Assembly: GCA_017511965.1 (NCBI GenBank)
Contig: JAFWHT010000034.1
Coordinates: forward strand, 1-46,688
Direction: 5' to 3'
DNA from: Candidatus Saccharimonadota bacterium
Lineage (GTDB): Bacteria; Patescibacteriota; Saccharimonadia; Saccharimonadales; Saccharimonadaceae
Length of the DNA stretch: 46,688 bases
Shown here in pieces: positions 1-46,688 of this stretch. A program made the position numbers and the translations under genes. Below the pieces are notes generated by a model. That model did no database searches. It saw only the letters and a list, made by a program, of their open reading frames with translations, and was not told the origin of the DNA. How positions within the stretch are numbered: position 1 is the stretch's first letter; each line of letters begins with the position of its first letter.

Positions 1-19
1 GGGGGGGGGGGGGGGGGGG
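1..19. other. Homopolymer G run at window edge
   Basis: Nineteen consecutive G residues open the window and pass directly into AT-rich sequence. A run like this at the very end of a sequence is typical of a sequencing or assembly artefact at a contig end. I see no biological role for it. Confidence 0.7.
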
Positions 20-102
20 TGATATACTTGTCATATTTATATTATAACCCTAAGCGAGTTTGGGGGGTTGCTTTTCTAGCTTACCTATGCTACACCCGTA
101 GC

Positions 103-615
103 ATGAAAAAATCTAACCAATATAAAGGGTGTATTATTAATAATCGCGAAGATATTCGTGATTTAGTTTCTGAATTAATGAATGATGGTTCTGTAGCAGC
201 TAAGGGCTTTTTTAGATTAGCCAGCATGAGATTTAAGCGAGTAACTCTTACTGCGTTAACGCCAAATGAAGCGAAATTATATACAACGTACGGAGTCATT
301 AATCAGAGAGCTAAACTACAAATGAAATCAAACGCTTTGCGACATCTTTTGAATTCTGGTCATATTGGTGGGAAGAAAAAATTCGGTGGAATAGATAAAA
401 ATCCTTTGACGCTAGAGGATATCAAAGAGATTCGTAGCGTCTACAAAAAACCAGACATAATTTATTTGAGAAACAATAAAATAATTGTAGAGAAAGTTTT
501 AACTAATAAGCATCGTTTAGTGTTAGAATTGACACAGAATGGTAAAAATCTATCCGTAAAAACGTATTACAATTGCAACAAAAAACCTCCTAAAAAGAGG
601 TTTTCCGGAAGTTAG
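103..615 (+). CDS. Putative BECR-fold (PBECR-like) nuclease or toxin domain protein
   Basis: A 170-aa basic protein when started at the ATG at 103; the frame is open back to a GTG at 19, but that start abuts the G run. The C-terminal ~90 residues show a pattern I associate with phage-type Barnase/EndoU/ColicinE5/RelE-like nucleases: a short His-containing segment (NSGHIGG), then LTLEDIKEI, a PDIIYL segment, and alternating strands ending LSVKTYYNC. That family is found on phages and toxin systems; catalysis here is inferred only. No clear ribosome site or promoter is visible, and the region upstream is cut by the window edge. The gene is convergent with a minus-strand ncRNA whose terminator hairpin lies in its last codons. 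It could also be an unrelated hypothetical protein. Confidence 0.45.
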   Translation: MKKSNQYKGCIINNREDIRDLVSELMNDGSVAAKGFFRLASMRFKRVTLTALTPNEAKLYTTYGVINQRAKLQMKSNALRHLLNSGHIGGKKKFGGIDKNPLTLEDIKEIRSVYKKPDIIYLRNNKIIVEKVLTNKHRLVLELTQNGKNLSVKTYYNCNKKPPKKRFSGS

Positions 616-695
616 AGATTACCTGAGTATTCCAGTAAGACCACGCCCAAAGCGGCTCTAACTCTCAGCGGGTGGCTCTGAAAGCTCCCTCGCTC
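577..695 (-). ncRNA. Candidate independent small RNA, unidentified family
   Basis: The minus strand has a textbook promoter (TTGCAT, 17-base spacer, TATAAT at 706-701). About 6 bases later a ~115-base stretch begins without a meaningful ORF. It folds by eye into a 5' hairpin (AGCG-GG-GCT pairing with AGC-CC-CGCT), then a longer stem of GAGAGTTAGAG against CTCTAACTTCC (10 of 11 pairs) enclosing a smaller hairpin, and ends in a terminator stem followed by TTTTTT. Promoter, compact folded body and terminator together suggest a stable RNA. I checked for SRP RNA, T-box and TPP motifs and did not recognise any. Confidence 0.55.
579..604. terminator. Bidirectional intrinsic terminator
   Basis: AAAACCTC at 582-589 pairs with GAGGTTTT at 597-604. 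On the minus strand the stem is followed by TTTTTT, ending the small RNA. On the plus strand the T tract is only four bases, so termination of the convergent gene would be weaker. Confidence 0.65.
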
Positions 696-700
696 CTTTT

Positions 701-729
701 ATTATAACAAAAATCGTTAAATTATGCAA
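701..729 (-). promoter_or_regulatory. Promoter of minus-strand small RNA
   Basis: TTGCAT at 729-724 and TATAAT at 706-701 with 17 bases between them, reading on the minus strand. It is divergent from the alaS promoter. Confidence 0.7.
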
Positions 730-758
730 GGTTTTTAGGGTAAAAAAATAATCTGTGG

Positions 759-764
759 TATAAT
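759..764 (+). promoter_or_regulatory. -10 box of alaS (leaderless type)
   Basis: TATAAT ends 6 bases before the alaS ATG, so transcription should start at or next to the start codon. No Shine-Dalgarno sequence fits in that space. Confidence 0.65.
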
Positions 765-770
765 AAAAAA

Positions 771-2657
771 ATGGATGCAAATACGATTAGAAAAAAGTTT
801 TTGGAGTTTCAAGAAAAAAAGGGACATAAGGTGATAGCGCCGGCGCCATTGGTGCTAGAGGGTGATCCAACAACACTATTTACTGGCTCGGGAATGCAAC
901 CACTTTTGCCGTATCTACTTGGTGAGCCACACAAAGATGGCGTCCGTTTGGCTGATTCGCAACCTTCTATGAGGATGCAAGACATCGACGACGTCGGAGA
1001 CCCTAGGCATACTACTGTTTTTGAAATGCTTGGTAACTGGTCGCTGGGCGATTATTTTAAAGAGGAACAAATCCGTAATTTCTTTGAGTTTTTGACTGAA
1101 GTAGTTGGGCTTGATCCCCACAAAATTTACGTTACCTGCTTTATTGGCAACGAAAAATATGGCATCCCAAAAGATGAGGAAGCTGCCAAAATTTGGCAAC
1201 AAGTTTTTAAAGAAGCTGGGATTGAGGCTAAAGTCGCTGAAATCGGCTCTGCTAAAGACGGCGACAAACGTGGCATTAAGCCTGGTGAACGCATCTTTTT
1301 CTACGACGACAAAGAAAACTGGTGGAGTCGTGGTGGCGCTTGCGAAACTACCCCGATTGGCGACCCTTGCGGGCCAGATTCGGAAGTATTTTATGATTTT
1401 GGTGAAGATAAGCAAGACGAGGCTAAGTATGGTTTGGCGCATCCGGCGAGCGACGGGGCGCGATTTATGGAAATCGGGAACCAAGTTTTTATGCAATATC
1501 GCCGACTCGAAGATGGCAGTTTTGAAGAGCTTGCCAAGAAAAACGTTGATTTTGGTGGTGGTTTAGAACGGATTGCGGCGGCGGCGATTGGGTCGTTTGA
1601 TGTGTTTAAAATCTCTTTGATGCGACCGATTGTTGAGAGATTGGAAAAAATTTCGGGGAAATCTTATGAGAACAATACCGATGAGATGCGAGTGATTGCC
1701 GACCATATTAGGGGAGCGTATTTACTCGCGGCGCAAGGACTTGCGCCATCTAATAAAGCACACGGATATGCGATGCGAAGGTTGCTGCGCCGAGCAATTT
1801 TACGAGCTTTGGATTTGGGGATTTCAGCGAATTTTTTGAGTGAGATTGTACCGATTGTGGCAGAGATTTATGCCGATTTGCCGGATTCGATTTTGACACA
1901 TCGTGAGATGGCGTTAGACACGATGCTACGCGAAGAAAATGCTTTTCGTAAAACTTTAAATCGAGGAATAAGGGAACTACATAAATTATCTAGGAATAAT
2001 AAAATTTTAGACGGAAAAGATATTTTTATGTTGCAGGATACGTATGGGTTTCCGTTGGAATTGTCGGTAGAGGAGTGTTATAGACAGGGAGTTGAGTTAT
2101 CGAAAGATTACTTAAAGGAATTTGAAATAGCTCTAGGTAAACAACGTGAACGTTCGCAAACGGCAAGCAAGGGAATGTTTAAGGGTGGTCTTTCTGATCA
2201 CGGTGAGACTACCGTAAAATATCACACGGCTACGCATTTATTGCTCGCTGCTTTGCAACAATTGATTTCGCCGGATATCGTCCAGAAAGGTTCGAACATT
2301 ACGGCTGACCGAATGCGTCTTGATTTTAATTTAGACCACAAAATGACTCCTGAGGAGTTAGAAAAAGTTGAGAAACAGGTTAATGATTGGATCTCTGAAG
2401 ATCACGAGGTTGTATTTGATGAGTATGAAAAGGATTATGCGCGAAATACCTTAAAGGCGCACGGGCAATTTTGGGAAAAATATCCCGACCAGCTTAAAGT
2501 TTATACGATTGGTGATTTTGAAAAGCCGGTGTCGCGCGAAGTTTGTGGCGGGCCACATGTTGAGCATACTGGAGTGATTGGTGGGATAAAAATCGTTAAA
2601 GAAGAATCCGTTGCGGCGGGAATTCGAAGAATTAAAGCTGAATTAATTTTGAAGTAG
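771..2657 (+). CDS. alaS: Alanine-tRNA ligase, short form without C-Ala domain
   Basis: Charges tRNA-Ala with alanine in the cytoplasm. The catalytic domain starts at the first residues (DANTIRKKFLEFQEKKGH, then motif 2 around FEMLGNWSLGDYFK) and FGGGLER marks motif 3. The editing domain is present, with its zinc-binding HTATH and, near the end, CGGPHVEHTG. The protein stops at 628 aa directly after that domain (AAGIRRIKAE), where family members usually continue to ~870 aa with a coiled coil and the C-Ala domain. Such trimming fits a reduced CPR genome. The start is fixed by a -10 box 6 bases upstream. The 3' end overlaps the convergent ftsA-like gene by 15 bases. Confidence 0.95.
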   Translation: MDANTIRKKFLEFQEKKGHKVIAPAPLVLEGDPTTLFTGSGMQPLLPYLLGEPHKDGVRLADSQPSMRMQDIDDVGDPRHTTVFEMLGNWSLGDYFKEEQIRNFFEFLTEVVGLDPHKIYVTCFIGNEKYGIPKDEEAAKIWQQVFKEAGIEAKVAEIGSAKDGDKRGIKPGERIFFYDDKENWWSRGGACETTPIGDPCGPDSEVFYDFGEDKQDEAKYGLAHPASDGARFMEIGNQVFMQYRRLEDGSFEELAKKNVDFGGGLERIAAAAIGSFDVFKISLMRPIVERLEKISGKSYENNTDEMRVIADHIRGAYLLAAQGLAPSNKAHGYAMRRLLRRAILRALDLGISANFLSEIVPIVAEIYADLPDSILTHREMALDTMLREENAFRKTLNRGIRELHKLSRNNKILDGKDIFMLQDTYGFPLELSVEECYRQGVELSKDYLKEFEIALGKQRERSQTASKGMFKGGLSDHGETTVKYHTATHLLLAALQQLISPDIVQKGSNITADRMRLDFNLDHKMTPEELEKVEKQVNDWISEDHEVVFDEYEKDYARNTLKAHGQFWEKYPDQLKVYTIGDFEKPVSREVCGGPHVEHTGVIGGIKIVKEESVAAGIRRIKAELILK

Positions 2658-3878
2658 TTTGGCGATTTTGGCTTTTAGTTTGTTCTCGGGCTGGGCGCCA
2701 GCAAGAGTGTCGAGACCAACGCGAAGAAGGCCAAGTGCGGTGACATAGGAATGGTCAAGCTCAGAACGGCTGTCGGCGCTGAGTTTGGTGAGATTTAAAT
2801 CTGGAAGAGTGCTAACGTCGATAAGATTAATGAGTGGCCGACGAGAGAATGGGAGATTTTCGTACCAGTCGGAAACGGCAAGAGTTTCTTGGAGTAAGGA
2901 GAGGCTAGCGCCACCACCACAAAGCATAATTTCGCGGGGGAAATTGCTGGCGTTGTTAAAATCTTCGAGAGCGACTTCGACGCCGGTGAGCCAAACGGAA
3001 ATGTTGCGCGAGAGGGCAGTTTCGACTTTTGACTTGATGCGATCGTCTAGGTCGCCAGTGTCGTAATTTAATTTGTATTCTTCGGCGGTATCAAAATCTA
3101 CGCCGAGATTTTCGGAGATTTGGTGAGTAAAACTGCGACCACCGATAGAAAACATCTTGGTACCCTCGACTCCACCATCTTCGACGACGGCGATATCGGT
3201 GGTACCCCCGCCGATATCCATGACGATGGCAGATAGATTGGACTCGAGGTTGTCACCGAGGCAAGCACGACAAACTGCAAATGGCTCGACGGCAACGGTG
3301 AGAAGGTCGAGGTTAAGCTCGGCACAGACTTTTTCGATGGCGGCGACGTGAATTAGTGGGGCAAAGGCAGTGTAGAATTGGATGGTTAAATCCGAACCTT
3401 TAAACCCGATGGGGTTGGATATTTTGTAGCCGTCGATAGTAAGAGAGACAATAGCAGAGTTAATTAGACGAACTTCAACGTTGTCGTTGCCGGTTTCTAA
3501 GCGGACGGTTTTTTTGGCAACTTCGCCTGATTTTTGTTGGACTTTTTTGATGATTTCGTTCATTTCGGATTCGAGGATGGGCTTGTTGGGGTTTTTGCGG
3601 GTGTAATTTACGGTAGTAGTATTGCCTTTGATAAGCTCGCCAGCGATGCCAACTACGGTGAGATTGGCGCGTTCGCCGGCTTGTTCTTCGGCCTCGACTA
3701 GAGCATCTTCGCAGATACCAACTACGGCGGGGATGTCGGCTACGGCGCCGGCGTTCATATTGCCCTCGACTTGCTTGGCTTTGCCGATACCAAGAATTTC
3801 GAGGCCCTTTTTGGTGGGTTTAGCGATAATAGCCTTAACGAATTCGGTACCAATATCTAATCCTAGAATAGTGCTCAT
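2643..3878 (-). CDS. FtsA/PilM-family actin-like ATPase
   Basis: A 411-aa cytoplasmic actin-fold protein. GLDIGTEFVKAII at the N-terminus is the phosphate-1 motif, VMDIGGGTTDIAVVEDGG is phosphate-2, and MLCGGGASL is the adenosine motif. The segment after phosphate-2 (IGGRSFTHQISENLGV, then AEEYKLNY) reads like FtsA, which tethers FtsZ to the membrane; PilM of type IV pili has the same fold. The last residues (NKLKAKIAKLLQN) could form the short amphipathic membrane-binding helix that FtsA proteins carry. It is the last gene of a minus-strand cluster, its ATG overlapping the stop of the rsuA-like gene (ATGA). It also has its own extended -10 box inside that gene. I favour FtsA over PilM because no other pilus genes are nearby. 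Confidence 0.75.
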   Translation of the reverse strand: MSTILGLDIGTEFVKAIIAKPTKKGLEILGIGKAKQVEGNMNAGAVADIPAVVGICEDALVEAEEQAGERANLTVVGIAGELIKGNTTTVNYTRKNPNKPILESEMNEIIKKVQQKSGEVAKKTVRLETGNDNVEVRLINSAIVSLTIDGYKISNPIGFKGSDLTIQFYTAFAPLIHVAAIEKVCAELNLDLLTVAVEPFAVCRACLGDNLESNLSAIVMDIGGGTTDIAVVEDGGVEGTKMFSIGGRSFTHQISENLGVDFDTAEEYKLNYDTGDLDDRIKSKVETALSRNISVWLTGVEVALEDFNNASNFPREIMLCGGGASLSLLQETLAVSDWYENLPFSRRPLINLIDVSTLPDLNLTKLSADSRSELDHSYVTALGLLRVGLDTLAGAQPENKLKAKIAKLLQN

Positions 3879-4552
3879 ACTTTAATTATAGCATATTTAT
3901 TTGGTTTTAAATCACCTAGGCTATATTCTCCGAACTGGGTGCGATGGAGTTTGGTGACGGTGTAGCCAAGAGAGGCGAAAGTGCGGCGAATTTGGCGATT
4001 GCGGCCCTCGGATAAGATGACAATGAGTTTCTCGACGGGTCCTGCCTTTATGATTTTAAATCGCGAGGGGCCGTCGCCGATTTCGACGCCGTAATCTGTG
4101 ATCATTTGTTGGTGGAGGGGGGCGAGAGGCTTGTCGAGCTCTACTTCGTAGACTTTGTTTTTTCTGAATTTTGGATGAGTCATTTTAAAAGCAAAATCGC
4201 CATCATTGGTAAGAAGAATTAAACCAGAAGAATCTTTGTCTAGACGGCCGACGGTTTTTAAGTGGTGGTATTTTTTGGGGAGAAGGTCGTAGAGGGTTTT
4301 TGCATCACCCTGAGCGCGGCGAGAACAGACATAGCCGACGGGTTTATTAAACGCTAAATAAAGAAAATCCGTATCAAACGGGACTATCTTTTTATTATAG
4401 CATACTTTGTCATTTTTGTCAATGTGTGCACCAAGGATGGCAGTTTTGCCGTTGATAGTTACTTTGCCGGCCTCAATTGCAGAGTCAGCTTCGCGACGCG
4501 AAAGCCCCAGTCGGGAAGCTAGGAACTTATTGAGCCGGAGTTGGTTGTCCAT
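3875..4552 (-). CDS. RsuA/RluB-family rRNA pseudouridine synthase
   Basis: Converts a specific uridine of ribosomal RNA to pseudouridine. An N-terminal S4 RNA-binding domain (LRLNKFLASRLGLSRREAD) is followed by the synthase domain with GRLDKDSSGLILLTNDG, whose first Asp is the catalytic residue, and by EGRNRQIRRTFASLG, typical of the RsuA/RluB/RluE/RluF branch. Length (~225 aa) is normal. I take the ATG at 4552; the frame is open to a GTG at 4570. The start overlaps the response-regulator gene by 26 bases, suggesting translational coupling. The S4 domain plus 23S/16S choice cannot be settled from sequence alone. Bases 4030-4046 share a 17-base exact match with the arm of a repeat in pheT. Confidence 0.9.
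   Translation of the reverse strand: MDNQLRLNKFLASRLGLSRREADSAIEAGKVTINGKTAILGAHIDKNDKVCYNKKIVPFDTDFLYLAFNKPVGYVCSRRAQGDAKTLYDLLPKKYHHLKTVGRLDKDSSGLILLTNDGDFAFKMTHPKFRKNKVYEVELDKPLAPLHQQMITDYGVEIGDGPSRFKIIKAGPVEKLIVILSEGRNRQIRRTFASLGYTVTKLHRTQFGEYSLGDLKPNKYAIIKV
3885..3890 (-). promoter_or_regulatory. -10 box of ftsA-like gene (leaderless type)
   Basis: TATGCTATAAT on the minus strand, ending 6 bases before the ATG. It lies inside the end of the upstream rsuA-like gene, so this gene can be read separately from the cluster. Confidence 0.6.
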
Positions 4553-4931
4553 TTTGTACCTGTCGGTCACCTAGGACTTCGTGAATGGTGTTTACGACAT
4601 CTTCGATACCGACTTGAGATTTGACGAGATAACGATCGCAGCCAAGCTCTTCACCACGACGACGTTGGTCGTCGGCGGAGAGAGCGGTCATCATGATAAC
4701 TTTTATATTGGCAGTTTCGGGAGTGGAACGTAAAATATCTAACATGTCGAAGCCAGAAATTTTGGGCATCATTACATCCGACAAAATTAAATCGGGTTTT
4801 TCGCGGACAGCTACTGCTAGAGCTTCTTCGCCGTCGCCAGCCGAAACCACTTCGTAGCCTTCGGCGGTAATACGAATACTGTAGATTTCGCGCAAGGACG
4901 CATCGTCTTCTACTACCATTACTTTTGTCAT
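4527..4931 (-). CDS. Single-domain response regulator
   Basis: A 134-aa receiver domain with no output domain. The acidic pair EDD at residues 8-10, the phosphoacceptor D52 (LILSDVMMP), T82 (MMTA) and K104 (YLVKS) are all present. A short polar tail (QNGQPTPAQ) follows. It should be phosphorylated by the histidine kinase encoded immediately upstream, with which it overlaps by 4 bases (ATGA). Without a DNA-binding domain it must act through protein contacts, as CheY- or SpoF-like regulators do; the target is unknown. Confidence 0.92.
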   Translation of the reverse strand: MTKVMVVEDDASLREIYSIRITAEGYEVVSAGDGEEALAVAVREKPDLILSDVMMPKISGFDMLDILRSTPETANIKVIMMTALSADDQRRRGEELGCDRYLVKSQVGIEDVVNTIHEVLGDRQVQNGQPTPAQ

Positions 4932-6283
4932 TGTGGTTGTACTCCTTCGTTTGAATTATTAATAATTTGATTTTGCAAAGTAGCTTGAGGTGGAGTTGCA
5001 GGGGCTTGAGGTGGAGTTGTGATGGGTGGTGCAGGTGGTGGAGTTGGTTGATTTGGTGGAGTCGGTTGATTTGCTTGTTCGAGCTGTTTGGCCATTTGGG
5101 CTTGTCGAACGACAATCATGCGTTTTTCGTATTCATCGCTAGTTAAACGGGGCAGGGAGACATAAAAAGTGGAACCTTCGCCAAAAGCTGATTCGGCCCA
5201 AACTTTGCCACCCATTGCTTCGACGCGTTGCTTAGTGATGTATAATCCAAGACCGGTACCACCGATAGTGCGTGTGTCGGAGTTGTCGGCGCGATAGAAT
5301 TTTTGGAAAATATGGGAGAGGTCGTCGGCGGAGATGCCTACGCCGGTGTCGGTAACGTTGATAAGGACGCGGTCGCCATCGCCACGCACATTGACGTAGA
5401 TTGAACCACCTTCGGGGGTGTATTTGAGGGCATTACCCACGAGATTATCGAGAATTTCGCGCAGGAAATTGACATCGACGAAGCTGTAAACGACTTGGTC
5501 CATACGATGATTGCCACCCGGCTGGACTGAATCGTCGGAGCCAAAAGAAAAATTGATTTTTTCTTCTTTAGCTTTTTCGAGATAATCGTTGGAGATGGTT
5601 TTGACAAGGGCGACCATTTCGGCAGGCTCTAGGTTTGGACGAATACGGGCGTCGTCTAGTTTGGTGACATCGAGAAGATCTTGGAATAACTTACCAAGAT
5701 GCTTGGAAGCGGCAGAAGCAGATGTGAGATATCCGCGGGCGCGTTCGTCGATGGTGGCAGTTTGGGGGTTGAGTGCGAGCGTAATGTAGCCGTCGATGGT
5801 AGCAACTGGCGTACGCATTTCGTGCGAAGCAGTAGAAATAAACTCGGTTTGCTCACCTTCTTCTTGGAGTTCTTTGGTGATATTACGGAAAGTGATGATG
5901 CGATCACCGCTTAGATTGTTGATAGGCAAAACGGAGATTGCGATAGGGAGACGTTTGTCGGTGGTGCCGACAATTAGACTACCACGGAAAGATTCGAGGG
6001 GTTGGCCGGTTTTCATGGCCTGAATGAGAGGATTTTCGTTTTCGGATAATTCGCGACCTTCTTTGGACTCGAGCTTGATAATTAAACTATAATCAAAACC
6101 GATGACATCGTTTGCGGATTTTGAATCGGTCATAGTTAAGGCGGCTGGATTGATGAATTCAATTTTGCCGGTTTTGTCGGTCATGATGACGCCGTCATTA
6201 ATCGCTTTTAGAGCGATTTCGGCAAGTGCGGAATCTTTGCCGGCGGTGGGTTCTGTAGTTTTTTTGCGCTTAAATAAGTTCAT
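4928..6283 (-). CDS. Cytoplasmic PAS-domain sensor histidine kinase
   Basis: A 451-aa kinase with no membrane segment. A PAS domain covers roughly residues 20-140 (ALKAINDGVIMTDKTGKI). The dimerisation helix has H154 in STASHEMRTP. The ATPase domain has the N box (LDNLVGNALKYTPEGG), G1 (DTGVGIS), F (FQKFYR) and G2 (GGTGLGLYI) motifs. After the catalytic core a ~60-residue Pro/Gln/Thr-rich tail (NQPTPPNQPTPPPAP) is probably disordered. The signal is therefore likely internal, sensed by PAS. The gene starts the minus-strand cluster kinase, regulator, rsuA-like, ftsA-like, all overlapping. A TAAAAT box lies 8 bases before the ATG. Confidence 0.93.
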   Translation of the reverse strand: MNLFKRKKTTEPTAGKDSALAEIALKAINDGVIMTDKTGKIEFINPAALTMTDSKSANDVIGFDYSLIIKLESKEGRELSENENPLIQAMKTGQPLESFRGSLIVGTTDKRLPIAISVLPINNLSGDRIITFRNITKELQEEGEQTEFISTASHEMRTPVATIDGYITLALNPQTATIDERARGYLTSASAASKHLGKLFQDLLDVTKLDDARIRPNLEPAEMVALVKTISNDYLEKAKEEKINFSFGSDDSVQPGGNHRMDQVVYSFVDVNFLREILDNLVGNALKYTPEGGSIYVNVRGDGDRVLINVTDTGVGISADDLSHIFQKFYRADNSDTRTIGGTGLGLYITKQRVEAMGGKVWAESAFGEGSTFYVSLPRLTSDEYEKRMIVVRQAQMAKQLEQANQPTPPNQPTPPPAPPITTPPQAPATPPQATLQNQIINNSNEGVQPQ

Positions 6284-6291
6284 TTATATAT

Positions 6292-6297
6292 ATTTTA
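6292..6297 (-). promoter_or_regulatory. -10 box of histidine kinase cluster
   Basis: TAAAAT on the minus strand, 8 bases before the kinase ATG; leader of at most a few bases. It lies between two divergent genes. Confidence 0.5.
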
Positions 6298-6319
6298 ACA
6301 CAAACATTTTAAAATGTGG

Positions 6320-6325
6320 TATTAT
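6320..6325 (+). promoter_or_regulatory. -10 box of baseplate J-like gene (leaderless type)
   Basis: TATTAT ends 6 bases before the ATG at 6332. This spacing decides the start against the in-frame ATG at 6314, which would lie upstream of the promoter box. Confidence 0.6.
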
Positions 6326-6331
6326 TTTTAT

Positions 6332-8011
6332 ATGGACAAAGATGTGGTTTATATTGAACCTGAAAATGATATTACGGATATCATTGCCAAAATTGAAGGT
6401 TCAAAGCAAAAAATCATTGCGTTAGTACCGCCAAAGAAAGCGGGGGTATTTAGAAGCGTAGTGAATATAAAATTAATTACTAAGGCGGGAGTTTCGTCTG
6501 GGAAAAAAGTTGTATTAGTAACAACGGACCCTTCGATTATGAAACTTGCGGCGACAACTAGATTGCCAGTGGCAAAAGATTTGAATTCGGCGCCAGAGAT
6601 TTTGAAGCCAGAGACGGAAAGTGAAGAAGCAAAAGAAGAAGAAGCTAGCGACGAGGTAGCCGAAAAAGAGACAGAGACGGAAGCCGAGCCGGAAGCCGAA
6701 AGTGAAGATGAAGATAAAGACGAAGCTGAAAATGAAGACGAGAGCGAGGATGATAATAAGGGCAAAAAATCAAAAGAAAAGCCCAAAAAAGAACGTAAGG
6801 AATCGAAAAATAAATTGGTAAATTGGGTTTTGGCGCACAAGAAAATCTCGATTTTTAGTGGCGTGGGATTTTTGGCGTTGATTTTGTTGTTGGTTTGGGC
6901 ATTTGTTTTGGCGCCGGCCGTAACGATAATAGTAGGAATTCGGACGGTTTCGAATAATTTTTCGGAAAATGTAAGTTTTACATCCAATTTAACTGAAGAA
7001 AAAGTCGAAGAAGGGCGTTTTTATTACGAAGAAAAGAAAATTGAGACGATAAATGAAGTTGGATTTGAGGCGACAGGGCAGAAAAACGTTGGAAAAAAAG
7101 CCGAAGGCTCGATTCTTGTTTCGACTTATTTTGAATATAATAAAGCAGGTTCAATTGTCTTAAAAGACGGCGAGGCCTTTAGTATTCGTGGTCTAACATA
7201 TTACTCGGCAGAGTCGGTTGGGCTAGCTTACAACGGGAGAGGAAAAGAGGACTGCGACAATAAAGATGATGCGGCATCGCTTATTAATTATGGTTGCCAA
7301 GTATCGGCGAAGGTTAAAGTTGTGGCGGCGGAGCCTGGTTCGCAATATAATATCCCTGCTTCTGATACGGGTTGGGATACGACGGCAAATGTTGGAGTTA
7401 GATCCAAAGATCCGATGACGGGTGGTAGTGATGAAATGAAAACGATTGTTGCGGAGGCAGATGTTGAAAAAGCAAAAGGAGAAATCACAGCCGATAATGA
7501 AGCAGAAATGAAAAAGAAACTTTATGAGACGATCGATACAGAAACGTCGCTAATTATTGATAGTAGTTTGACGGTTTCGACGGCAGAGGCGATTTCGACG
7601 CCGGCAGTCGGTGAAGAAGTCGGCGAAGGAGTTAAGCCGGTATTAAAGGCGATAACGACAGCGTCGGTTTATGTGGTTGATAAAACGAAAGTTGAAGAGT
7701 TTATTGCGAAAAAAGCAAATCTTGGCGAAGGAATGAAAATTTATAAGATGGATAATCCGTTTGTTGAGAACTTTTCGAAAACCGACGAAGGGGTGATTGG
7801 TAAACTAAAGACAGCTTATTCGACTGGTCCGAAAGTAACGGAAAACGACGTGGTGGAAATCACAAAAGGCAAAGGTTTTGGTGTAGCGCAACACGATCTT
7901 AGAGATATCGACGGAGTAATTGACGTGCGAATTGATAAGTCATATCCTTGGGTGACATCGGTGCCTGGCAACGCAAATAAAATTACTGTAGTTTTGGAAG
8001 TTAAGGAATAA
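6332..8011 (+). CDS. Membrane-anchored protein with baseplate J-like domain
   Basis: About 559 aa. Residues 1-80 form a compact domain (YIEPENDITDIIAKIEGSKQ), followed by ~85 residues of acidic Glu/Asp/Ser repeats and a Lys-rich stretch, then one transmembrane helix (ISIFSGVGFLALILLLVWAF). The outside part contains a segment resembling the baseplate J family: KKAEGSILV, then FSIRGLTYYS, AKVKVVAAEPGSQYNIPA and TGGSDE. Proteins of this build are widespread in CPR genomes but their role is not established. The layout implies a cytoplasmic head, charged linker, helix and external domain. The next gene starts 2 bases after the stop, so the two are probably cotranscribed. Confidence 0.6.
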   Translation: MDKDVVYIEPENDITDIIAKIEGSKQKIIALVPPKKAGVFRSVVNIKLITKAGVSSGKKVVLVTTDPSIMKLAATTRLPVAKDLNSAPEILKPETESEEAKEEEASDEVAEKETETEAEPEAESEDEDKDEAENEDESEDDNKGKKSKEKPKKERKESKNKLVNWVLAHKKISIFSGVGFLALILLLVWAFVLAPAVTIIVGIRTVSNNFSENVSFTSNLTEEKVEEGRFYYEEKKIETINEVGFEATGQKNVGKKAEGSILVSTYFEYNKAGSIVLKDGEAFSIRGLTYYSAESVGLAYNGRGKEDCDNKDDAASLINYGCQVSAKVKVVAAEPGSQYNIPASDTGWDTTANVGVRSKDPMTGGSDEMKTIVAEADVEKAKGEITADNEAEMKKKLYETIDTETSLIIDSSLTVSTAEAISTPAVGEEVGEGVKPVLKAITTASVYVVDKTKVEEFIAKKANLGEGMKIYKMDNPFVENFSKTDEGVIGKLKTAYSTGPKVTENDVVEITKGKGFGVAQHDLRDIDGVIDVRIDKSYPWVTSVPGNANKITVVLEVKE

Positions 8012-8013
8012 AA

Positions 8014-9353
8014 GTGCGAGTTTTAGGGTTAGATGTTGGAGAAAAACGAATCGGTGTTGCGAAAATCGATTCGGATACAAAAATTGCAGTGCCAATTGGG
8101 TTTATTTTGGTAGACGGAAATGAGTGGCAGGAAATTGCTAATCAGGCACGGTTTAATAATACAAATCTATTTGTTTTGGGTTTACCACGTAGTAACGAAG
8201 GAAATGAAACGGCACAATCGGTTTATGTGCGAAACTTCGCAAAAACCTTAATGGAGAAAGTGCCTGGGGCAAAAATTAGGTTTCAGGACGAATCATTAAC
8301 ATCAGTAACGGCAGAAGAAAGATTAAAAGCACGAGGAAAACCATACGAAAAGGGTGAGATTGATGCAGAAGCTGCAGTGATTATATTGGAAGATTTTATA
8401 GAGAGCTTTAATGAACCAAATAGTAAAATAAATGAAGAAATTAATATAATTGAGAAAGAAGCCAAAAAAATGAAGAGGAAAGCTAAAAGAATTACGACGT
8501 GGATTTCGGGGGGAGCGATTTTGGTGATTTTGGCGCTTCTTGCGGTGGGTGGTTATTTGTGGATTAAAGATTTGCGAGCAAAAGAACGGGCAAAACATTA
8601 TGCAGAATTAGAATCTCAGATGGTGGCGGAGGTATTTGATTTTACGATTCGCCCGGGAGAGACGATTTTTGAGATAAAAAAAAATTTAATTGAAGCGGGA
8701 TATACGGCGGAAGAGGTTGAGGAAGCCTTTGCTTTTAAATATGATTTTGATTTTTTGAAGTCACGGCCGGCAGGGGCTGGTTTGGAAGGATATTTATTTG
8801 GTGATACGCATGAGTTTTATAAAAGCGCTAGTGTTCAGGAAATTTTGGAGGTATTTTTAGGGGAAATGGGGCGAGTGATTGAAGAAAACAACTTGGTGGC
8901 GCGATATTCAGAACGAGGGCTTTCGCTGTTTGAAGGAATAACTTTGGCTTCAATTGTGCAAAAAGAAGCGCCATCGCCAGCATTTGACGCCGAGCAACCA
9001 ATGGTAGCACAGGTATTTTTGTCGCGATTAAATCTTGGATGGAAATTAGGTAGCGATGTAACAGTTTCGTATGCTTTAGATGTTTTAAACCCAGAACGAG
9101 ATAAAGAACATGGCGATAATGCTGGGGCATTATTGGTTGATTCTTGTTATAATACACGACTTTATGTAGGGTTGCCTTGTGGACCGATATCAAATCCGGG
9201 GCTTTCGGCGCTTATGGCGGTGGCCGAGCCGGCAGACACTTCGTATCTGTTTTTCTTGACAGGTGACGACGGAACGATGTATTATAGTAATACAGAAGCT
9301 GAGCATAATCAGAACGCGACCAACCATTGTCAAAGCTTTTGTAGTATATCATT

Positions 9354-9357
<4 letters not shown>
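8014..9357 (+). CDS. RuvX (YqgF) and MltG fusion protein
   Basis: One uninterrupted frame of 447 aa from a GTG start. Residues 1-135 are RuvX/YqgF, a Holliday-junction resolvase fold: GLDVGEKRIGVA with D7, E93 in FQDESLTS and D117 supply the acidic site, and LGLPRSNEGNE is the family's LPxxxxG segment. A charged linker leads to a transmembrane helix (~164-185). Residues ~200-445 are MltG/YceG endolytic transglycosylase, with catalytic E318 in ASIVQKEA, then GSDVTVSYAL and NTRLYVGLPCGPISNPG. Topology is consistent: RuvX inside, MltG outside. In Bacillus the same two genes are neighbours, so this is a fusion of adjacent genes. An in-frame ATG at 8470 could also yield MltG alone. It overlaps the next gene by 4 bases. 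Confidence 0.88.
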
Positions 9358-11908
<2,551 letters not shown>

Positions 11909-11915
11909 CTATTCT

Positions 11916-11921
11916 ATTATA
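11916..11921 (-). promoter_or_regulatory. -10 box of obgE (leaderless type)
   Basis: TATAAT on the minus strand, 7 bases before the obgE ATG; no room for a ribosome-binding site. Confidence 0.6.
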
Positions 11922-11947
11922 ACATAAAATTTTCTTTCAAAAATCTC

Positions 11948-11976
11948 TTGACTTTTTTTTGCTTATGGTTTATTAT
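11948..11976 (+). promoter_or_regulatory. Promoter of the trmD-upstream small RNA
   Basis: TTGACT at 11948-11953, 17 bases, TATTAT at 11971-11976. One of the best -35/-10 pairs in the window; predicted start near 11983. Confidence 0.75.
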
Positions 11977-11982
11977 AAACAT

Positions 11983-12131
11983 AAGCTGGTACGCTTCACA
12001 GGGGTTCCACTGAAAGTTAGTGGAGTGTGGAGACTTACAAAAACAAACAGCGGATTAAAACAAACCAATGTGCCCCAAGGGTGGGCGCGTAACAGCGGGG
12101 AAAGAGGTAAGCGGCGACGCGCCTCTTTTTT
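11983..12131 (+). ncRNA. Candidate structured small RNA, unidentified family
   Basis: A ~148-base transcript with its own strong promoter and a terminator. Near the 5' end CTTCACA pairs with TGTGGAG and, inside it, TTCCACT pairs with AGTGGAG around a 7-base loop, with an unpaired GGGG on one side. An A-rich single-stranded stretch follows. A second hairpin (GTGCCC against GGGCGC) exposes CCCC that could pair with the GGGG bulge as a pseudoknot. A 66-codon frame (11959-12159) runs through it but starts upstream of the predicted transcript and looks non-coding. I did not recognise SRP, 6S, tmRNA, RNase P or a known riboswitch. It is separated from trmD by its terminator and the trmD -10 box, so it is not a trmD leader. 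Confidence 0.6.
12103..12131 (+). terminator. Intrinsic terminator of the small RNA
   Basis: AGAGG pairs with CCTCT, with an inner GCG/CGC pairing, followed by TTTTTT. Confidence 0.75.
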
Positions 12132-12135
12132 ATGG

Positions 12136-12141
12136 TATAAT
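12136..12141 (+). promoter_or_regulatory. -10 box of trmD
   Basis: GGTATAAT ending 10 bases before the trmD ATG; the predicted leader is only a few bases. It follows directly on the terminator of the small RNA. Confidence 0.6.
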
Positions 12142-12151
12142 ATAAACAAAT

Positions 12152-12808
12152 ATGATTAAATTTACGATTATTACATTGTTTAAAGAAGCGGTAGAGCCGT
12201 ATTTGAAATCGTCGATGATGGAGAAGGCAGTGCAAAAGGGGTTGGCGGAATTTTCGTTTGTGAATTTGCGTGATTTTGGGCTTGGGCCACATAAATCAGT
12301 TGATGATACTCCTTATGGAGGAGGCGATGGAATGGTGTTTAGGTGCGAGCCGGTTTTTGCTGCAGTAGAATCTATTAAAGCAAAGGATCCAGACGCCAAA
12401 GTTATTTTACCAACACCGGTAGGGGAAATTTGGAATCAAGAGATGGCAAGAGAATTTACAAAAAATTCTCATTACATTATTATCTGTCCACATTATGAGG
12501 GGTATGATGAAAGAATTTTGCAACTAGTTGATTATAAAGTTTCGCTTGGGAAGTATGTTTTGACAGGTGGAGAATTGCCGGCGCTAATTATTGTTGATTC
12601 GGTAGTTCGGTTGATTCCGGGAGTTTTGGGTGGAGAAACTTCGGCAGAGATCGAATCGTTTTCGGAGGGGGATAATTTGGAATATCCACAATATACGAGA
12701 CCGGAAGATTTTCGAGGAATGAAAGTGCCGGAGGTATTGCTATCAGGTAATCATGGTGAAATTGCAAAATGGCGAGAAGCACACAGTAAAAAAGTGGGTA
12801 CAATATAA
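12152..12808 (+). CDS. trmD: tRNA (guanine37-N1)-methyltransferase
   Basis: Methylates G37 next to the anticodon of tRNAs reading CNN codons, preventing frameshifts. The 218-aa protein has the SPOUT-fold signatures of TrmD: FTIITLFKEAVEPYLKSSMM at the N-terminus, DDTPYGGGDGMVFRCEPV, CPHYEGYDERI for the knot, and LTGGELPALIIVDSVVRLIPGVLG. The C-terminal domain (YPQYTRPEDFRGMKVPEVLLSGNHGEI) is intact, with little beyond it, so the protein is slightly short but complete. It is followed after 2 bases by the exonuclease gene, which nevertheless has its own -10 box overlapping the trmD stop region. Confidence 0.97.
   Translation: MIKFTIITLFKEAVEPYLKSSMMEKAVQKGLAEFSFVNLRDFGLGPHKSVDDTPYGGGDGMVFRCEPVFAAVESIKAKDPDAKVILPTPVGEIWNQEMAREFTKNSHYIIICPHYEGYDERILQLVDYKVSLGKYVLTGGELPALIIVDSVVRLIPGVLGGETSAEIESFSEGDNLEYPQYTRPEDFRGMKVPEVLLSGNHGEIAKWREAHSKKVGTI
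12799..12804 (+). promoter_or_regulatory. -10 box of exonuclease gene (leaderless type)
   Basis: TACAAT within the last trmD codons, ending 6 bases before the ATG at 12811. Confidence 0.5.
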
Positions 12809-12810
12809 GC

Positions 12811-14136
12811 ATGGATAAAAGTTTTTTCTTTTATGATTTAGAAACGAGTGGGCTTAACCCACGCGAGGACCGAATCATGCAATTTGCGGGGCAAAGAACG
12901 ACGTTAGACCTAGAGCCTATTGGTGAGCCAGTGAATATATTGGTAAAACTTTCGAATGATGCATTGGCAAGCCCAATGGCGATTGCGGTAACTGGGATTA
13001 CGCCACAGGAAACTTTACGAGAAGGCATAACGGAAGCGGAGTTTTGTAAGATAGCGACAGAAGAATTTTTTACGCCGGGGACGATTGCAGTAGGATATAA
13101 TAATGTGCGATTTGACGACGAATTTATGCGAGCTTTGTTTTGGCGAAATTTTTACGATCCGTATGAGTTTGAATGGAAAGACGGCCGTAGTCGATGGGAT
13201 ATTTTGGATGTAGTACGCATTACGCGAGCGCTAAGACCGGAAGGGATAGAATGGCCGGTGAACGAAAAAGGAGTAGCGACGAATCGGCTTGAATTAATTA
13301 CAGCTTTAAATGGAATTTCGCACGAGCATGCGCACGATGCTCTTTCTGATGTTTTTGCGACAATTGCGGTTTCAAAATTAATCCGAGAAAAACAGCCAAA
13401 ACTTTTTGAGTATTTATTAAAAATGCGAGATAAAAATGAAATCAAAAAATTAGTGAATCTAGAAAATAAAAGGCCGTTTGTTTATACATCTGGGAGATAT
13501 TCTTCGGAGTTTAATAAAACTACGGTTGCGTTTCCGCTTACGACGTCACGGAATGGAAACATATTGGTTTTTGATTTGAGATATAATGTTGAAAATGATG
13601 AAATGATTTTTCCGATTGTAAAGGAACTGTGCTTTAATAAGTGTCCGGCGGTGGCACCGATTTCAGTGCTAAATGAGGCAAATGGCTGGGAGAAGATTGG
13701 GCTTTCTAAAGAAATTGTTGAGAAAAATCTTGAAACTTTGTTAAAGCATCCGGAGTTCGCCGAGCGGATGCGAGAAGAAAATGAAAATCGTCCAGAGTTT
13801 CCGCTGAGCCTGGAGCCAGAAGCGGCAATTTATGAGGGATTTTTGAACGATGCGGATCGAATTAAGACGGCGGTAGTGAGGTCGGCTTCTGCAGAGGAAT
13901 TGGCAGATTTTTCGCCGGAATTTTTGGACGAGAGATTACCAGAGCTACTTTTGCATTATAAGGGACGGAATTTTCCGGAGAGTTTAAGCGAGACTGAGAC
14001 AAAAGCGTATGAGATTTATCGACGAGCGAGATTAGAGCGTCAGGCGCCAAAGTTTTTGGAAGAATTAGAAAAATTATATGAAAAGGATGAATTTTTGGGG
14101 GAAGAATTAAAACTTTATTTTGAATCGCTTGTTTGA
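12811..14136 (+). CDS. sbcB: Exonuclease I-like DEDDh 3'-5' exonuclease
   Basis: Degrades single-stranded DNA 3' to 5' in repair and recombination. The exonuclease core has motif I FYDLETSGLNP, motif II YNNVRFDDEFMR and motif III HEHAHDALSDVFAT, giving the DEDDh set. The spacing and the following region (LLKMRDKNEIKKLVN, FVYTSGRYSSEFNKTTVAFPL) match the SH3-like and C-terminal regions of Escherichia coli exonuclease I, so I call the whole-family name rather than only the domain. At 441 aa it is a little shorter than the ~475 aa E. coli enzyme. No cofactor or partner gene lies nearby. Confidence 0.85.
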   Translation: MDKSFFFYDLETSGLNPREDRIMQFAGQRTTLDLEPIGEPVNILVKLSNDALASPMAIAVTGITPQETLREGITEAEFCKIATEEFFTPGTIAVGYNNVRFDDEFMRALFWRNFYDPYEFEWKDGRSRWDILDVVRITRALRPEGIEWPVNEKGVATNRLELITALNGISHEHAHDALSDVFATIAVSKLIREKQPKLFEYLLKMRDKNEIKKLVNLENKRPFVYTSGRYSSEFNKTTVAFPLTTSRNGNILVFDLRYNVENDEMIFPIVKELCFNKCPAVAPISVLNEANGWEKIGLSKEIVEKNLETLLKHPEFAERMREENENRPEFPLSLEPEAAIYEGFLNDADRIKTAVVRSASAEELADFSPEFLDERLPELLLHYKGRNFPESLSETETKAYEIYRRARLERQAPKFLEELEKLYEKDEFLGEELKLYFESLV

Positions 14137-14142
14137 TATAAT
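14137..14142 (+). promoter_or_regulatory. -10 box of ldh (leaderless type)
   Basis: TATAAT overlaps the stop region of the exonuclease gene and ends 6 bases before the ldh ATG. Confidence 0.65.
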
Positions 14143-14148
14143 AAGCTT

Positions 14149-15063
14149 ATGGATAATAATAAAGTGATGATTGTCGGGACTGGTAATGTGGGCGCAAGTA
14201 TCGCATTCGCGCTTTTAAACCAACGGACCGCGATAAATGAAATTGTTTTAACAGATATAATTGCGAAAGATGCCGAAGGGGAAGCGATGGATCTTCGGGA
14301 TGCGCTAGCAGTGGCGCCGAGCTATGTAAAAATTTCGAATGGGACATACAAGGACGCGAAAGATTGTGATGTGGTGGTTATTACTGCAGGGGCGGCGCAG
14401 AAACCTGGCGAGACACGGATGGAGTTACTTAATAAAAACGCCAATATATTAAAGGGGATGGTAGAGCAGATTATGGAGTCGGGTTTTAACGGGATTTTTT
14501 TGGTAGTAACTAACCCGATGGACGTATTGACGTATTTGGTATGGAAATTTTCGGGATTGCCGGCAGAGAAGGTGATTGGTTCGGGGACAGTGCTAGATTC
14601 GGCGCGATTAAAAACGCGAATCGCGGATTATTTGAGAGTAAATCCGAAATCTATCAATGCTTATCAGATTGGCGAACATGGTGATACAGAGCTAACGGTG
14701 TGGTCAAAAGCAAATGCGGGTGGGCAGAAAATTGAGGAAATGCTAGACGCAGATGTACGAGCTGGAATTTCAGAATTCGTAAAAAATGAGGCTTATGATA
14801 TTATCGAAAAGAAGGGGGCGACGTATTATGGAATTGCAACATGTGTTGCGCAAATTTTGAATTGTATTTTTAACGACGAGATGCGGATTTTGCCGGTGTC
14901 GTCATTGGATGCTTTTTCGGATACTTATTTTGGATTTCCAACGGTTGTTGGTAGAGAAGGGGCGATTCGAAGAATTGATTTGAAGTTGTCGGAGAAAGAG
15001 GGGATACTGCTTCAAAAATCAATCAATGCTTTGCGTGAAGCGATTTCGTCTGTTAAAATATAA
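14149..15063 (+). CDS. ldh: L-lactate dehydrogenase
   Basis: Reduces pyruvate to L-lactate with NADH, regenerating NAD in fermentation. The Rossmann motif is IVGTGNVGASIAFAL. Q84 in GAAQKPGETR is the residue that marks lactate over malate specificity (malate enzymes have Arg there); R90 follows in the mobile loop. D150 and R153 (VLDSARLK) and the catalytic H177 (GEHGDTEL) are in place. The 304-aa length is normal. A fermentative host without a respiratory chain, as in Saccharibacteria, would need this step. Its 3' end carries the -10 box of the next gene. Confidence 0.95.
   Translation: MDNNKVMIVGTGNVGASIAFALLNQRTAINEIVLTDIIAKDAEGEAMDLRDALAVAPSYVKISNGTYKDAKDCDVVVITAGAAQKPGETRMELLNKNANILKGMVEQIMESGFNGIFLVVTNPMDVLTYLVWKFSGLPAEKVIGSGTVLDSARLKTRIADYLRVNPKSINAYQIGEHGDTELTVWSKANAGGQKIEEMLDADVRAGISEFVKNEAYDIIEKKGATYYGIATCVAQILNCIFNDEMRILPVSSLDAFSDTYFGFPTVVGREGAIRRIDLKLSEKEGILLQKSINALREAISSVKI
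15054..15059 (+). promoter_or_regulatory. -10 box of DUF2207-like gene (leaderless type)
   Basis: TAAAAT in the last ldh codons, ending 6 bases before the ATG at 15066. Confidence 0.5.
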
Positions 15064-15065
15064 GT

Positions 15066-16934
15066 ATGATGAAGAAAAAGTATCTATCTCTTTATTGTAT
15101 CATACTTTCTGTAATTTGTCAAGCATTAGCGCTTTCGAATCCGGTTTTTGCAGGGGTGAATGATTTCTATTTTAGCGAATTTTCGGCGGATTATTATCTT
15201 TCGCGCGACACGGATGGAATTTCAAAGCTAGAGGTCGCCGAAGAATTGACTGCAGTATTTCCGAATTTTAATCAAAACAAGGGGATTTGTCGAGATATTC
15301 CGTTTACGAATCAAGATGGGGCGAATGTAACTTTGCCAGATTTAAATCGAAGTAATGTTAAGGTTTTTCGGAATTTTGCGCCAGAGCCGATTTATAGTAT
15401 TGAGAAAGATAGGGGTTTTTATGAAGTCTGTACTGGTACAGAGGAGTATGTATTAGGTGAACAAACTTATACTTTTGAATATGAGTTTTCTAAGGTGGTG
15501 ACGGATTTTTCGGATCATCAAGAGCTTTATTGGGATACAAATGGGAATGGTTGGGACCAAGAGTTTAAGATGGTTGGGGTGGATGTTTATGTTGACGAAG
15601 AGATTTTAGATGATTTGACTGGGGAGGTGTGGTGTTATGTTGGGAAATATGGGGAAAGTGGACAAGAGAGATGCGAGGTTGTAAAATATGACGACGGATT
15701 TTATTTTTCTGCAGAAAATTTAAAGCCGGGTGAGAATTTGACGTTTGACATTGAGTTTAAGCCGGGGACGTTTGTTGTTCCGGAACCAAAGAAAAATTAT
15801 GTATTTGTATTTGCATTGGTGGCAACTTCGATAATTTGTGTAGTGGTACTTATTTATGCGATATGGAAGTATTTAAAAAATAGAGAGAAAGAAACTTATT
15901 TTAAAGGTTTTTTTGTGAAGCCAGAATATCAGCCGAGTACAAAATATAGTTTGGAAGAGCTGGCAGAGCTTTATATGGGTAAGAAAAAAGATATGAAGGT
16001 GGCGGTGTTTTTGGATTTGGTGGTGCGAAAAAGAATAGAGTTGATTAGTGAGGGGAAGAAAAACTGGGCGTTTAAGGTATTGGATTTGACGGATACCGGT
16101 AAAGAAGAACGGGTGCTTTTGGCGATTTTGAATGGAGGAAGATATCCGAAGGTTGGAGAGACGGTGTCAATTGTAGCACGAAAACCGTCGGTGACCTTGG
16201 CGGAACTAGGCAGGAGTTTTTATTCGACGATTAGGCAGGGGTTGGTTTCGGGTGGAATGGTGGGAGATAATTATGTAATGGGCGAAACTAAAACAAATAC
16301 ACTGCTAGCTGCCTTGATTGTGAATTTGGTTTTTGTTTGGCCGTTTTTGGCCTTTATGATTTTTGGGACGGTATTTACGTTTGCTGAAGATATATTTACT
16401 GGGTATGTCATGGTGCTAAGCAATGAGTTTGTGTTTTTGCTAGCGGCAATACTTTTTGTGACGGTTCTTCTTTGGACGTTTTTTAATTATAAGGCCAATA
16501 GGTTTAAAAACATCACTAAGCGAGGGATTGAAGCAGAGAAATATATGGAAGGGCTGGAGCTTTATATTCGAATGGCAGAAAAAGATAGGTTGCAATTTTT
16601 GCAGAGCGTGAAGGGTGTGGACGTTTCGGCGAAGGGCGTGGTGCGACTGTACGAAAAATTATTACCATATGCGGCGGTGTTTGGATTGGAGAAGAGTTGG
16701 ATGGAAGAAATGGAAAAGTATTGCAGGATAGAGAATGTTGAGGAACCGGATTTCTTAATGACGGGAATTTTGGTTTCGGATATCTCGCGAACATTAAACC
16801 AAACCGTAGATATTGTAAATAGCTCGACGCGGATGACTTATTCGGGTGGTGGATCCTCATCAGGATTTTCTGGTGGTGGAGGTGGTGGATTCTCCGGCGG
16901 TGGCGGCGGAGGCGGTGGTGGCGGTGGACGCTAG
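15066..16934 (+). CDS. DUF2207-like membrane protein with Gly-rich tail
   Basis: A 622-aa protein. A signal peptide (residues 1-29, ending NPVFAG) leads to an external domain (~30-240; DFYFSEFSADYYLSRD, FEYEFSKVVTDFSDHQELYWDTNGNGWD), typical of the DUF2207 family. A helix at ~245-267 (VFVFALVATSIICVVVLIYAIW) brings the chain inside, where a cytoplasmic segment (~268-410) follows. Two more helices lie at ~415-440 and ~457-475. The C-terminus has a second soluble region and ends in a run of Gly with Ser and Phe (SSGFSGGGGGGF), as many DUF2207 proteins do. The role of the family is unknown. A weak overlap of -10 box and ldh end suggests separate or read-through transcription. Confidence 0.8.
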   Translation: MMKKKYLSLYCIILSVICQALALSNPVFAGVNDFYFSEFSADYYLSRDTDGISKLEVAEELTAVFPNFNQNKGICRDIPFTNQDGANVTLPDLNRSNVKVFRNFAPEPIYSIEKDRGFYEVCTGTEEYVLGEQTYTFEYEFSKVVTDFSDHQELYWDTNGNGWDQEFKMVGVDVYVDEEILDDLTGEVWCYVGKYGESGQERCEVVKYDDGFYFSAENLKPGENLTFDIEFKPGTFVVPEPKKNYVFVFALVATSIICVVVLIYAIWKYLKNREKETYFKGFFVKPEYQPSTKYSLEELAELYMGKKKDMKVAVFLDLVVRKRIELISEGKKNWAFKVLDLTDTGKEERVLLAILNGGRYPKVGETVSIVARKPSVTLAELGRSFYSTIRQGLVSGGMVGDNYVMGETKTNTLLAALIVNLVFVWPFLAFMIFGTVFTFAEDIFTGYVMVLSNEFVFLLAAILFVTVLLWTFFNYKANRFKNITKRGIEAEKYMEGLELYIRMAEKDRLQFLQSVKGVDVSAKGVVRLYEKLLPYAAVFGLEKSWMEEMEKYCRIENVEEPDFLMTGILVSDISRTLNQTVDIVNSSTRMTYSGGGSSSGFSGGGGGGFSGGGGGGGGGGGR

Positions 16935-16955
16935 GATTTTTGGGTTTTAAAAGTC

Positions 16956-16984
16956 TTGCAAAAAATAAACACAAGCGTTAAAAT
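16956..16984 (+). promoter_or_regulatory. Promoter of Pro-rich membrane protein gene
   Basis: TTGCAA, 17 bases, TAAAAT. Here, unlike most genes in the window, a ~40-base leader follows and contains AAGGAC before the ATG. Confidence 0.6.
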
Positions 16985-17032
16985 ATGAATAGAAGTGATA
17001 TTTTTTAGCAATTAATAATAAAGGACAAGAAA

Positions 17033-18235
17033 ATGGATCCATTGAATAATCCAACACCAAATCCAACACCAAATCCGACACCGGAACCAACTTCGCCACC
17101 AGAGCCAAGCCCGTCGTCGATTTTGACGCCTAGCTCGTCATCGGAACCAACTCCGAGTGCGCCGACAGTATCAGGGCCAACACCGGCATCGGTTTTAACT
17201 CCCAGCTCGGCATCGACGCCTAAACCTGAATTAGTAAATCCAAGTGGTACGGCTCCGGCAAGTCCGGCTTTTCAGTCTGATGTTTCTGGCGTAGCGGCGA
17301 CTGATCCTATTATGACGGCAGAGCCACCAAAAGCACCGGATCCAATCGAAGAAGAATTGAAAGCGCCGATGAAGGCTGCGGCACCAGTGCCTGGCTCGAT
17401 TGGCTCAGCGGTTTCGGGACCAGCAAGTGGGACTAGCGTAACAAATGAAACTAACGCATTTGGTGGAATTGGTATGGCAAATGAGGCCGGTGCGACAAAT
17501 GAAGCCGGCGCCTCAAATGAAGCTGGCGCTACAGGTGAAGCAACTAGTACACCAAGTGAAGCTAGTGAGACAGCGATGCCAATGGGAGGAAATCCTTTTA
17601 ATAGCACTCCGCAACCAGAAGCGCAGAGTGTTTCGTTTAATGATCCGGCGATGACGCAAGAAGCGCCAAAAACTAAAGCGCCAATGAAATTGATGGGTAA
17701 GTTTCAAGACAAAAAGACTTTGATCATATTGGTAGCAGTAGCAGCGGTAGTGGTAGTGGTGTTGTTAATTGTTTTGATTATACAACTCACCAGTGGTGGT
17801 GGTTCACAGGCTCAAGCGCCAGCGAATAATACAAATTCGCAAGATAGCTCAAACGGCTCAAATGGCTCAAATGGCAATTCGTCTAGTTCGCCGGTAGTTT
17901 ATGCAGATGCTTTAAGCTGTACGAGAAATATGACAACGGCAGAATTAATGTTGTTTAATGATGCTATTTCGGGCACGGTGAATGTGAGTGCCGAATTTGT
18001 GGAAGATGAACTTTCGCAAATTTCTTTGGTGAGGTCGGTGATATATCAGGATGAGGATGCGTCGAGTAATGAGCCAGTTGAAACAGAAGTACACGAAGCG
18101 GAGTTGGAAGATTTAACTCCGATTAGTGCGGGATTATATTACTTGCCACTTACTGAAGACAAAGAGATTATCACTGATCTTAGCGCGATTCAAGAAAATT
18201 ACGAAGGACTTGAATTTACCTGCGAATTATTGTAA
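17033..18235 (+). CDS. Pro/Ser/Ala-rich single-pass membrane protein, unknown function
   Basis: Not recognised. Four hundred residues: an N-terminal ~220-residue low-complexity region rich in Pro, Thr, Ser and Ala (PTPNPTPNPTPEPTSPPEPS), with a short tandem repeat built on NEAGAT/NEAGAS around residues 140-165; a basic patch (KAPMKLMGKFQDKK); one transmembrane helix (~232-255, LIILVAVAAVVVVVLLIVLI); an Asn/Ser/Gly linker; and a C-terminal ~110-residue external domain with two Cys (LSCTRNM and FTCELL) that may form a disulfide. The same build, disordered cytoplasmic arm, helix and small external domain, is common in Saccharibacteria envelopes. The gene has a leader with a ribosome site. metG follows 9 bases after it. 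Confidence 0.75.
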   Translation: MDPLNNPTPNPTPNPTPEPTSPPEPSPSSILTPSSSSEPTPSAPTVSGPTPASVLTPSSASTPKPELVNPSGTAPASPAFQSDVSGVAATDPIMTAEPPKAPDPIEEELKAPMKAAAPVPGSIGSAVSGPASGTSVTNETNAFGGIGMANEAGATNEAGASNEAGATGEATSTPSEASETAMPMGGNPFNSTPQPEAQSVSFNDPAMTQEAPKTKAPMKLMGKFQDKKTLIILVAVAAVVVVVLLIVLIIQLTSGGGSQAQAPANNTNSQDSSNGSNGSNGNSSSSPVVYADALSCTRNMTTAELMLFNDAISGTVNVSAEFVEDELSQISLVRSVIYQDEDASSNEPVETEVHEAELEDLTPISAGLYYLPLTEDKEIITDLSAIQENYEGLEFTCELL

Positions 18236-18238
18236 AAT
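18233..18238 (+). promoter_or_regulatory. -10 box of metG (leaderless type)
   Basis: TAAAAT overlapping the stop codon of the preceding gene, 6 bases before the metG ATG. Confidence 0.5.
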
Positions 18239-18244
18239 GTTTTC

Positions 18245-19657
18245 ATGAATAAAGTCTATATTACGACGGCGATTCCGTATATGAACGGTAGCCCACATAT
18301 TGGGCATGCGATGGATTATGTTCAAGCGGATGTTTCGGCGCGGTATTATAGATTGCTAGGTGATGACGTAAAGTTTCAGGTGGGAAGTGATGAACATGGG
18401 GGCAAGGTTTTTCAAAAAGCAACAGCACAAGGTGTGACTGTAGAAGCTTTTGTAGATGAAAATGTTGCAAAATTAAAAGATTTTATCGCTAAATTAGATG
18501 TGTCTTATACGGATTTTGTGCGGACGACAAATACTGACCATATACGACGCTGTCAAGAAATTTGGCGTAAATTATCTGAGCATATTTACAAAGATAAATA
18601 TGAGGGATGGTATTGTACTGGATGCGAAAGATTTGTGACAGACAAAGAATATGAAGAATGTAATGGAGTATGTCCGGATCATCAAAAATCGTACGAGCGA
18701 CTCGAAGAAGAAAATTATTATTTTAGGATTTCGGATTTTAAGGATCAAATCCGCGAAGCAATTTTAGCGGATAGAGTGTTGATTTTGCCAGATTTTAGAA
18801 AAAAGGAGATTTTAAAACTTCTTGAGGAATCGCCTGATGTTTCGATTTCTAGGCCTAAAGAGCAATTGTCGTGGGGGGTACCGGTGCCGGGTGACGACAA
18901 TCAAACCATGTATGTATGGATAGATGCGTTGTCTAACTATATTACGATTTTGGGTTATCCGGAACGTGATATTTCGGATTGGTGGCCGGCGACAGCACAA
19001 TTTGTTGGAAAAGATATTTTGAGATTTCATGCGATTATTTGGCCGGCGATGCTACTGGCTTTAGGATTACCTTTACCTAAAACAATTGTATCTCACGGTA
19101 TGATATTGGTTGGTGGAGTAAAAATGAGCAAATCGGTTGGTAACGTAGTGGATCCGGTGGACGTGATAGAGCGACACGGTGCTGACGCATTTAGATATTA
19201 TTTCCTGCGCCATATTGATACCTTTGCCGACTCGGATTTTACGTGGGAAAAGTTTGAAAATGCTTATAACAACGAGCTTGCAAATGATTTGGGGAATTTA
19301 GTTCAGAGACTTGCGACTTTAATGTCGAAGAATGATATTGCGCTACCTAGTGCAAGTGCTATATTGCCAAAAAAGTACCAGAGTTTAATGGAGAAATTTG
19401 AGTTTTCGAAAGCGTTTGATTTTGTTTGGGAAGAAGTCCAAGCAATAAATAAAAGAATTGACGAAGAAAAACCTTGGATGTTAGCAAAGAACGGTGAAAG
19501 AATAAAATTGGAAGAATGTTTGATTGGTTTAGCAAGAGAGCTTTTAAAAGTCAATTTGATGCTTGGGCCGTTTTTGCCGGAGACGAACGAAAAAATTGTG
19601 GAGATTTTTTCCGGAAAAATAACGGCGCCAAAGACGCCGTTATTCCCGAAGAATTAA
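18245..19657 (+). CDS. metG: Methionine-tRNA ligase
   Basis: Class I synthetase charging initiator and elongator tRNA-Met. The nucleotide site is formed by PYMNGSPHIGHAMDYVQADV (HIGH motif) and by VKMSKSVGNVVDP (KMSKS). The insert domain carries one zinc knuckle set (CTGCERFVTD and CNGVCPDHQ), and the anticodon-binding helices follow (NAYNNELANDLGNLVQR). At 470 aa it ends after the anticodon domain and lacks the C-terminal tRNA-binding dimerisation module of E. coli MetRS, which many short bacterial forms also lack. Its last codons contain the terminator hairpin of the convergent aquaporin-like gene. Confidence 0.96.
   Translation: MNKVYITTAIPYMNGSPHIGHAMDYVQADVSARYYRLLGDDVKFQVGSDEHGGKVFQKATAQGVTVEAFVDENVAKLKDFIAKLDVSYTDFVRTTNTDHIRRCQEIWRKLSEHIYKDKYEGWYCTGCERFVTDKEYEECNGVCPDHQKSYERLEEENYYFRISDFKDQIREAILADRVLILPDFRKKEILKLLEESPDVSISRPKEQLSWGVPVPGDDNQTMYVWIDALSNYITILGYPERDISDWWPATAQFVGKDILRFHAIIWPAMLLALGLPLPKTIVSHGMILVGGVKMSKSVGNVVDPVDVIERHGADAFRYYFLRHIDTFADSDFTWEKFENAYNNELANDLGNLVQRLATLMSKNDIALPSASAILPKKYQSLMEKFEFSKAFDFVWEEVQAINKRIDEEKPWMLAKNGERIKLEECLIGLARELLKVNLMLGPFLPETNEKIVEIFSGKITAPKTPLFPKN
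19618..19644 (-). terminator. Terminator of the aquaporin-like gene inside metG
   Basis: AATAACGGCG pairs with CGCCGTTATT across a 7-base loop. Only on the minus strand is the stem followed by a T tract (TTATTTTT), so it ends the minus-strand gene although it lies within the final metG codons. Confidence 0.7.
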
Positions 19658-19662
19658 ATTTA

Positions 19663-20598
19663 TTAATTCTCGCCAGATAATTTAGCAGTAAAGTCGGCAA
19701 GGTAGAAGCCGACAACTCCACCGAGCATTGGGAACAATGCATAGGCAGAAAGAGCTACGCAGATACCGCCAAAGATTTCGCCAAAACTTTCGCCTGCGGT
19801 AGGGAAAATTTGAAGCATCATTGCGATAGATGGGTTTAGAACCATGTTGTTTTGTAAACCGAGATATGCTGCCGAAGCGATAAACCCGACAAAGAAAGCA
19901 AGCATGATACCACCAGTAACAACTGCTGCAAAAGTAAAGACGCTACGCTTAAAGCTGAGAGCGCGAGCGAAGAAGAAGCCGATGATGATGGCTCCGACAA
20001 GCTCGAGCATTGCTACTGGCCAGAAACCATTTTCGCCAATAGCTGCCATAACCGGGACATCCATTGCGGATTCGCCACCTGCAAGGTGGAAGGCATTAAC
20101 AATTAGCCAGCCAAACCAAGCACCGAGAATTTCGGCAATGATATACATGACGCCACGAATAACCGACATGCGTCGAGTGGACATCATACCAACGGTGACA
20201 AGCGGATTGAGACAAGCACCAGAGAGTGCGTAAACGCTTGCGATAATCGCAATAATTGCAAAAGCGTAGATTGCGACGTTGGCACCAGATGATTGACTCC
20301 AGGCTAAGCCAACTGGCCAGAGCGAAAGAATTAGCAATGTAATAAACATAGTGCCTAAAACTTCGCTAAGTAAGGCGCCATAAAACTTAGGGGTTTTAAA
20401 AACCGTAAGGATACTTTCTTTTTCTGCATATTTGCGAGTAAAGAAACCCTTAAAAAGTTTTTGATCGCTTTTTTTATCCACCGTGTTAGTTTTAGAGGCT
20501 TCGAGTTCTGGTTTTTTGACAGTCTTCGCAGCCGTTTTGGGTTTTGTCGAACTAGCCTTAACAGACTTGTTCGAGGTTTTCGACTTTTTAGTCGCCAT
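19663..20598 (-). CDS. MIP/aquaporin-family channel with altered NPA motifs
   Basis: A 311-aa membrane protein. The first ~60 residues are Lys/Thr/Ser-rich and cytoplasmic (KKSKTSNKSVKASSTKPK). Six hydrophobic segments follow, with two half-helix loops at the positions of the MIP signature: SGACLNPLVTVG and MVLNPSIAMM. The canonical NPA triplets are therefore NPL and NPS, which changes the pore lining and could alter selectivity for water, glycerol or another small solute. A ribosome site (AAGGAGG) lies 5 bases before the ATG and TATAAT lies ~30 bases upstream, so this gene has a normal leader. It is alone on its strand and convergent with metG. Confidence 0.85.
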   Translation of the reverse strand: MATKKSKTSNKSVKASSTKPKTAAKTVKKPELEASKTNTVDKKSDQKLFKGFFTRKYAEKESILTVFKTPKFYGALLSEVLGTMFITLLILSLWPVGLAWSQSSGANVAIYAFAIIAIIASVYALSGACLNPLVTVGMMSTRRMSVIRGVMYIIAEILGAWFGWLIVNAFHLAGGESAMDVPVMAAIGENGFWPVAMLELVGAIIIGFFFARALSFKRSVFTFAAVVTGGIMLAFFVGFIASAAYLGLQNNMVLNPSIAMMLQIFPTAGESFGEIFGGICVALSAYALFPMLGGVVGFYLADFTAKLSGEN

Positions 20599-20626
20599 TT
20601 TTCCTCCTTAAATTGTTATTAATGCT

Positions 20627-20632
20627 ATTATA
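20627..20632 (-). promoter_or_regulatory. -10 box of aquaporin-like gene
   Basis: TATAAT on the minus strand; a ~22-base leader containing AAGGAGG follows. It is divergent from the plus-strand box at 20647. Confidence 0.6.
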
Positions 20633-20646
20633 TCATGATTTTGTGT

Positions 20647-20652
20647 TATAAT
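20647..20652 (+). promoter_or_regulatory. -10 box of small membrane protein gene
   Basis: TATAAT followed by a ~25-base leader with AGGAAAAAAG before the ATG at 20684. Confidence 0.6.
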
Positions 20653-20683
20653 TAAAAAATTAATAATTTATTTAGGAAAAAAG

Positions 20684-20914
20684 ATGGGTATTATAGTAAA
20701 TAAAGAAAACAAAAATGATGAACTCTCTAGACGAATTGATGCGGATTTGAGGACAAAGATGGGTGGCACGGGTGTAATTGATGGCGATACGCCTGATTTG
20801 GTGGACGAGGCAGAATACGTAAAAGATTTTAAAAAGACGAGTAAATTTGGGTGGGTATGGATAGTGTTAATTTTACTAGCGATCTTGAGCTTAATTTCTA
20901 TCTTTGCATTTTAA
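20684..20914 (+). CDS. Small single-pass membrane protein, unknown function
   Basis: A 76-aa protein not recognised from any family. A charged, probably cytoplasmic N-terminal half (NKENKNDELSRRIDADLRTK, then PDLVDEAEYVKDFKKTSK) is followed by one C-terminal transmembrane helix (FGWVWIVLILLAILSLISIFAF) with no tail. It has its own promoter and a ribosome site. It lies between an aquaporin-like gene and pheS, but nothing ties it to either. The C-terminal anchor layout suggests a regulator or tether on the inner face of the membrane. Confidence 0.75.
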   Translation: MGIIVNKENKNDELSRRIDADLRTKMGGTGVIDGDTPDLVDEAEYVKDFKKTSKFGWVWIVLILLAILSLISIFAF

Positions 20915-20926
20915 GCTATTATTATA

Positions 20927-20932
20927 TATAAT
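20927..20932 (+). promoter_or_regulatory. -10 box of pheST (leaderless type)
   Basis: TATAAT 8 bases before the pheS ATG. The sequence around it is an AT-rich TATATAATATATA stretch. Confidence 0.55.
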
Positions 20933-20940
20933 ATATAGGT

Positions 20941-21903
20941 ATGGATGAGGTTTTAAAGTTAAAATCTAAATTAAAAGAAATTAATACAAGGGCACGGGGG
21001 ATTTCTGATTTACCGGTAAGTGAACGAGCAGAGTTTGGGCGAAAGATTAATGCAGAGCGAGAACAGGTTTTAGCAGAGATTAAAGCGGTAGAGCAGGTGG
21101 CGCTAGATACGGAAGTTTCGCCGATTGATGTAACGGCGTGGTCGGGGGTAAACGAGGCGATGCCAGAATTTTATCCAGTTACCTTTGGCTCGAAACATCC
21201 TTTGATGACCGAGCTTGACCGAGTGATTGATATTTACCAGATGATGGGGTTTGATGTGGTTGAATCTCGGCAGTTAGATGACGAATTTCATATGTTTGAT
21301 GTTTTGAATTTTCCGAAGGGGCATCCGGCGCGAGATGGGTATGATACTTTCCGGACGGAGGAAGGATTAATTCCGCCGGCACATACCTCGACGATGCAAC
21401 ACCGAGTTTTAAAAGAATACAAGAAGCGACTAGATGAGGGGGGTGCGATTGCAGTGGTGGTGCCGGGGCGAGTGTTTAGAAACGAAGACGTTGACGCGAC
21501 ACATGAGCATACTTTTTATCAGTGCGAGGGAGTTTACGTATCAAAAGATTGCACGCTCTCTCAAATGCTCGGGATTTTAAGAGAGTTTTTTGAGAAGTAT
21601 TATGAACAGAAATTAAACATCAAGACGCAACCTGGGTATTTTCCGTTTACAGAGCCGTCACTTGAATTTATGATCGAGAAGCCAAAATCGCTCGGGGGAA
21701 AGAAAGGTGACTTTCTTGAGATGCTAGGGTGTGGGATGATTCATCCGAATGTGCTTAAGGCGGCGGGGATTGATCCGGAAGAGTATCATGGATTTGCTTG
21801 GGGTGGTGGGATTGATCGGTTGGCGATGCTTAGATATGGACTCTCGGATGTTCGCTTGTTTGAGAGTGGAAACCTTAATTTCTTACGGGAGTTTAGTTTA
21901 TGA
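20941..21903 (+). CDS. pheS: Phenylalanine-tRNA ligase alpha subunit
   Basis: Catalytic subunit of the class II PheRS heterotetramer. A short N-terminal coiled coil (~1-45) replaces the long helical arm; then come motif 1 (HPLMTELDRVIDIYQMMGF), the FNFPKGHPARDGYDTF-like segment, motif 2 (VVVPGRVFRNEDVDATHEHTF) and motif 3 (GFAWGGGIDRLAMLRYGLSDVR). Active-site residues for phenylalanine binding (FTEPSLEFM) are present. The 320-aa length is near normal. The stop overlaps the pheT start (ATGA-type, 4 bases), the usual coupling that balances the two subunits. Confidence 0.97.
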   Translation: MDEVLKLKSKLKEINTRARGISDLPVSERAEFGRKINAEREQVLAEIKAVEQVALDTEVSPIDVTAWSGVNEAMPEFYPVTFGSKHPLMTELDRVIDIYQMMGFDVVESRQLDDEFHMFDVLNFPKGHPARDGYDTFRTEEGLIPPAHTSTMQHRVLKEYKKRLDEGGAIAVVVPGRVFRNEDVDATHEHTFYQCEGVYVSKDCTLSQMLGILREFFEKYYEQKLNIKTQPGYFPFTEPSLEFMIEKPKSLGGKKGDFLEMLGCGMIHPNVLKAAGIDPEEYHGFAWGGGIDRLAMLRYGLSDVRLFESGNLNFLREFSL

Positions 21904-24332
21904 AAATTAGTTTGAATTGGTTAAAAGAGTATGTAAACGTGCCGGAGGGGATAACGAATACAGAACTAATTTCTTTAATTGGCTCACGATTGGTTGAGGT
22001 TGAGGGAGTAATTGACGAGACGCATAAATATGACGGAATTACCGTTGTTAGGGTTGAGAAGGCAGAAAAGATACCTGACACACATTTGACACTTTGTCAA
22101 GTTTATGATGGTTCGCCAGAATTAGTGCAAGTGGTTTGTGGGGCGCCGAACGTAAGAGAAGGGATGCTGGCGGCTTGGATTCGACCGGGGGCGATTGTGC
22201 CAGCTTCGGTACACGAGGCGGCCCCGTTTGTGATCGGAAAGCGCAAGATGCTTTCAAAATACGATTCAAACGGGATGCTCGCGGGAGCAGATGAGTTAGA
22301 TTTTGGGGATGACCATTCGGGGATTGTTGAGATTGATCCTTCGATGGCGAAGCCGGGGGATACGCTTGCGGATGTTTTTGAGCTTAATGACTTAATTTTA
22401 GAGATTGAGAATAAATCGTTAACACATCGCCCGGATTGTTTTGGAATTATTGGGTTTGCAAGGGAAGTTGCCGGTATCTTAGGGATAAAGTTTGATTCAG
22501 TTTCCGAGACCGTGTCCCGAAATTCTTACGAGAATTTCGAAGCGAGTGAGCCCCGTGACGACGGGAGCGAACGAGCGTGGTCGAGGGAACTGGAATCAGA
22601 CTTTATCACAATTGATTCTGATGTTTGCTCGCGCTATACTGCGGTTGTTCTCGAAAAGCATGGGGAGTTGGGCAAGAAGTATTTGACACTTCAAGATACA
22701 AGGCTCGCAAAGGCTGGGATGAAGCCGGTTGAAAGAATTGTGGATGCGACGAATTATCTGATGCTTTTAACAGGGCAGCCACTTCATGCGTTTGATTTAG
22801 ATAAATTTATTAAAGTTGGGAATACAGAAAAGCCGAAAATTATTGTTCGATTAGCGAAAAAAGGCGAAAAATTAGTTTTGCTTGATGGAAAAGAAATTAT
22901 TTGCAACGAAAATGATGTCTTAATTACGTCAAACGATGTGCCGGTGGCGCTAGCCGGAGCGATGGGTGGCGAATCGACGATGATTGATGAAAATACGCGG
23001 AATATCTTGCTTGAGTCGGCGACATTTAGTCTTTATAATCTCAGAAAGACACAAATGGATCACGGAATCTTTTCGGAGGCGATTACGAGATTTACGAAAG
23101 GGCAACCACCGTATCAAACGATGGAAGTAGCTTTAGAATGTGCCGAAATGTTAAAAGATGGTTTTAAAATCGCCGGGATTGCAGATAATTATCCAAAACC
23201 AGAAGAAAGTAATGTTGTAAAAAATACAACGACTGAAATCAATAATCTTCTTGGGACAGATTATGAAAAAGACTTAATCATTCAGACACTTACGAACGTG
23301 GGATTTCAAGTTAATGTCTCGACGGGTCCTGCCGCCGCATCTTCCCCCGCCGTCGCAGGGGCTCCGTCGGGGGTCCTCGCCAAGAAAGCGTCACCCGTCG
23401 ATATATTGTCTATCGAAAGCCCAGCCTGGCGGACGGATATCCATATTAAAGAAGACATTATTGAGGAAGTTGGGCGACTGCTCGGATATGATAATATCGA
23501 GCCAACTTTGCCTCTTCATCGAACGGCAGAAAAGAACGCCAGTCTAGAATTGAAGCGGGAAATTCGGAATTGCTTGTCGATGTATGGCGCGAATGAAGTT
23601 TTGACCTATAGCTTTGTTAGTGAAAAATTACTTGAAAAAGCGAAGCAGGACAAGAAAAATTCATATAAAATTGTCAATTCGATTTCGCCGGAATTACAAT
23701 ATATTAGGCAGTCGATTGTGCCGAGTTTACTTGAGAAAACGTTTTTGAATGAGAAATTGCCAGTCGAGAAGTTTGCGATTTTTGAGATGAACCAGGTTTA
23801 TCGAAAAGAGTGGGGGGTAACAAAAGAAAATGTGCCAGTTGAAAGAAATTCGCTTGGGTTTGTTGTGGCAGAGAGAAAGGGCGAGGGGACAGCGTTTTAC
23901 AAGGCAAAAAAATATGTGGAACTGATTTTTAGAGAAATGCAGATTGTTGCAGAATATGTTCCGATCAAGAGCAAAACGGCAGACACAAAGCCGTTTGAGC
24001 CAAAGCGCTCGGCAGAGATTTTGGTAAATGGTGAATATGTAGGGGTGGTGGGTGAATTCAAAAATTCGGTGCGACATGAATTTAAGTTGGCAGATTATTT
24101 GGCAGGATTTGAAATTGACCTTGATTTGGTTTTGGAATATCGTTCGAATAAAAAAGAGATTAAAATTGGCGCGAAAAAGACAGAAGATTTAACGGTTGCG
24201 ACGACGAAGAGCTACGCAGAAACTTTAAAAGAAGTGCAAGAAAAATATCCGGAAGCAGAGATTAGCCCGCTATCAATTTATCAGGCTGAAGGCGAAGAAA
24301 AGAAAAACATTTCATTTAGAATTGCATTTTAG
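21900..24332 (+). CDS. pheT: Phenylalanine-tRNA ligase beta subunit with two repeat insertions
   Basis: Partner of PheS, carrying tRNA-binding and editing functions. Domains in order: N-terminal B1 (ISLNWLKEYVNVPEGI), tRNA-binding OB fold (~40-150, VVRVEKAEKIPDTHLTLCQV), B3/B4 editing region (RIVDATNYLMLLTGQPLHAFD, LAGAMGGEST), B5 and the catalytic-like core. Two segments do not belong: residues ~196-236, reading [18 protein letters not shown], and ~472-503, reading STGPAAASSPAVAGAPSG. Both are translated palindromic repeats. The C-terminus stops at NISFRIAF, in the middle of the usual FDX-ACB anticodon-binding fold, roughly 40 residues early; this could be a lineage trait or a frame break. 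Confidence 0.95.
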   Translation: MKISLNWLKEYVNVPEGITNTELISLIGSRLVEVEGVIDETHKYDGITVVRVEKAEKIPDTHLTLCQVYDGSPELVQVVCGAPNVREGMLAAWIRPGAIVPASVHEAAPFVIGKRKMLSKYDSNGMLAGADELDFGDDHSGIVEIDPSMAKPGDTLADVFELNDLILEIENKSLTHRPDCFGIIGFAREVAGILGIKFDSVSETVSRNSYENFEASEPRDDGSERAWSRELESDFITIDSDVCSRYTAVVLEKHGELGKKYLTLQDTRLAKAGMKPVERIVDATNYLMLLTGQPLHAFDLDKFIKVGNTEKPKIIVRLAKKGEKLVLLDGKEIICNENDVLITSNDVPVALAGAMGGESTMIDENTRNILLESATFSLYNLRKTQMDHGIFSEAITRFTKGQPPYQTMEVALECAEMLKDGFKIAGIADNYPKPEESNVVKNTTTEINNLLGTDYEKDLIIQTLTNVGFQVNVSTGPAAASSPAVAGAPSGVLAKKASPVDILSIESPAWRTDIHIKEDIIEEVGRLLGYDNIEPTLPLHRTAEKNASLELKREIRNCLSMYGANEVLTYSFVSEKLLEKAKQDKKNSYKIVNSISPELQYIRQSIVPSLLEKTFLNEKLPVEKFAIFEMNQVYRKEWGVTKENVPVERNSLGFVVAERKGEGTAFYKAKKYVELIFREMQIVAEYVPIKSKTADTKPFEPKRSAEILVNGEYVGVVGEFKNSVRHEFKLADYLAGFEIDLDLVLEYRSNKKEIKIGAKKTEDLTVATTKSYAETLKEVQEKYPEAEISPLSIYQAEGEEKKNISFRIAF
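22484..22607 (+). repeat. Palindromic protein-coding repeat, copy C (pheT)
   Basis: A 124-base palindrome with arms 22484-22511 and 22579-22607 (24 of 29 positions matching as an inverted repeat). The arm sequence (GATAAAGT, TGATT, CAGTT) occurs on both sides here and in no other copy. The core shares GACCGTGTCCCGAAATTCT and AGAATTTCGAAGCGAGTGAG with the two obgE copies, in the same orientation and frame relative to the host gene. The insertion lies in a linker before a conserved CSRYTAVVLE segment. Confidence 0.9.
23313..23407 (+). repeat. Second-type GC-rich palindromic insertion in pheT
   Basis: A 95-base insertion far more GC-rich than its surroundings. TCGACGGGT at 23319-23327 is perfectly inverted as ACCCGTCGA at 23393-23401, and the match extends outward to 13 of 15 positions. 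Inside, CCCCCG and CGGGGG form a second stem. It is translated in frame as low-complexity STGPAAASSPAVAGAPSGVL. The core is unrelated to the obgE/pheT type-1 repeat. Confidence 0.75.
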
Positions 24333-24343
24333 AATGCTTATGC

Positions 24344-24349
24344 TATAAT
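24344..24349 (+). promoter_or_regulatory. -10 box of ftsEX (leaderless type)
   Basis: Extended box TTATGCTATAAT, 7 bases before the ftsE ATG. Confidence 0.65.
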
Positions 24350-24356
24350 ATATAGC

Positions 24357-25124
24357 ATGATATTACTTGATTCGGTAACGAAACAGTATTCGGGCGATGC
24401 GGCGCCGGCGCTTGATAAGGTGTCTTTGCATATTGAGCCGAACGAATTTGTTTTCTTAGTCGGTAAATCTGGGGCGGGGAAATCGACGCTAATTAAAATG
24501 ATTACTAAAGAGGAATCGCCAGATTCGGGCAAGATTATTATTGGTGGAATTGACCTTGATCACGTGAAAAAGCGTCATATTCCGGGCTATCGACGGCGAC
24601 TAGGTGTGATTTTTCAGGATTTTAAATTGTTGCCACGAAGGACGGTTTATGAAAATGTGGCCTTTGCATTAGAGATTGCCGGAATGAGCAATAAAGAAAT
24701 TCAGAAAACCGTACCAAAAGTACTGGATTTAGTTGGATTGCTTGACCATGCAAATAAATTTCCAAATCAATTGGCTGGTGGTCAGCAACAGAGGGTGTCG
24801 ATTGCGCGTTCGGTTGCTAGACAGCCAAAAATTTTAATTGCGGACGAGCCAACGGCGAATCTCGATAAATTAACTACAAGTGAAATTATTGATTTACTCA
24901 AGAAAATTAATGATTTTGGTACTACGATATTGGTAACTACACACAATGAAAACATCGTAAACGATTTGCAAAAACGCGTGATAACCTTAAAAGACGGAAA
25001 GATTATTAACGATCAGAAAAATAACGGAATTTATGAACTTGAGGAAGTGCCGATTCCAAAGATGCCAAAAAGGGTGGTGCAGACTCCTGGGCATGCGCTG
25101 AAACGAAAGAGGAAGGTGATTTAA
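24357..25124 (+). CDS. ftsE: Cell-division ATP-binding protein FtsE
   Basis: ATPase of the FtsEX complex, which transmits ATP hydrolysis in the cytoplasm to a wall hydrolase outside. Walker A GKSGAGKST, Q-loop IFQDFKLLP, signature LAGGQQQRVSIARS (the usual LSGGE is LAGGQ), Walker B ILIADEPT and the switch His (VTTHNE) are all seen. The core of ~220 aa is followed by a basic tail (KMPKRVVQ, HALKRKRKVI). The ATG of ftsX follows the stop codon with no gap, and a secreted CHAP hydrolase comes next, so the three genes make a coherent division unit. Confidence 0.95.
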   Translation: MILLDSVTKQYSGDAAPALDKVSLHIEPNEFVFLVGKSGAGKSTLIKMITKEESPDSGKIIIGGIDLDHVKKRHIPGYRRRLGVIFQDFKLLPRRTVYENVAFALEIAGMSNKEIQKTVPKVLDLVGLLDHANKFPNQLAGGQQQRVSIARSVARQPKILIADEPTANLDKLTTSEIIDLLKKINDFGTTILVTTHNENIVNDLQKRVITLKDGKIINDQKNNGIYELEEVPIPKMPKRVVQTPGHALKRKRKVI

Positions 25125-26147
25125 ATGACAACAAAAAAGAACGATAAAAAACAGAGTGCGTCAAAGAAAAATTTAAAAACGATGCAAAAAAATCGGACGC
25201 GACACATTATGCGCGAAAAAGCGCGAATTGTAAAATATGGCACAAAAGGTTTTGGACGAAACATTTGGTTGTCGATGGCGGCAACGGCAGTAATGTCGGT
25301 AACGTTGATTATTTTATTTGTAACAATTGTAGCAAGTGCGATTTTGACCAATACGGCTGAGATGATGAAAGATAAAATCGATATTACGATTTATTTTAAG
25401 CCTAATACGTCGGCAGAAACGTTGGGGAAACTTTCGGAAATTATTAGTGAAGATTCTAACGTAAGAAGCGTGGAAGTTTCGACTTCGGAAGAAGAGTACG
25501 AAAAACTTTTGAAAGAAAACGCTGGAAGCGAGAATATCCTTAATATCTTAGATGATGAAATGAAAATGCGAACGATTGGCAAAATGCAATCGACGATGCG
25601 AATAAAAGTGCGCGATGTAGAAGATTTGAGTGGGATTATTGATATTGAGGAGAATAACGAGCTGTTTGTAGAAAATATGGACCCGAATAAAGAGCCGACG
25701 CACGATGTGAATCGAGCTGAGATCGCGACAATTACAAGTTGGGCACGAATTGCCCGGACGGGTGGGATGATTTTTGCGGGTGTGTTTTTGGTGATATCGG
25801 TTCTCATAATTTTTTCGACGATTCGGATGGCAATTTTTTCGAGACGAGAAGAGATTTATATGATGAAATTGGTTGGTGCAGACAAAAGCTTTATTCGTGG
25901 GCCGTTTTTGGTGGAGGCGGAAATTGGTGGATTGGTAGCAGGTGTAATTGCTGGAGTGGTTTCGTATTTTGGATTTAAGTTTTTGGCGCCGAAGCTTGCG
26001 GGTTACGGAATTGACGTTTCGCAAATCAATGGCGTGTTAGATTCAAACAAGCTGGTTTTGGTATTTTTGGCATTTATCGTGGCGGGAGTTTTGATTGGGC
26101 GAGTTTCGGCGAGATTAGCTGTATCAAAATACTTAAAAAAGACTTAA
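25125..26147 (+). CDS. ftsX: Cell-division permease FtsX
   Basis: Membrane partner of FtsE. A basic cytoplasmic N-terminus (~1-55) leads to the first helix (IWLSMAATAVMSVTLIILFVTI), then the external loop (~85-200, KIDITIYFKPNTSAETLGKL), the part that contacts the wall hydrolase. Three more helices follow (MIFAGVFLVISVLIIFSTI; IGGLVAGVIAGVVSYFGF; LVLVFLAFIVAGVLIGRV), with the FtsX motif RREEIYMMKLVGA between them. Length (340 aa) and four-helix topology are normal for the family. It is translated directly after ftsE. Confidence 0.95.
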   Translation: MTTKKNDKKQSASKKNLKTMQKNRTRHIMREKARIVKYGTKGFGRNIWLSMAATAVMSVTLIILFVTIVASAILTNTAEMMKDKIDITIYFKPNTSAETLGKLSEIISEDSNVRSVEVSTSEEEYEKLLKENAGSENILNILDDEMKMRTIGKMQSTMRIKVRDVEDLSGIIDIEENNELFVENMDPNKEPTHDVNRAEIATITSWARIARTGGMIFAGVFLVISVLIIFSTIRMAIFSRREEIYMMKLVGADKSFIRGPFLVEAEIGGLVAGVIAGVVSYFGFKFLAPKLAGYGIDVSQINGVLDSNKLVLVFLAFIVAGVLIGRVSARLAVSKYLKKT

Positions 26148-26153
26148 AAACTC

Positions 26154-26182
26154 TTGTCAAAATAATACGCTTATGCTATAAT
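26154..26182 (+). promoter_or_regulatory. Promoter of CHAP hydrolase gene (leaderless type)
   Basis: TTGTCA, 17 bases, TATAAT in the extended form TTATGCTATAAT. The box ends 6 bases before the ATG. Confidence 0.7.
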
Positions 26183-26188
26183 TGAAGC

Positions 26189-27379
26189 ATGAAAACCAGC
26201 AAAAACAAACATTTGAAAAAGATTTTAATTTTCGCTTTAGTAGCGATAATGATTTCGCCAGTTTTTCGAGGAATTTTTAGTTCAAATTTGGAAGACGCAA
26301 GTAGCATTTCGATTGAAGAAATTTGTCGACGTTCGCCAGAATGTCAGGAGGCAGTAAAAAAGAAGCAAGCGGCAGAAGCGGCTGCAGCGGCGGCTTCGCG
26401 TTCGGCAAATGCTTACCAGGCAAAAGTAGCAGAGTTGGCGGCAGAAATCGCAACGAAGGAATACGAAATTGTAGAGTCGGAAGCAAAAATAGAAGATTTG
26501 ACGGCAGAAATTCGGGCGGCGGAAATGAAATTAGCGAGTCAGCAAGATGCTTTGGCAGAATTATTAGTAAATATGCATTTTTCGTCAGACGCAGAACCAA
26601 TTAAAATTTTGGCAGGTGCGAGTTCGATTTCGGATTTGGCAGAAAAAGCGGCTAGGGAAGCAACGGCAAAAGAGCAGATTAGTATCGCGGCAGAAGAAGT
26701 AAAAACAGCAAAAGAAGCACTAGAAGTTGATAAAGCGGAAGTCGAAAAATTGTTGGCCGATCAGCAAGCGGCACGTGAAGCGATGCTTGCGAAAAAGACC
26801 GAACAAGAAGAATTAATTAGAAAATACGAGAATGATGCAGAAGCTTATAACCAAGTAGCTAAACAAGCGGCTAAAGAAAGGCAGGCGGCGATTAGGTCGT
26901 GGCAAGAAGCTAACCCAGAGTACTTTAGCGGTAGTTATTATGTAGGTGATAATACTTATCCTTGGCAAGGTGATTGTCCACACCGAATAGATGAATACAC
27001 GACTTATTTAGAGAATCGTCCAATGGGTGGATACGTGTGTGAATGTGTGAGTTATGCAGGATGGAAGGCTTATGAATACTATGGGTATATTATAGCTTGG
27101 GGGAATGCGTATTCTTGGGATGATTATGCGAGAGAAGATAGCAGAGTACGAGCAGTAAATCGAACGCCGGCGGCTGGCTCGATTGGGCAGGCAGACGGTG
27201 GGCCTTGGGGGCACGTGTTTTGGGTAGAGAGTGTAAATGGCGACGGTTCAATTAACGTGACCGAGTATAATAACGCTTACGCGACACAACTTTATTCAGG
27301 AAATTATCATTATGGGGACTTTGGAGCGAGGACGATTCCAGCGTATGAAGTAGGCTCATATAATTATATTCATTTTTAA
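26189..27379 (+). CDS. Secreted coiled-coil CHAP hydrolase, PcsB-like partner of FtsEX
   Basis: A 396-aa exported protein. A signal peptide or anchor (~1-30, ILIFALVAIMISPVFRGIFS) is followed by a long Ala/Glu/Lys-rich coiled coil (~50-245), as in PcsB and other FtsX-controlled hydrolases, and a C-terminal CHAP domain with a Cys in CECVSYAGWKAYEYYG and a His in WGHVFWVESVNGDGS. In known systems the coiled coil holds the enzyme inactive until FtsX moves. Adjacency to ftsEX makes that role likely here. It has its own strong promoter. The extra Cys residues (DCPHR, CEC) are unusual for the domain. Confidence 0.88.
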   Translation: MKTSKNKHLKKILIFALVAIMISPVFRGIFSSNLEDASSISIEEICRRSPECQEAVKKKQAAEAAAAAASRSANAYQAKVAELAAEIATKEYEIVESEAKIEDLTAEIRAAEMKLASQQDALAELLVNMHFSSDAEPIKILAGASSISDLAEKAAREATAKEQISIAAEEVKTAKEALEVDKAEVEKLLADQQAAREAMLAKKTEQEELIRKYENDAEAYNQVAKQAAKERQAAIRSWQEANPEYFSGSYYVGDNTYPWQGDCPHRIDEYTTYLENRPMGGYVCECVSYAGWKAYEYYGYIIAWGNAYSWDDYAREDSRVRAVNRTPAAGSIGQADGGPWGHVFWVESVNGDGSINVTEYNNAYATQLYSGNYHYGDFGARTIPAYEVGSYNYIHF

Positions 27380-27399
27380 CTTTTTGAAAATTTTTGTGC

Positions 27400-27405
27400 T
27401 AAAAT
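27400..27405 (+). promoter_or_regulatory. -10 box of S41 protease gene (leaderless type)
   Basis: TAAAAT in the form TGCTAAAAT, 6 bases before the ATG. Confidence 0.55.
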
Positions 27406-27411
27406 AGAATA

Positions 27412-28599
27412 ATGAATAAGAGGAAGTGGGAAGAAAAAAAGGTTAGTTTAGGCTCGGCAATCGTATTATCTGTAGCGTTAGCGATAGTTGGTGTGGTTGT
27501 AGGAGTAAATTTTAGAAGTTGGTTTTTGGGCTACGCACCGTTTTTTGGAATTAATGGCACAACGAATGGAGATTGGTCGGAACTAAATGAAGTATATAAT
27601 AAATTGGCAAGTTCGTATAATGGCGAGATTGATTTTGCGGCAGCGGTAGAGGGGGCAAAGAAAGGCTTGGTGGAGTCGCTGGGCGATGTATATACGGTGT
27701 ATATGGATCGCGAGGAGACCAGTGATTTTTACGATGATTTGCATGGCAACGTGGGAAGTGGGATTGGAGTTGAAATGGGGCTTCGAGATGGGTATGTAAG
27801 AGTACTTCGGACTTTGCCAGACAACCCGGCTAGGGAAGCGGGAATTCTCGCGGGAGATATTATATATAAAGTAAATGGTGAAGAAGTATACGATTTATCG
27901 ACAGACGAAATCTCAAAAAAAGTGAGAGGCGAGACGGGTTCGGAAGTAACGGTAACGGTTGTACGTGATGGAGAAGAGCTTGATTTTACGATGAAGCGAG
28001 AGGCGATTAATAATGTATCGGCATATGTGGAATATAAAGGTTCGACGGCGATAGTGACGGTGACGCGATTTGATAATGATACGGGCATCAAAGTACAGGG
28101 CTTTGCAAAAGAATTTAAAGATAAGGGAATTTCTAAAGTGATTTTAGACCTTAGAGGAAATGGTGGTGGTTATGTATCGGCGGCAGAGGATCTACTCTCT
28201 TTATGGCTTGATGGCGAGAAGATTTTGATTCAAAAATCAAAACATTTTGGTAATTCTTCAAATACAAGCTCGTCTGGCAAAGCGATTCTTTCCGACATGA
28301 AAACGATAGTGTTGGTTAATGGTTCGTCGGCGAGCGCGTCGGAGATTGTAGCGGGAGCATTACAGGATTATGGTAAGGCGACAATCGTGGGAGAAAAAAC
28401 TTACGGCAAAGGTGTAGTGCAAAATCTTTATGATCTTTCGGGTGGGACGGTTCTTAAAGTTACGACAGCGGAATGGTATACGCCAAACGACCGGTCGATT
28501 AATGGTGAAGGGATTACGCCAGATATTGAGGTTGAACGAACCTACGAAGATATAAACGCAATGCGTGATCCGCAATTGGATAGAGCATGCGAATTGTAA
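27412..28599 (+). CDS. S41-family C-terminal processing peptidase (CtpA-like)
   Basis: A membrane-anchored serine protease acting outside the cytoplasmic membrane. One N-terminal helix (~13-33) anchors it. A PDZ domain covers ~112-195 (GIGVEMGLRDGYVRVL, GILAGDIIYKVNGEEV). The protease core has LRGNGGGYVSAAEDL, the nucleophile S306 in NGSSASASEIV and K333 in EKTYGKGVVQ, the Ser-Lys pair of CtpA. Such enzymes trim exported proteins and wall hydrolases, which fits its place after the division hydrolase. Its 3' end overlaps the glycosyltransferase start by 13 bases. Confidence 0.93.
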   Translation: MNKRKWEEKKVSLGSAIVLSVALAIVGVVVGVNFRSWFLGYAPFFGINGTTNGDWSELNEVYNKLASSYNGEIDFAAAVEGAKKGLVESLGDVYTVYMDREETSDFYDDLHGNVGSGIGVEMGLRDGYVRVLRTLPDNPAREAGILAGDIIYKVNGEEVYDLSTDEISKKVRGETGSEVTVTVVRDGEELDFTMKREAINNVSAYVEYKGSTAIVTVTRFDNDTGIKVQGFAKEFKDKGISKVILDLRGNGGGYVSAAEDLLSLWLDGEKILIQKSKHFGNSSNTSSSGKAILSDMKTIVLVNGSSASASEIVAGALQDYGKATIVGEKTYGKGVVQNLYDLSGGTVLKVTTAEWYTPNDRSINGEGITPDIEVERTYEDINAMRDPQLDRACEL

Positions 28600-29819
28600 T
28601 TGCGACGGCGGTTTATTATCCACAAATAAATGGAGTGGCGGTTTTTTCACATAATTTAGCGAAAGGTTTGGTGGCACGGGGGCACGAAGTGATGGTGCTA
28701 TGTCCGTCGCAGACAGGTAAAAATTATACTTCTAAAGAGGATGGTGTTTTGGTAACGAGATTGAAATCGATTGATGTAAAAGTTTATCCAGATCAAATTC
28801 ATGCAGTACCGAAAAAAAAGCGATTTTGGTATAAAAAGGGTTTTCGGGTTTCGGTTTTTCCGGGAAGAGAAGTTCGGAAAGCTTTAAAAGATTTTCGGCC
28901 AGATGTGGTGCATATTCAAGTTTCGGATCCGATTGGGTTGGCAGTAGTAGCGGTAGCGCGCAAAATGGGAATACCGGTAGTAGTGACCGAACATAATCAG
29001 CCAGAAGTTTTGACTGAACCTTTGAAATTACCTGGGATATTGCGGCGGTCAATTAATGCAGGGCTTTCAGCGTATTTTCGAAAACGTGGAAAGAAAAGCG
29101 ATTTTATGACGATGCCGAGCGAGCGAGCGATTGATAATTTAATTTTGTCGCGGGGGAAAGAATTTCCGGTGCCAGTGGCAGCGGTATCAAATGGAGTGGA
29201 TTTGTCGCATTTTAAGTCTGGGCGAGTTGACGGCGAGATTTATGATAAATATGAAATTTCGCGCGAGGGACTAAAGGTATTATATATTGGGCGAGTGGAC
29301 CCAGAAAAGAAGGTGGGACTCGCGATCGAAGCATTTAAGAAAGCGCGTAAGGTTTTGCCGAAAAATACTGAATTTTTAATTGTGGGAGATGGGGTTGATA
29401 GGACGCGATTAGAAAAATTAGTGAGTGATTTGGGATTACTTAACTGTGTGCGGTTTTTAGGAAGAGTATTGCCACCAGATTTATATGAACTATATCGAAT
29501 AGGTGATGTGTTTATAACGGCGAGCGAGATTGAAACTCAGGGTATCGTGTTGATTGAAGCGGCGGCAACGGGCTTACCCTTAATCGCAGTAAATAAGGGG
29601 GCGGTTTCTGAAATATGTATTGATGGTAAAAATGGGATTTTGTGTGAGCCGGGTAATATAGCGGAACTTTCGGATGCTTTAGTGAAAATTTTGACGGATA
29701 CGAAATTACGTGAAAAATTTGCGAAGGCATCGTTGCAAGTGGCTTCGCAACATGATTTTGAAAAAACATTAGATAGGTTTATTAATATCTACAAAAAAGT
29801 TTCCAAAAATATGGTATAA
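28587..29819 (+). CDS. GT4-family glycosyltransferase
   Basis: A 410-aa GT-B fold enzyme that adds a sugar to a lipid or glycan acceptor. The N-terminal half opens with ATAVYYPQINGVAVFSHNLA, including the Gly-rich loop, and has VVVTEHNQPE. The C-terminal half has the donor-site sequence YIGRVDPEKKVGLAIEAF, then FLIVGDGVDRTRLE and the EX7E region around TASEIETQGIVLIEAAATG. It resembles enzymes making glycolipids (for example diglucosyldiacylglycerol) but the acceptor cannot be read from sequence. It overlaps the protease gene and is probably cotranscribed with it. Confidence 0.9.
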   Translation: MRIVIATAVYYPQINGVAVFSHNLAKGLVARGHEVMVLCPSQTGKNYTSKEDGVLVTRLKSIDVKVYPDQIHAVPKKKRFWYKKGFRVSVFPGREVRKALKDFRPDVVHIQVSDPIGLAVVAVARKMGIPVVVTEHNQPEVLTEPLKLPGILRRSINAGLSAYFRKRGKKSDFMTMPSERAIDNLILSRGKEFPVPVAAVSNGVDLSHFKSGRVDGEIYDKYEISREGLKVLYIGRVDPEKKVGLAIEAFKKARKVLPKNTEFLIVGDGVDRTRLEKLVSDLGLLNCVRFLGRVLPPDLYELYRIGDVFITASEIETQGIVLIEAAATGLPLIAVNKGAVSEICIDGKNGILCEPGNIAELSDALVKILTDTKLREKFAKASLQVASQHDFEKTLDRFINIYKKVSKNMV

Positions 29820-29820
29820 T
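29815..29820 (+). promoter_or_regulatory. -10 box of MacB-like gene; fixes its start
   Basis: GGTATAAT over the end of the glycosyltransferase gene, 6 bases before the ATG at 29827. The alternative GTG at 29821 would directly abut the box. Confidence 0.6.
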
Positions 29821-29826
29821 GTGGTT

Positions 29827-32373
29827 ATGTTAGAAATTCGAGGTGTGAGCAAAGTCTACAAGACTGCGGGGGTTGATCGGAAAGTCTTGAATAATGTGCG
29901 AGTGAATTTTAGAACTTCGGAATTTGTTGCGATACTAGGGCCGTCGGGTTCGGGTAAGACGACACTTTTAAATATCGTTGGTGGATTAGATAAATATACA
30001 AACGGCGATTTGGTTATTAACGAAAAATCGACGAAAAAATTTCACGATAAAGATTGGGATTCATATCGCAATCACCGCATCGGGTTTGTGTTTCAGAATT
30101 ATAATTTAATTCCGCATCAAACGGTGCTCGCTAACGTGCGGCTGGCTTTGACTTTGTCGGGGATTTCTAAACGTGAAGCAAACCGACGGGCGAAGAAAGT
30201 CTTAAAAGATGTTGGACTTTCTGAACATATAAATAAATTGCCATCGCAACTTTCGGGTGGGCAAGCCCAACGTGTGGCGATTGCGAGGGCGCTCATAAAT
30301 GATCCGGATATTCTGCTTGCAGACGAGCCGACGGGGGCATTGGATTCAGAAACTAGCAAGCAAATTATGAAATTACTGAAAAAAGTTTCCGAGAAAAAGT
30401 TAGTAGTGATGGTAACACATAACCCGGAACTAGCACGGGAATTTGCGACGCGAACGATTAAAATTAAAGACGGGAAGGTAACGCATGATTCGAAAGTTTA
30501 TGATGGGAAAATTAAAACCGATTTAGATTTAATTGAAGCGGAGAAAAAATCAAAAAAGACGCGGATGTCGTTTTTTACGGCGTTTTCGTTGTCGCTCAAG
30601 AATCTTTTGACGAAAAAAGCGCGAACAATTTTAGTTGCGGTGGCGGGTTCGATTGGGATTATTGGAATTGCACTAATTAGCGCAGTTTCGACTGGGTTTC
30701 AGAATTATATTGATACGATTGAGCGAGATACTTTGACTTCGTATCCGCTAACTTTGATGCAAGAGTCGACAGACGTGACTGGTCTATTATTATCAATGAC
30801 TGGAGAGAGTAAAAATTCGGAAACAGTCGAAAACGGAGTGCGCGAAAATCAAGTAATTACTTCGATGCTTGGAAATGTTACGACGAATGATTTAAAGAGT
30901 TTTCGTGAGTATGTGGATGAAAATTATGCGGAAGTGCGCGATGATTTGAGGTTAGTTGAGAATCGGTATAGCGTGGACCCGTTAATATATACGGTTGATG
31001 CGACGGGCGACGTGGCAAAAGTAAATCCGAGTTCGCTATTTACGTCGCTGGTTGGTGATGCGTCGATTTTGTCGTCGTATTCGGGTTTTACGTCGGTTTA
31101 TACACAATCGCCGTTAGAGTTGTTGGAAAAAGATTTTGATGTGGTGGCGGGGAGATTTCCAAAAGAATATAATGAGATGGTGATTTTCTTAAGTAATCCA
31201 CATGAGATTCCAGATCTTTTGACTTATTCTTTAGGTTTTCATAATACAAAAGAGCTTTCAAATGCAGTAAAGGGGCTGATGAGTGGAGAAAAAATTAAAC
31301 TTGGGAATAAGCCACTTGAAATTAGCTATGATGAACTGATGAATATAGATTTAAGATTAGTTTTGCCAGCGGATATTTATAAATATAATGCCAAATATGA
31401 TGTTTATGCAGACATGAGTGGCAACTCTGAATTTATGGAGAAAATATATAACGAAGCAGAAAAATTAAAGATTGTAGGAGTTATTACTGGCAAGCCCGGC
31501 TCAGTGTTTTCGATGGAAAGTGGAGTCGCATATTTGCCATCACTGCCGGTGCATATAATCGAAAGAGCGCGCGAATCAGAAATCGTTAAAAAACAACTTG
31601 CCGAGCCGACAGTTGATATATTTACAAATCGAAAGTTTGGCGAAAAATGGAATGTGAGCGATTTCGAAATTGATATTCAAGATTTGATGACAATGAGTAG
31701 TGATGAGATTATGCGAGTAGTAGAGACCGTAACGAGCCAAAAAGACACGACACTGTTTTCGAATTTGGTGGCGATGGGATACCAAGAACTAGATAAGCCA
31801 ACGATACTGGCACTTTATTTTAATTCCTTTGATGGCAAGACGCATTTCATTGACTTTTTGGAAAACTACAATAATGCTAGAAGGGAAGCAGGGGCTGAAG
31901 CGGAAGTGATTGAATACAATGACGCAACAGGAATTTTGATGTCGTCGGTTAAAACGATTGTGGATGCGGTAAGTTATGTTTTGATTGCGTTTGTTTCGAT
32001 TTCGCTGATTGTTTCGTCGATTATGATTGGTGTGATTACTTATATCTCGGTGTATGAGAGGACAAAGGAGATTGGGATTTTGCGGGCGATTGGCGCGAGC
32101 AAACGAAATATATCGTCGATATTTAATGCAGAAACCTTTATTATCGGGCTTTTGTCGGGATTAATTGGCGTTGGAGTTTCGTATGCGCTAATTCCGGTTA
32201 TCAATATGATTCTTCGGCACTTTACGGGAGATATTCCACTTTCAGCGATGCTTGATATTAGGACGGCAGGATTTTTAATTATACTTAGCTTTGTCTTGAC
32301 GGTTGTTGCGGGATTGATCCCGGCACGTTCGGCGAGTAAAAAAGATCCGGTTGAAGCACTAAGAACCGAATAA
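29827..32373 (+). CDS. MacB/LolCDE-type ABC transporter, fused ATPase and permease
   Basis: An 848-aa protein joining an ABC ATPase and a MacB-type permease, working as a mechanotransmitter or exporter of peptides, toxins or lipoproteins. ATPase (~1-230): Walker A GPSGSGKT, signature LSGGQAQRVAIARA, Walker B ILLADEPT, switch VTHNPE. A linker leads to the first helix (~260-285, TILVAVAGSIGIIGIALISA), then a large external domain (~290-690) and three helices at ~700-840 with the FtsX-fold motif RTKEIGILRAIGASKRN. The fused order is that of MacB, but the external domain is longer. No outer-membrane or periplasmic partner is nearby, as expected for a single-membrane cell. Confidence 0.9.
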   Translation: MLEIRGVSKVYKTAGVDRKVLNNVRVNFRTSEFVAILGPSGSGKTTLLNIVGGLDKYTNGDLVINEKSTKKFHDKDWDSYRNHRIGFVFQNYNLIPHQTVLANVRLALTLSGISKREANRRAKKVLKDVGLSEHINKLPSQLSGGQAQRVAIARALINDPDILLADEPTGALDSETSKQIMKLLKKVSEKKLVVMVTHNPELAREFATRTIKIKDGKVTHDSKVYDGKIKTDLDLIEAEKKSKKTRMSFFTAFSLSLKNLLTKKARTILVAVAGSIGIIGIALISAVSTGFQNYIDTIERDTLTSYPLTLMQESTDVTGLLLSMTGESKNSETVENGVRENQVITSMLGNVTTNDLKSFREYVDENYAEVRDDLRLVENRYSVDPLIYTVDATGDVAKVNPSSLFTSLVGDASILSSYSGFTSVYTQSPLELLEKDFDVVAGRFPKEYNEMVIFLSNPHEIPDLLTYSLGFHNTKELSNAVKGLMSGEKIKLGNKPLEISYDELMNIDLRLVLPADIYKYNAKYDVYADMSGNSEFMEKIYNEAEKLKIVGVITGKPGSVFSMESGVAYLPSLPVHIIERARESEIVKKQLAEPTVDIFTNRKFGEKWNVSDFEIDIQDLMTMSSDEIMRVVETVTSQKDTTLFSNLVAMGYQELDKPTILALYFNSFDGKTHFIDFLENYNNARREAGAEAEVIEYNDATGILMSSVKTIVDAVSYVLIAFVSISLIVSSIMIGVITYISVYERTKEIGILRAIGASKRNISSIFNAETFIIGLLSGLIGVGVSYALIPVINMILRHFTGDIPLSAMLDIRTAGFLIILSFVLTVVAGLIPARSASKKDPVEALRTE

Positions 32374-34026
32374 TATGATATAATTAAAATGCGTTGGGGA
32401 TTCGCCAAGTGGTAAGGCACTGGGTTCTGGTCCCAGCATTCGGGGGTTCGAATCCCTCATCCCCAGCCATATAGAACGACCAGGACACAAAAAGAGCCCC
32501 TCAAAGGGCTCTTTTAGGGTATAATGGACGTTTTCGCCGTCAAATTGGAGGTTCGAGAGTAGCAAACTCAAAATCTGGCGTTTTTCATTCACTTTCGCAA
32601 CCTTGAAGATGTCGGCAGCATGCTCAAAGAGGTTTAGCAGATACGATACAGTTACGTAGTAGCTTTGGTCTACCTCATCTAACTGACGTTGCCTTTTCTC
32701 GATTTCTGCTAGCTCCTCGGCATACCTGATGTTATTCTCGTCATAATCCTCCTGTGTAATACCCAGACCGCCACCAGCCTTGCTATCCATAAACGTATCA
32801 AACAAGGCTCGCTGGCGTTCTTTGATGCGTTGCTTACGGGTCGCCAGTTCGGCACGTCGCTTGTCATAGAATTCGTTTTTCTCGGCGTGCTTGGCCACGA
32901 GCTCCTTTTTTAAGACAGCCATACGCTCTTTTGGTGGGCGTAGCTGCTCAAGCAAGTCAAGCATAATAGCATCAAGCTTAGTCTCGGATATACTGTGCAC
33001 ACAGCCCGTGTGTTGGCCTTTACCGTTGGTGCAGCGATAGTATAGATAGCGGTGTATATTCCCGTTCTTTTGCACCTTCTTTTTTGGGTCGGGCGTCAGT
33101 GTGCATCCGCACTCCGAACAGGTCATCATAGCCCTATATGTGGCCTCTACGCCATAATATCGTTGCCTTTTAGTGCTATGTCCTTCCAAAATATCCTGGA
33201 CTCGGTCAAAAGTTTCTCGGTCAATAAGCGTCTCATAGATATGGGGATACTCTTTTCCAGTTTGCTTGTCGACAATGAGCCCGATATTGAACTTGTTTGT
33301 CAGTATACGGTAAACGTTGTTTTTATGGAAGTTGGTGCCAAACTCCTTGTTCAGCTCTTTTGCGAGCGATTGAACTGAATATGTGCCAGTGGCATAGCGA
33401 CGATAAGCCTCTCGGGCGATATGTGACTTGTGCCCATCGAGAATTACGCTGCGGTCACCGTTGGCTAGTGTTACATTTTTATAGCCATATGGTGCGTTCC
33501 ACGGTAATTGCCCAGCTTTCAGTTTCGCCATTTTGGAATTTTGCCCATCTTCTTTGATACCCTCGAGGTATTGGCGTGCGATAAGAACCTTCATATCCCA
33601 CTGCAAAAGCTCGTTCCTCTTGCTGTCCTTATCTAGCACAAAATGGTCATCAATAAAATGGATACGCTTGCCATTCTTGAGTCGCAAGTCATCAATGATA
33701 ACGGCATCATGAAAGTTGCGAGTGATACGGTCCACACGGAACACAATAATATCTGTTATATCTTTGTGCTTCTTTACGTGTTCAACCATTTCGTGAAACT
33801 TTTTGCGGATTTTATATTGTCCGCCAGTTTCGCTGACGCTAAACACCTCTGCCACTTCAAGGTTATTCTCCTCGGCATATTTTTTGGCCCGAGGGAGCTG
33901 GATTTCGCTGAGAGAAAGCCCCTCCTTTTCTTGTCGTGCCGTTGATACGCGAGCGAAAATAGCTGCTTTACGTTTAGTGCTTTTAGTTTTTTCTGACTGC
34001 TCCGCAGTCAATATAGTTTTACTCAT
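32359..34026 (-). CDS. Large serine recombinase (integrase)
   Basis: A 555-aa integrase that probably inserts and excises the element. The resolvase domain has the nucleophile S28 in FARVSTARQEKEG and the VFRVDRITRNF helix. A recombinase domain (LPWNAPYGYKNV, NFHKNNVYRILTN) and a zinc ribbon (CSECGCTLTP, then YRCTNGKGQHTGC) follow, then a long coiled coil (~400-470). The last ~36 residues (GMRDSNPRMLGPEPSALPLG) are the antisense of the tRNA-Gln and continue to a stop in host DNA at 32359. A leader with TATAAT (34046-34041) and AAGGA precedes the ATG. Confidence 0.93.
   Translation of the reverse strand: MSKTILTAEQSEKTKSTKRKAAIFARVSTARQEKEGLSLSEIQLPRAKKYAEENNLEVAEVFSVSETGGQYKIRKKFHEMVEHVKKHKDITDIIVFRVDRITRNFHDAVIIDDLRLKNGKRIHFIDDHFVLDKDSKRNELLQWDMKVLIARQYLEGIKEDGQNSKMAKLKAGQLPWNAPYGYKNVTLANGDRSVILDGHKSHIAREAYRRYATGTYSVQSLAKELNKEFGTNFHKNNVYRILTNKFNIGLIVDKQTGKEYPHIYETLIDRETFDRVQDILEGHSTKRQRYYGVEATYRAMMTCSECGCTLTPDPKKKVQKNGNIHRYLYYRCTNGKGQHTGCVHSISETKLDAIMLDLLEQLRPPKERMAVLKKELVAKHAEKNEFYDKRRAELATRKQRIKERQRALFDTFMDSKAGGGLGITQEDYDENNIRYAEELAEIEKRQRQLDEVDQSYYVTVSYLLNLFEHAADIFKVAKVNEKRQILSLLLSNLQFDGENVHYTLKEPFEGLFLCPGRSIWLGMRDSNPRMLGPEPSALPLGESPTHFNYIILFGS
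32379..32384 (+). promoter_or_regulatory. -10 box of tRNA-Gln
   Basis: GATATAAT straddling the end of the MacB-like gene, ten bases before the mature tRNA 5' end. Confidence 0.6.
32395..32469 (+). tRNA. tRNA-Gln(CUG)
   Basis: A 75-base cloverleaf. The acceptor stem pairs TGGGGAT (32395-32401) with ATCCCCA (32459-32465). The anticodon arm is CTGGG, loop TTCTGGT, CCCAG, giving anticodon CTG. The T arm has GGTTCGAATCC. The discriminator base is G, as expected for Gln, and CCA is encoded (32467-32469). It is the host site of the element that follows. Confidence 0.96.
32453..32469. other. Candidate attL at the tRNA-Gln 3' end
   Basis: The 17 bases at the tRNA 3' end match 41732-41748 in 15 positions: TCCCTCA, two mismatches, CCCAGCCA. 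The tRNA stays intact after integration. Confidence 0.65.
32490..32516. terminator. Bidirectional terminator after tRNA-Gln, inside the recombinase frame
   Basis: AAAGAGCCC pairs with GGGCTCTTT around a short loop, with T tracts on both strands. On the plus strand it can end the tRNA transcript. On the minus strand it falls inside the recombinase reading frame (encoding EPFEGLFL), ~130 bases before the stop. Confidence 0.7.
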
Positions 34027-34049
34027 GATATTTCCTTATAATTATACTA

Positions 34050-35204
34050 TTATTTAATATAGTTCTCAAGCTTAACTGGCTCAAAATCGTTAATTTGATT
34101 GCGGGCTTCTTTGAAGTAATCGAGCGGAGCGGCTGGCATTTTTAGAGTCTCATATTTATTCTTAATATACCGCCACTCGCTTGAATCGTGTGCCCCAATC
34201 AAGAGCCGTGTGTCCCTTAAGCCTATATTTCTTGATATTTCAATTATGCCCATCACAAGAGCAATGTCTCTAGCCTTAGCTTTTGGGTTAAGAATACGCA
34301 AATGCTCGGCAATGGCTTCAGGCGGCTCTCTGCATCCGATAAATGGCGGAACAGCAGCTTCTAATGCACCAAGTTCGTTTAATATGACCGCTTTTCCTAG
34401 GTCCGCTTTGAATAAATCTTCAAAGTTAGGATTGGTCGGGATTTGGATTTTTAGTTTGGAGAAACGCTGCCGAATGGCATTTTTGGTGCCTAAACGGCTC
34501 TCTAATCTAATAACTTGAAATGGTTGCTTAATATCGGTCTCAATTTTCTTGAGCATATCAAGCTGACACCAGCTGTCTTTTTCGATGTTGCCTTTTTCAG
34601 TTTGCTTTGCAATTTTTAGCTCGGCAATTTTATCATACAAACAAACGCCTTGTTCATTCGTATAAATATGGAGCCCTCTGCCACCATTAAGATAGGTTGT
34701 GGTATTGACGCGTTTTTTAAGCGTAATGTTGGCTTTTGCAGCGTGATTGATAATCATCGCGGGCGTCATGTAGTTGGTTAGTATGATGTTTTTGCCGTAA
34801 TGAATCGTCTTAACTTGGCATTTTTTTAGTTCTTCGTCGGTGATATTGACACCCATGCGGTGCAGGTAATAACTCAAGCCGAAACAAAGCATATCGAAGT
34901 CGTCCTCCTCGATTTCAGTGAAATTATTGTTCCATATAATTTTTGGAGCCGAGAATTCAATATAGAGTAGGTAAAGAAATCCACCTCTCACCGCACGCTT
35001 GTAAAGAGTAAGCCGTGGCATATACCCATCTTTCTTGCTTGGATTTAAGCGACAAGTAATACTTTTGCTTGGACCGAGCTTGTTGTAGGGCGGGGTTAAT
35101 ACCCCGTGCAGGCTTGGCGACCATTTATCAAAAGTCGCCTTGCTGATGATTTTTTGGGTATTTGGGTCTCCGATTGTTACCACCAAAACTACCGTGTCTG
35201 GCAT
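34050..35204 (-). CDS. Replication initiator-like protein (filamentous-phage gpII/CRI type)
   Basis: A 384-aa protein that I place, with reservation, among rolling-circle initiators of the filamentous-phage gpII and plasmid Rep_trans types. The support is the mid-protein pattern TTTYLNGGRGLHIYTN, CLYDKIAELK (the YxK-type segment of those proteins) and FQVIRLESRLG, which resembles their conserved RxE strand, plus its position beside a SpoVG-like gene. The ATG at 35204 has AAAGGAG 6 bases upstream and overlaps the SpoVG-like gene by 77 bases. It would give the element a replicating, plasmid-like state after excision. No HUH motif is evident. Confidence 0.5.
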   Translation of the reverse strand: MPDTVVLVVTIGDPNTQKIISKATFDKWSPSLHGVLTPPYNKLGPSKSITCRLNPSKKDGYMPRLTLYKRAVRGGFLYLLYIEFSAPKIIWNNNFTEIEEDDFDMLCFGLSYYLHRMGVNITDEELKKCQVKTIHYGKNIILTNYMTPAMIINHAAKANITLKKRVNTTTYLNGGRGLHIYTNEQGVCLYDKIAELKIAKQTEKGNIEKDSWCQLDMLKKIETDIKQPFQVIRLESRLGTKNAIRQRFSKLKIQIPTNPNFEDLFKADLGKAVILNELGALEAAVPPFIGCREPPEAIAEHLRILNPKAKARDIALVMGIIEISRNIGLRDTRLLIGAHDSSEWRYIKNKYETLKMPAAPLDYFKEARNQINDFEPVKLENYIK

Positions 35205-35475
35205 TTGTTACTCCTTTCGTTACATTTTGATAATGTTTTATTACTTCTTGCTCGATAGCCGACCCCACATTTCGGTTAAGAGGGTAGAAGATACTAACAG
35301 TTTGGCTACCGACTTTTTTAGTCGGATAGACCAATCGATATCCACCAAACGGACGAGTGATAATTGCAACTGAGGTGCAGCCGATGGCTTCATAAACAAC
35401 AAAGTTGGCGAATGCCACCAGCCCATCTTTAGGGTGGACTGGAATGATTTGCACGTTACTTACTAGCGGCGGCAT
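35128..35475 (-). CDS. SpoVG-family protein
   Basis: A 115-aa protein from the ATG at 35475, which has AAAGGAG at a good distance; the frame is open to 35526. The segment VSNVQIIPVHPKDGLVAFAN, then ITRPFGGYRLVYPTK and YPLNRNVGSAIEQEVIKHY, matches the compact SpoVG fold, a nucleic-acid-binding regulator in Firmicutes that is also common next to plasmid and phage replication genes. A basic, Asn/Gly-rich tail (FGGNNRRPKYPKNHQQG) is disordered-looking. It overlaps both neighbours, so the 58-aa gene, this gene and the initiator-like gene are probably one operon. Confidence 0.75.
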   Translation of the reverse strand: MPPLVSNVQIIPVHPKDGLVAFANFVVYEAIGCTSVAIITRPFGGYRLVYPTKKVGSQTVSIFYPLNRNVGSAIEQEVIKHYQNVTKGVTNARHGSFGGNNRRPKYPKNHQQGDF

Positions 35476-35632
35476 CTTTTCGCTCCTTTCTTTCGTCTTC
35501 TTTAGTTGGTATCGCGACGAGAACATCCTTGCCTTGTCGTCTGTTCACTCCGTCAAGCAATTCAGCCAGCCGAGTTAAGCCGTCAATTTCGGCTTTCTCT
35601 TTCGGGGCTGATGCACTTGATTTTGTGTTCAT
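35456..35632 (-). CDS. Small 58-aa charged protein, unknown function
   Basis: A short frame starting MNTKSSASAPKEKAEI and ending in a Lys/Glu-rich stretch (TKEDERKERKDAAASK). It overlaps the SpoVG-like start by 20 bases in a different frame, on the same strand, as expected for a coupled leading gene. A central segment (LTRLAELLDGVNRRQGKDVL) could form a helix. No family is recognised and I see no convincing ribosome site, so it could also be a non-coding leader. Confidence 0.45.
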   Translation of the reverse strand: MNTKSSASAPKEKAEIDGLTRLAELLDGVNRRQGKDVLVAIPTKEDERKERKDAAASK

Positions 35633-35685
35633 ATGGACATTTTTTCAGGTGCTCGTAATCGCTAGCGTTTACAGAGGTAAACCAT

Positions 35686-35708
35686 CAAAAAAGTGGCTTT
35701 CGCCACCT
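35686..35708 (-). terminator. Terminator of the winged-helix-like gene
   Basis: On the minus strand GTGGC, a GAAA loop and GCCAC are followed by six T. It separates the 35725-36825 gene from the replication operon. Confidence 0.8.
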
Positions 35709-35724
35709 ATTAGTTGGAGCGTGT

Positions 35725-36825
35725 TTAGTTTTTGGGTTTTAAGAGGTGGTGATTGACTGCAATCCCGTCTTCAACAGAGACTAAAGCCTTTTTCTCGCCT
35801 AATCCTAGCATTGAACCTATACGATGATTTAGCCGCCCCATATCATCCCTAAGTCTTTTATTTTCCGCCTTTTTTTGACTGTCGGATAACGAACCGTATA
35901 GCCCATAAGATTCATTTACCGAGTCATAAATCTCCTCGTAAAAAATCGTCTTACTTAAGTCTCGCCTCTCCCCAAATATAACTTTTGCGAGCCTTGCTTC
36001 ATTTTTCGCATCCACGCTAAACGCGTTTGTTAGTTCGCCAAGCTTAAGATATGGCTCGCCGCCGCCAATAAACCGTAAGCCGTTAATATATTTAGGTAGG
36101 ACTTTCTTGCCTCTGTTATCTAAGACCTCGTTAACTTCACTGTCTGATAAGTCCGATATTGCGTTGGATGGTAGCTTATTTAAGGCACTCCGCACAAGTT
36201 TTTTGATGTTGCGTGGCGTATCAGTTAGTAGCCGATAGTAAAGAATTGTCTCATCAGAAACTACGCCATTTTTTTCTACAGTCTCAATGCCCGTAATTGC
36301 AACTCTTAAATCGTCAAGATTATGATAGCTGATAAAATCGGTTTCGACGGGGTCACCGTCTATCACTTCAATCACGGTATCCCCAGCCGAAAACACACTA
36401 TCGTGCACGTCGGATTTGCGAAACGTGACAAGAGTGGCTTTTTTGGAATAGTAAGCCATCCGCTGTCCAGCTCCGTTCACTAGCTCAAGTTCGATGTCGC
36501 CAAGCACCTCGTCATAAGATATTTTGAGTTTTAGATTTTTATATTTACATGGATTTACGTCGGCAAATACCTTACGTGCTTGTTTATCTAATTCGGCCAA
36601 CTCAAAGCCGTCTTGGATGGTAATTTTTTCGCTCCAATCTTCTAGCGGATATATAGGTTCTCTCTTACCTTTTTCGTCCCAATGGTTGCGATACTCCATA
36701 AAATTGAAATGCACATCATCCAAATTGCACTTGGCTGGTATTGGCCATACTGCCGTGAGCGGCTTGCGTTTTCCAAAGTAATTTGCATCTACATGACGCA
36801 ATTTAGAGTTTACATCTTTAACCAT
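35725..36825 (-). CDS. Element-borne protein with possible winged-helix C-terminus
   Basis: A 366-aa soluble protein not recognised as a whole. The N-terminal ~260 residues are mixed alpha/beta with no motif I can name. The last ~110 residues (YLKLGELTNAFSVD, then FYEEIYDSV, RLRDDMGRLNHRIGSML, ending GIAVNHHLL) have the order of helices and final hairpin of OmpR/PhoB-type winged-helix DNA-binding domains. If right, this is the element's regulator. It has its own promoter (TATAAT on the minus strand near 36857), a ~25-base leader with AAGAAG and its own terminator. Confidence 0.5.
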   Translation of the reverse strand: MVKDVNSKLRHVDANYFGKRKPLTAVWPIPAKCNLDDVHFNFMEYRNHWDEKGKREPIYPLEDWSEKITIQDGFELAELDKQARKVFADVNPCKYKNLKLKISYDEVLGDIELELVNGAGQRMAYYSKKATLVTFRKSDVHDSVFSAGDTVIEVIDGDPVETDFISYHNLDDLRVAITGIETVEKNGVVSDETILYYRLLTDTPRNIKKLVRSALNKLPSNAISDLSDSEVNEVLDNRGKKVLPKYINGLRFIGGGEPYLKLGELTNAFSVDAKNEARLAKVIFGERRDLSKTIFYEEIYDSVNESYGLYGSLSDSQKKAENKRLRDDMGRLNHRIGSMLGLGEKKALVSVEDGIAVNHHLLKPKN

Positions 36826-36905
36826 AATTTACTTCTTTATTATTGCAACTATTATACCACACTACCCCAGTAATACCTGCAGTGCGTAATTTAACCACGA
36901 AAAGT

Positions 36906-36935
36906 TTGCATTTTATAAAAACCTTATGTTATAAT
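36906..36935 (+). promoter_or_regulatory. Promoter of the adhesin gene
   Basis: TTGCAT, 18 bases, TATAAT, about 9 bases before the ATG; divergent from the winged-helix-like gene. Coordinates are within a base or two. Confidence 0.6.
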
Positions 36936-36944
36936 TGCTAGTAA

Positions 36945-39900
36945 ATGAGGTCAATAGGACAAAAACTTGGCAAAATCATTCTGTGCGGAATTTTCGCACT
37001 AATCTTTATCATCGGCAACGGAAAATCAGTTTCGGCCCTTGATATCGAACAAAAAGACCTTTCCGTCTCCGCCCACAGCTCCACCCTAACCATCCATAAT
37101 AACGGCATCGGGACCAACGACTTCCAAATCACCCCACAGCTAGAATTCAATAAACTTGGCGACTTCATCACCTACAAACTCATCCTTCATAACAACGATG
37201 GCAAGAGATACAAAATCACAAGCGTCAAAGACGACAACGCTAACGACGCTATCGAGCTTACCTATATCTACCCCACAGACCTAGATACTACCGACAAATC
37301 CCTAGAGCTCACCATTAAATACGTCAAAAAATCCACCACTCCACTCCAGACCGTCACTGCTACTATTAGCCTGGTAGATGAAGACGACGTATCACAGCAA
37401 ATTACCATCGTCGTCCCAAATACTGGCACCAACACCATCACTGACACTCGCTCTGCCACCATCCGTAATACCATCTTTATCTACGCCGCCGTCGCTACCG
37501 CTATCATCACCATATATATAATAGTCCGCCGCAAATACCAAAGAGCCAGAAAATCCACCAAACTCCCTAAAATCCTCGTCACTACCACCCTACTTCTCGG
37601 CCTTATCCCTGTAGCTGTGATTGCCGCTACTGCCAAAGACCTCCAATTTATCATCGAATTTAACAGTATCACGCTTAACGGCCCTTACACTATGACTTTT
37701 GAATCAAACGGTGGCACACCTGTCCCAACTCAAACCGTAGACCACAACACCTACGCTACCAAACCACAAAATCCAACCAAACCAGGCTACACTTTTTCCA
37801 AATGGTTAGATGAAACTAACACCGAGTTTGATTTTACGGCCACCAAAGTCACCAAAGATTACAGCCTCACCGCCACCTACACCCTAGACACTTACCAGCT
37901 AAACCTAGACCTCGCAGGCGGCACCGCAGGCACTCCAGCAAACCCAATCAGCTATACCTACGAAGACAACGACATTACTCTTACCAACCCCACCAAAGAC
38001 CACTACGATTTCGCAGGCTGGATTACCCCAACCGACAACACCCCACATCTCACCGTCACTATCCCCAAAAACTCCACAGGCGACAAATCCTATATTGCCA
38101 CCTGGACGGAAAAATCATACACTGTCACCTTTGACACCAACGGCGGCACCCCCACCCCACAACCTCAAACCATCAAATACCAACAATACGCCACCGAACC
38201 TACTACAAACCCATCCAAAAACGGCTACAACTTCAAAGGCTGGCAGCTAAACAACGCCGACTACGACTTCACTAACACTAAAATCACAGGCGACATCACC
38301 CTCACCGCCAACTACGAAGCCATCAAATACACTATAAACTACAACCTAAACGGCGGCACGGAAGGCACTCCCGCAAACCCCACCGAATACACCATTGAAA
38401 CCCCAGATTTCACCCTAGCAAACCCCACCAAGCCAAACGTCGCCTTCGCAGGCTGGACCACCCCAACAGACAACACTCTCCGAAAAACCGTCACCATCAC
38501 CCAGGGCTCCACTGGCGACAAAACTTTCATCGCCAACTACAAACCAGCCTACACGGTCACTTACGACACCAACGGTGGCGACCCGATTAACCCATCCAGC
38601 TTCCTCGTTGGTGAAAACGACCAAATCGGCACCCTTATTGACGCCACCAAAGACCACTACGATTTCGTTGGCTGGTATATCGGCTCCACCCCGATTGACG
38701 AAACTTACGAAGTCACTGGCGATATCATCATTACCGCTCACTACACTCCACACAAATACACGATTGCTTATAATCTAAACGGCGGCACCGAAACCACCAA
38801 CCCCACCGAATACACCATTGAAACCCCCGATTTCCCTCTCGCCGAGCCTACCCCGCCATCCACCGACAAACGCTTCAAAGGCTGGACCACCCCGACCAAC
38901 AACACCCCGACAAAATCTGTCACTATTTCACAGGGCACCACGGGCGACCTCACCTTTACCGCAGTTTATCAAACCCTCTTTACCGTCACCTTTGACCCAG
39001 GTAGCGAAGGCACAATTCCAGACAGCGATAAAACCAGACAAGTCTGGGAAGATGACCCAATCGGCACTCTGCCAGCCAATCCTAACGTTACAGATCCATT
39101 AAAAATATTCAATTGTTGGGGAGTAAATAATGTTTGTATTGATGCTACTTATACTGTTACTGGCGATACAACAGTAGTTGCCATTTATAAAGATAAAACA
39201 ACAACTACGGTTATTAACGACTTAAACGGTAAAAACGTTACTGATACCTGCACTCAAGCATCATACGTTGCATCTCTTGACTATAACGGCAACAGAAGAT
39301 ATGTCGGCAGATGCCCTAAAAACTACGTTTACTTTAACTGTGACAGAAATAAAGGTAGCCAATTTGATATTTACTCCACTGAAGCCGAAGAAGATGCTGC
39401 TCGTTGTGAATTGTGGCGTATCATCGGCACCTTTGATATATCAAACGGCACTAAAACCGAAAAAAGAACTAAAATAGTCAGAGCAAGTTCTATTGGCAAT
39501 TTCGTGCTTGATAATGATAATTATAGCGGAACTGCTCAATGGGGGAAGAACGCACTGTCTATTAGATTAAATAATACAGGTAGTGGCGGATACCTAAACA
39601 ACGATACAAGTTACGGTCTAAAAAATCCTGCCGCCGAAACTGGTATATTCAAAAGATATTACAAAGCCCAAGATTACATAGAGGATGCTCTTTGGCATAT
39701 TGGTAACCCCACTGGAACTTCTAATGATGTTGGAAAAAGATTTGCCTATACGCTAGGAAATGATATGTATGTTGGACAAAAAACAGTCCCTCTGGACTAT
39801 GTGGATGGCGATACGAACGTTTTAACCTGGAAGGGCAAAGTTGGACTACCAAATATATCGGATTTTATGTTTGCTTCTGATAGGGATGTTACTTATTCTC

Positions 39901-40172
39901 ATTGTGGCAGAACTAATCTGTCGGTATACTCTGGCAACAATTGTGTGGATGCTAGCTGGATGCCATACACTAGATTAATGAGTGTTGTAGGGAATAATGG
40001 TAGTAGTCGTATGCTTAGCACTTGGAATGGAACGTTTAGATATGTCTATAATGGTTCTTTCCCTAACAATGCGGAACCTACCGCTCCAGCAGTTTACCTA
40101 AAAGCCAACGTCACGATAAAAGACGGCGACGGCTCCCTCGCAACCCCATTCATCCTCGGCATCGACGAGTAA
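36945..40172 (+). CDS. Giant surface adhesin with InlB-type B repeats and a C-terminal DUF6273-like domain
   Basis: A 1075-aa surface protein. A signal peptide (~1-27) and a small external domain lead to a helix (~175-193, TIFIYAAVATAIITIYIIV) with a basic stop (RRKYQRARK); a second hydrophobic segment at ~208-230 looks like another signal peptide. Seven B-repeat units of ~70 residues follow (~248-750), each opening YTVTFDTNGG-like and ending in GW or AxY strands, as in Listeria/Bacteroides repeat adhesins. The C-terminal ~330 residues (CELWRIIGTFD, SIRLNN, GLPNISDFMFASD, APAVYLKANVTI) resemble DUF6273. Codons are strongly C-rich up to ~39085, AT-rich from there to ~40095, then C-rich again. 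It probably mediates contact with a host cell. Confidence 0.85.
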   Translation: MRSIGQKLGKIILCGIFALIFIIGNGKSVSALDIEQKDLSVSAHSSTLTIHNNGIGTNDFQITPQLEFNKLGDFITYKLILHNNDGKRYKITSVKDDNANDAIELTYIYPTDLDTTDKSLELTIKYVKKSTTPLQTVTATISLVDEDDVSQQITIVVPNTGTNTITDTRSATIRNTIFIYAAVATAIITIYIIVRRKYQRARKSTKLPKILVTTTLLLGLIPVAVIAATAKDLQFIIEFNSITLNGPYTMTFESNGGTPVPTQTVDHNTYATKPQNPTKPGYTFSKWLDETNTEFDFTATKVTKDYSLTATYTLDTYQLNLDLAGGTAGTPANPISYTYEDNDITLTNPTKDHYDFAGWITPTDNTPHLTVTIPKNSTGDKSYIATWTEKSYTVTFDTNGGTPTPQPQTIKYQQYATEPTTNPSKNGYNFKGWQLNNADYDFTNTKITGDITLTANYEAIKYTINYNLNGGTEGTPANPTEYTIETPDFTLANPTKPNVAFAGWTTPTDNTLRKTVTITQGSTGDKTFIANYKPAYTVTYDTNGGDPINPSSFLVGENDQIGTLIDATKDHYDFVGWYIGSTPIDETYEVTGDIIITAHYTPHKYTIAYNLNGGTETTNPTEYTIETPDFPLAEPTPPSTDKRFKGWTTPTNNTPTKSVTISQGTTGDLTFTAVYQTLFTVTFDPGSEGTIPDSDKTRQVWEDDPIGTLPANPNVTDPLKIFNCWGVNNVCIDATYTVTGDTTVVAIYKDKTTTTVINDLNGKNVTDTCTQASYVASLDYNGNRRYVGRCPKNYVYFNCDRNKGSQFDIYSTEAEEDAARCELWRIIGTFDISNGTKTEKRTKIVRASSIGNFVLDNDNYSGTAQWGKNALSIRLNNTGSGGYLNNDTSYGLKNPAAETGIFKRYYKAQDYIEDALWHIGNPTGTSNDVGKRFAYTLGNDMYVGQKTVPLDYVDGDTNVLTWKGKVGLPNISDFMFASDRDVTYSHCGRTNLSVYSGNNCVDASWMPYTRLMSVVGNNGSSRMLSTWNGTFRYVYNGSFPNNAEPTAPAVYLKANVTIKDGDGSLATPFILGIDE

Positions 40173-40344
40173 CCTCTCCATCTGGCACCCCGAAAATCTA
40201 CCCCTTATTTAATAGTTTTTAGTCCGCTCCGCCGAGCAAGTCATATCTTGACCCCACCTTGTTGACTTGCTGAATAACTTTCACTTGGTCCAACATTAGT
40301 CTCCCCTACCTCTGTAAAATCCCCAACCTTTGCGTAGATTGGCC

Positions 40345-40731
40345 CTAGTAAGCATTGTTGATACTTTGAATCAACCACAGAGCATCATCGTCCGATAACT
40401 CATCAAGCATAGCCCTAGTTGGGTCTGGCTCTACGGCTGGAATTGCGAACGGCACGTTACCTGGCGACTGGTAGCTTTTTGATGGTCGGTTAAGGCGGCG
40501 TCGCCTGTATCGACGGCAACCATGCTTCACACGCCAAGAGGCATACTTCCACTGAAGGTCGGTAGCCTCCACCACTGCCTTATTAAAATCTGGGTAGTCG
40601 CTGAGCCATTTATAGTAGGTGCTACGACCAATACAGGCTAGCTCGCAAACATCCGTGATAGTGCAACCTTCCAGCACCCCATTTACAATTATTTCCCAAG
40701 TTTTCTTGGTTAGCTTCGTTTTTTTACTCAT
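40345..40731 (-). CDS. Small HTH protein, terminase-small-subunit-like
   Basis: A 128-aa basic protein. The N-terminal helix-turn-helix (KLTKKTWEIIVNGVLEG, then ITDVCELACIGRSTYYKWL, YPDFNKAVVEA) is of the kind in phage terminase small subunits and transposase-like regulators. A basic middle (CRRYRRRRLNRPSK) and an acidic C-terminus follow. The ATG at 40731 is chosen because TATAAT ends 6 bases before it; the open frame extends to 40812. With no large terminase in the element, it is more likely a regulator. Confidence 0.65.
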   Translation of the reverse strand: MSKKTKLTKKTWEIIVNGVLEGCTITDVCELACIGRSTYYKWLSDYPDFNKAVVEATDLQWKYASWRVKHGCRRYRRRRLNRPSKSYQSPGNVPFAIPAVEPDPTRAMLDELSDDDALWLIQSINNAY

Positions 40732-40737
40732 ATTTTC

Positions 40738-40743
40738 ATTATA
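40738..40743 (-). promoter_or_regulatory. -10 box of HTH gene (leaderless type)
   Basis: TATAAT on the minus strand, 6 bases before the ATG at 40731. Confidence 0.55.
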
Positions 40744-40908
40744 TCGCTTGGGGTCTCGTAATTTTTTGGGAGTAAATATTAAAAAAGCGATTTGGAAAGT
40801 ATAATAGGTCAAAACCCTACAATGTGTCTATTTTGTCTATTTTCGTTTTGGCAAAAGTCTAACATTTGAAACTTTGTAGTCTGCAAGCATCAACAGGGGT
40901 AGATTACG

Positions 40909-41463
40909 TTAATTTACTTGTGAAATGTTGGCGATAAGAGCGGCGTTTTTCTCGGCTAACTGGCGATAGTAGGCTGGATAGGCTCGCTTAAAAGTCCCTA
41001 CTGACAGGCTAACTTGGATATATCTACTGCCTTTACGTTTGAGATACTCCACGGAGCCGTTGCTGTAATTCACGCAGGGCTCAAATGGGTTATCGTCGGT
41101 CCAGACATTGTTGTAGCGAATTAGAAACCCCTCGTGGACTAGTGGTTTACCTTCTTTTATTAGTTTTTGATGTTTCTGCTTGATTTTCTCGCTCTCTAGC
41201 CGTTTGTGGGCCGTTTGTTGGAGCTTTTCGGCATTTCTGCGATACGTCCTAACTCCGAGCTTTCGGAGGGCTCTAACGCCCTCGTGTTGCCTTTTAACGG
41301 CATTTATGTATTGCTCATCAAAGTCTGGGTAGCGACGCCGCCACCTGAGCAAAGTCATATCTGAAATTCCTATGGCCTGGCAGATGTCTTTGACCGTCCG
41401 CCCATCCTCTACATACATAAGCACTTTCGCACGGATATTGCTGTTATATTTTGAGCTTCTCAT
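40909..41463 (-). CDS. Second small HTH protein, paralogue-like
   Basis: A 184-aa basic protein with the same N-terminal plan as its neighbour: IRAKVLMYVEDG, then VKDICQAIGISDMTLLRWRRRYPDFDEQYINAVKR. The C-terminal half differs and has a small fold with FEPCVNYSNGSVEYLKRKG. The two genes are in tandem on the minus strand with separate -10 boxes, suggesting an old duplication followed by divergence. The role is unknown; DNA binding is inferred from the HTH. Confidence 0.65.
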   Translation of the reverse strand: MRSSKYNSNIRAKVLMYVEDGRTVKDICQAIGISDMTLLRWRRRYPDFDEQYINAVKRQHEGVRALRKLGVRTYRRNAEKLQQTAHKRLESEKIKQKHQKLIKEGKPLVHEGFLIRYNNVWTDDNPFEPCVNYSNGSVEYLKRKGSRYIQVSLSVGTFKRAYPAYYRQLAEKNAALIANISQVN

Positions 41464-41470
41464 ACCTTTG

Positions 41471-41476
41471 ATTTTA
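41471..41476 (-). promoter_or_regulatory. -10 box of second HTH gene
   Basis: TAAAAT on the minus strand, 7 bases before the ATG. Confidence 0.45.
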
Positions 41477-41731
41477 CTATTAGTTTGGGGTGGATTTTTT
41501 TGTAGCTGTCGGTGTTTGATAGGGTGACGATGCCCGATAAAAGTTGGTCCAAAAAAGGGCTCGGTTCAAAGCGACCCATATATGAGGCGGGGGTAGATTA
41601 GTTTGACAACTCTACTTTTTTATTGTATTACACCGCCATTTACATATCCGTAACTCTCCAGTATGGATTTTGAGGTCTCGACACCAAAGCCGTTTAGGTA
41701 TACAATATACTTGGCAGGGTTGAGAATTAAG

Positions 41732-41748
41732 TCCCTCAAGCCCAGCCA
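41732..41748. other. Candidate attR, degenerate copy of tRNA-Gln 3' end
   Basis: TCCCTCA, two mismatches, CCCAGCCA: 15 of 17 positions match the tRNA-Gln 3' end at 32453-32469. It lies 24 bases before the first host-type gene. Confidence 0.6.
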
Positions 41749-41771
41749 CGCAACTTATTTAGGAGATATTA

Positions 41772-42731
41772 ATGGCAAAAAAGAAAATTTTTACAAAAGA
41801 ACAGCTGAAAGAACTTTCAGCGGAAGAAATCATTGATAAATTACAACACGAAAATTATTCTTTACTTGAAACTTTTAATGCGGGTAAGCTTAGGCGTGAA
41901 ATGGTGCCGGTTGGAAAGATTTGTAACACAGCGATTAATTATTTTTTGGGAACGACGGGGCCGAAAGATGACGAGAAGAAACACAATCGAAATGCGCGAC
42001 GAAAATTAGTTAAGGTATTGTCAAAGATAACACCAGGTAGTTATGCTGGGATGCCAAAAAATACTAAAAATGGGCTAGTGGTTGGGTTTAATCATCCATC
42101 GCTTGGTGAAATTGCGCGAATTTTAATGATGAAAATTGATTTGATGGGTGAATCGCCAATGTATTTTCCGGTTAATTTGCCGTGGTATGAAGCCTTAGCG
42201 CCAAATTACGATCGGATTAAGCGGCTTGGTATTATTATTACCCCAACGATTACGCCGGCGACTTGGAAGAAATTAAACCTAAAGGAAGGAACTTATCTTT
42301 TTGAGGCCGGAATGCGACTTAAAAAAGAATTTCGCGATATTTACACTAAGCTATCACACGATGGCTTGCTCGAGGGTGGCGTGATTTTTGTTGCTCCTTC
42401 GGCAACGCGTCAAGCGACTGTTTTTAAAACCAAAGATGTTTATAAAAAGAAAGAAGAAATTATTCCAACGATGTCGATGTTGGCTTTGAAATTATATACT
42501 GATCCAAACATAAAATGTGATTTTTTGCCGATGGCAATTTTACCGCCAAAAAATTATAAACGAGGCTTGAATTTTCATAAGAAATACAAATTGATACCGG
42601 GTAAAATTATGACGGCAGACGAGATTCGTGAAAAATACTTTAAGGTAAAAAACCCAAAGCGACTTGAAGGATTTGACTATGAATTTCATGAAAGAATTGC
42701 ACACGAATTGCCCAATGAGTTTTGGTATTAA
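41772..42731 (+). CDS. Divergent PlsC-like acyltransferase
   Basis: A 319-aa protein without a clear membrane helix. The core resembles glycerophosphate acyltransferases: GLVVGFNHPSLGEIARIL supplies an NHxSxxE block where the family normally has NHxSxxD, and GGVIFVAPSATRQ stands where the FPEGTRS block usually is. The substitution of Asp by Glu and loss of EGTR make activity uncertain; it may be a relative with a changed role in lipid handling. The ATG has TAGGAG upstream. Before integration of the element this gene would have lain directly behind tRNA-Gln. Confidence 0.55.
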   Translation: MAKKKIFTKEQLKELSAEEIIDKLQHENYSLLETFNAGKLRREMVPVGKICNTAINYFLGTTGPKDDEKKHNRNARRKLVKVLSKITPGSYAGMPKNTKNGLVVGFNHPSLGEIARILMMKIDLMGESPMYFPVNLPWYEALAPNYDRIKRLGIIITPTITPATWKKLNLKEGTYLFEAGMRLKKEFRDIYTKLSHDGLLEGGVIFVAPSATRQATVFKTKDVYKKKEEIIPTMSMLALKLYTDPNIKCDFLPMAILPPKNYKRGLNFHKKYKLIPGKIMTADEIREKYFKVKNPKRLEGFDYEFHERIAHELPNEFWY

Positions 42732-42742
42732 AATACTTATGC

Positions 42743-42748
42743 TATAAT
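42743..42748 (+). promoter_or_regulatory. -10 box of glucan phosphorylase-like gene (leaderless type)
   Basis: Extended box TTATGCTATAAT, 7 bases before the ATG, the same extended form as at ftsE and the CHAP gene. Confidence 0.65.
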
Positions 42749-42755
42749 AGATACT

Positions 42756-44501
42756 ATGAACGATGATGGGCAATTCTTTTATCATCCTTTAGAAAATATC
42801 GAAGATACTGATGTTTTTTATGAGGCGGTGGAACGGAAGCATTTAACAAAGGCGATTAGCCCGGAGAGACCGTATACTTATTGGACAATTGAGATGTATG
42901 ACCAAGAAAACGGTTTGCGTGGAGGTGGCGGGCTTGGGGTACTCGCGGCTGATACAAGGCGGGTGGCAGAAAAAATGGGAATACCATTTGTGGCAGTGAC
43001 ACCGTTTTATCCCAGTGAGTCGAAACAACTGATGAAAGATGGGATGCTGACAGACGAACATGTGGCAAAGGATTATCGAAAATTTGGTTTTAAATTGGTA
43101 GATAAAATCTATATTAAATGCGCAGGGGGGATGACTGAACTTGAAGTGATTGAGAAAAAATTTAAAAATACGCGAATTTTGTCTATCACGGAACCTAATT
43201 TTGGAGAATTATATTCTGACACAAGTGGCTCGGACCATCGACTATATCAAGAAGTGGCTTTGGGGTTTGGTGGGTATGCAGCACTAAAATTGGTAGGGCT
43301 AAAGCCGGCAATTATACAGCTTAATGAAGTAGCGACTTTCTTTGCGGCGTTGGCTCGACTTGACGAACTCGCATCAAATGGGATGGATTTTTATGAGGCG
43401 GTAGTTTATACGCGTAAACATACTTTATATACAAATCATACTTTGGTGCAGGCGGCAGAAGCGGATTTTTCTTACGAACAATTTGAGCGATATGTATTTC
43501 CAAATCTAAAATCTTTGGCAGTGAAAAAATGGTTGGCAGATAAATTCCACAATGGGCGAATTCGTTTAAGTTCGGCAACAATTGAAATTGCAGAACTTCG
43601 AAGTGGAGTGTCAAAACTTCATGCAAGAGTGGCAAATTACAAAGACGTAGCGGGCGAGCGAGTGAAATTTAAGGCCATTACGAATGGAATCGATTTAGAT
43701 AAATGGGTGTTGCCGGAAATTTTGCAGTTTTATCGCGAGAAAGGGATTTTGGATAAAGCAAATTTCTTGAGTGAAAATTATACAGAAATGGTGCAAAAAA
43801 TCGAAGCAGAAGAAATTCGAGATTTAAAATCGCGTGGGCGGGATATTTTGAATAAAATTTTAGCAGATAGACCAGATCAAAACGGGCGAATTTTAAAATT
43901 CTCTGAGACGGATTTTATCTTTGATTTTAAACGACGGTTTGTGGATTATAAGCGCCCGGATTTGCCGTTTCGTGATCCGTTGAGACTAAGGAGTATTTTG
44001 GAAAAACGTGGGGCGCATTATATTATTGCTGGGAGAATTCACACGGGCGATACTAATATGCTAGCGAAGTTAAATAGTGTGCTAGAAGTAATTCGGCGCG
44101 ATGATTATTTGCGCGATCACGTGCATTATATCGCAGACTATGATGAAAAGTTGGCTTATGGGCTTTCTTCGGGGTCGAACGTGGCAATTAATGTACCGAT
44201 TGTAGGGTTAGAGGCTTGTGGTACGAGCTGGATGAAAGATGTGGCAAATTTGAATCTTTTGATTTCGACGCATGACGGTGGAGTGGCAGACGCTTCAAAG
44301 GATGCGTACTTTAATGTATCCGGCGGAGATGACCACGAGGAATTTAATAATTTATTGCAACGAATGGAAGAAGCAATAGCGGTGTGGGACAATGATTTTG
44401 ATTTGGAATATATGGTGAAATTACAGTTAATTGGATTTTTGCCGGTAGTATCTGGGACAAGAATGATGCAAGATTATCTTGACTATTTGTTCCCAGCATG
44501 A
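42756..44501 (+). CDS. Alpha-glucan phosphorylase family protein (GT35), short form
   Basis: A 581-aa relative of glycogen phosphorylase, which releases glucose 1-phosphate from alpha-glucans. YTYWTIEMYDQENGLRGGGG resembles the N-terminal substrate loop (usually EFGL...GGLG). RRFVDYKRPDL and GRIHTGDTNML match the conserved RRxxxYKR and AGKAHPxD blocks, YIADYDEKLAYGLSSGSNVA matches the NYD block, and CGTSWMKDV supplies the pyridoxal-phosphate Lys (near residue 494). It is much shorter than the ~800 aa enzyme, like the GlgP subfamily. Substrate is inferred. A terminator closes it. Confidence 0.8.
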   Translation: MNDDGQFFYHPLENIEDTDVFYEAVERKHLTKAISPERPYTYWTIEMYDQENGLRGGGGLGVLAADTRRVAEKMGIPFVAVTPFYPSESKQLMKDGMLTDEHVAKDYRKFGFKLVDKIYIKCAGGMTELEVIEKKFKNTRILSITEPNFGELYSDTSGSDHRLYQEVALGFGGYAALKLVGLKPAIIQLNEVATFFAALARLDELASNGMDFYEAVVYTRKHTLYTNHTLVQAAEADFSYEQFERYVFPNLKSLAVKKWLADKFHNGRIRLSSATIEIAELRSGVSKLHARVANYKDVAGERVKFKAITNGIDLDKWVLPEILQFYREKGILDKANFLSENYTEMVQKIEAEEIRDLKSRGRDILNKILADRPDQNGRILKFSETDFIFDFKRRFVDYKRPDLPFRDPLRLRSILEKRGAHYIIAGRIHTGDTNMLAKLNSVLEVIRRDDYLRDHVHYIADYDEKLAYGLSSGSNVAINVPIVGLEACGTSWMKDVANLNLLISTHDGGVADASKDAYFNVSGGDDHEEFNNLLQRMEEAIAVWDNDFDLEYMVKLQLIGFLPVVSGTRMMQDYLDYLFPA

Positions 44502-44513
44502 TAAACTATTGAC

Positions 44514-44535
44514 AAGTCTGGTATCAGACTTTTTT
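44514..44535 (+). terminator. Terminator after the phosphorylase-like gene
   Basis: AAGTCTG pairs with CAGACTT around GTAT, followed by a T run. It separates this gene from the secE-nusG unit. Confidence 0.75.
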
Positions 44536-44560
44536 GATGCTAGAAGAAGGGAGTTAAAGC

Positions 44561-44944
44561 GTGGCAAAAGTTACGAGAATTAAGGCGAGCGACTCTTCGC
44601 GAAAAGAAGTAGAGAGCGAGCCGGCGATTGTGCGCAAAAAAGTGACAGTCGCAGACAAAAAATCTGAAAAAAGCAAGAAAAAAACCGTTCGCAAAGCCAC
44701 CAAAAAATTGGGCGCCGAAAAATCCGGCAAAAAGCCGTTTATATTAATTCGGCCGGTGGTATATCTTTTTAGATATCTTGGTGATTCGTGGAAAGAACTC
44801 AGACAAGTACGTTGGCCAAATCGTAAGGCGACTTGGAAAATGGTGCTAGCGGTGATTATTTATACAATTTTGTTCGTAACAATTATTACGTTACTCGATA
44901 TGCTTTTTGCATGGTTATTTAATTTAATTTTAGGAAAGGGTTAA
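44561..44944 (+). CDS. secE: Preprotein translocase subunit SecE
   Basis: Clamp subunit of the SecYEG channel. The 127-aa protein has the conserved amphipathic segment (YLGDSWKELRQVRWPNRKATWK) followed by one C-terminal helix (MVLAVIIYTILFVTIITLLDMLF). The first ~65 residues are a Lys/Ser-rich extension not found in the minimal form. The start is GTG at 44561 with AAGAAGGGAG upstream. nusG follows after 3 bases, the classical secE-nusG pairing. Confidence 0.95.
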   Translation: MAKVTRIKASDSSRKEVESEPAIVRKKVTVADKKSEKSKKKTVRKATKKLGAEKSGKKPFILIRPVVYLFRYLGDSWKELRQVRWPNRKATWKMVLAVIIYTILFVTIITLLDMLFAWLFNLILGKG

Positions 44945-44947
44945 AAA

Positions 44948-45493
44948 ATGGCAGTCAATAGATATGATGATACACGGGCCTGGTATGCGATTTCGACCTA
45001 CTCGGGCTACGAAGACAAGGTGGCGGATTCGATTAATCAGCGGGTGAATACTGTTGAGATGGCAGATAAGATTTTTGAGGCAATTGTGCCAAAAGAAAAA
45101 CAGATTGAGATTAAAAACGGTAAGCGAAAAATTGTGGACCGAAAGATTTTGCAAGGGTATGTGCTGGTTGATATGAAACTTTCGGATGAAACGTGGTATA
45201 TTATTCGCAATACTCCAGGAGTAACTGGGTTTATTGGCACTGGTACACAGCCGACGCCAGTTTCGGATAAGGAAGTCGCAAAGATTAAAAAGCGAATGGG
45301 AGTTGAAGATCCAAAGTTTTCGGTTAAATACGAGGTTGGCGAAGTTGTTTCAATTACGGATGGTCCGTTTAAGGGATTTGATGGATCGATTTCGGAAATT
45401 GATGCGGCTAAGGGTAAGTTGAAGGTTATGGTTAGTATGTTTGGGCGGGAGACACCGGTAGAACTCGACGCTTTACAAGTAAAACAATTGTGA
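44948..45493 (+). CDS. nusG: Transcription elongation and termination factor NusG
   Basis: Binds RNA polymerase and couples it to the ribosome or Rho. The NGN domain has WYAISTYSGYEDKVADSI and, further on, LQGYVLVDMKLSDETWYIIRNTPGVTGFIG; the KOW domain follows with FEVGEVVSI-like sequence (YEVGEVVSITDGPFKGFDG). The length (181 aa) is normal. The -10 box of rplK overlaps its stop. Confidence 0.97.
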   Translation: MAVNRYDDTRAWYAISTYSGYEDKVADSINQRVNTVEMADKIFEAIVPKEKQIEIKNGKRKIVDRKILQGYVLVDMKLSDETWYIIRNTPGVTGFIGTGTQPTPVSDKEVAKIKKRMGVEDPKFSVKYEVGEVVSITDGPFKGFDGSISEIDAAKGKLKVMVSMFGRETPVELDALQVKQL

Positions 45494-45499
45494 TATAAT
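45494..45499 (+). promoter_or_regulatory. -10 box of rplK
   Basis: GATATAATATAAT over the nusG stop codon; a ~30-base leader with GAAAGG leads to the rplK ATG. Confidence 0.55.
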
Positions 45500-45534
45500 A
45501 TAATAGTTACGCACTAGAAAGGTTTTTATTTATT

Positions 45535-45963
45535 ATGGCAGAAAAGAAGGTGATTGGAAATTTGAAACTTCGAATCCCGGCAGGGCGTGCGACGGCTGGG
45601 CCACCAGTTGGTTCGACGCTTGGTCAATGGGGTCTTAATATGATGGATTTTATCAATCCATTTAATGAGGCAACGAAGGATTTGATGGGGAAAGATGTAA
45701 TTGTGCATATTCGAGTTTTTGAAGACCGAACGTTTGATTGGAAGTCTTTAGGTCAACCAGTTGATGATATGATTCGCGAGGCGATTAAAATTCAAAAAGG
45801 TTCGGGTAAGCCGAATGTTGATAAGGTAGGAAAGATTACTCGAGCGCAACTTGAAGAGATTGCTGGGAAGAAAATGGAACAATTGAACGCAGTTGATTTA
45901 GATGGCGCAGTTAAAGTTGTTGCCGGAACGGCACGTTCGATGGGGGTTGAGGTCGAAGGATAA
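45535..45963 (+). CDS. rplK: 50S ribosomal protein L11 (uL11)
   Basis: Part of the GTPase-associated centre on 23S rRNA. The N-terminal domain has LKLRIPAGRATAGPPVGSTLGQWGLNMMDFI, the usual Pro-rich switch, and the C-terminal RNA-binding domain ends GTARSMGVEVEG. The 142-aa length is normal. Instead of rplA following directly, an extra gene and a terminator lie between. Confidence 0.97.
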   Translation: MAEKKVIGNLKLRIPAGRATAGPPVGSTLGQWGLNMMDFINPFNEATKDLMGKDVIVHIRVFEDRTFDWKSLGQPVDDMIREAIKIQKGSGKPNVDKVGKITRAQLEEIAGKKMEQLNAVDLDGAVKVVAGTARSMGVEVEG

Positions 45964-45975
45964 TCTGAGCATCTA

Positions 45976-46004
45976 TTGACTTTTTAACGTAAGTGTGATA
46001 TAAT
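45976..46004 (+). promoter_or_regulatory. Promoter overlapping the rplK terminator
   Basis: TTGACT, 17 bases, TATAAT (45999-46004). The -10 box forms the start of the terminator hairpin that ends rplK transcripts. Confidence 0.75.
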
Positions 46005-46034
46005 AGATAGGTTGAATCCTATCTATTATTTTTT
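46001..46034 (+). terminator. rplK terminator containing a -10 box
   Basis: TAATAGATAGG pairs with CCTATCTATTA (11 bp) around TTGAAT, followed by six T. Transcripts starting from the overlapping promoter begin inside the hairpin and so lack its 5' arm. Confidence 0.75.
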
Positions 46035-46053
46035 CGGGGAAAGGGGGATGGTA

Positions 46054-46500
46054 ATGAGAACAAAAGGATTGGAACATTTAGTGTTGGTAGAGATGGCAGA
46101 GAAGTTATGGCAAAAACATGGGAAACGGTACCGTACGTTGATACCAGAATACCATGAGCTAATTGCCAAGAAGCGAGAGCTTAAGATTTTGCCTTTAAAT
46201 CGGGTGAAGCAGAGCACTCTGGGAGAAATTCCGGAGATTGAGTTTCTAAGTGTTAAGAATAAGAAAGAGCTTCACTCTAAGTTAAAGGGGTATAGCGTAG
46301 AGCGTCTGTCGGCAATGATTATTGCAACAGAGATGATGCTCGATAGCTACGCTTTTCGTACGATTGAATCTCATATCTTTGACTATAGATATGAGATTAG
46401 CCACCTTCATCAAAAGAAGGGTGGCGCCGGGAGTATTGATCCGAACTACTGTCGGAATTGTAGTATTAATACTCGGCATTCTCATGCTGAAAACGGCTAA
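46054..46500 (+). CDS. Unknown protein between rplK and rplA
   Basis: A 148-aa protein, not recognised. It is basic and helical in its first half (HLVLVEMAEKLWQKHGKRYR) with a middle helix (LSAMIIATEMMLDSYAF), and its C-terminus has CRNCSINTRHSH, a possible metal site with two Cys and two His. I choose the ATG at 46054, placed correctly after AAAGGGGG; the TTG at 46012 falls in the loop of the terminator. It has its own promoter and terminator and interrupts the usually contiguous rplK-rplA pair, suggesting insertion. No function can be given. Confidence 0.65.
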   Translation: MRTKGLEHLVLVEMAEKLWQKHGKRYRTLIPEYHELIAKKRELKILPLNRVKQSTLGEIPEIEFLSVKNKKELHSKLKGYSVERLSAMIIATEMMLDSYAFRTIESHIFDYRYEISHLHQKKGGAGSIDPNYCRNCSINTRHSHAENG

Positions 46501-46553
46501 GTCTCCCTCGGCAGTTTCTAACACTGCAAACCATAATCTACCCACCGCACATC

Positions 46554-46580
46554 GGGGAGCCGTTCGGCTCCCCATTTTCT
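46554..46580 (+). terminator. Terminator of the unknown gene
   Basis: GGGGAGCC pairs with GGCTCCCC around GTTC, then ATTTTCTTGC and a further T run. Confidence 0.8.
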
Positions 46581-46608
46581 TGCTTTTTTCTGGAGTTTTT
46601 GGTATAAT
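46580..46608 (+). promoter_or_regulatory. Promoter of rplA
   Basis: TTGCTT, 17 bases, TATAAT (46603-46608); a ~55-base leader follows, with a small GGGAGG...ACCC hairpin and AAAGGAAA before the ATG. The leader may be the target for L1 autoregulation, but this is a guess. Confidence 0.6.
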
Positions 46609-46666
46609 TATTAGGTTATTTAATAGTTGGGAGGGTTTTACCCGCTTGTACCACAGAAAGGAAATT

Positions 46667-46688
46667 ATGGCTAAAAAAGAAGCCGAGA
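46667..46688 (+). CDS. rplA: 50S ribosomal protein L1 (uL1), 5' end only
   Basis: Only seven codons are in the window (MAKKEAE). Identification rests on gene order (secE, nusG, rplK, then L1) and on the ribosome site AAAGGAAA with its own promoter; the coding part alone is too short to prove it. Confidence 0.6.

Follow-up and report, generated by a model that had tools for sequence, protein, structure and literature searches.

A putative gene for a small structured noncoding RNA conserved in a family of Saccharibacteria

What is encoded between obgE and trmD in this genome of Candidatus Saccharibacteria? In the window, by which we mean the whole analysed stretch of 46,688 nucleotides, the interval between obgE (complement 10421-11908) and trmD (12152-12808) contains a segment (11948-12131) that consists of a promoter, a folded core of about 112 nucleotides (11985-12096) and a terminator, all on the plus strand. 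Our reading, which we hold with a probability of roughly 80%, is that this segment is the gene of a structured small RNA that is noncoding and acts in trans, belonging to a family outside Rfam with a core of about 75-125 nucleotides followed by a terminator. The evidence is comparative throughout, and the probability refers to this identity and not to a function.

The promoter (11948-11976) is composed of a -35 box, TTGACT (11948-11953), a spacer of 17 nucleotides and a -10 box, TATTAT (11971-11976), and agrees with the consensus at 10 of 12 positions; the RNA would be expected to start at about position 11983-11985. Downstream of the core lies an intrinsic terminator (12097-12131) with the stem AAAGAGG..CCUCUUU and a U-run, for which we calculated -15.8 kcal/mol (z -3.23); a scan with a simple terminator pattern called no terminator in the RNA region. 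The relatives of this RNA are of a long type, to which the window belongs, and a more distant short type, and the promoter has the same spacing in relatives. All 78 long-type loci with full flanks reached a promoter score of at least 9/12, compared to 11% of shuffled flanks, and in 70 of these 78 the -10 box ends 8 nucleotides 5´ of the RNA; among the short-type loci just 15 of 47 reached this score. A hairpin of -8 kcal/mol or lower ahead of a T-run was present in 75 of 78 long-type loci (shuffles 4%) and in 36 of 47 short-type loci (shuffles 8%), where it has to be considered that all shuffle controls of this study ignore the relatedness among the sequences. Thus, both the near-consensus promoter and the terminator described in the first-pass annotation are present and have counterparts in relatives, and the own promoter and terminator that characterise a small RNA gene are found here as sequence signals only.

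For the region 11981-12133 the calculated folding energy is -52.7 kcal/mol (z -3.61), which none of 200 shuffled sequences equalled. The closing stem, P1, is formed by a 5´ arm, GCUGGUACGC (11985-11994), and a 3´ arm, GCGUAACAGC (12087-12096), with mostly a mismatch at position 5, as seen in the comparison of sequences. Exchanges between A-U and G-C were found at pair 7 and between C-G and U-A at pairs 2 and 10, with additional exchanges in single lineages (tally of 159 sequences, L251 included). At pair 7, the 46 short types contain A-U 24 times, G-C 20 times and G-U twice. Long and short types share P1, the inner stem P2, an A-rich loop and the strand GGUGGGC. The core lengths vary freely modulo 3, and a coding reading was rejected on this ground. 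The sequences used for these comparisons are a selection: the first core set omits four incomplete or unusual ones, the first alignment contains 52 of 86 cores after thinning, and the second contains 46 of 47 (L025 was left out).

Stem P2 joins GGGG (12001-12004) to CCCC (12073-12076), as judged from arm comparisons. In distant relatives its arms change while pairing is kept, the variants being GGGGUAC/GUGCCCC, GGGGCUUU/AAAGCCCC, GGGUUU/AAACCC, GGGAC/GUCCC, GGCUCUUU/AAAGAGCC, GCGGCG/CGCCGC, GCGGUA/UACCGC, GCGACG/CGUCGC and GGGUUCA/UGAACCC. When arms were swapped between sequences, the mean score was higher for the own arms than for the swapped ones, both in the order-level set (18.43 vs 14.19, sd 0.61, the highest of 30 swaps reaching 15.27; 30 of 31 sequences used, L251 being wrongly cut and left out) and in the set of 53 short-type sequences (16.62 vs 15.52, sd 0.24; best 15.96); in one of the P2 arm comparisons L190 was wrongly parsed. 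In the long type, in which the arms are nearly invariant, the swap gave no covariation signal (12.45 vs 12.53). Given an alignment rich in long types, RNAalifold favoured a different fold containing a 3´ hairpin, GUGCCC/GGGCGC, that has no two-sided change, and for the short types it retained a shorter form of this hairpin beside P1; both consensus folds thus prefer a 3´ hairpin (GCCC/GGGC) to P2. As a replacement of P2 this hairpin was rejected, since the arm swaps and the compensatory changes seen in distant relatives speak for P2, but both may alternate. The covariation of GGGG and CCCC that the first-pass annotation had proposed to check is therefore found in distant relatives, and P1 and P2 are supported as closing and inner stem by compensatory changes across the order.

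Inside P2, the A-rich linker noted earlier is indeed present at about 12037-12069 as a loop that is predicted to be mostly single-stranded and contains conserved AAAYA motifs; the 40 nucleotides 5´ of the P2 3´ arm have a mean A fraction of 0.55-0.62. Between P2 and P1 lies the near-invariant strand GGGUGGGC (12079-12086). GGUGGGC was found in 157 of 158 sequences and the complete GGGUGGGC in 152, the first six bases being invariant by construction since the strand was located by GGUGGG. The loop and the strand are the likely contact sites of the RNA.

The 5´ half of the core can form a further hairpin, P3, in which CUUCACA (11994-12000) pairs with UGUGGAG (12026-12032), and the long type has in addition an accessory hairpin, P4 (UUCCACU/AGUGGAG, 12005-12025), which is absent from short-type relatives. 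P3 crosses P2, and therefore a pseudoknot is possible. The pairing CUUCACA/UGUGGAG had also been put forward for a covariation check, and the outcome was mixed. In the type of the window 99.1% of the cells are compatible with pairing and there is no two-sided change, and a rival nested extension, UUCAC/GUGGG, which competes for the P3 bases, is paired in 91.9% of cells in the 52-sequence alignment; the short types vary the UUCAC 5´ segment of this extension while GGGUGGGC stays. The short-type equivalent of P3 does covary, with 100 of 156 position pairs (39 of 47 sequences, the other 8 being dropped as the GGGG-CC pattern is absent) versus 75.0 (sd 5.4) in shuffles, none of 5000 of which scored as high. 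Helices kept by compensatory changes, as expected for a structured RNA, were thus observed for P1 and P2 and, in the short types, for P3. P2 and P3 are each supported singly, and in the long type of the window a P2-P3 pseudoknot may well form.

In relatives P3 shares bases with P1, therefore the folds may switch. P1 bases 7-10 have a local partner in 26 of 47 short types versus 3.7 (sd 1.8) in shuffles, and short-type P3 possibly extends onto two G residues from the P2 arm and onto four bases of P1. In folds of nascent prefixes, P1 bases 8-10 had a local partner in 35 of 53 sequences in one set (shuffles 13.0, sd 3.4) and in 22 of 30 in another (shuffles 5.7, sd 1.9); in long-type prefixes such local pairing was found in 3 of 75 (shuffles 23). 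P2 and P3 may therefore alternate in the short types, and an ordered or switching fold may exist as read from the short-type overlap, an overlap that the long type does not show.

How widely is this RNA kept? The first-pass annotation had made its proposal depend on conservation in relatives, and a covariance model (R1) built from 52 relatives and run on 392 class-level genomes with a cut-off of E≤0.01 found the RNA in 268 of them. Split by row count, the matches comprise 96 of 103 genomes of the genus, 134 of 139 genomes in other genera of the family and 38 of 150 others, with the 104 unlisted misses taken as lying outside the family since the rows were ordered by kinship; for the family of the window this gives 230 of 242 genomes (about 95%). 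A miss may reflect either an incomplete draft assembly or a true loss. Every positive genome has one match with the exception of G354, and the RNA gene is present in a single copy in the window's own genome of 695 kb. The R1 count was preferred to a first BLAST survey with E≤1 (136 of 151 genomes) because many of the BLAST matches were short and occurred by chance. A second model (R2), built from 46 short-type relatives, matched 27 of 379 genomes across the phylum; among the genomes listed these were 24 of 24 at the family level and 3 of 8 of the same order, and no match was found beyond the order in these 379 genomes. A follow-up with R2 on 40 order-level genomes matched 39, in a set that was preselected and contained 38 R1-positive genomes and one R2-positive genome. 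By these matches, the RNA is kept almost universally in the family of the window and can be followed through the order; forms that are more distant and escape both models could exist. An exact 20-base stretch of the RNA was absent from viral contigs, a search by which only close copies are detectable.

The position directly 5´ of trmD on the same strand, in the window as well as in many relatives of the genus, raises the possibility of a cis-acting leader or riboswitch controlling trmD. We regard this as very improbable, since the terminator is followed by a fresh -10 box ahead of trmD: an extended -10 box, TGG TATAAT (-10 hexamer 12136-12141, plus strand), read from the sequence, lies outside the RNA and ends 10 nucleotides before the ATG at 12152, so that trmD seems to be transcribed from a promoter of its own into a nearly leaderless mRNA. 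Among 79 long-type loci trmD follows the RNA in the same orientation, precedes it, is inverted or lies out of reach, and the linkage is inflated since most of these loci were retrieved via trmD; of the 18 long-type loci listed for a search with the RNA only, the locus of the window is the single one in which trmD follows in the same orientation. In relatives the RNA adjoins obg, a head-to-head gene for an RRM protein, a tRNA (with the RNA before it, as judged by eye) or other genes, often facing away from them, and the neighbouring proteins around 122 distinct RNAs fall into 82 clusters. The constant position upstream of a regulated gene that a riboswitch or leader should have is therefore not observed, and with terminator, new -10 box and variable context the earlier claim that the RNA is independent of trmD holds. 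Since neighbours and trmD position vary, we read the locus as a trans-acting RNA gene.

Does this RNA belong to a known family? Rfam 15 at gathering score gave no family for the RNA, and at E≤10 the RNA region gave chance matches only. tmRNA (RF00023) and RNase P RNA (RF00010) were found elsewhere in the own genome, on contig C24, and neither model matched at the RNA locus. Searches of open-access literature on Saccharibacterial small RNAs, on structured RNAs of CPR/Patescibacteria and on RNAseq of TM7x listed no report of this RNA, and the main text of PMC8040213 mentions neither Saccharibacteria nor TM7. Of the identities considered in the first-pass annotation, a housekeeping RNA of SRP or 6S type or a new family, the new family stands, the SRP identity found no support and for 6S there is no positive evidence. 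By these searches, the RNA represents a new family within a known class, that of the conserved orphan small RNAs. In this it is similar to raiA and OLE, well-structured families that also came from comparative genomics and whose function is unknown or was so for long; it differs from them in sequence and architecture and is so far confined to one order of Saccharibacteria.

A diverged SRP RNA of Saccharibacteria would fit a vacant slot, since RF00169 was above the cut-off in none of 101 family genomes, and the bacterial small SRP RNA is alike in size and in its closed hairpin. However, RF00169 matched neither the RNA nor any other place in the own genome, and the RNA seems to lack the SRP helix-8 motif. 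The Ffh M domain (PF02978) had no match in the own genome, the only one searched (97% complete), while 14 of 14 controls were positive; without its canonical partner found there, the RNA is unlikely to be an SRP RNA, and of all readings this is the one we find hardest to credit. As an observation of its own, Saccharibacteria may be without a signal recognition particle, as is reported for Parcubacteria, another lineage of the same radiation, in PMC4508563.

A diverged 6S RNA, binding the RNA polymerase as a mimic of an open promoter, is improbable as well, though less so. Like 6S RNA, the RNA is encoded in a single copy with its own promoter and terminator, is widely kept (near universal in the family) and has paired ends; RF00013 was not matched elsewhere in the own genome, and this model was positive in 8 of 14 controls, so that a diverged 6S could escape it. 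On the other hand, RF00013 did not reach the gathering score and was unmatched in the RNA region even at E≤10. 6S RNA has long duplexes around a central bubble, whereas the RNA described here is shorter (75-125 nucleotides) and carries its A-rich loop on a stem of 6-10 base pairs.

For the function of a trans-acting RNA, our tentative first choice is a role as the RNA component of an RNA-protein complex or as a decoy in the manner of CsrB or 6S. P1 closes the RNA, the inner stem P2 holds the A-rich loop and the near-invariant GGUGGGC strand lies beside P1. During synthesis the 5´ hairpin P3, whose loop contains the P2 5´ arm, could be the first to form, and P2 and P1 would form afterwards, partly displacing P3. 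The A-rich loop and the GGUGGGC strand would then serve as binding sites for a core machine or for an RNA-binding protein of high abundance. Decoys of the CsrB/RsmY type may share this logic, in which copies of a single-stranded motif capture an RNA-binding protein, but they use GGA hairpins and not AAAYA motifs. Next comes a base-pairing regulator whose loop pairs with U-rich stretches of mRNAs, which we consider possible but doubtful: the long, conserved A-rich loop would suit it, yet this loop is of low complexity and the structure is kept beyond the needs of a simple antisense RNA. Rather unlikely is a link to the RRM protein of the head-to-head gene, with the RNA as its partner or its target. 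Of 47 short-type loci 33 have this gene in divergent orientation at 136-451 bp upstream, as do 4 of 79 long-type loci; another 37 loci include 4 with the gene upstream on the opposite strand, and an A-rich loop would suit an RRM; however, none of the 245 genomes positive for PF00076 belongs to the genus of the window, where the RNA is kept, and most order-level loci have no RRM neighbour. Speculative, and slightly more so, is the most far-reaching reading, in which a lineage-specific essential RNA with a switch between 5´ hairpin and P1-P2 would act as a housekeeping RNP of a new kind for a core machine, be it of transcription, translation or protein targeting, in Saccharibacteria, in which these searches found neither a canonical SRP RNA nor a recognisable 6S RNA.

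Some further observations were made in this genome and its relatives. Genes for RRM proteins are present in 141 of 150 genera of the class-level genomes, and the absence from the genus of the window is a notable loss in its own right. Within two conserved genes, a palindrome-bearing repeat of about 58-84 nucleotides lies in frame, twice in obgE (10725-10808 and 11552-11609) and once (22502-22588) in an ORF with phenylalanyl-tRNA synthetase beta domains (21900-24332), adding a nearly identical peptide at all three sites, which recalls the Rickettsia palindromic elements within genes. The region 36945-40172 encodes a repeat protein of 1075 amino acids with Listeria-Bacteroides repeat domains (PF09479, six stretches) and repeats in the DNA, which is perhaps a surface protein.

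Saccharibacteria live on other bacteria, and the genomes in our survey comprise about 0.5-1.5 Mb. Retention of the small RNA in about 95% of the family's genomes sampled, despite this genome reduction, makes it likely that it matters to the cell. It presents a defined target in cultured strains, and the covariance model now allows its annotation.

What the first reader, a model, noticed from the sequence alone, without database searches (positions are those of the whole stretch)
39085..40095. Composition switch inside the adhesin gene
From ~36960 to ~39085 the gene is rich in C on the coding strand with codons such as ACC, AAC and GCC. From ~39085 to ~40095 it becomes AT-rich with ordinary local codons, then the last ~80 bases are C-rich again. 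The change coincides with the start of the DUF6273-like domain. This suggests that the C-terminal domain was replaced or acquired by recombination between similar ends, as in antigenic or ligand variation.
Basis: seen in the sequence. Interest (0 to 1): 0.6.

Follow-up and report, generated by a model that had tools for sequence, protein, structure and literature searches.

The report
Mosaic adhesin with swapped binding domain
A surface-protein gene of a small-genome bacterium is a patchwork: about 1,030 bases carrying most of its outermost, probably ligand-binding domain have a different history from the rest and were most likely exchanged by recombination, an ordinary way for bacteria to vary surface proteins, seen here unusually cleanly.

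Summary
The switch is real. Using only synonymous NNC/NNT choices, the gene 36945-40172 splits into three blocks: C-rich (C/(C+T) 0.74), C-poor 39066-40094 (0.32), C-rich tail (17/17). The log-likelihood gain is 61; shuffles reach at most 10, and among 190 ORFs of the genome no non-adhesin gene resembles it.

Two details change. The left junction (39051-39087) is not at the domain start but about 200 bp upstream, inside a seventh InlB-like repeat; the right junction (40080-40107) is inside the DUF6273-like domain. The middle block has the codon usage of the genome's other adhesins, not of local genes; the C-rich part is the oddity.

Best explanation: homology-assisted replacement of an internal segment (half a repeat plus nearly all of the C-terminal domain) between adhesin genes. 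Support: junctions within conserved motifs; the closest N-terminal relative carries a different C-terminal domain and no C-rich block; two other adhesins of the genome share a 443-bp, 95% identical 5' part and then nothing; composition mosaicism is enriched in adhesin genes of the genus. The gene is cargo of a 9.3-kb integrated element beside tRNA-Gln.

Not supported: silent donor cassettes, ongoing antigenic variation, or a retroelement template for this domain.

The parts
36945..40172 (+). Adhesin-like surface protein gene, 1075 aa: signal/TM-like 8-26, N-terminal region, two TM-like stretches (176-194, 210-228), InlB-type repeats, DUF6273-like C-terminal domain
   Evidence: ORF; Pfam Flg_new E 1.3e-59 with 6 stretches; hydropathy
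37686..38966 (+). Six InlB B-type (Flg_new, PF09479) repeats, C-rich
   Evidence: per-repeat matches; C3 0.54
38979..39197 (+). Seventh, divergent InlB-like repeat; chimeric, the composition boundary falls inside it and its second half holds two Cys that no other repeat has
   Evidence: 37% identity to repeat 38550-38744, E 1e-8; alignment; Cys positions
39051..39087 (+). Left junction, best estimate 39066
   Evidence: change-point profile
39066..40094 (+). Inner segment of different ancestry (C/(C+T) 0.32); contains 8 of the protein's 9 cysteines, the ninth being in the signal peptide
39285..40160 (+). DUF6273-like C-terminal domain, distant relative of DUF6273 and probably C-type-lectin-like
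   Evidence: profile A1 match E 1.1e-81; homologs in Bacilli MAGs and congeners; weak fold match to the T. ramosa IgA peptidase structure
40080..40107 (+). Right junction, best estimate 40094, just before the conserved VYLKxNVxIxxGxG..PF.L motif
   Evidence: change-point profile; alignment
40095..40172 (+). C-rich tail: conserved last 25 residues of the domain; C-richness continues downstream to about 40420
   Evidence: 17/17 NNC; flanking counts
32470..41771 (.). Integrated element that carries the adhesin, between tRNA-Gln and the conserved gene 41772
   Evidence: empty or differently filled slot in congeners
32395..32469 (+). tRNA-Gln (CTG), flank of the insertion slot
32359..34026 (-). Large serine recombinase/integrase; ORF end overlaps the tRNA antisense
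   Evidence: Pfam Resolvase and Recombinase; phrog_95 integrase E 7e-65
40345..40812 (-). HTH protein, terminase-small-subunit-like
40909..41463 (-). HTH protein, terminase-small-subunit-like
   Evidence: homologs with a related recombinase at the same slot in G140

Best explanation
The gene is a recombinant. A C-rich InlB-repeat adhesin that already ended in a DUF6273-like domain had about 1.03 kb replaced by the matching stretch of another adhesin, from the middle of its last repeat to just before the last 25 residues of its C-terminal domain. The conserved repeat on the left and the conserved VYLK..PF.L motif on the right probably served as the similar ends. The result keeps the cell anchor, stalk and last strands and changes the exposed, probably ligand-binding head. 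Shown: three blocks, their boundaries, their position relative to domains, and module exchange in sister adhesins. Inferred: homologous recombination as mechanism, its direction, ligand binding, any benefit.
For: Three blocks from synonymous sites only. Tail matches the front and not the middle (Fisher p = 1.7e-7 versus middle; codon models). Junctions lie in the seventh repeat and in the domain's conserved terminal motif; in the model the tail is a confident part of the fold (pLDDT about 85). Eight cysteines in the middle block, none in the flanks outside the signal peptide. Closest N-terminal relative (49%) has InlB repeats plus DUF285 instead and C3 0.13. Adhesins on C10 and C37 share 443 bp at 95% and then nothing. 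The C29 adhesin is a mirror-image mosaic: an ordinary gene with a C-rich block of two InlB repeats ending at the conserved DGNCWMIENL motif. Across held loci, LLR above 20 in 10 of 68 adhesin-like ORFs versus 0 of 165 others, p = 2.7e-6; length-matched Mann-Whitney p = 1e-11. C-rich and ordinary blocks occur in either order in congeners.
Against: No donor or un-recombined parent was found; the nearest relatives of the middle block are only 24-31% identical. No close strains with alternative alleles were available. The tail is short (25 codons). DNA identity at the junctions cannot be measured without the parents, so the crossover mechanism is inferred. Part of the genus-wide enrichment comes from DGR variable regions, which are C-rich for another reason.
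Confidence: 0.65

Rival explanations
1. Same mechanism, opposite direction: an ordinary DUF6273-like adhesin received C-rich N-terminal/repeat and tail sequence, so the C-rich parts are the newcomers.
For: The middle has the usual adhesin codon usage of this genome, the C-rich parts are the outliers; the C29 adhesin shows a C-rich block inside an ordinary gene.
Against: Needs two events, or one event with a retained centre; C-richness extends beyond the gene's 3' end to about 40420, so the C-rich part looks like background.
Confidence: 0.13
2. No exchange: domains of one gene differ in codon usage for intrinsic reasons (translation, amino acid context, strand bias).
For: The protein's regions differ in amino acid make-up; strand-related C/G asymmetry is strong in this genome.
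Against: The signal is in synonymous sites and flips back within one domain; the G160 and G161 homologs of the domain are uniform; InlB repeats are C-rich in one part of the C29 gene and ordinary in the rest; polarity differs among congeners; the closest N-terminal relative is not C-rich.
Confidence: 0.14
3. Assembly chimera of two strains' adhesin genes in the source assembly.
For: The source looks like a fragmented draft genome (39 contigs), and adhesin repeats do break contigs (C10 and C37 end inside adhesins).
Against: Both junctions keep frame, repeat and domain intact, and the domain runs through the right junction. A strain-level chimera would not bring in unrelated codon usage twice within 1 kb.
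Confidence: 0.05
4. A diversity-generating retroelement rewrote the region by mutagenic retrohoming.
For: The genome has two DGRs, and a DUF6273-like adhesin of congener G015 contains a DGR variable region. DUF6273 domains are published DGR targets (PMC10743442).
Against: The block is about 1 kb, far longer than the variable regions found here; no template for it in 255 kb of own sequence scanned with an A-specific score (control scored 59/60) or by whole-genome blastn; DGR-made stretches here are C-rich, the opposite of this block.
Confidence: 0.03

Closest known systems
Porphyromonas gingivalis surface proteins diversified by domain rearrangement and allelic exchange (PMC5266723)
   Same: Intragenic exchange of surface-protein domains, giving mosaics
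   Different: There shown by comparing strains; here inferred from one genome's composition and relatives; unrelated proteins
Modular DGR target proteins with C-terminal C-type-lectin domains (PMC8144416), including DUF6273 tentaclins (PMC10743442)
   Same: C-terminal lectin-like variable domain fused to varied stalks; that survey suggests intragenic recombination for target proteins; DUF6273-like domains in this genus are DGR targets in at least one genome
   Different: No template repeat for the window domain; the exchanged piece is far longer than a variable region
InlB/Flg_new-repeat surface proteins (PF09479)
   Same: Tandem repeats with Pfam matches over the cut-off
   Different: Two internal TM-like stretches and a DUF6273-like head

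Membership tests
PF09479 Flg_new / InlB B-repeat proteins | Pfam score over the curated cut-off | tested here: met
   198.6 bits versus 27, six stretches
PF19789 DUF6273 | Pfam score over the curated cut-off (23.5 bits) | tested here: not met
   No hit at E up to 1 for the window protein or its C-terminal part, none in the genome
PF19789 DUF6273 | Profile-level relation to accepted members | tested here: met
   Profile of the domain and its relatives hits DUF6273-like C-termini in 28 of 174 congeners, one of which passes the Pfam cut-off with 25.1 bits; hhalign 92% to another
PF19789 DUF6273 / C-type-lectin-like fold | Fold match to a solved member | tested here: inconclusive
   Best PDB match is the T. 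ramosa IgA peptidase (E 0.009-0.015, prob 0.80-0.87), whose N-terminal domain is DUF6273 (PMC12402451); model pLDDT only 52-61
DGR target | Template repeat with A-specific mismatches and a nearby reverse transcriptase | tested here: not met
   No template found; the genome's two DGRs point at other genes
Recombinational mosaic gene | Sharp internal change of ancestry inside one frame | tested here: met
Recombinational mosaic gene | Incongruent phylogeny of blocks or an identified donor | tested here: inconclusive
   Different nearest relatives for the two blocks (G084 for the front, G161 and Bacilli for the middle), but all remote and no trees built
Cassette-based antigenic variation | Silent donor copies in the same genome | tested here: not met
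   Profile and DNA searches of the own genome find one copy only; assembly 97% complete

The most novel reading that the evidence does not exclude
Surface proteins of this lineage are diversified at two scales: whole binding heads are swapped between adhesin genes at fixed seams (InlB repeats on one side, the conserved terminal motif of the lectin-like head on the other), partly carried by elements at a tRNA-Gln hotspot, and within the same head family a retroelement then rewrites the binding surface in some species.
Probability: 0.25. Interest if true: 0.6.

Novelty: new member of a known kind. Interest (0 to 1): 0.4.

Why it matters
Bacteria with such small genomes probably live on other cells, so what they bind should depend on adhesin heads like this one. 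The clean three-block signature gives a tool-only way to find head exchanges in draft genomes without strain series, and adhesin genes in this genus are enriched for it. Together with retroelement-targeted heads of the same family in a congener, it makes partner-range variation in an uncultured group testable.

Tried and rejected
Donor cassette in the own genome: none by DNA, protein or profile. Close relatives in viral contigs for the C-terminal domain, the N-terminal region and the recombinase: none. The C-terminal domain in 394 family genomes: only G161 at 27%. Exact repeats flanking the block, such as attachment sites or a flipping cassette: none beyond the InlB repeats themselves. A retroelement variable region as cause of the C-rich tail: in congeners the C-rich retroelement stretch lies upstream of the equivalent of this tail. 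Simple inversion of the whole gene as the only cause of C-richness: it would explain the C-rich parts (their codon usage resembles lagging-strand genes) but not the middle. A first structure model was poor (pLDDT 52); a trimmed one was only moderate (61, pTM 0.71), so the fold is left open. A search of viral predicted structures gave nothing.

Full report
Observation. The gene 36945-40172 on the plus strand encodes 1075 residues. Only synonymous third-position choices between C and T were used to test the claim, so amino acid composition cannot produce the result. The optimal segmentation has three blocks: 36966-39065 with C/(C+T) 0.74 (512 codons), 39066-40094 with 0.32 (223 codons), and 40095-40166 with 17 of 17. 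The gain over a uniform gene is 61 log units; 60 shuffles reached at most 10. In 190 ORFs of the same genome the next values are 55 (another adhesin) and 16.

What is odd is the C-rich part. Genes on the plus strand of this window have C3 about 0.09 and G3 about 0.29; genes on the minus strand have C3 0.29-0.45 and G3 0.07-0.15, the usual replication-strand asymmetry. The outer blocks (C3 0.54, G3 0.06) look like minus-strand genes although they are read from the plus strand, and even more like a C-rich block in the C29 adhesin. The middle block fits the genome's other adhesins best: per-codon score 0.085 against 0.004 for the element, -0.06 lagging, -0.09 leading and -0.27 for the outer part. 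The outer parts probably have a history on a lagging strand, in this or another genome; that step is inferred.

Anatomy. The protein has a signal-like stretch 8-26, an N-terminal region, TM-like stretches 176-194 and 210-228, six InlB-type repeats 37686-38966, a seventh divergent repeat 38979-39197 (37% identical to the repeat at 38550, E 1e-8), and a C-terminal domain 39285-40160. The left junction lies in the middle of the seventh repeat, so that repeat is a chimera; its second half holds two cysteines that no other repeat has. All eight cysteines outside the signal peptide lie in the middle block. The right junction lies just before the motif VYLKANVTIKDGDGSLATPFIL, whose key positions are conserved in all relatives and which is part of the modelled fold.

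The C-terminal domain. Direct Pfam search gives no hit. Relatives of 24-31% identity occur as several copies in rabbit-derived Bacilli MAGs and in two congeners. A profile of these reaches C-termini of long surface proteins in 28 of 174 congeners, one of which passes the DUF6273 cut-off. The best, weak, fold match is the T. ramosa IgA peptidase, whose N-terminal domain is annotated DUF6273 (PMC12402451). DUF6273-like domains resemble the C-type lectin fold according to PMC10743442. Filing it as a distant DUF6273 relative is supported; formal Pfam membership is not.

Exchange in the family. The best N-terminal relative, G084 (49% identity), carries InlB repeats followed by DUF285 instead, and is not C-rich. 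In the window's genome two adhesins at contig ends (C10 and C37) share 443 bp at 95% identity and then nothing. The 1853-residue adhesin on C29 is an ordinary gene with a C-rich block covering two repeats and ending at a conserved motif. Over all held loci, strong mosaicism (LLR above 20) occurs in 10 of 68 adhesin-like ORFs and 0 of 165 others; some of these are short retroelement variable regions, others are long blocks in either order. Adhesin-like was defined by Thr/Ser/Asn-rich and charge-poor composition, a proxy.

Setting. The gene order FtsX-type ABC transporter, tRNA-Gln, gap, gene 41772, phosphorylase is conserved in many congeners; the gap is nearly empty in some (20-200 bp) and up to 10 kb in others, often holding other adhesins. 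In the window the 9.3-kb gap holds a serine integrase, small HTH proteins resembling terminase small subunits, and the adhesin. A related recombinase with the same kind of HTH gene sits at the same slot in G140 without this adhesin. The adhesin is therefore probably cargo of an integrated element; its exact ends were not determined.

Mechanism. The simplest account is a double crossover or gene conversion replacing 1.03 kb between two adhesins sharing repeats and a terminal motif. This is inferred. No donor, no un-recombined parent and no silent copy was found. Retroelement action is unlikely for this block: two retroelements exist in the genome but act on other genes, and no template for this region was found.

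Novelty. Intragenic domain exchange in surface proteins is known (for example PMC5266723), and intragenic recombination has been suggested for proteins with C-terminal lectin-like domains (PMC8144416). This is a well-delimited new example. That the lineage is a Saccharibacteria-like member of the candidate phyla radiation is my inference from genome size and gene content; it was not tested.

Noticed in passing
G000:C8, locus L012: template near 5777-5860, variable region near 4665-4750, reverse transcriptase 5938-7176: A diversity-generating retroelement with A-specific template/variable-region mismatches, target ORF C8:33091-34788; dispersed genes on C23 and C28 end in similar sequences and may be further targets.
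   Followed up: partly
G000:C7, locus L013: variable region near 5604-5690, template near 6122-6208, reverse transcriptase about 6282-7180: A second retroelement of the same kind; its reverse transcriptase frame is interrupted (1 TGA, 1 TAA).
   Followed up: partly
L174 (G015:C30), variable region 9451-9520, template 8967-9036, reverse transcriptase 7372-8019: In a congener a retroelement variable region lies inside a DUF6273-like adhesin gene, so this head family is retroelement-diversified in this genus.
   Followed up: partly
G000:C10:9647-11674 and G000:C37:41200-42816: Two adhesins with a 443-bp 95% identical 5' part and unrelated remainder; both contigs end inside the genes.
   Followed up: partly
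G000:C29:60565-66123: An 1853-aa adhesin with four FISUMP-like domains and a C-rich block (codons 154-400) over two InlB repeats; mirror image of the window gene.
   Followed up: partly
window 32395-41772 and loci L098-L117: tRNA-Gln/gene 41772 slot is an insertion hotspot in the genus, often filled with large adhesin genes; the tRNA's orientation relative to gene 41772 differs between genomes.
   Followed up: partly
window 37407-37530 (residues about 155-200): Internal VPNTG followed by a TM-like stretch and a basic patch, resembling a sorting signal but placed before the repeats.
   Followed up: no
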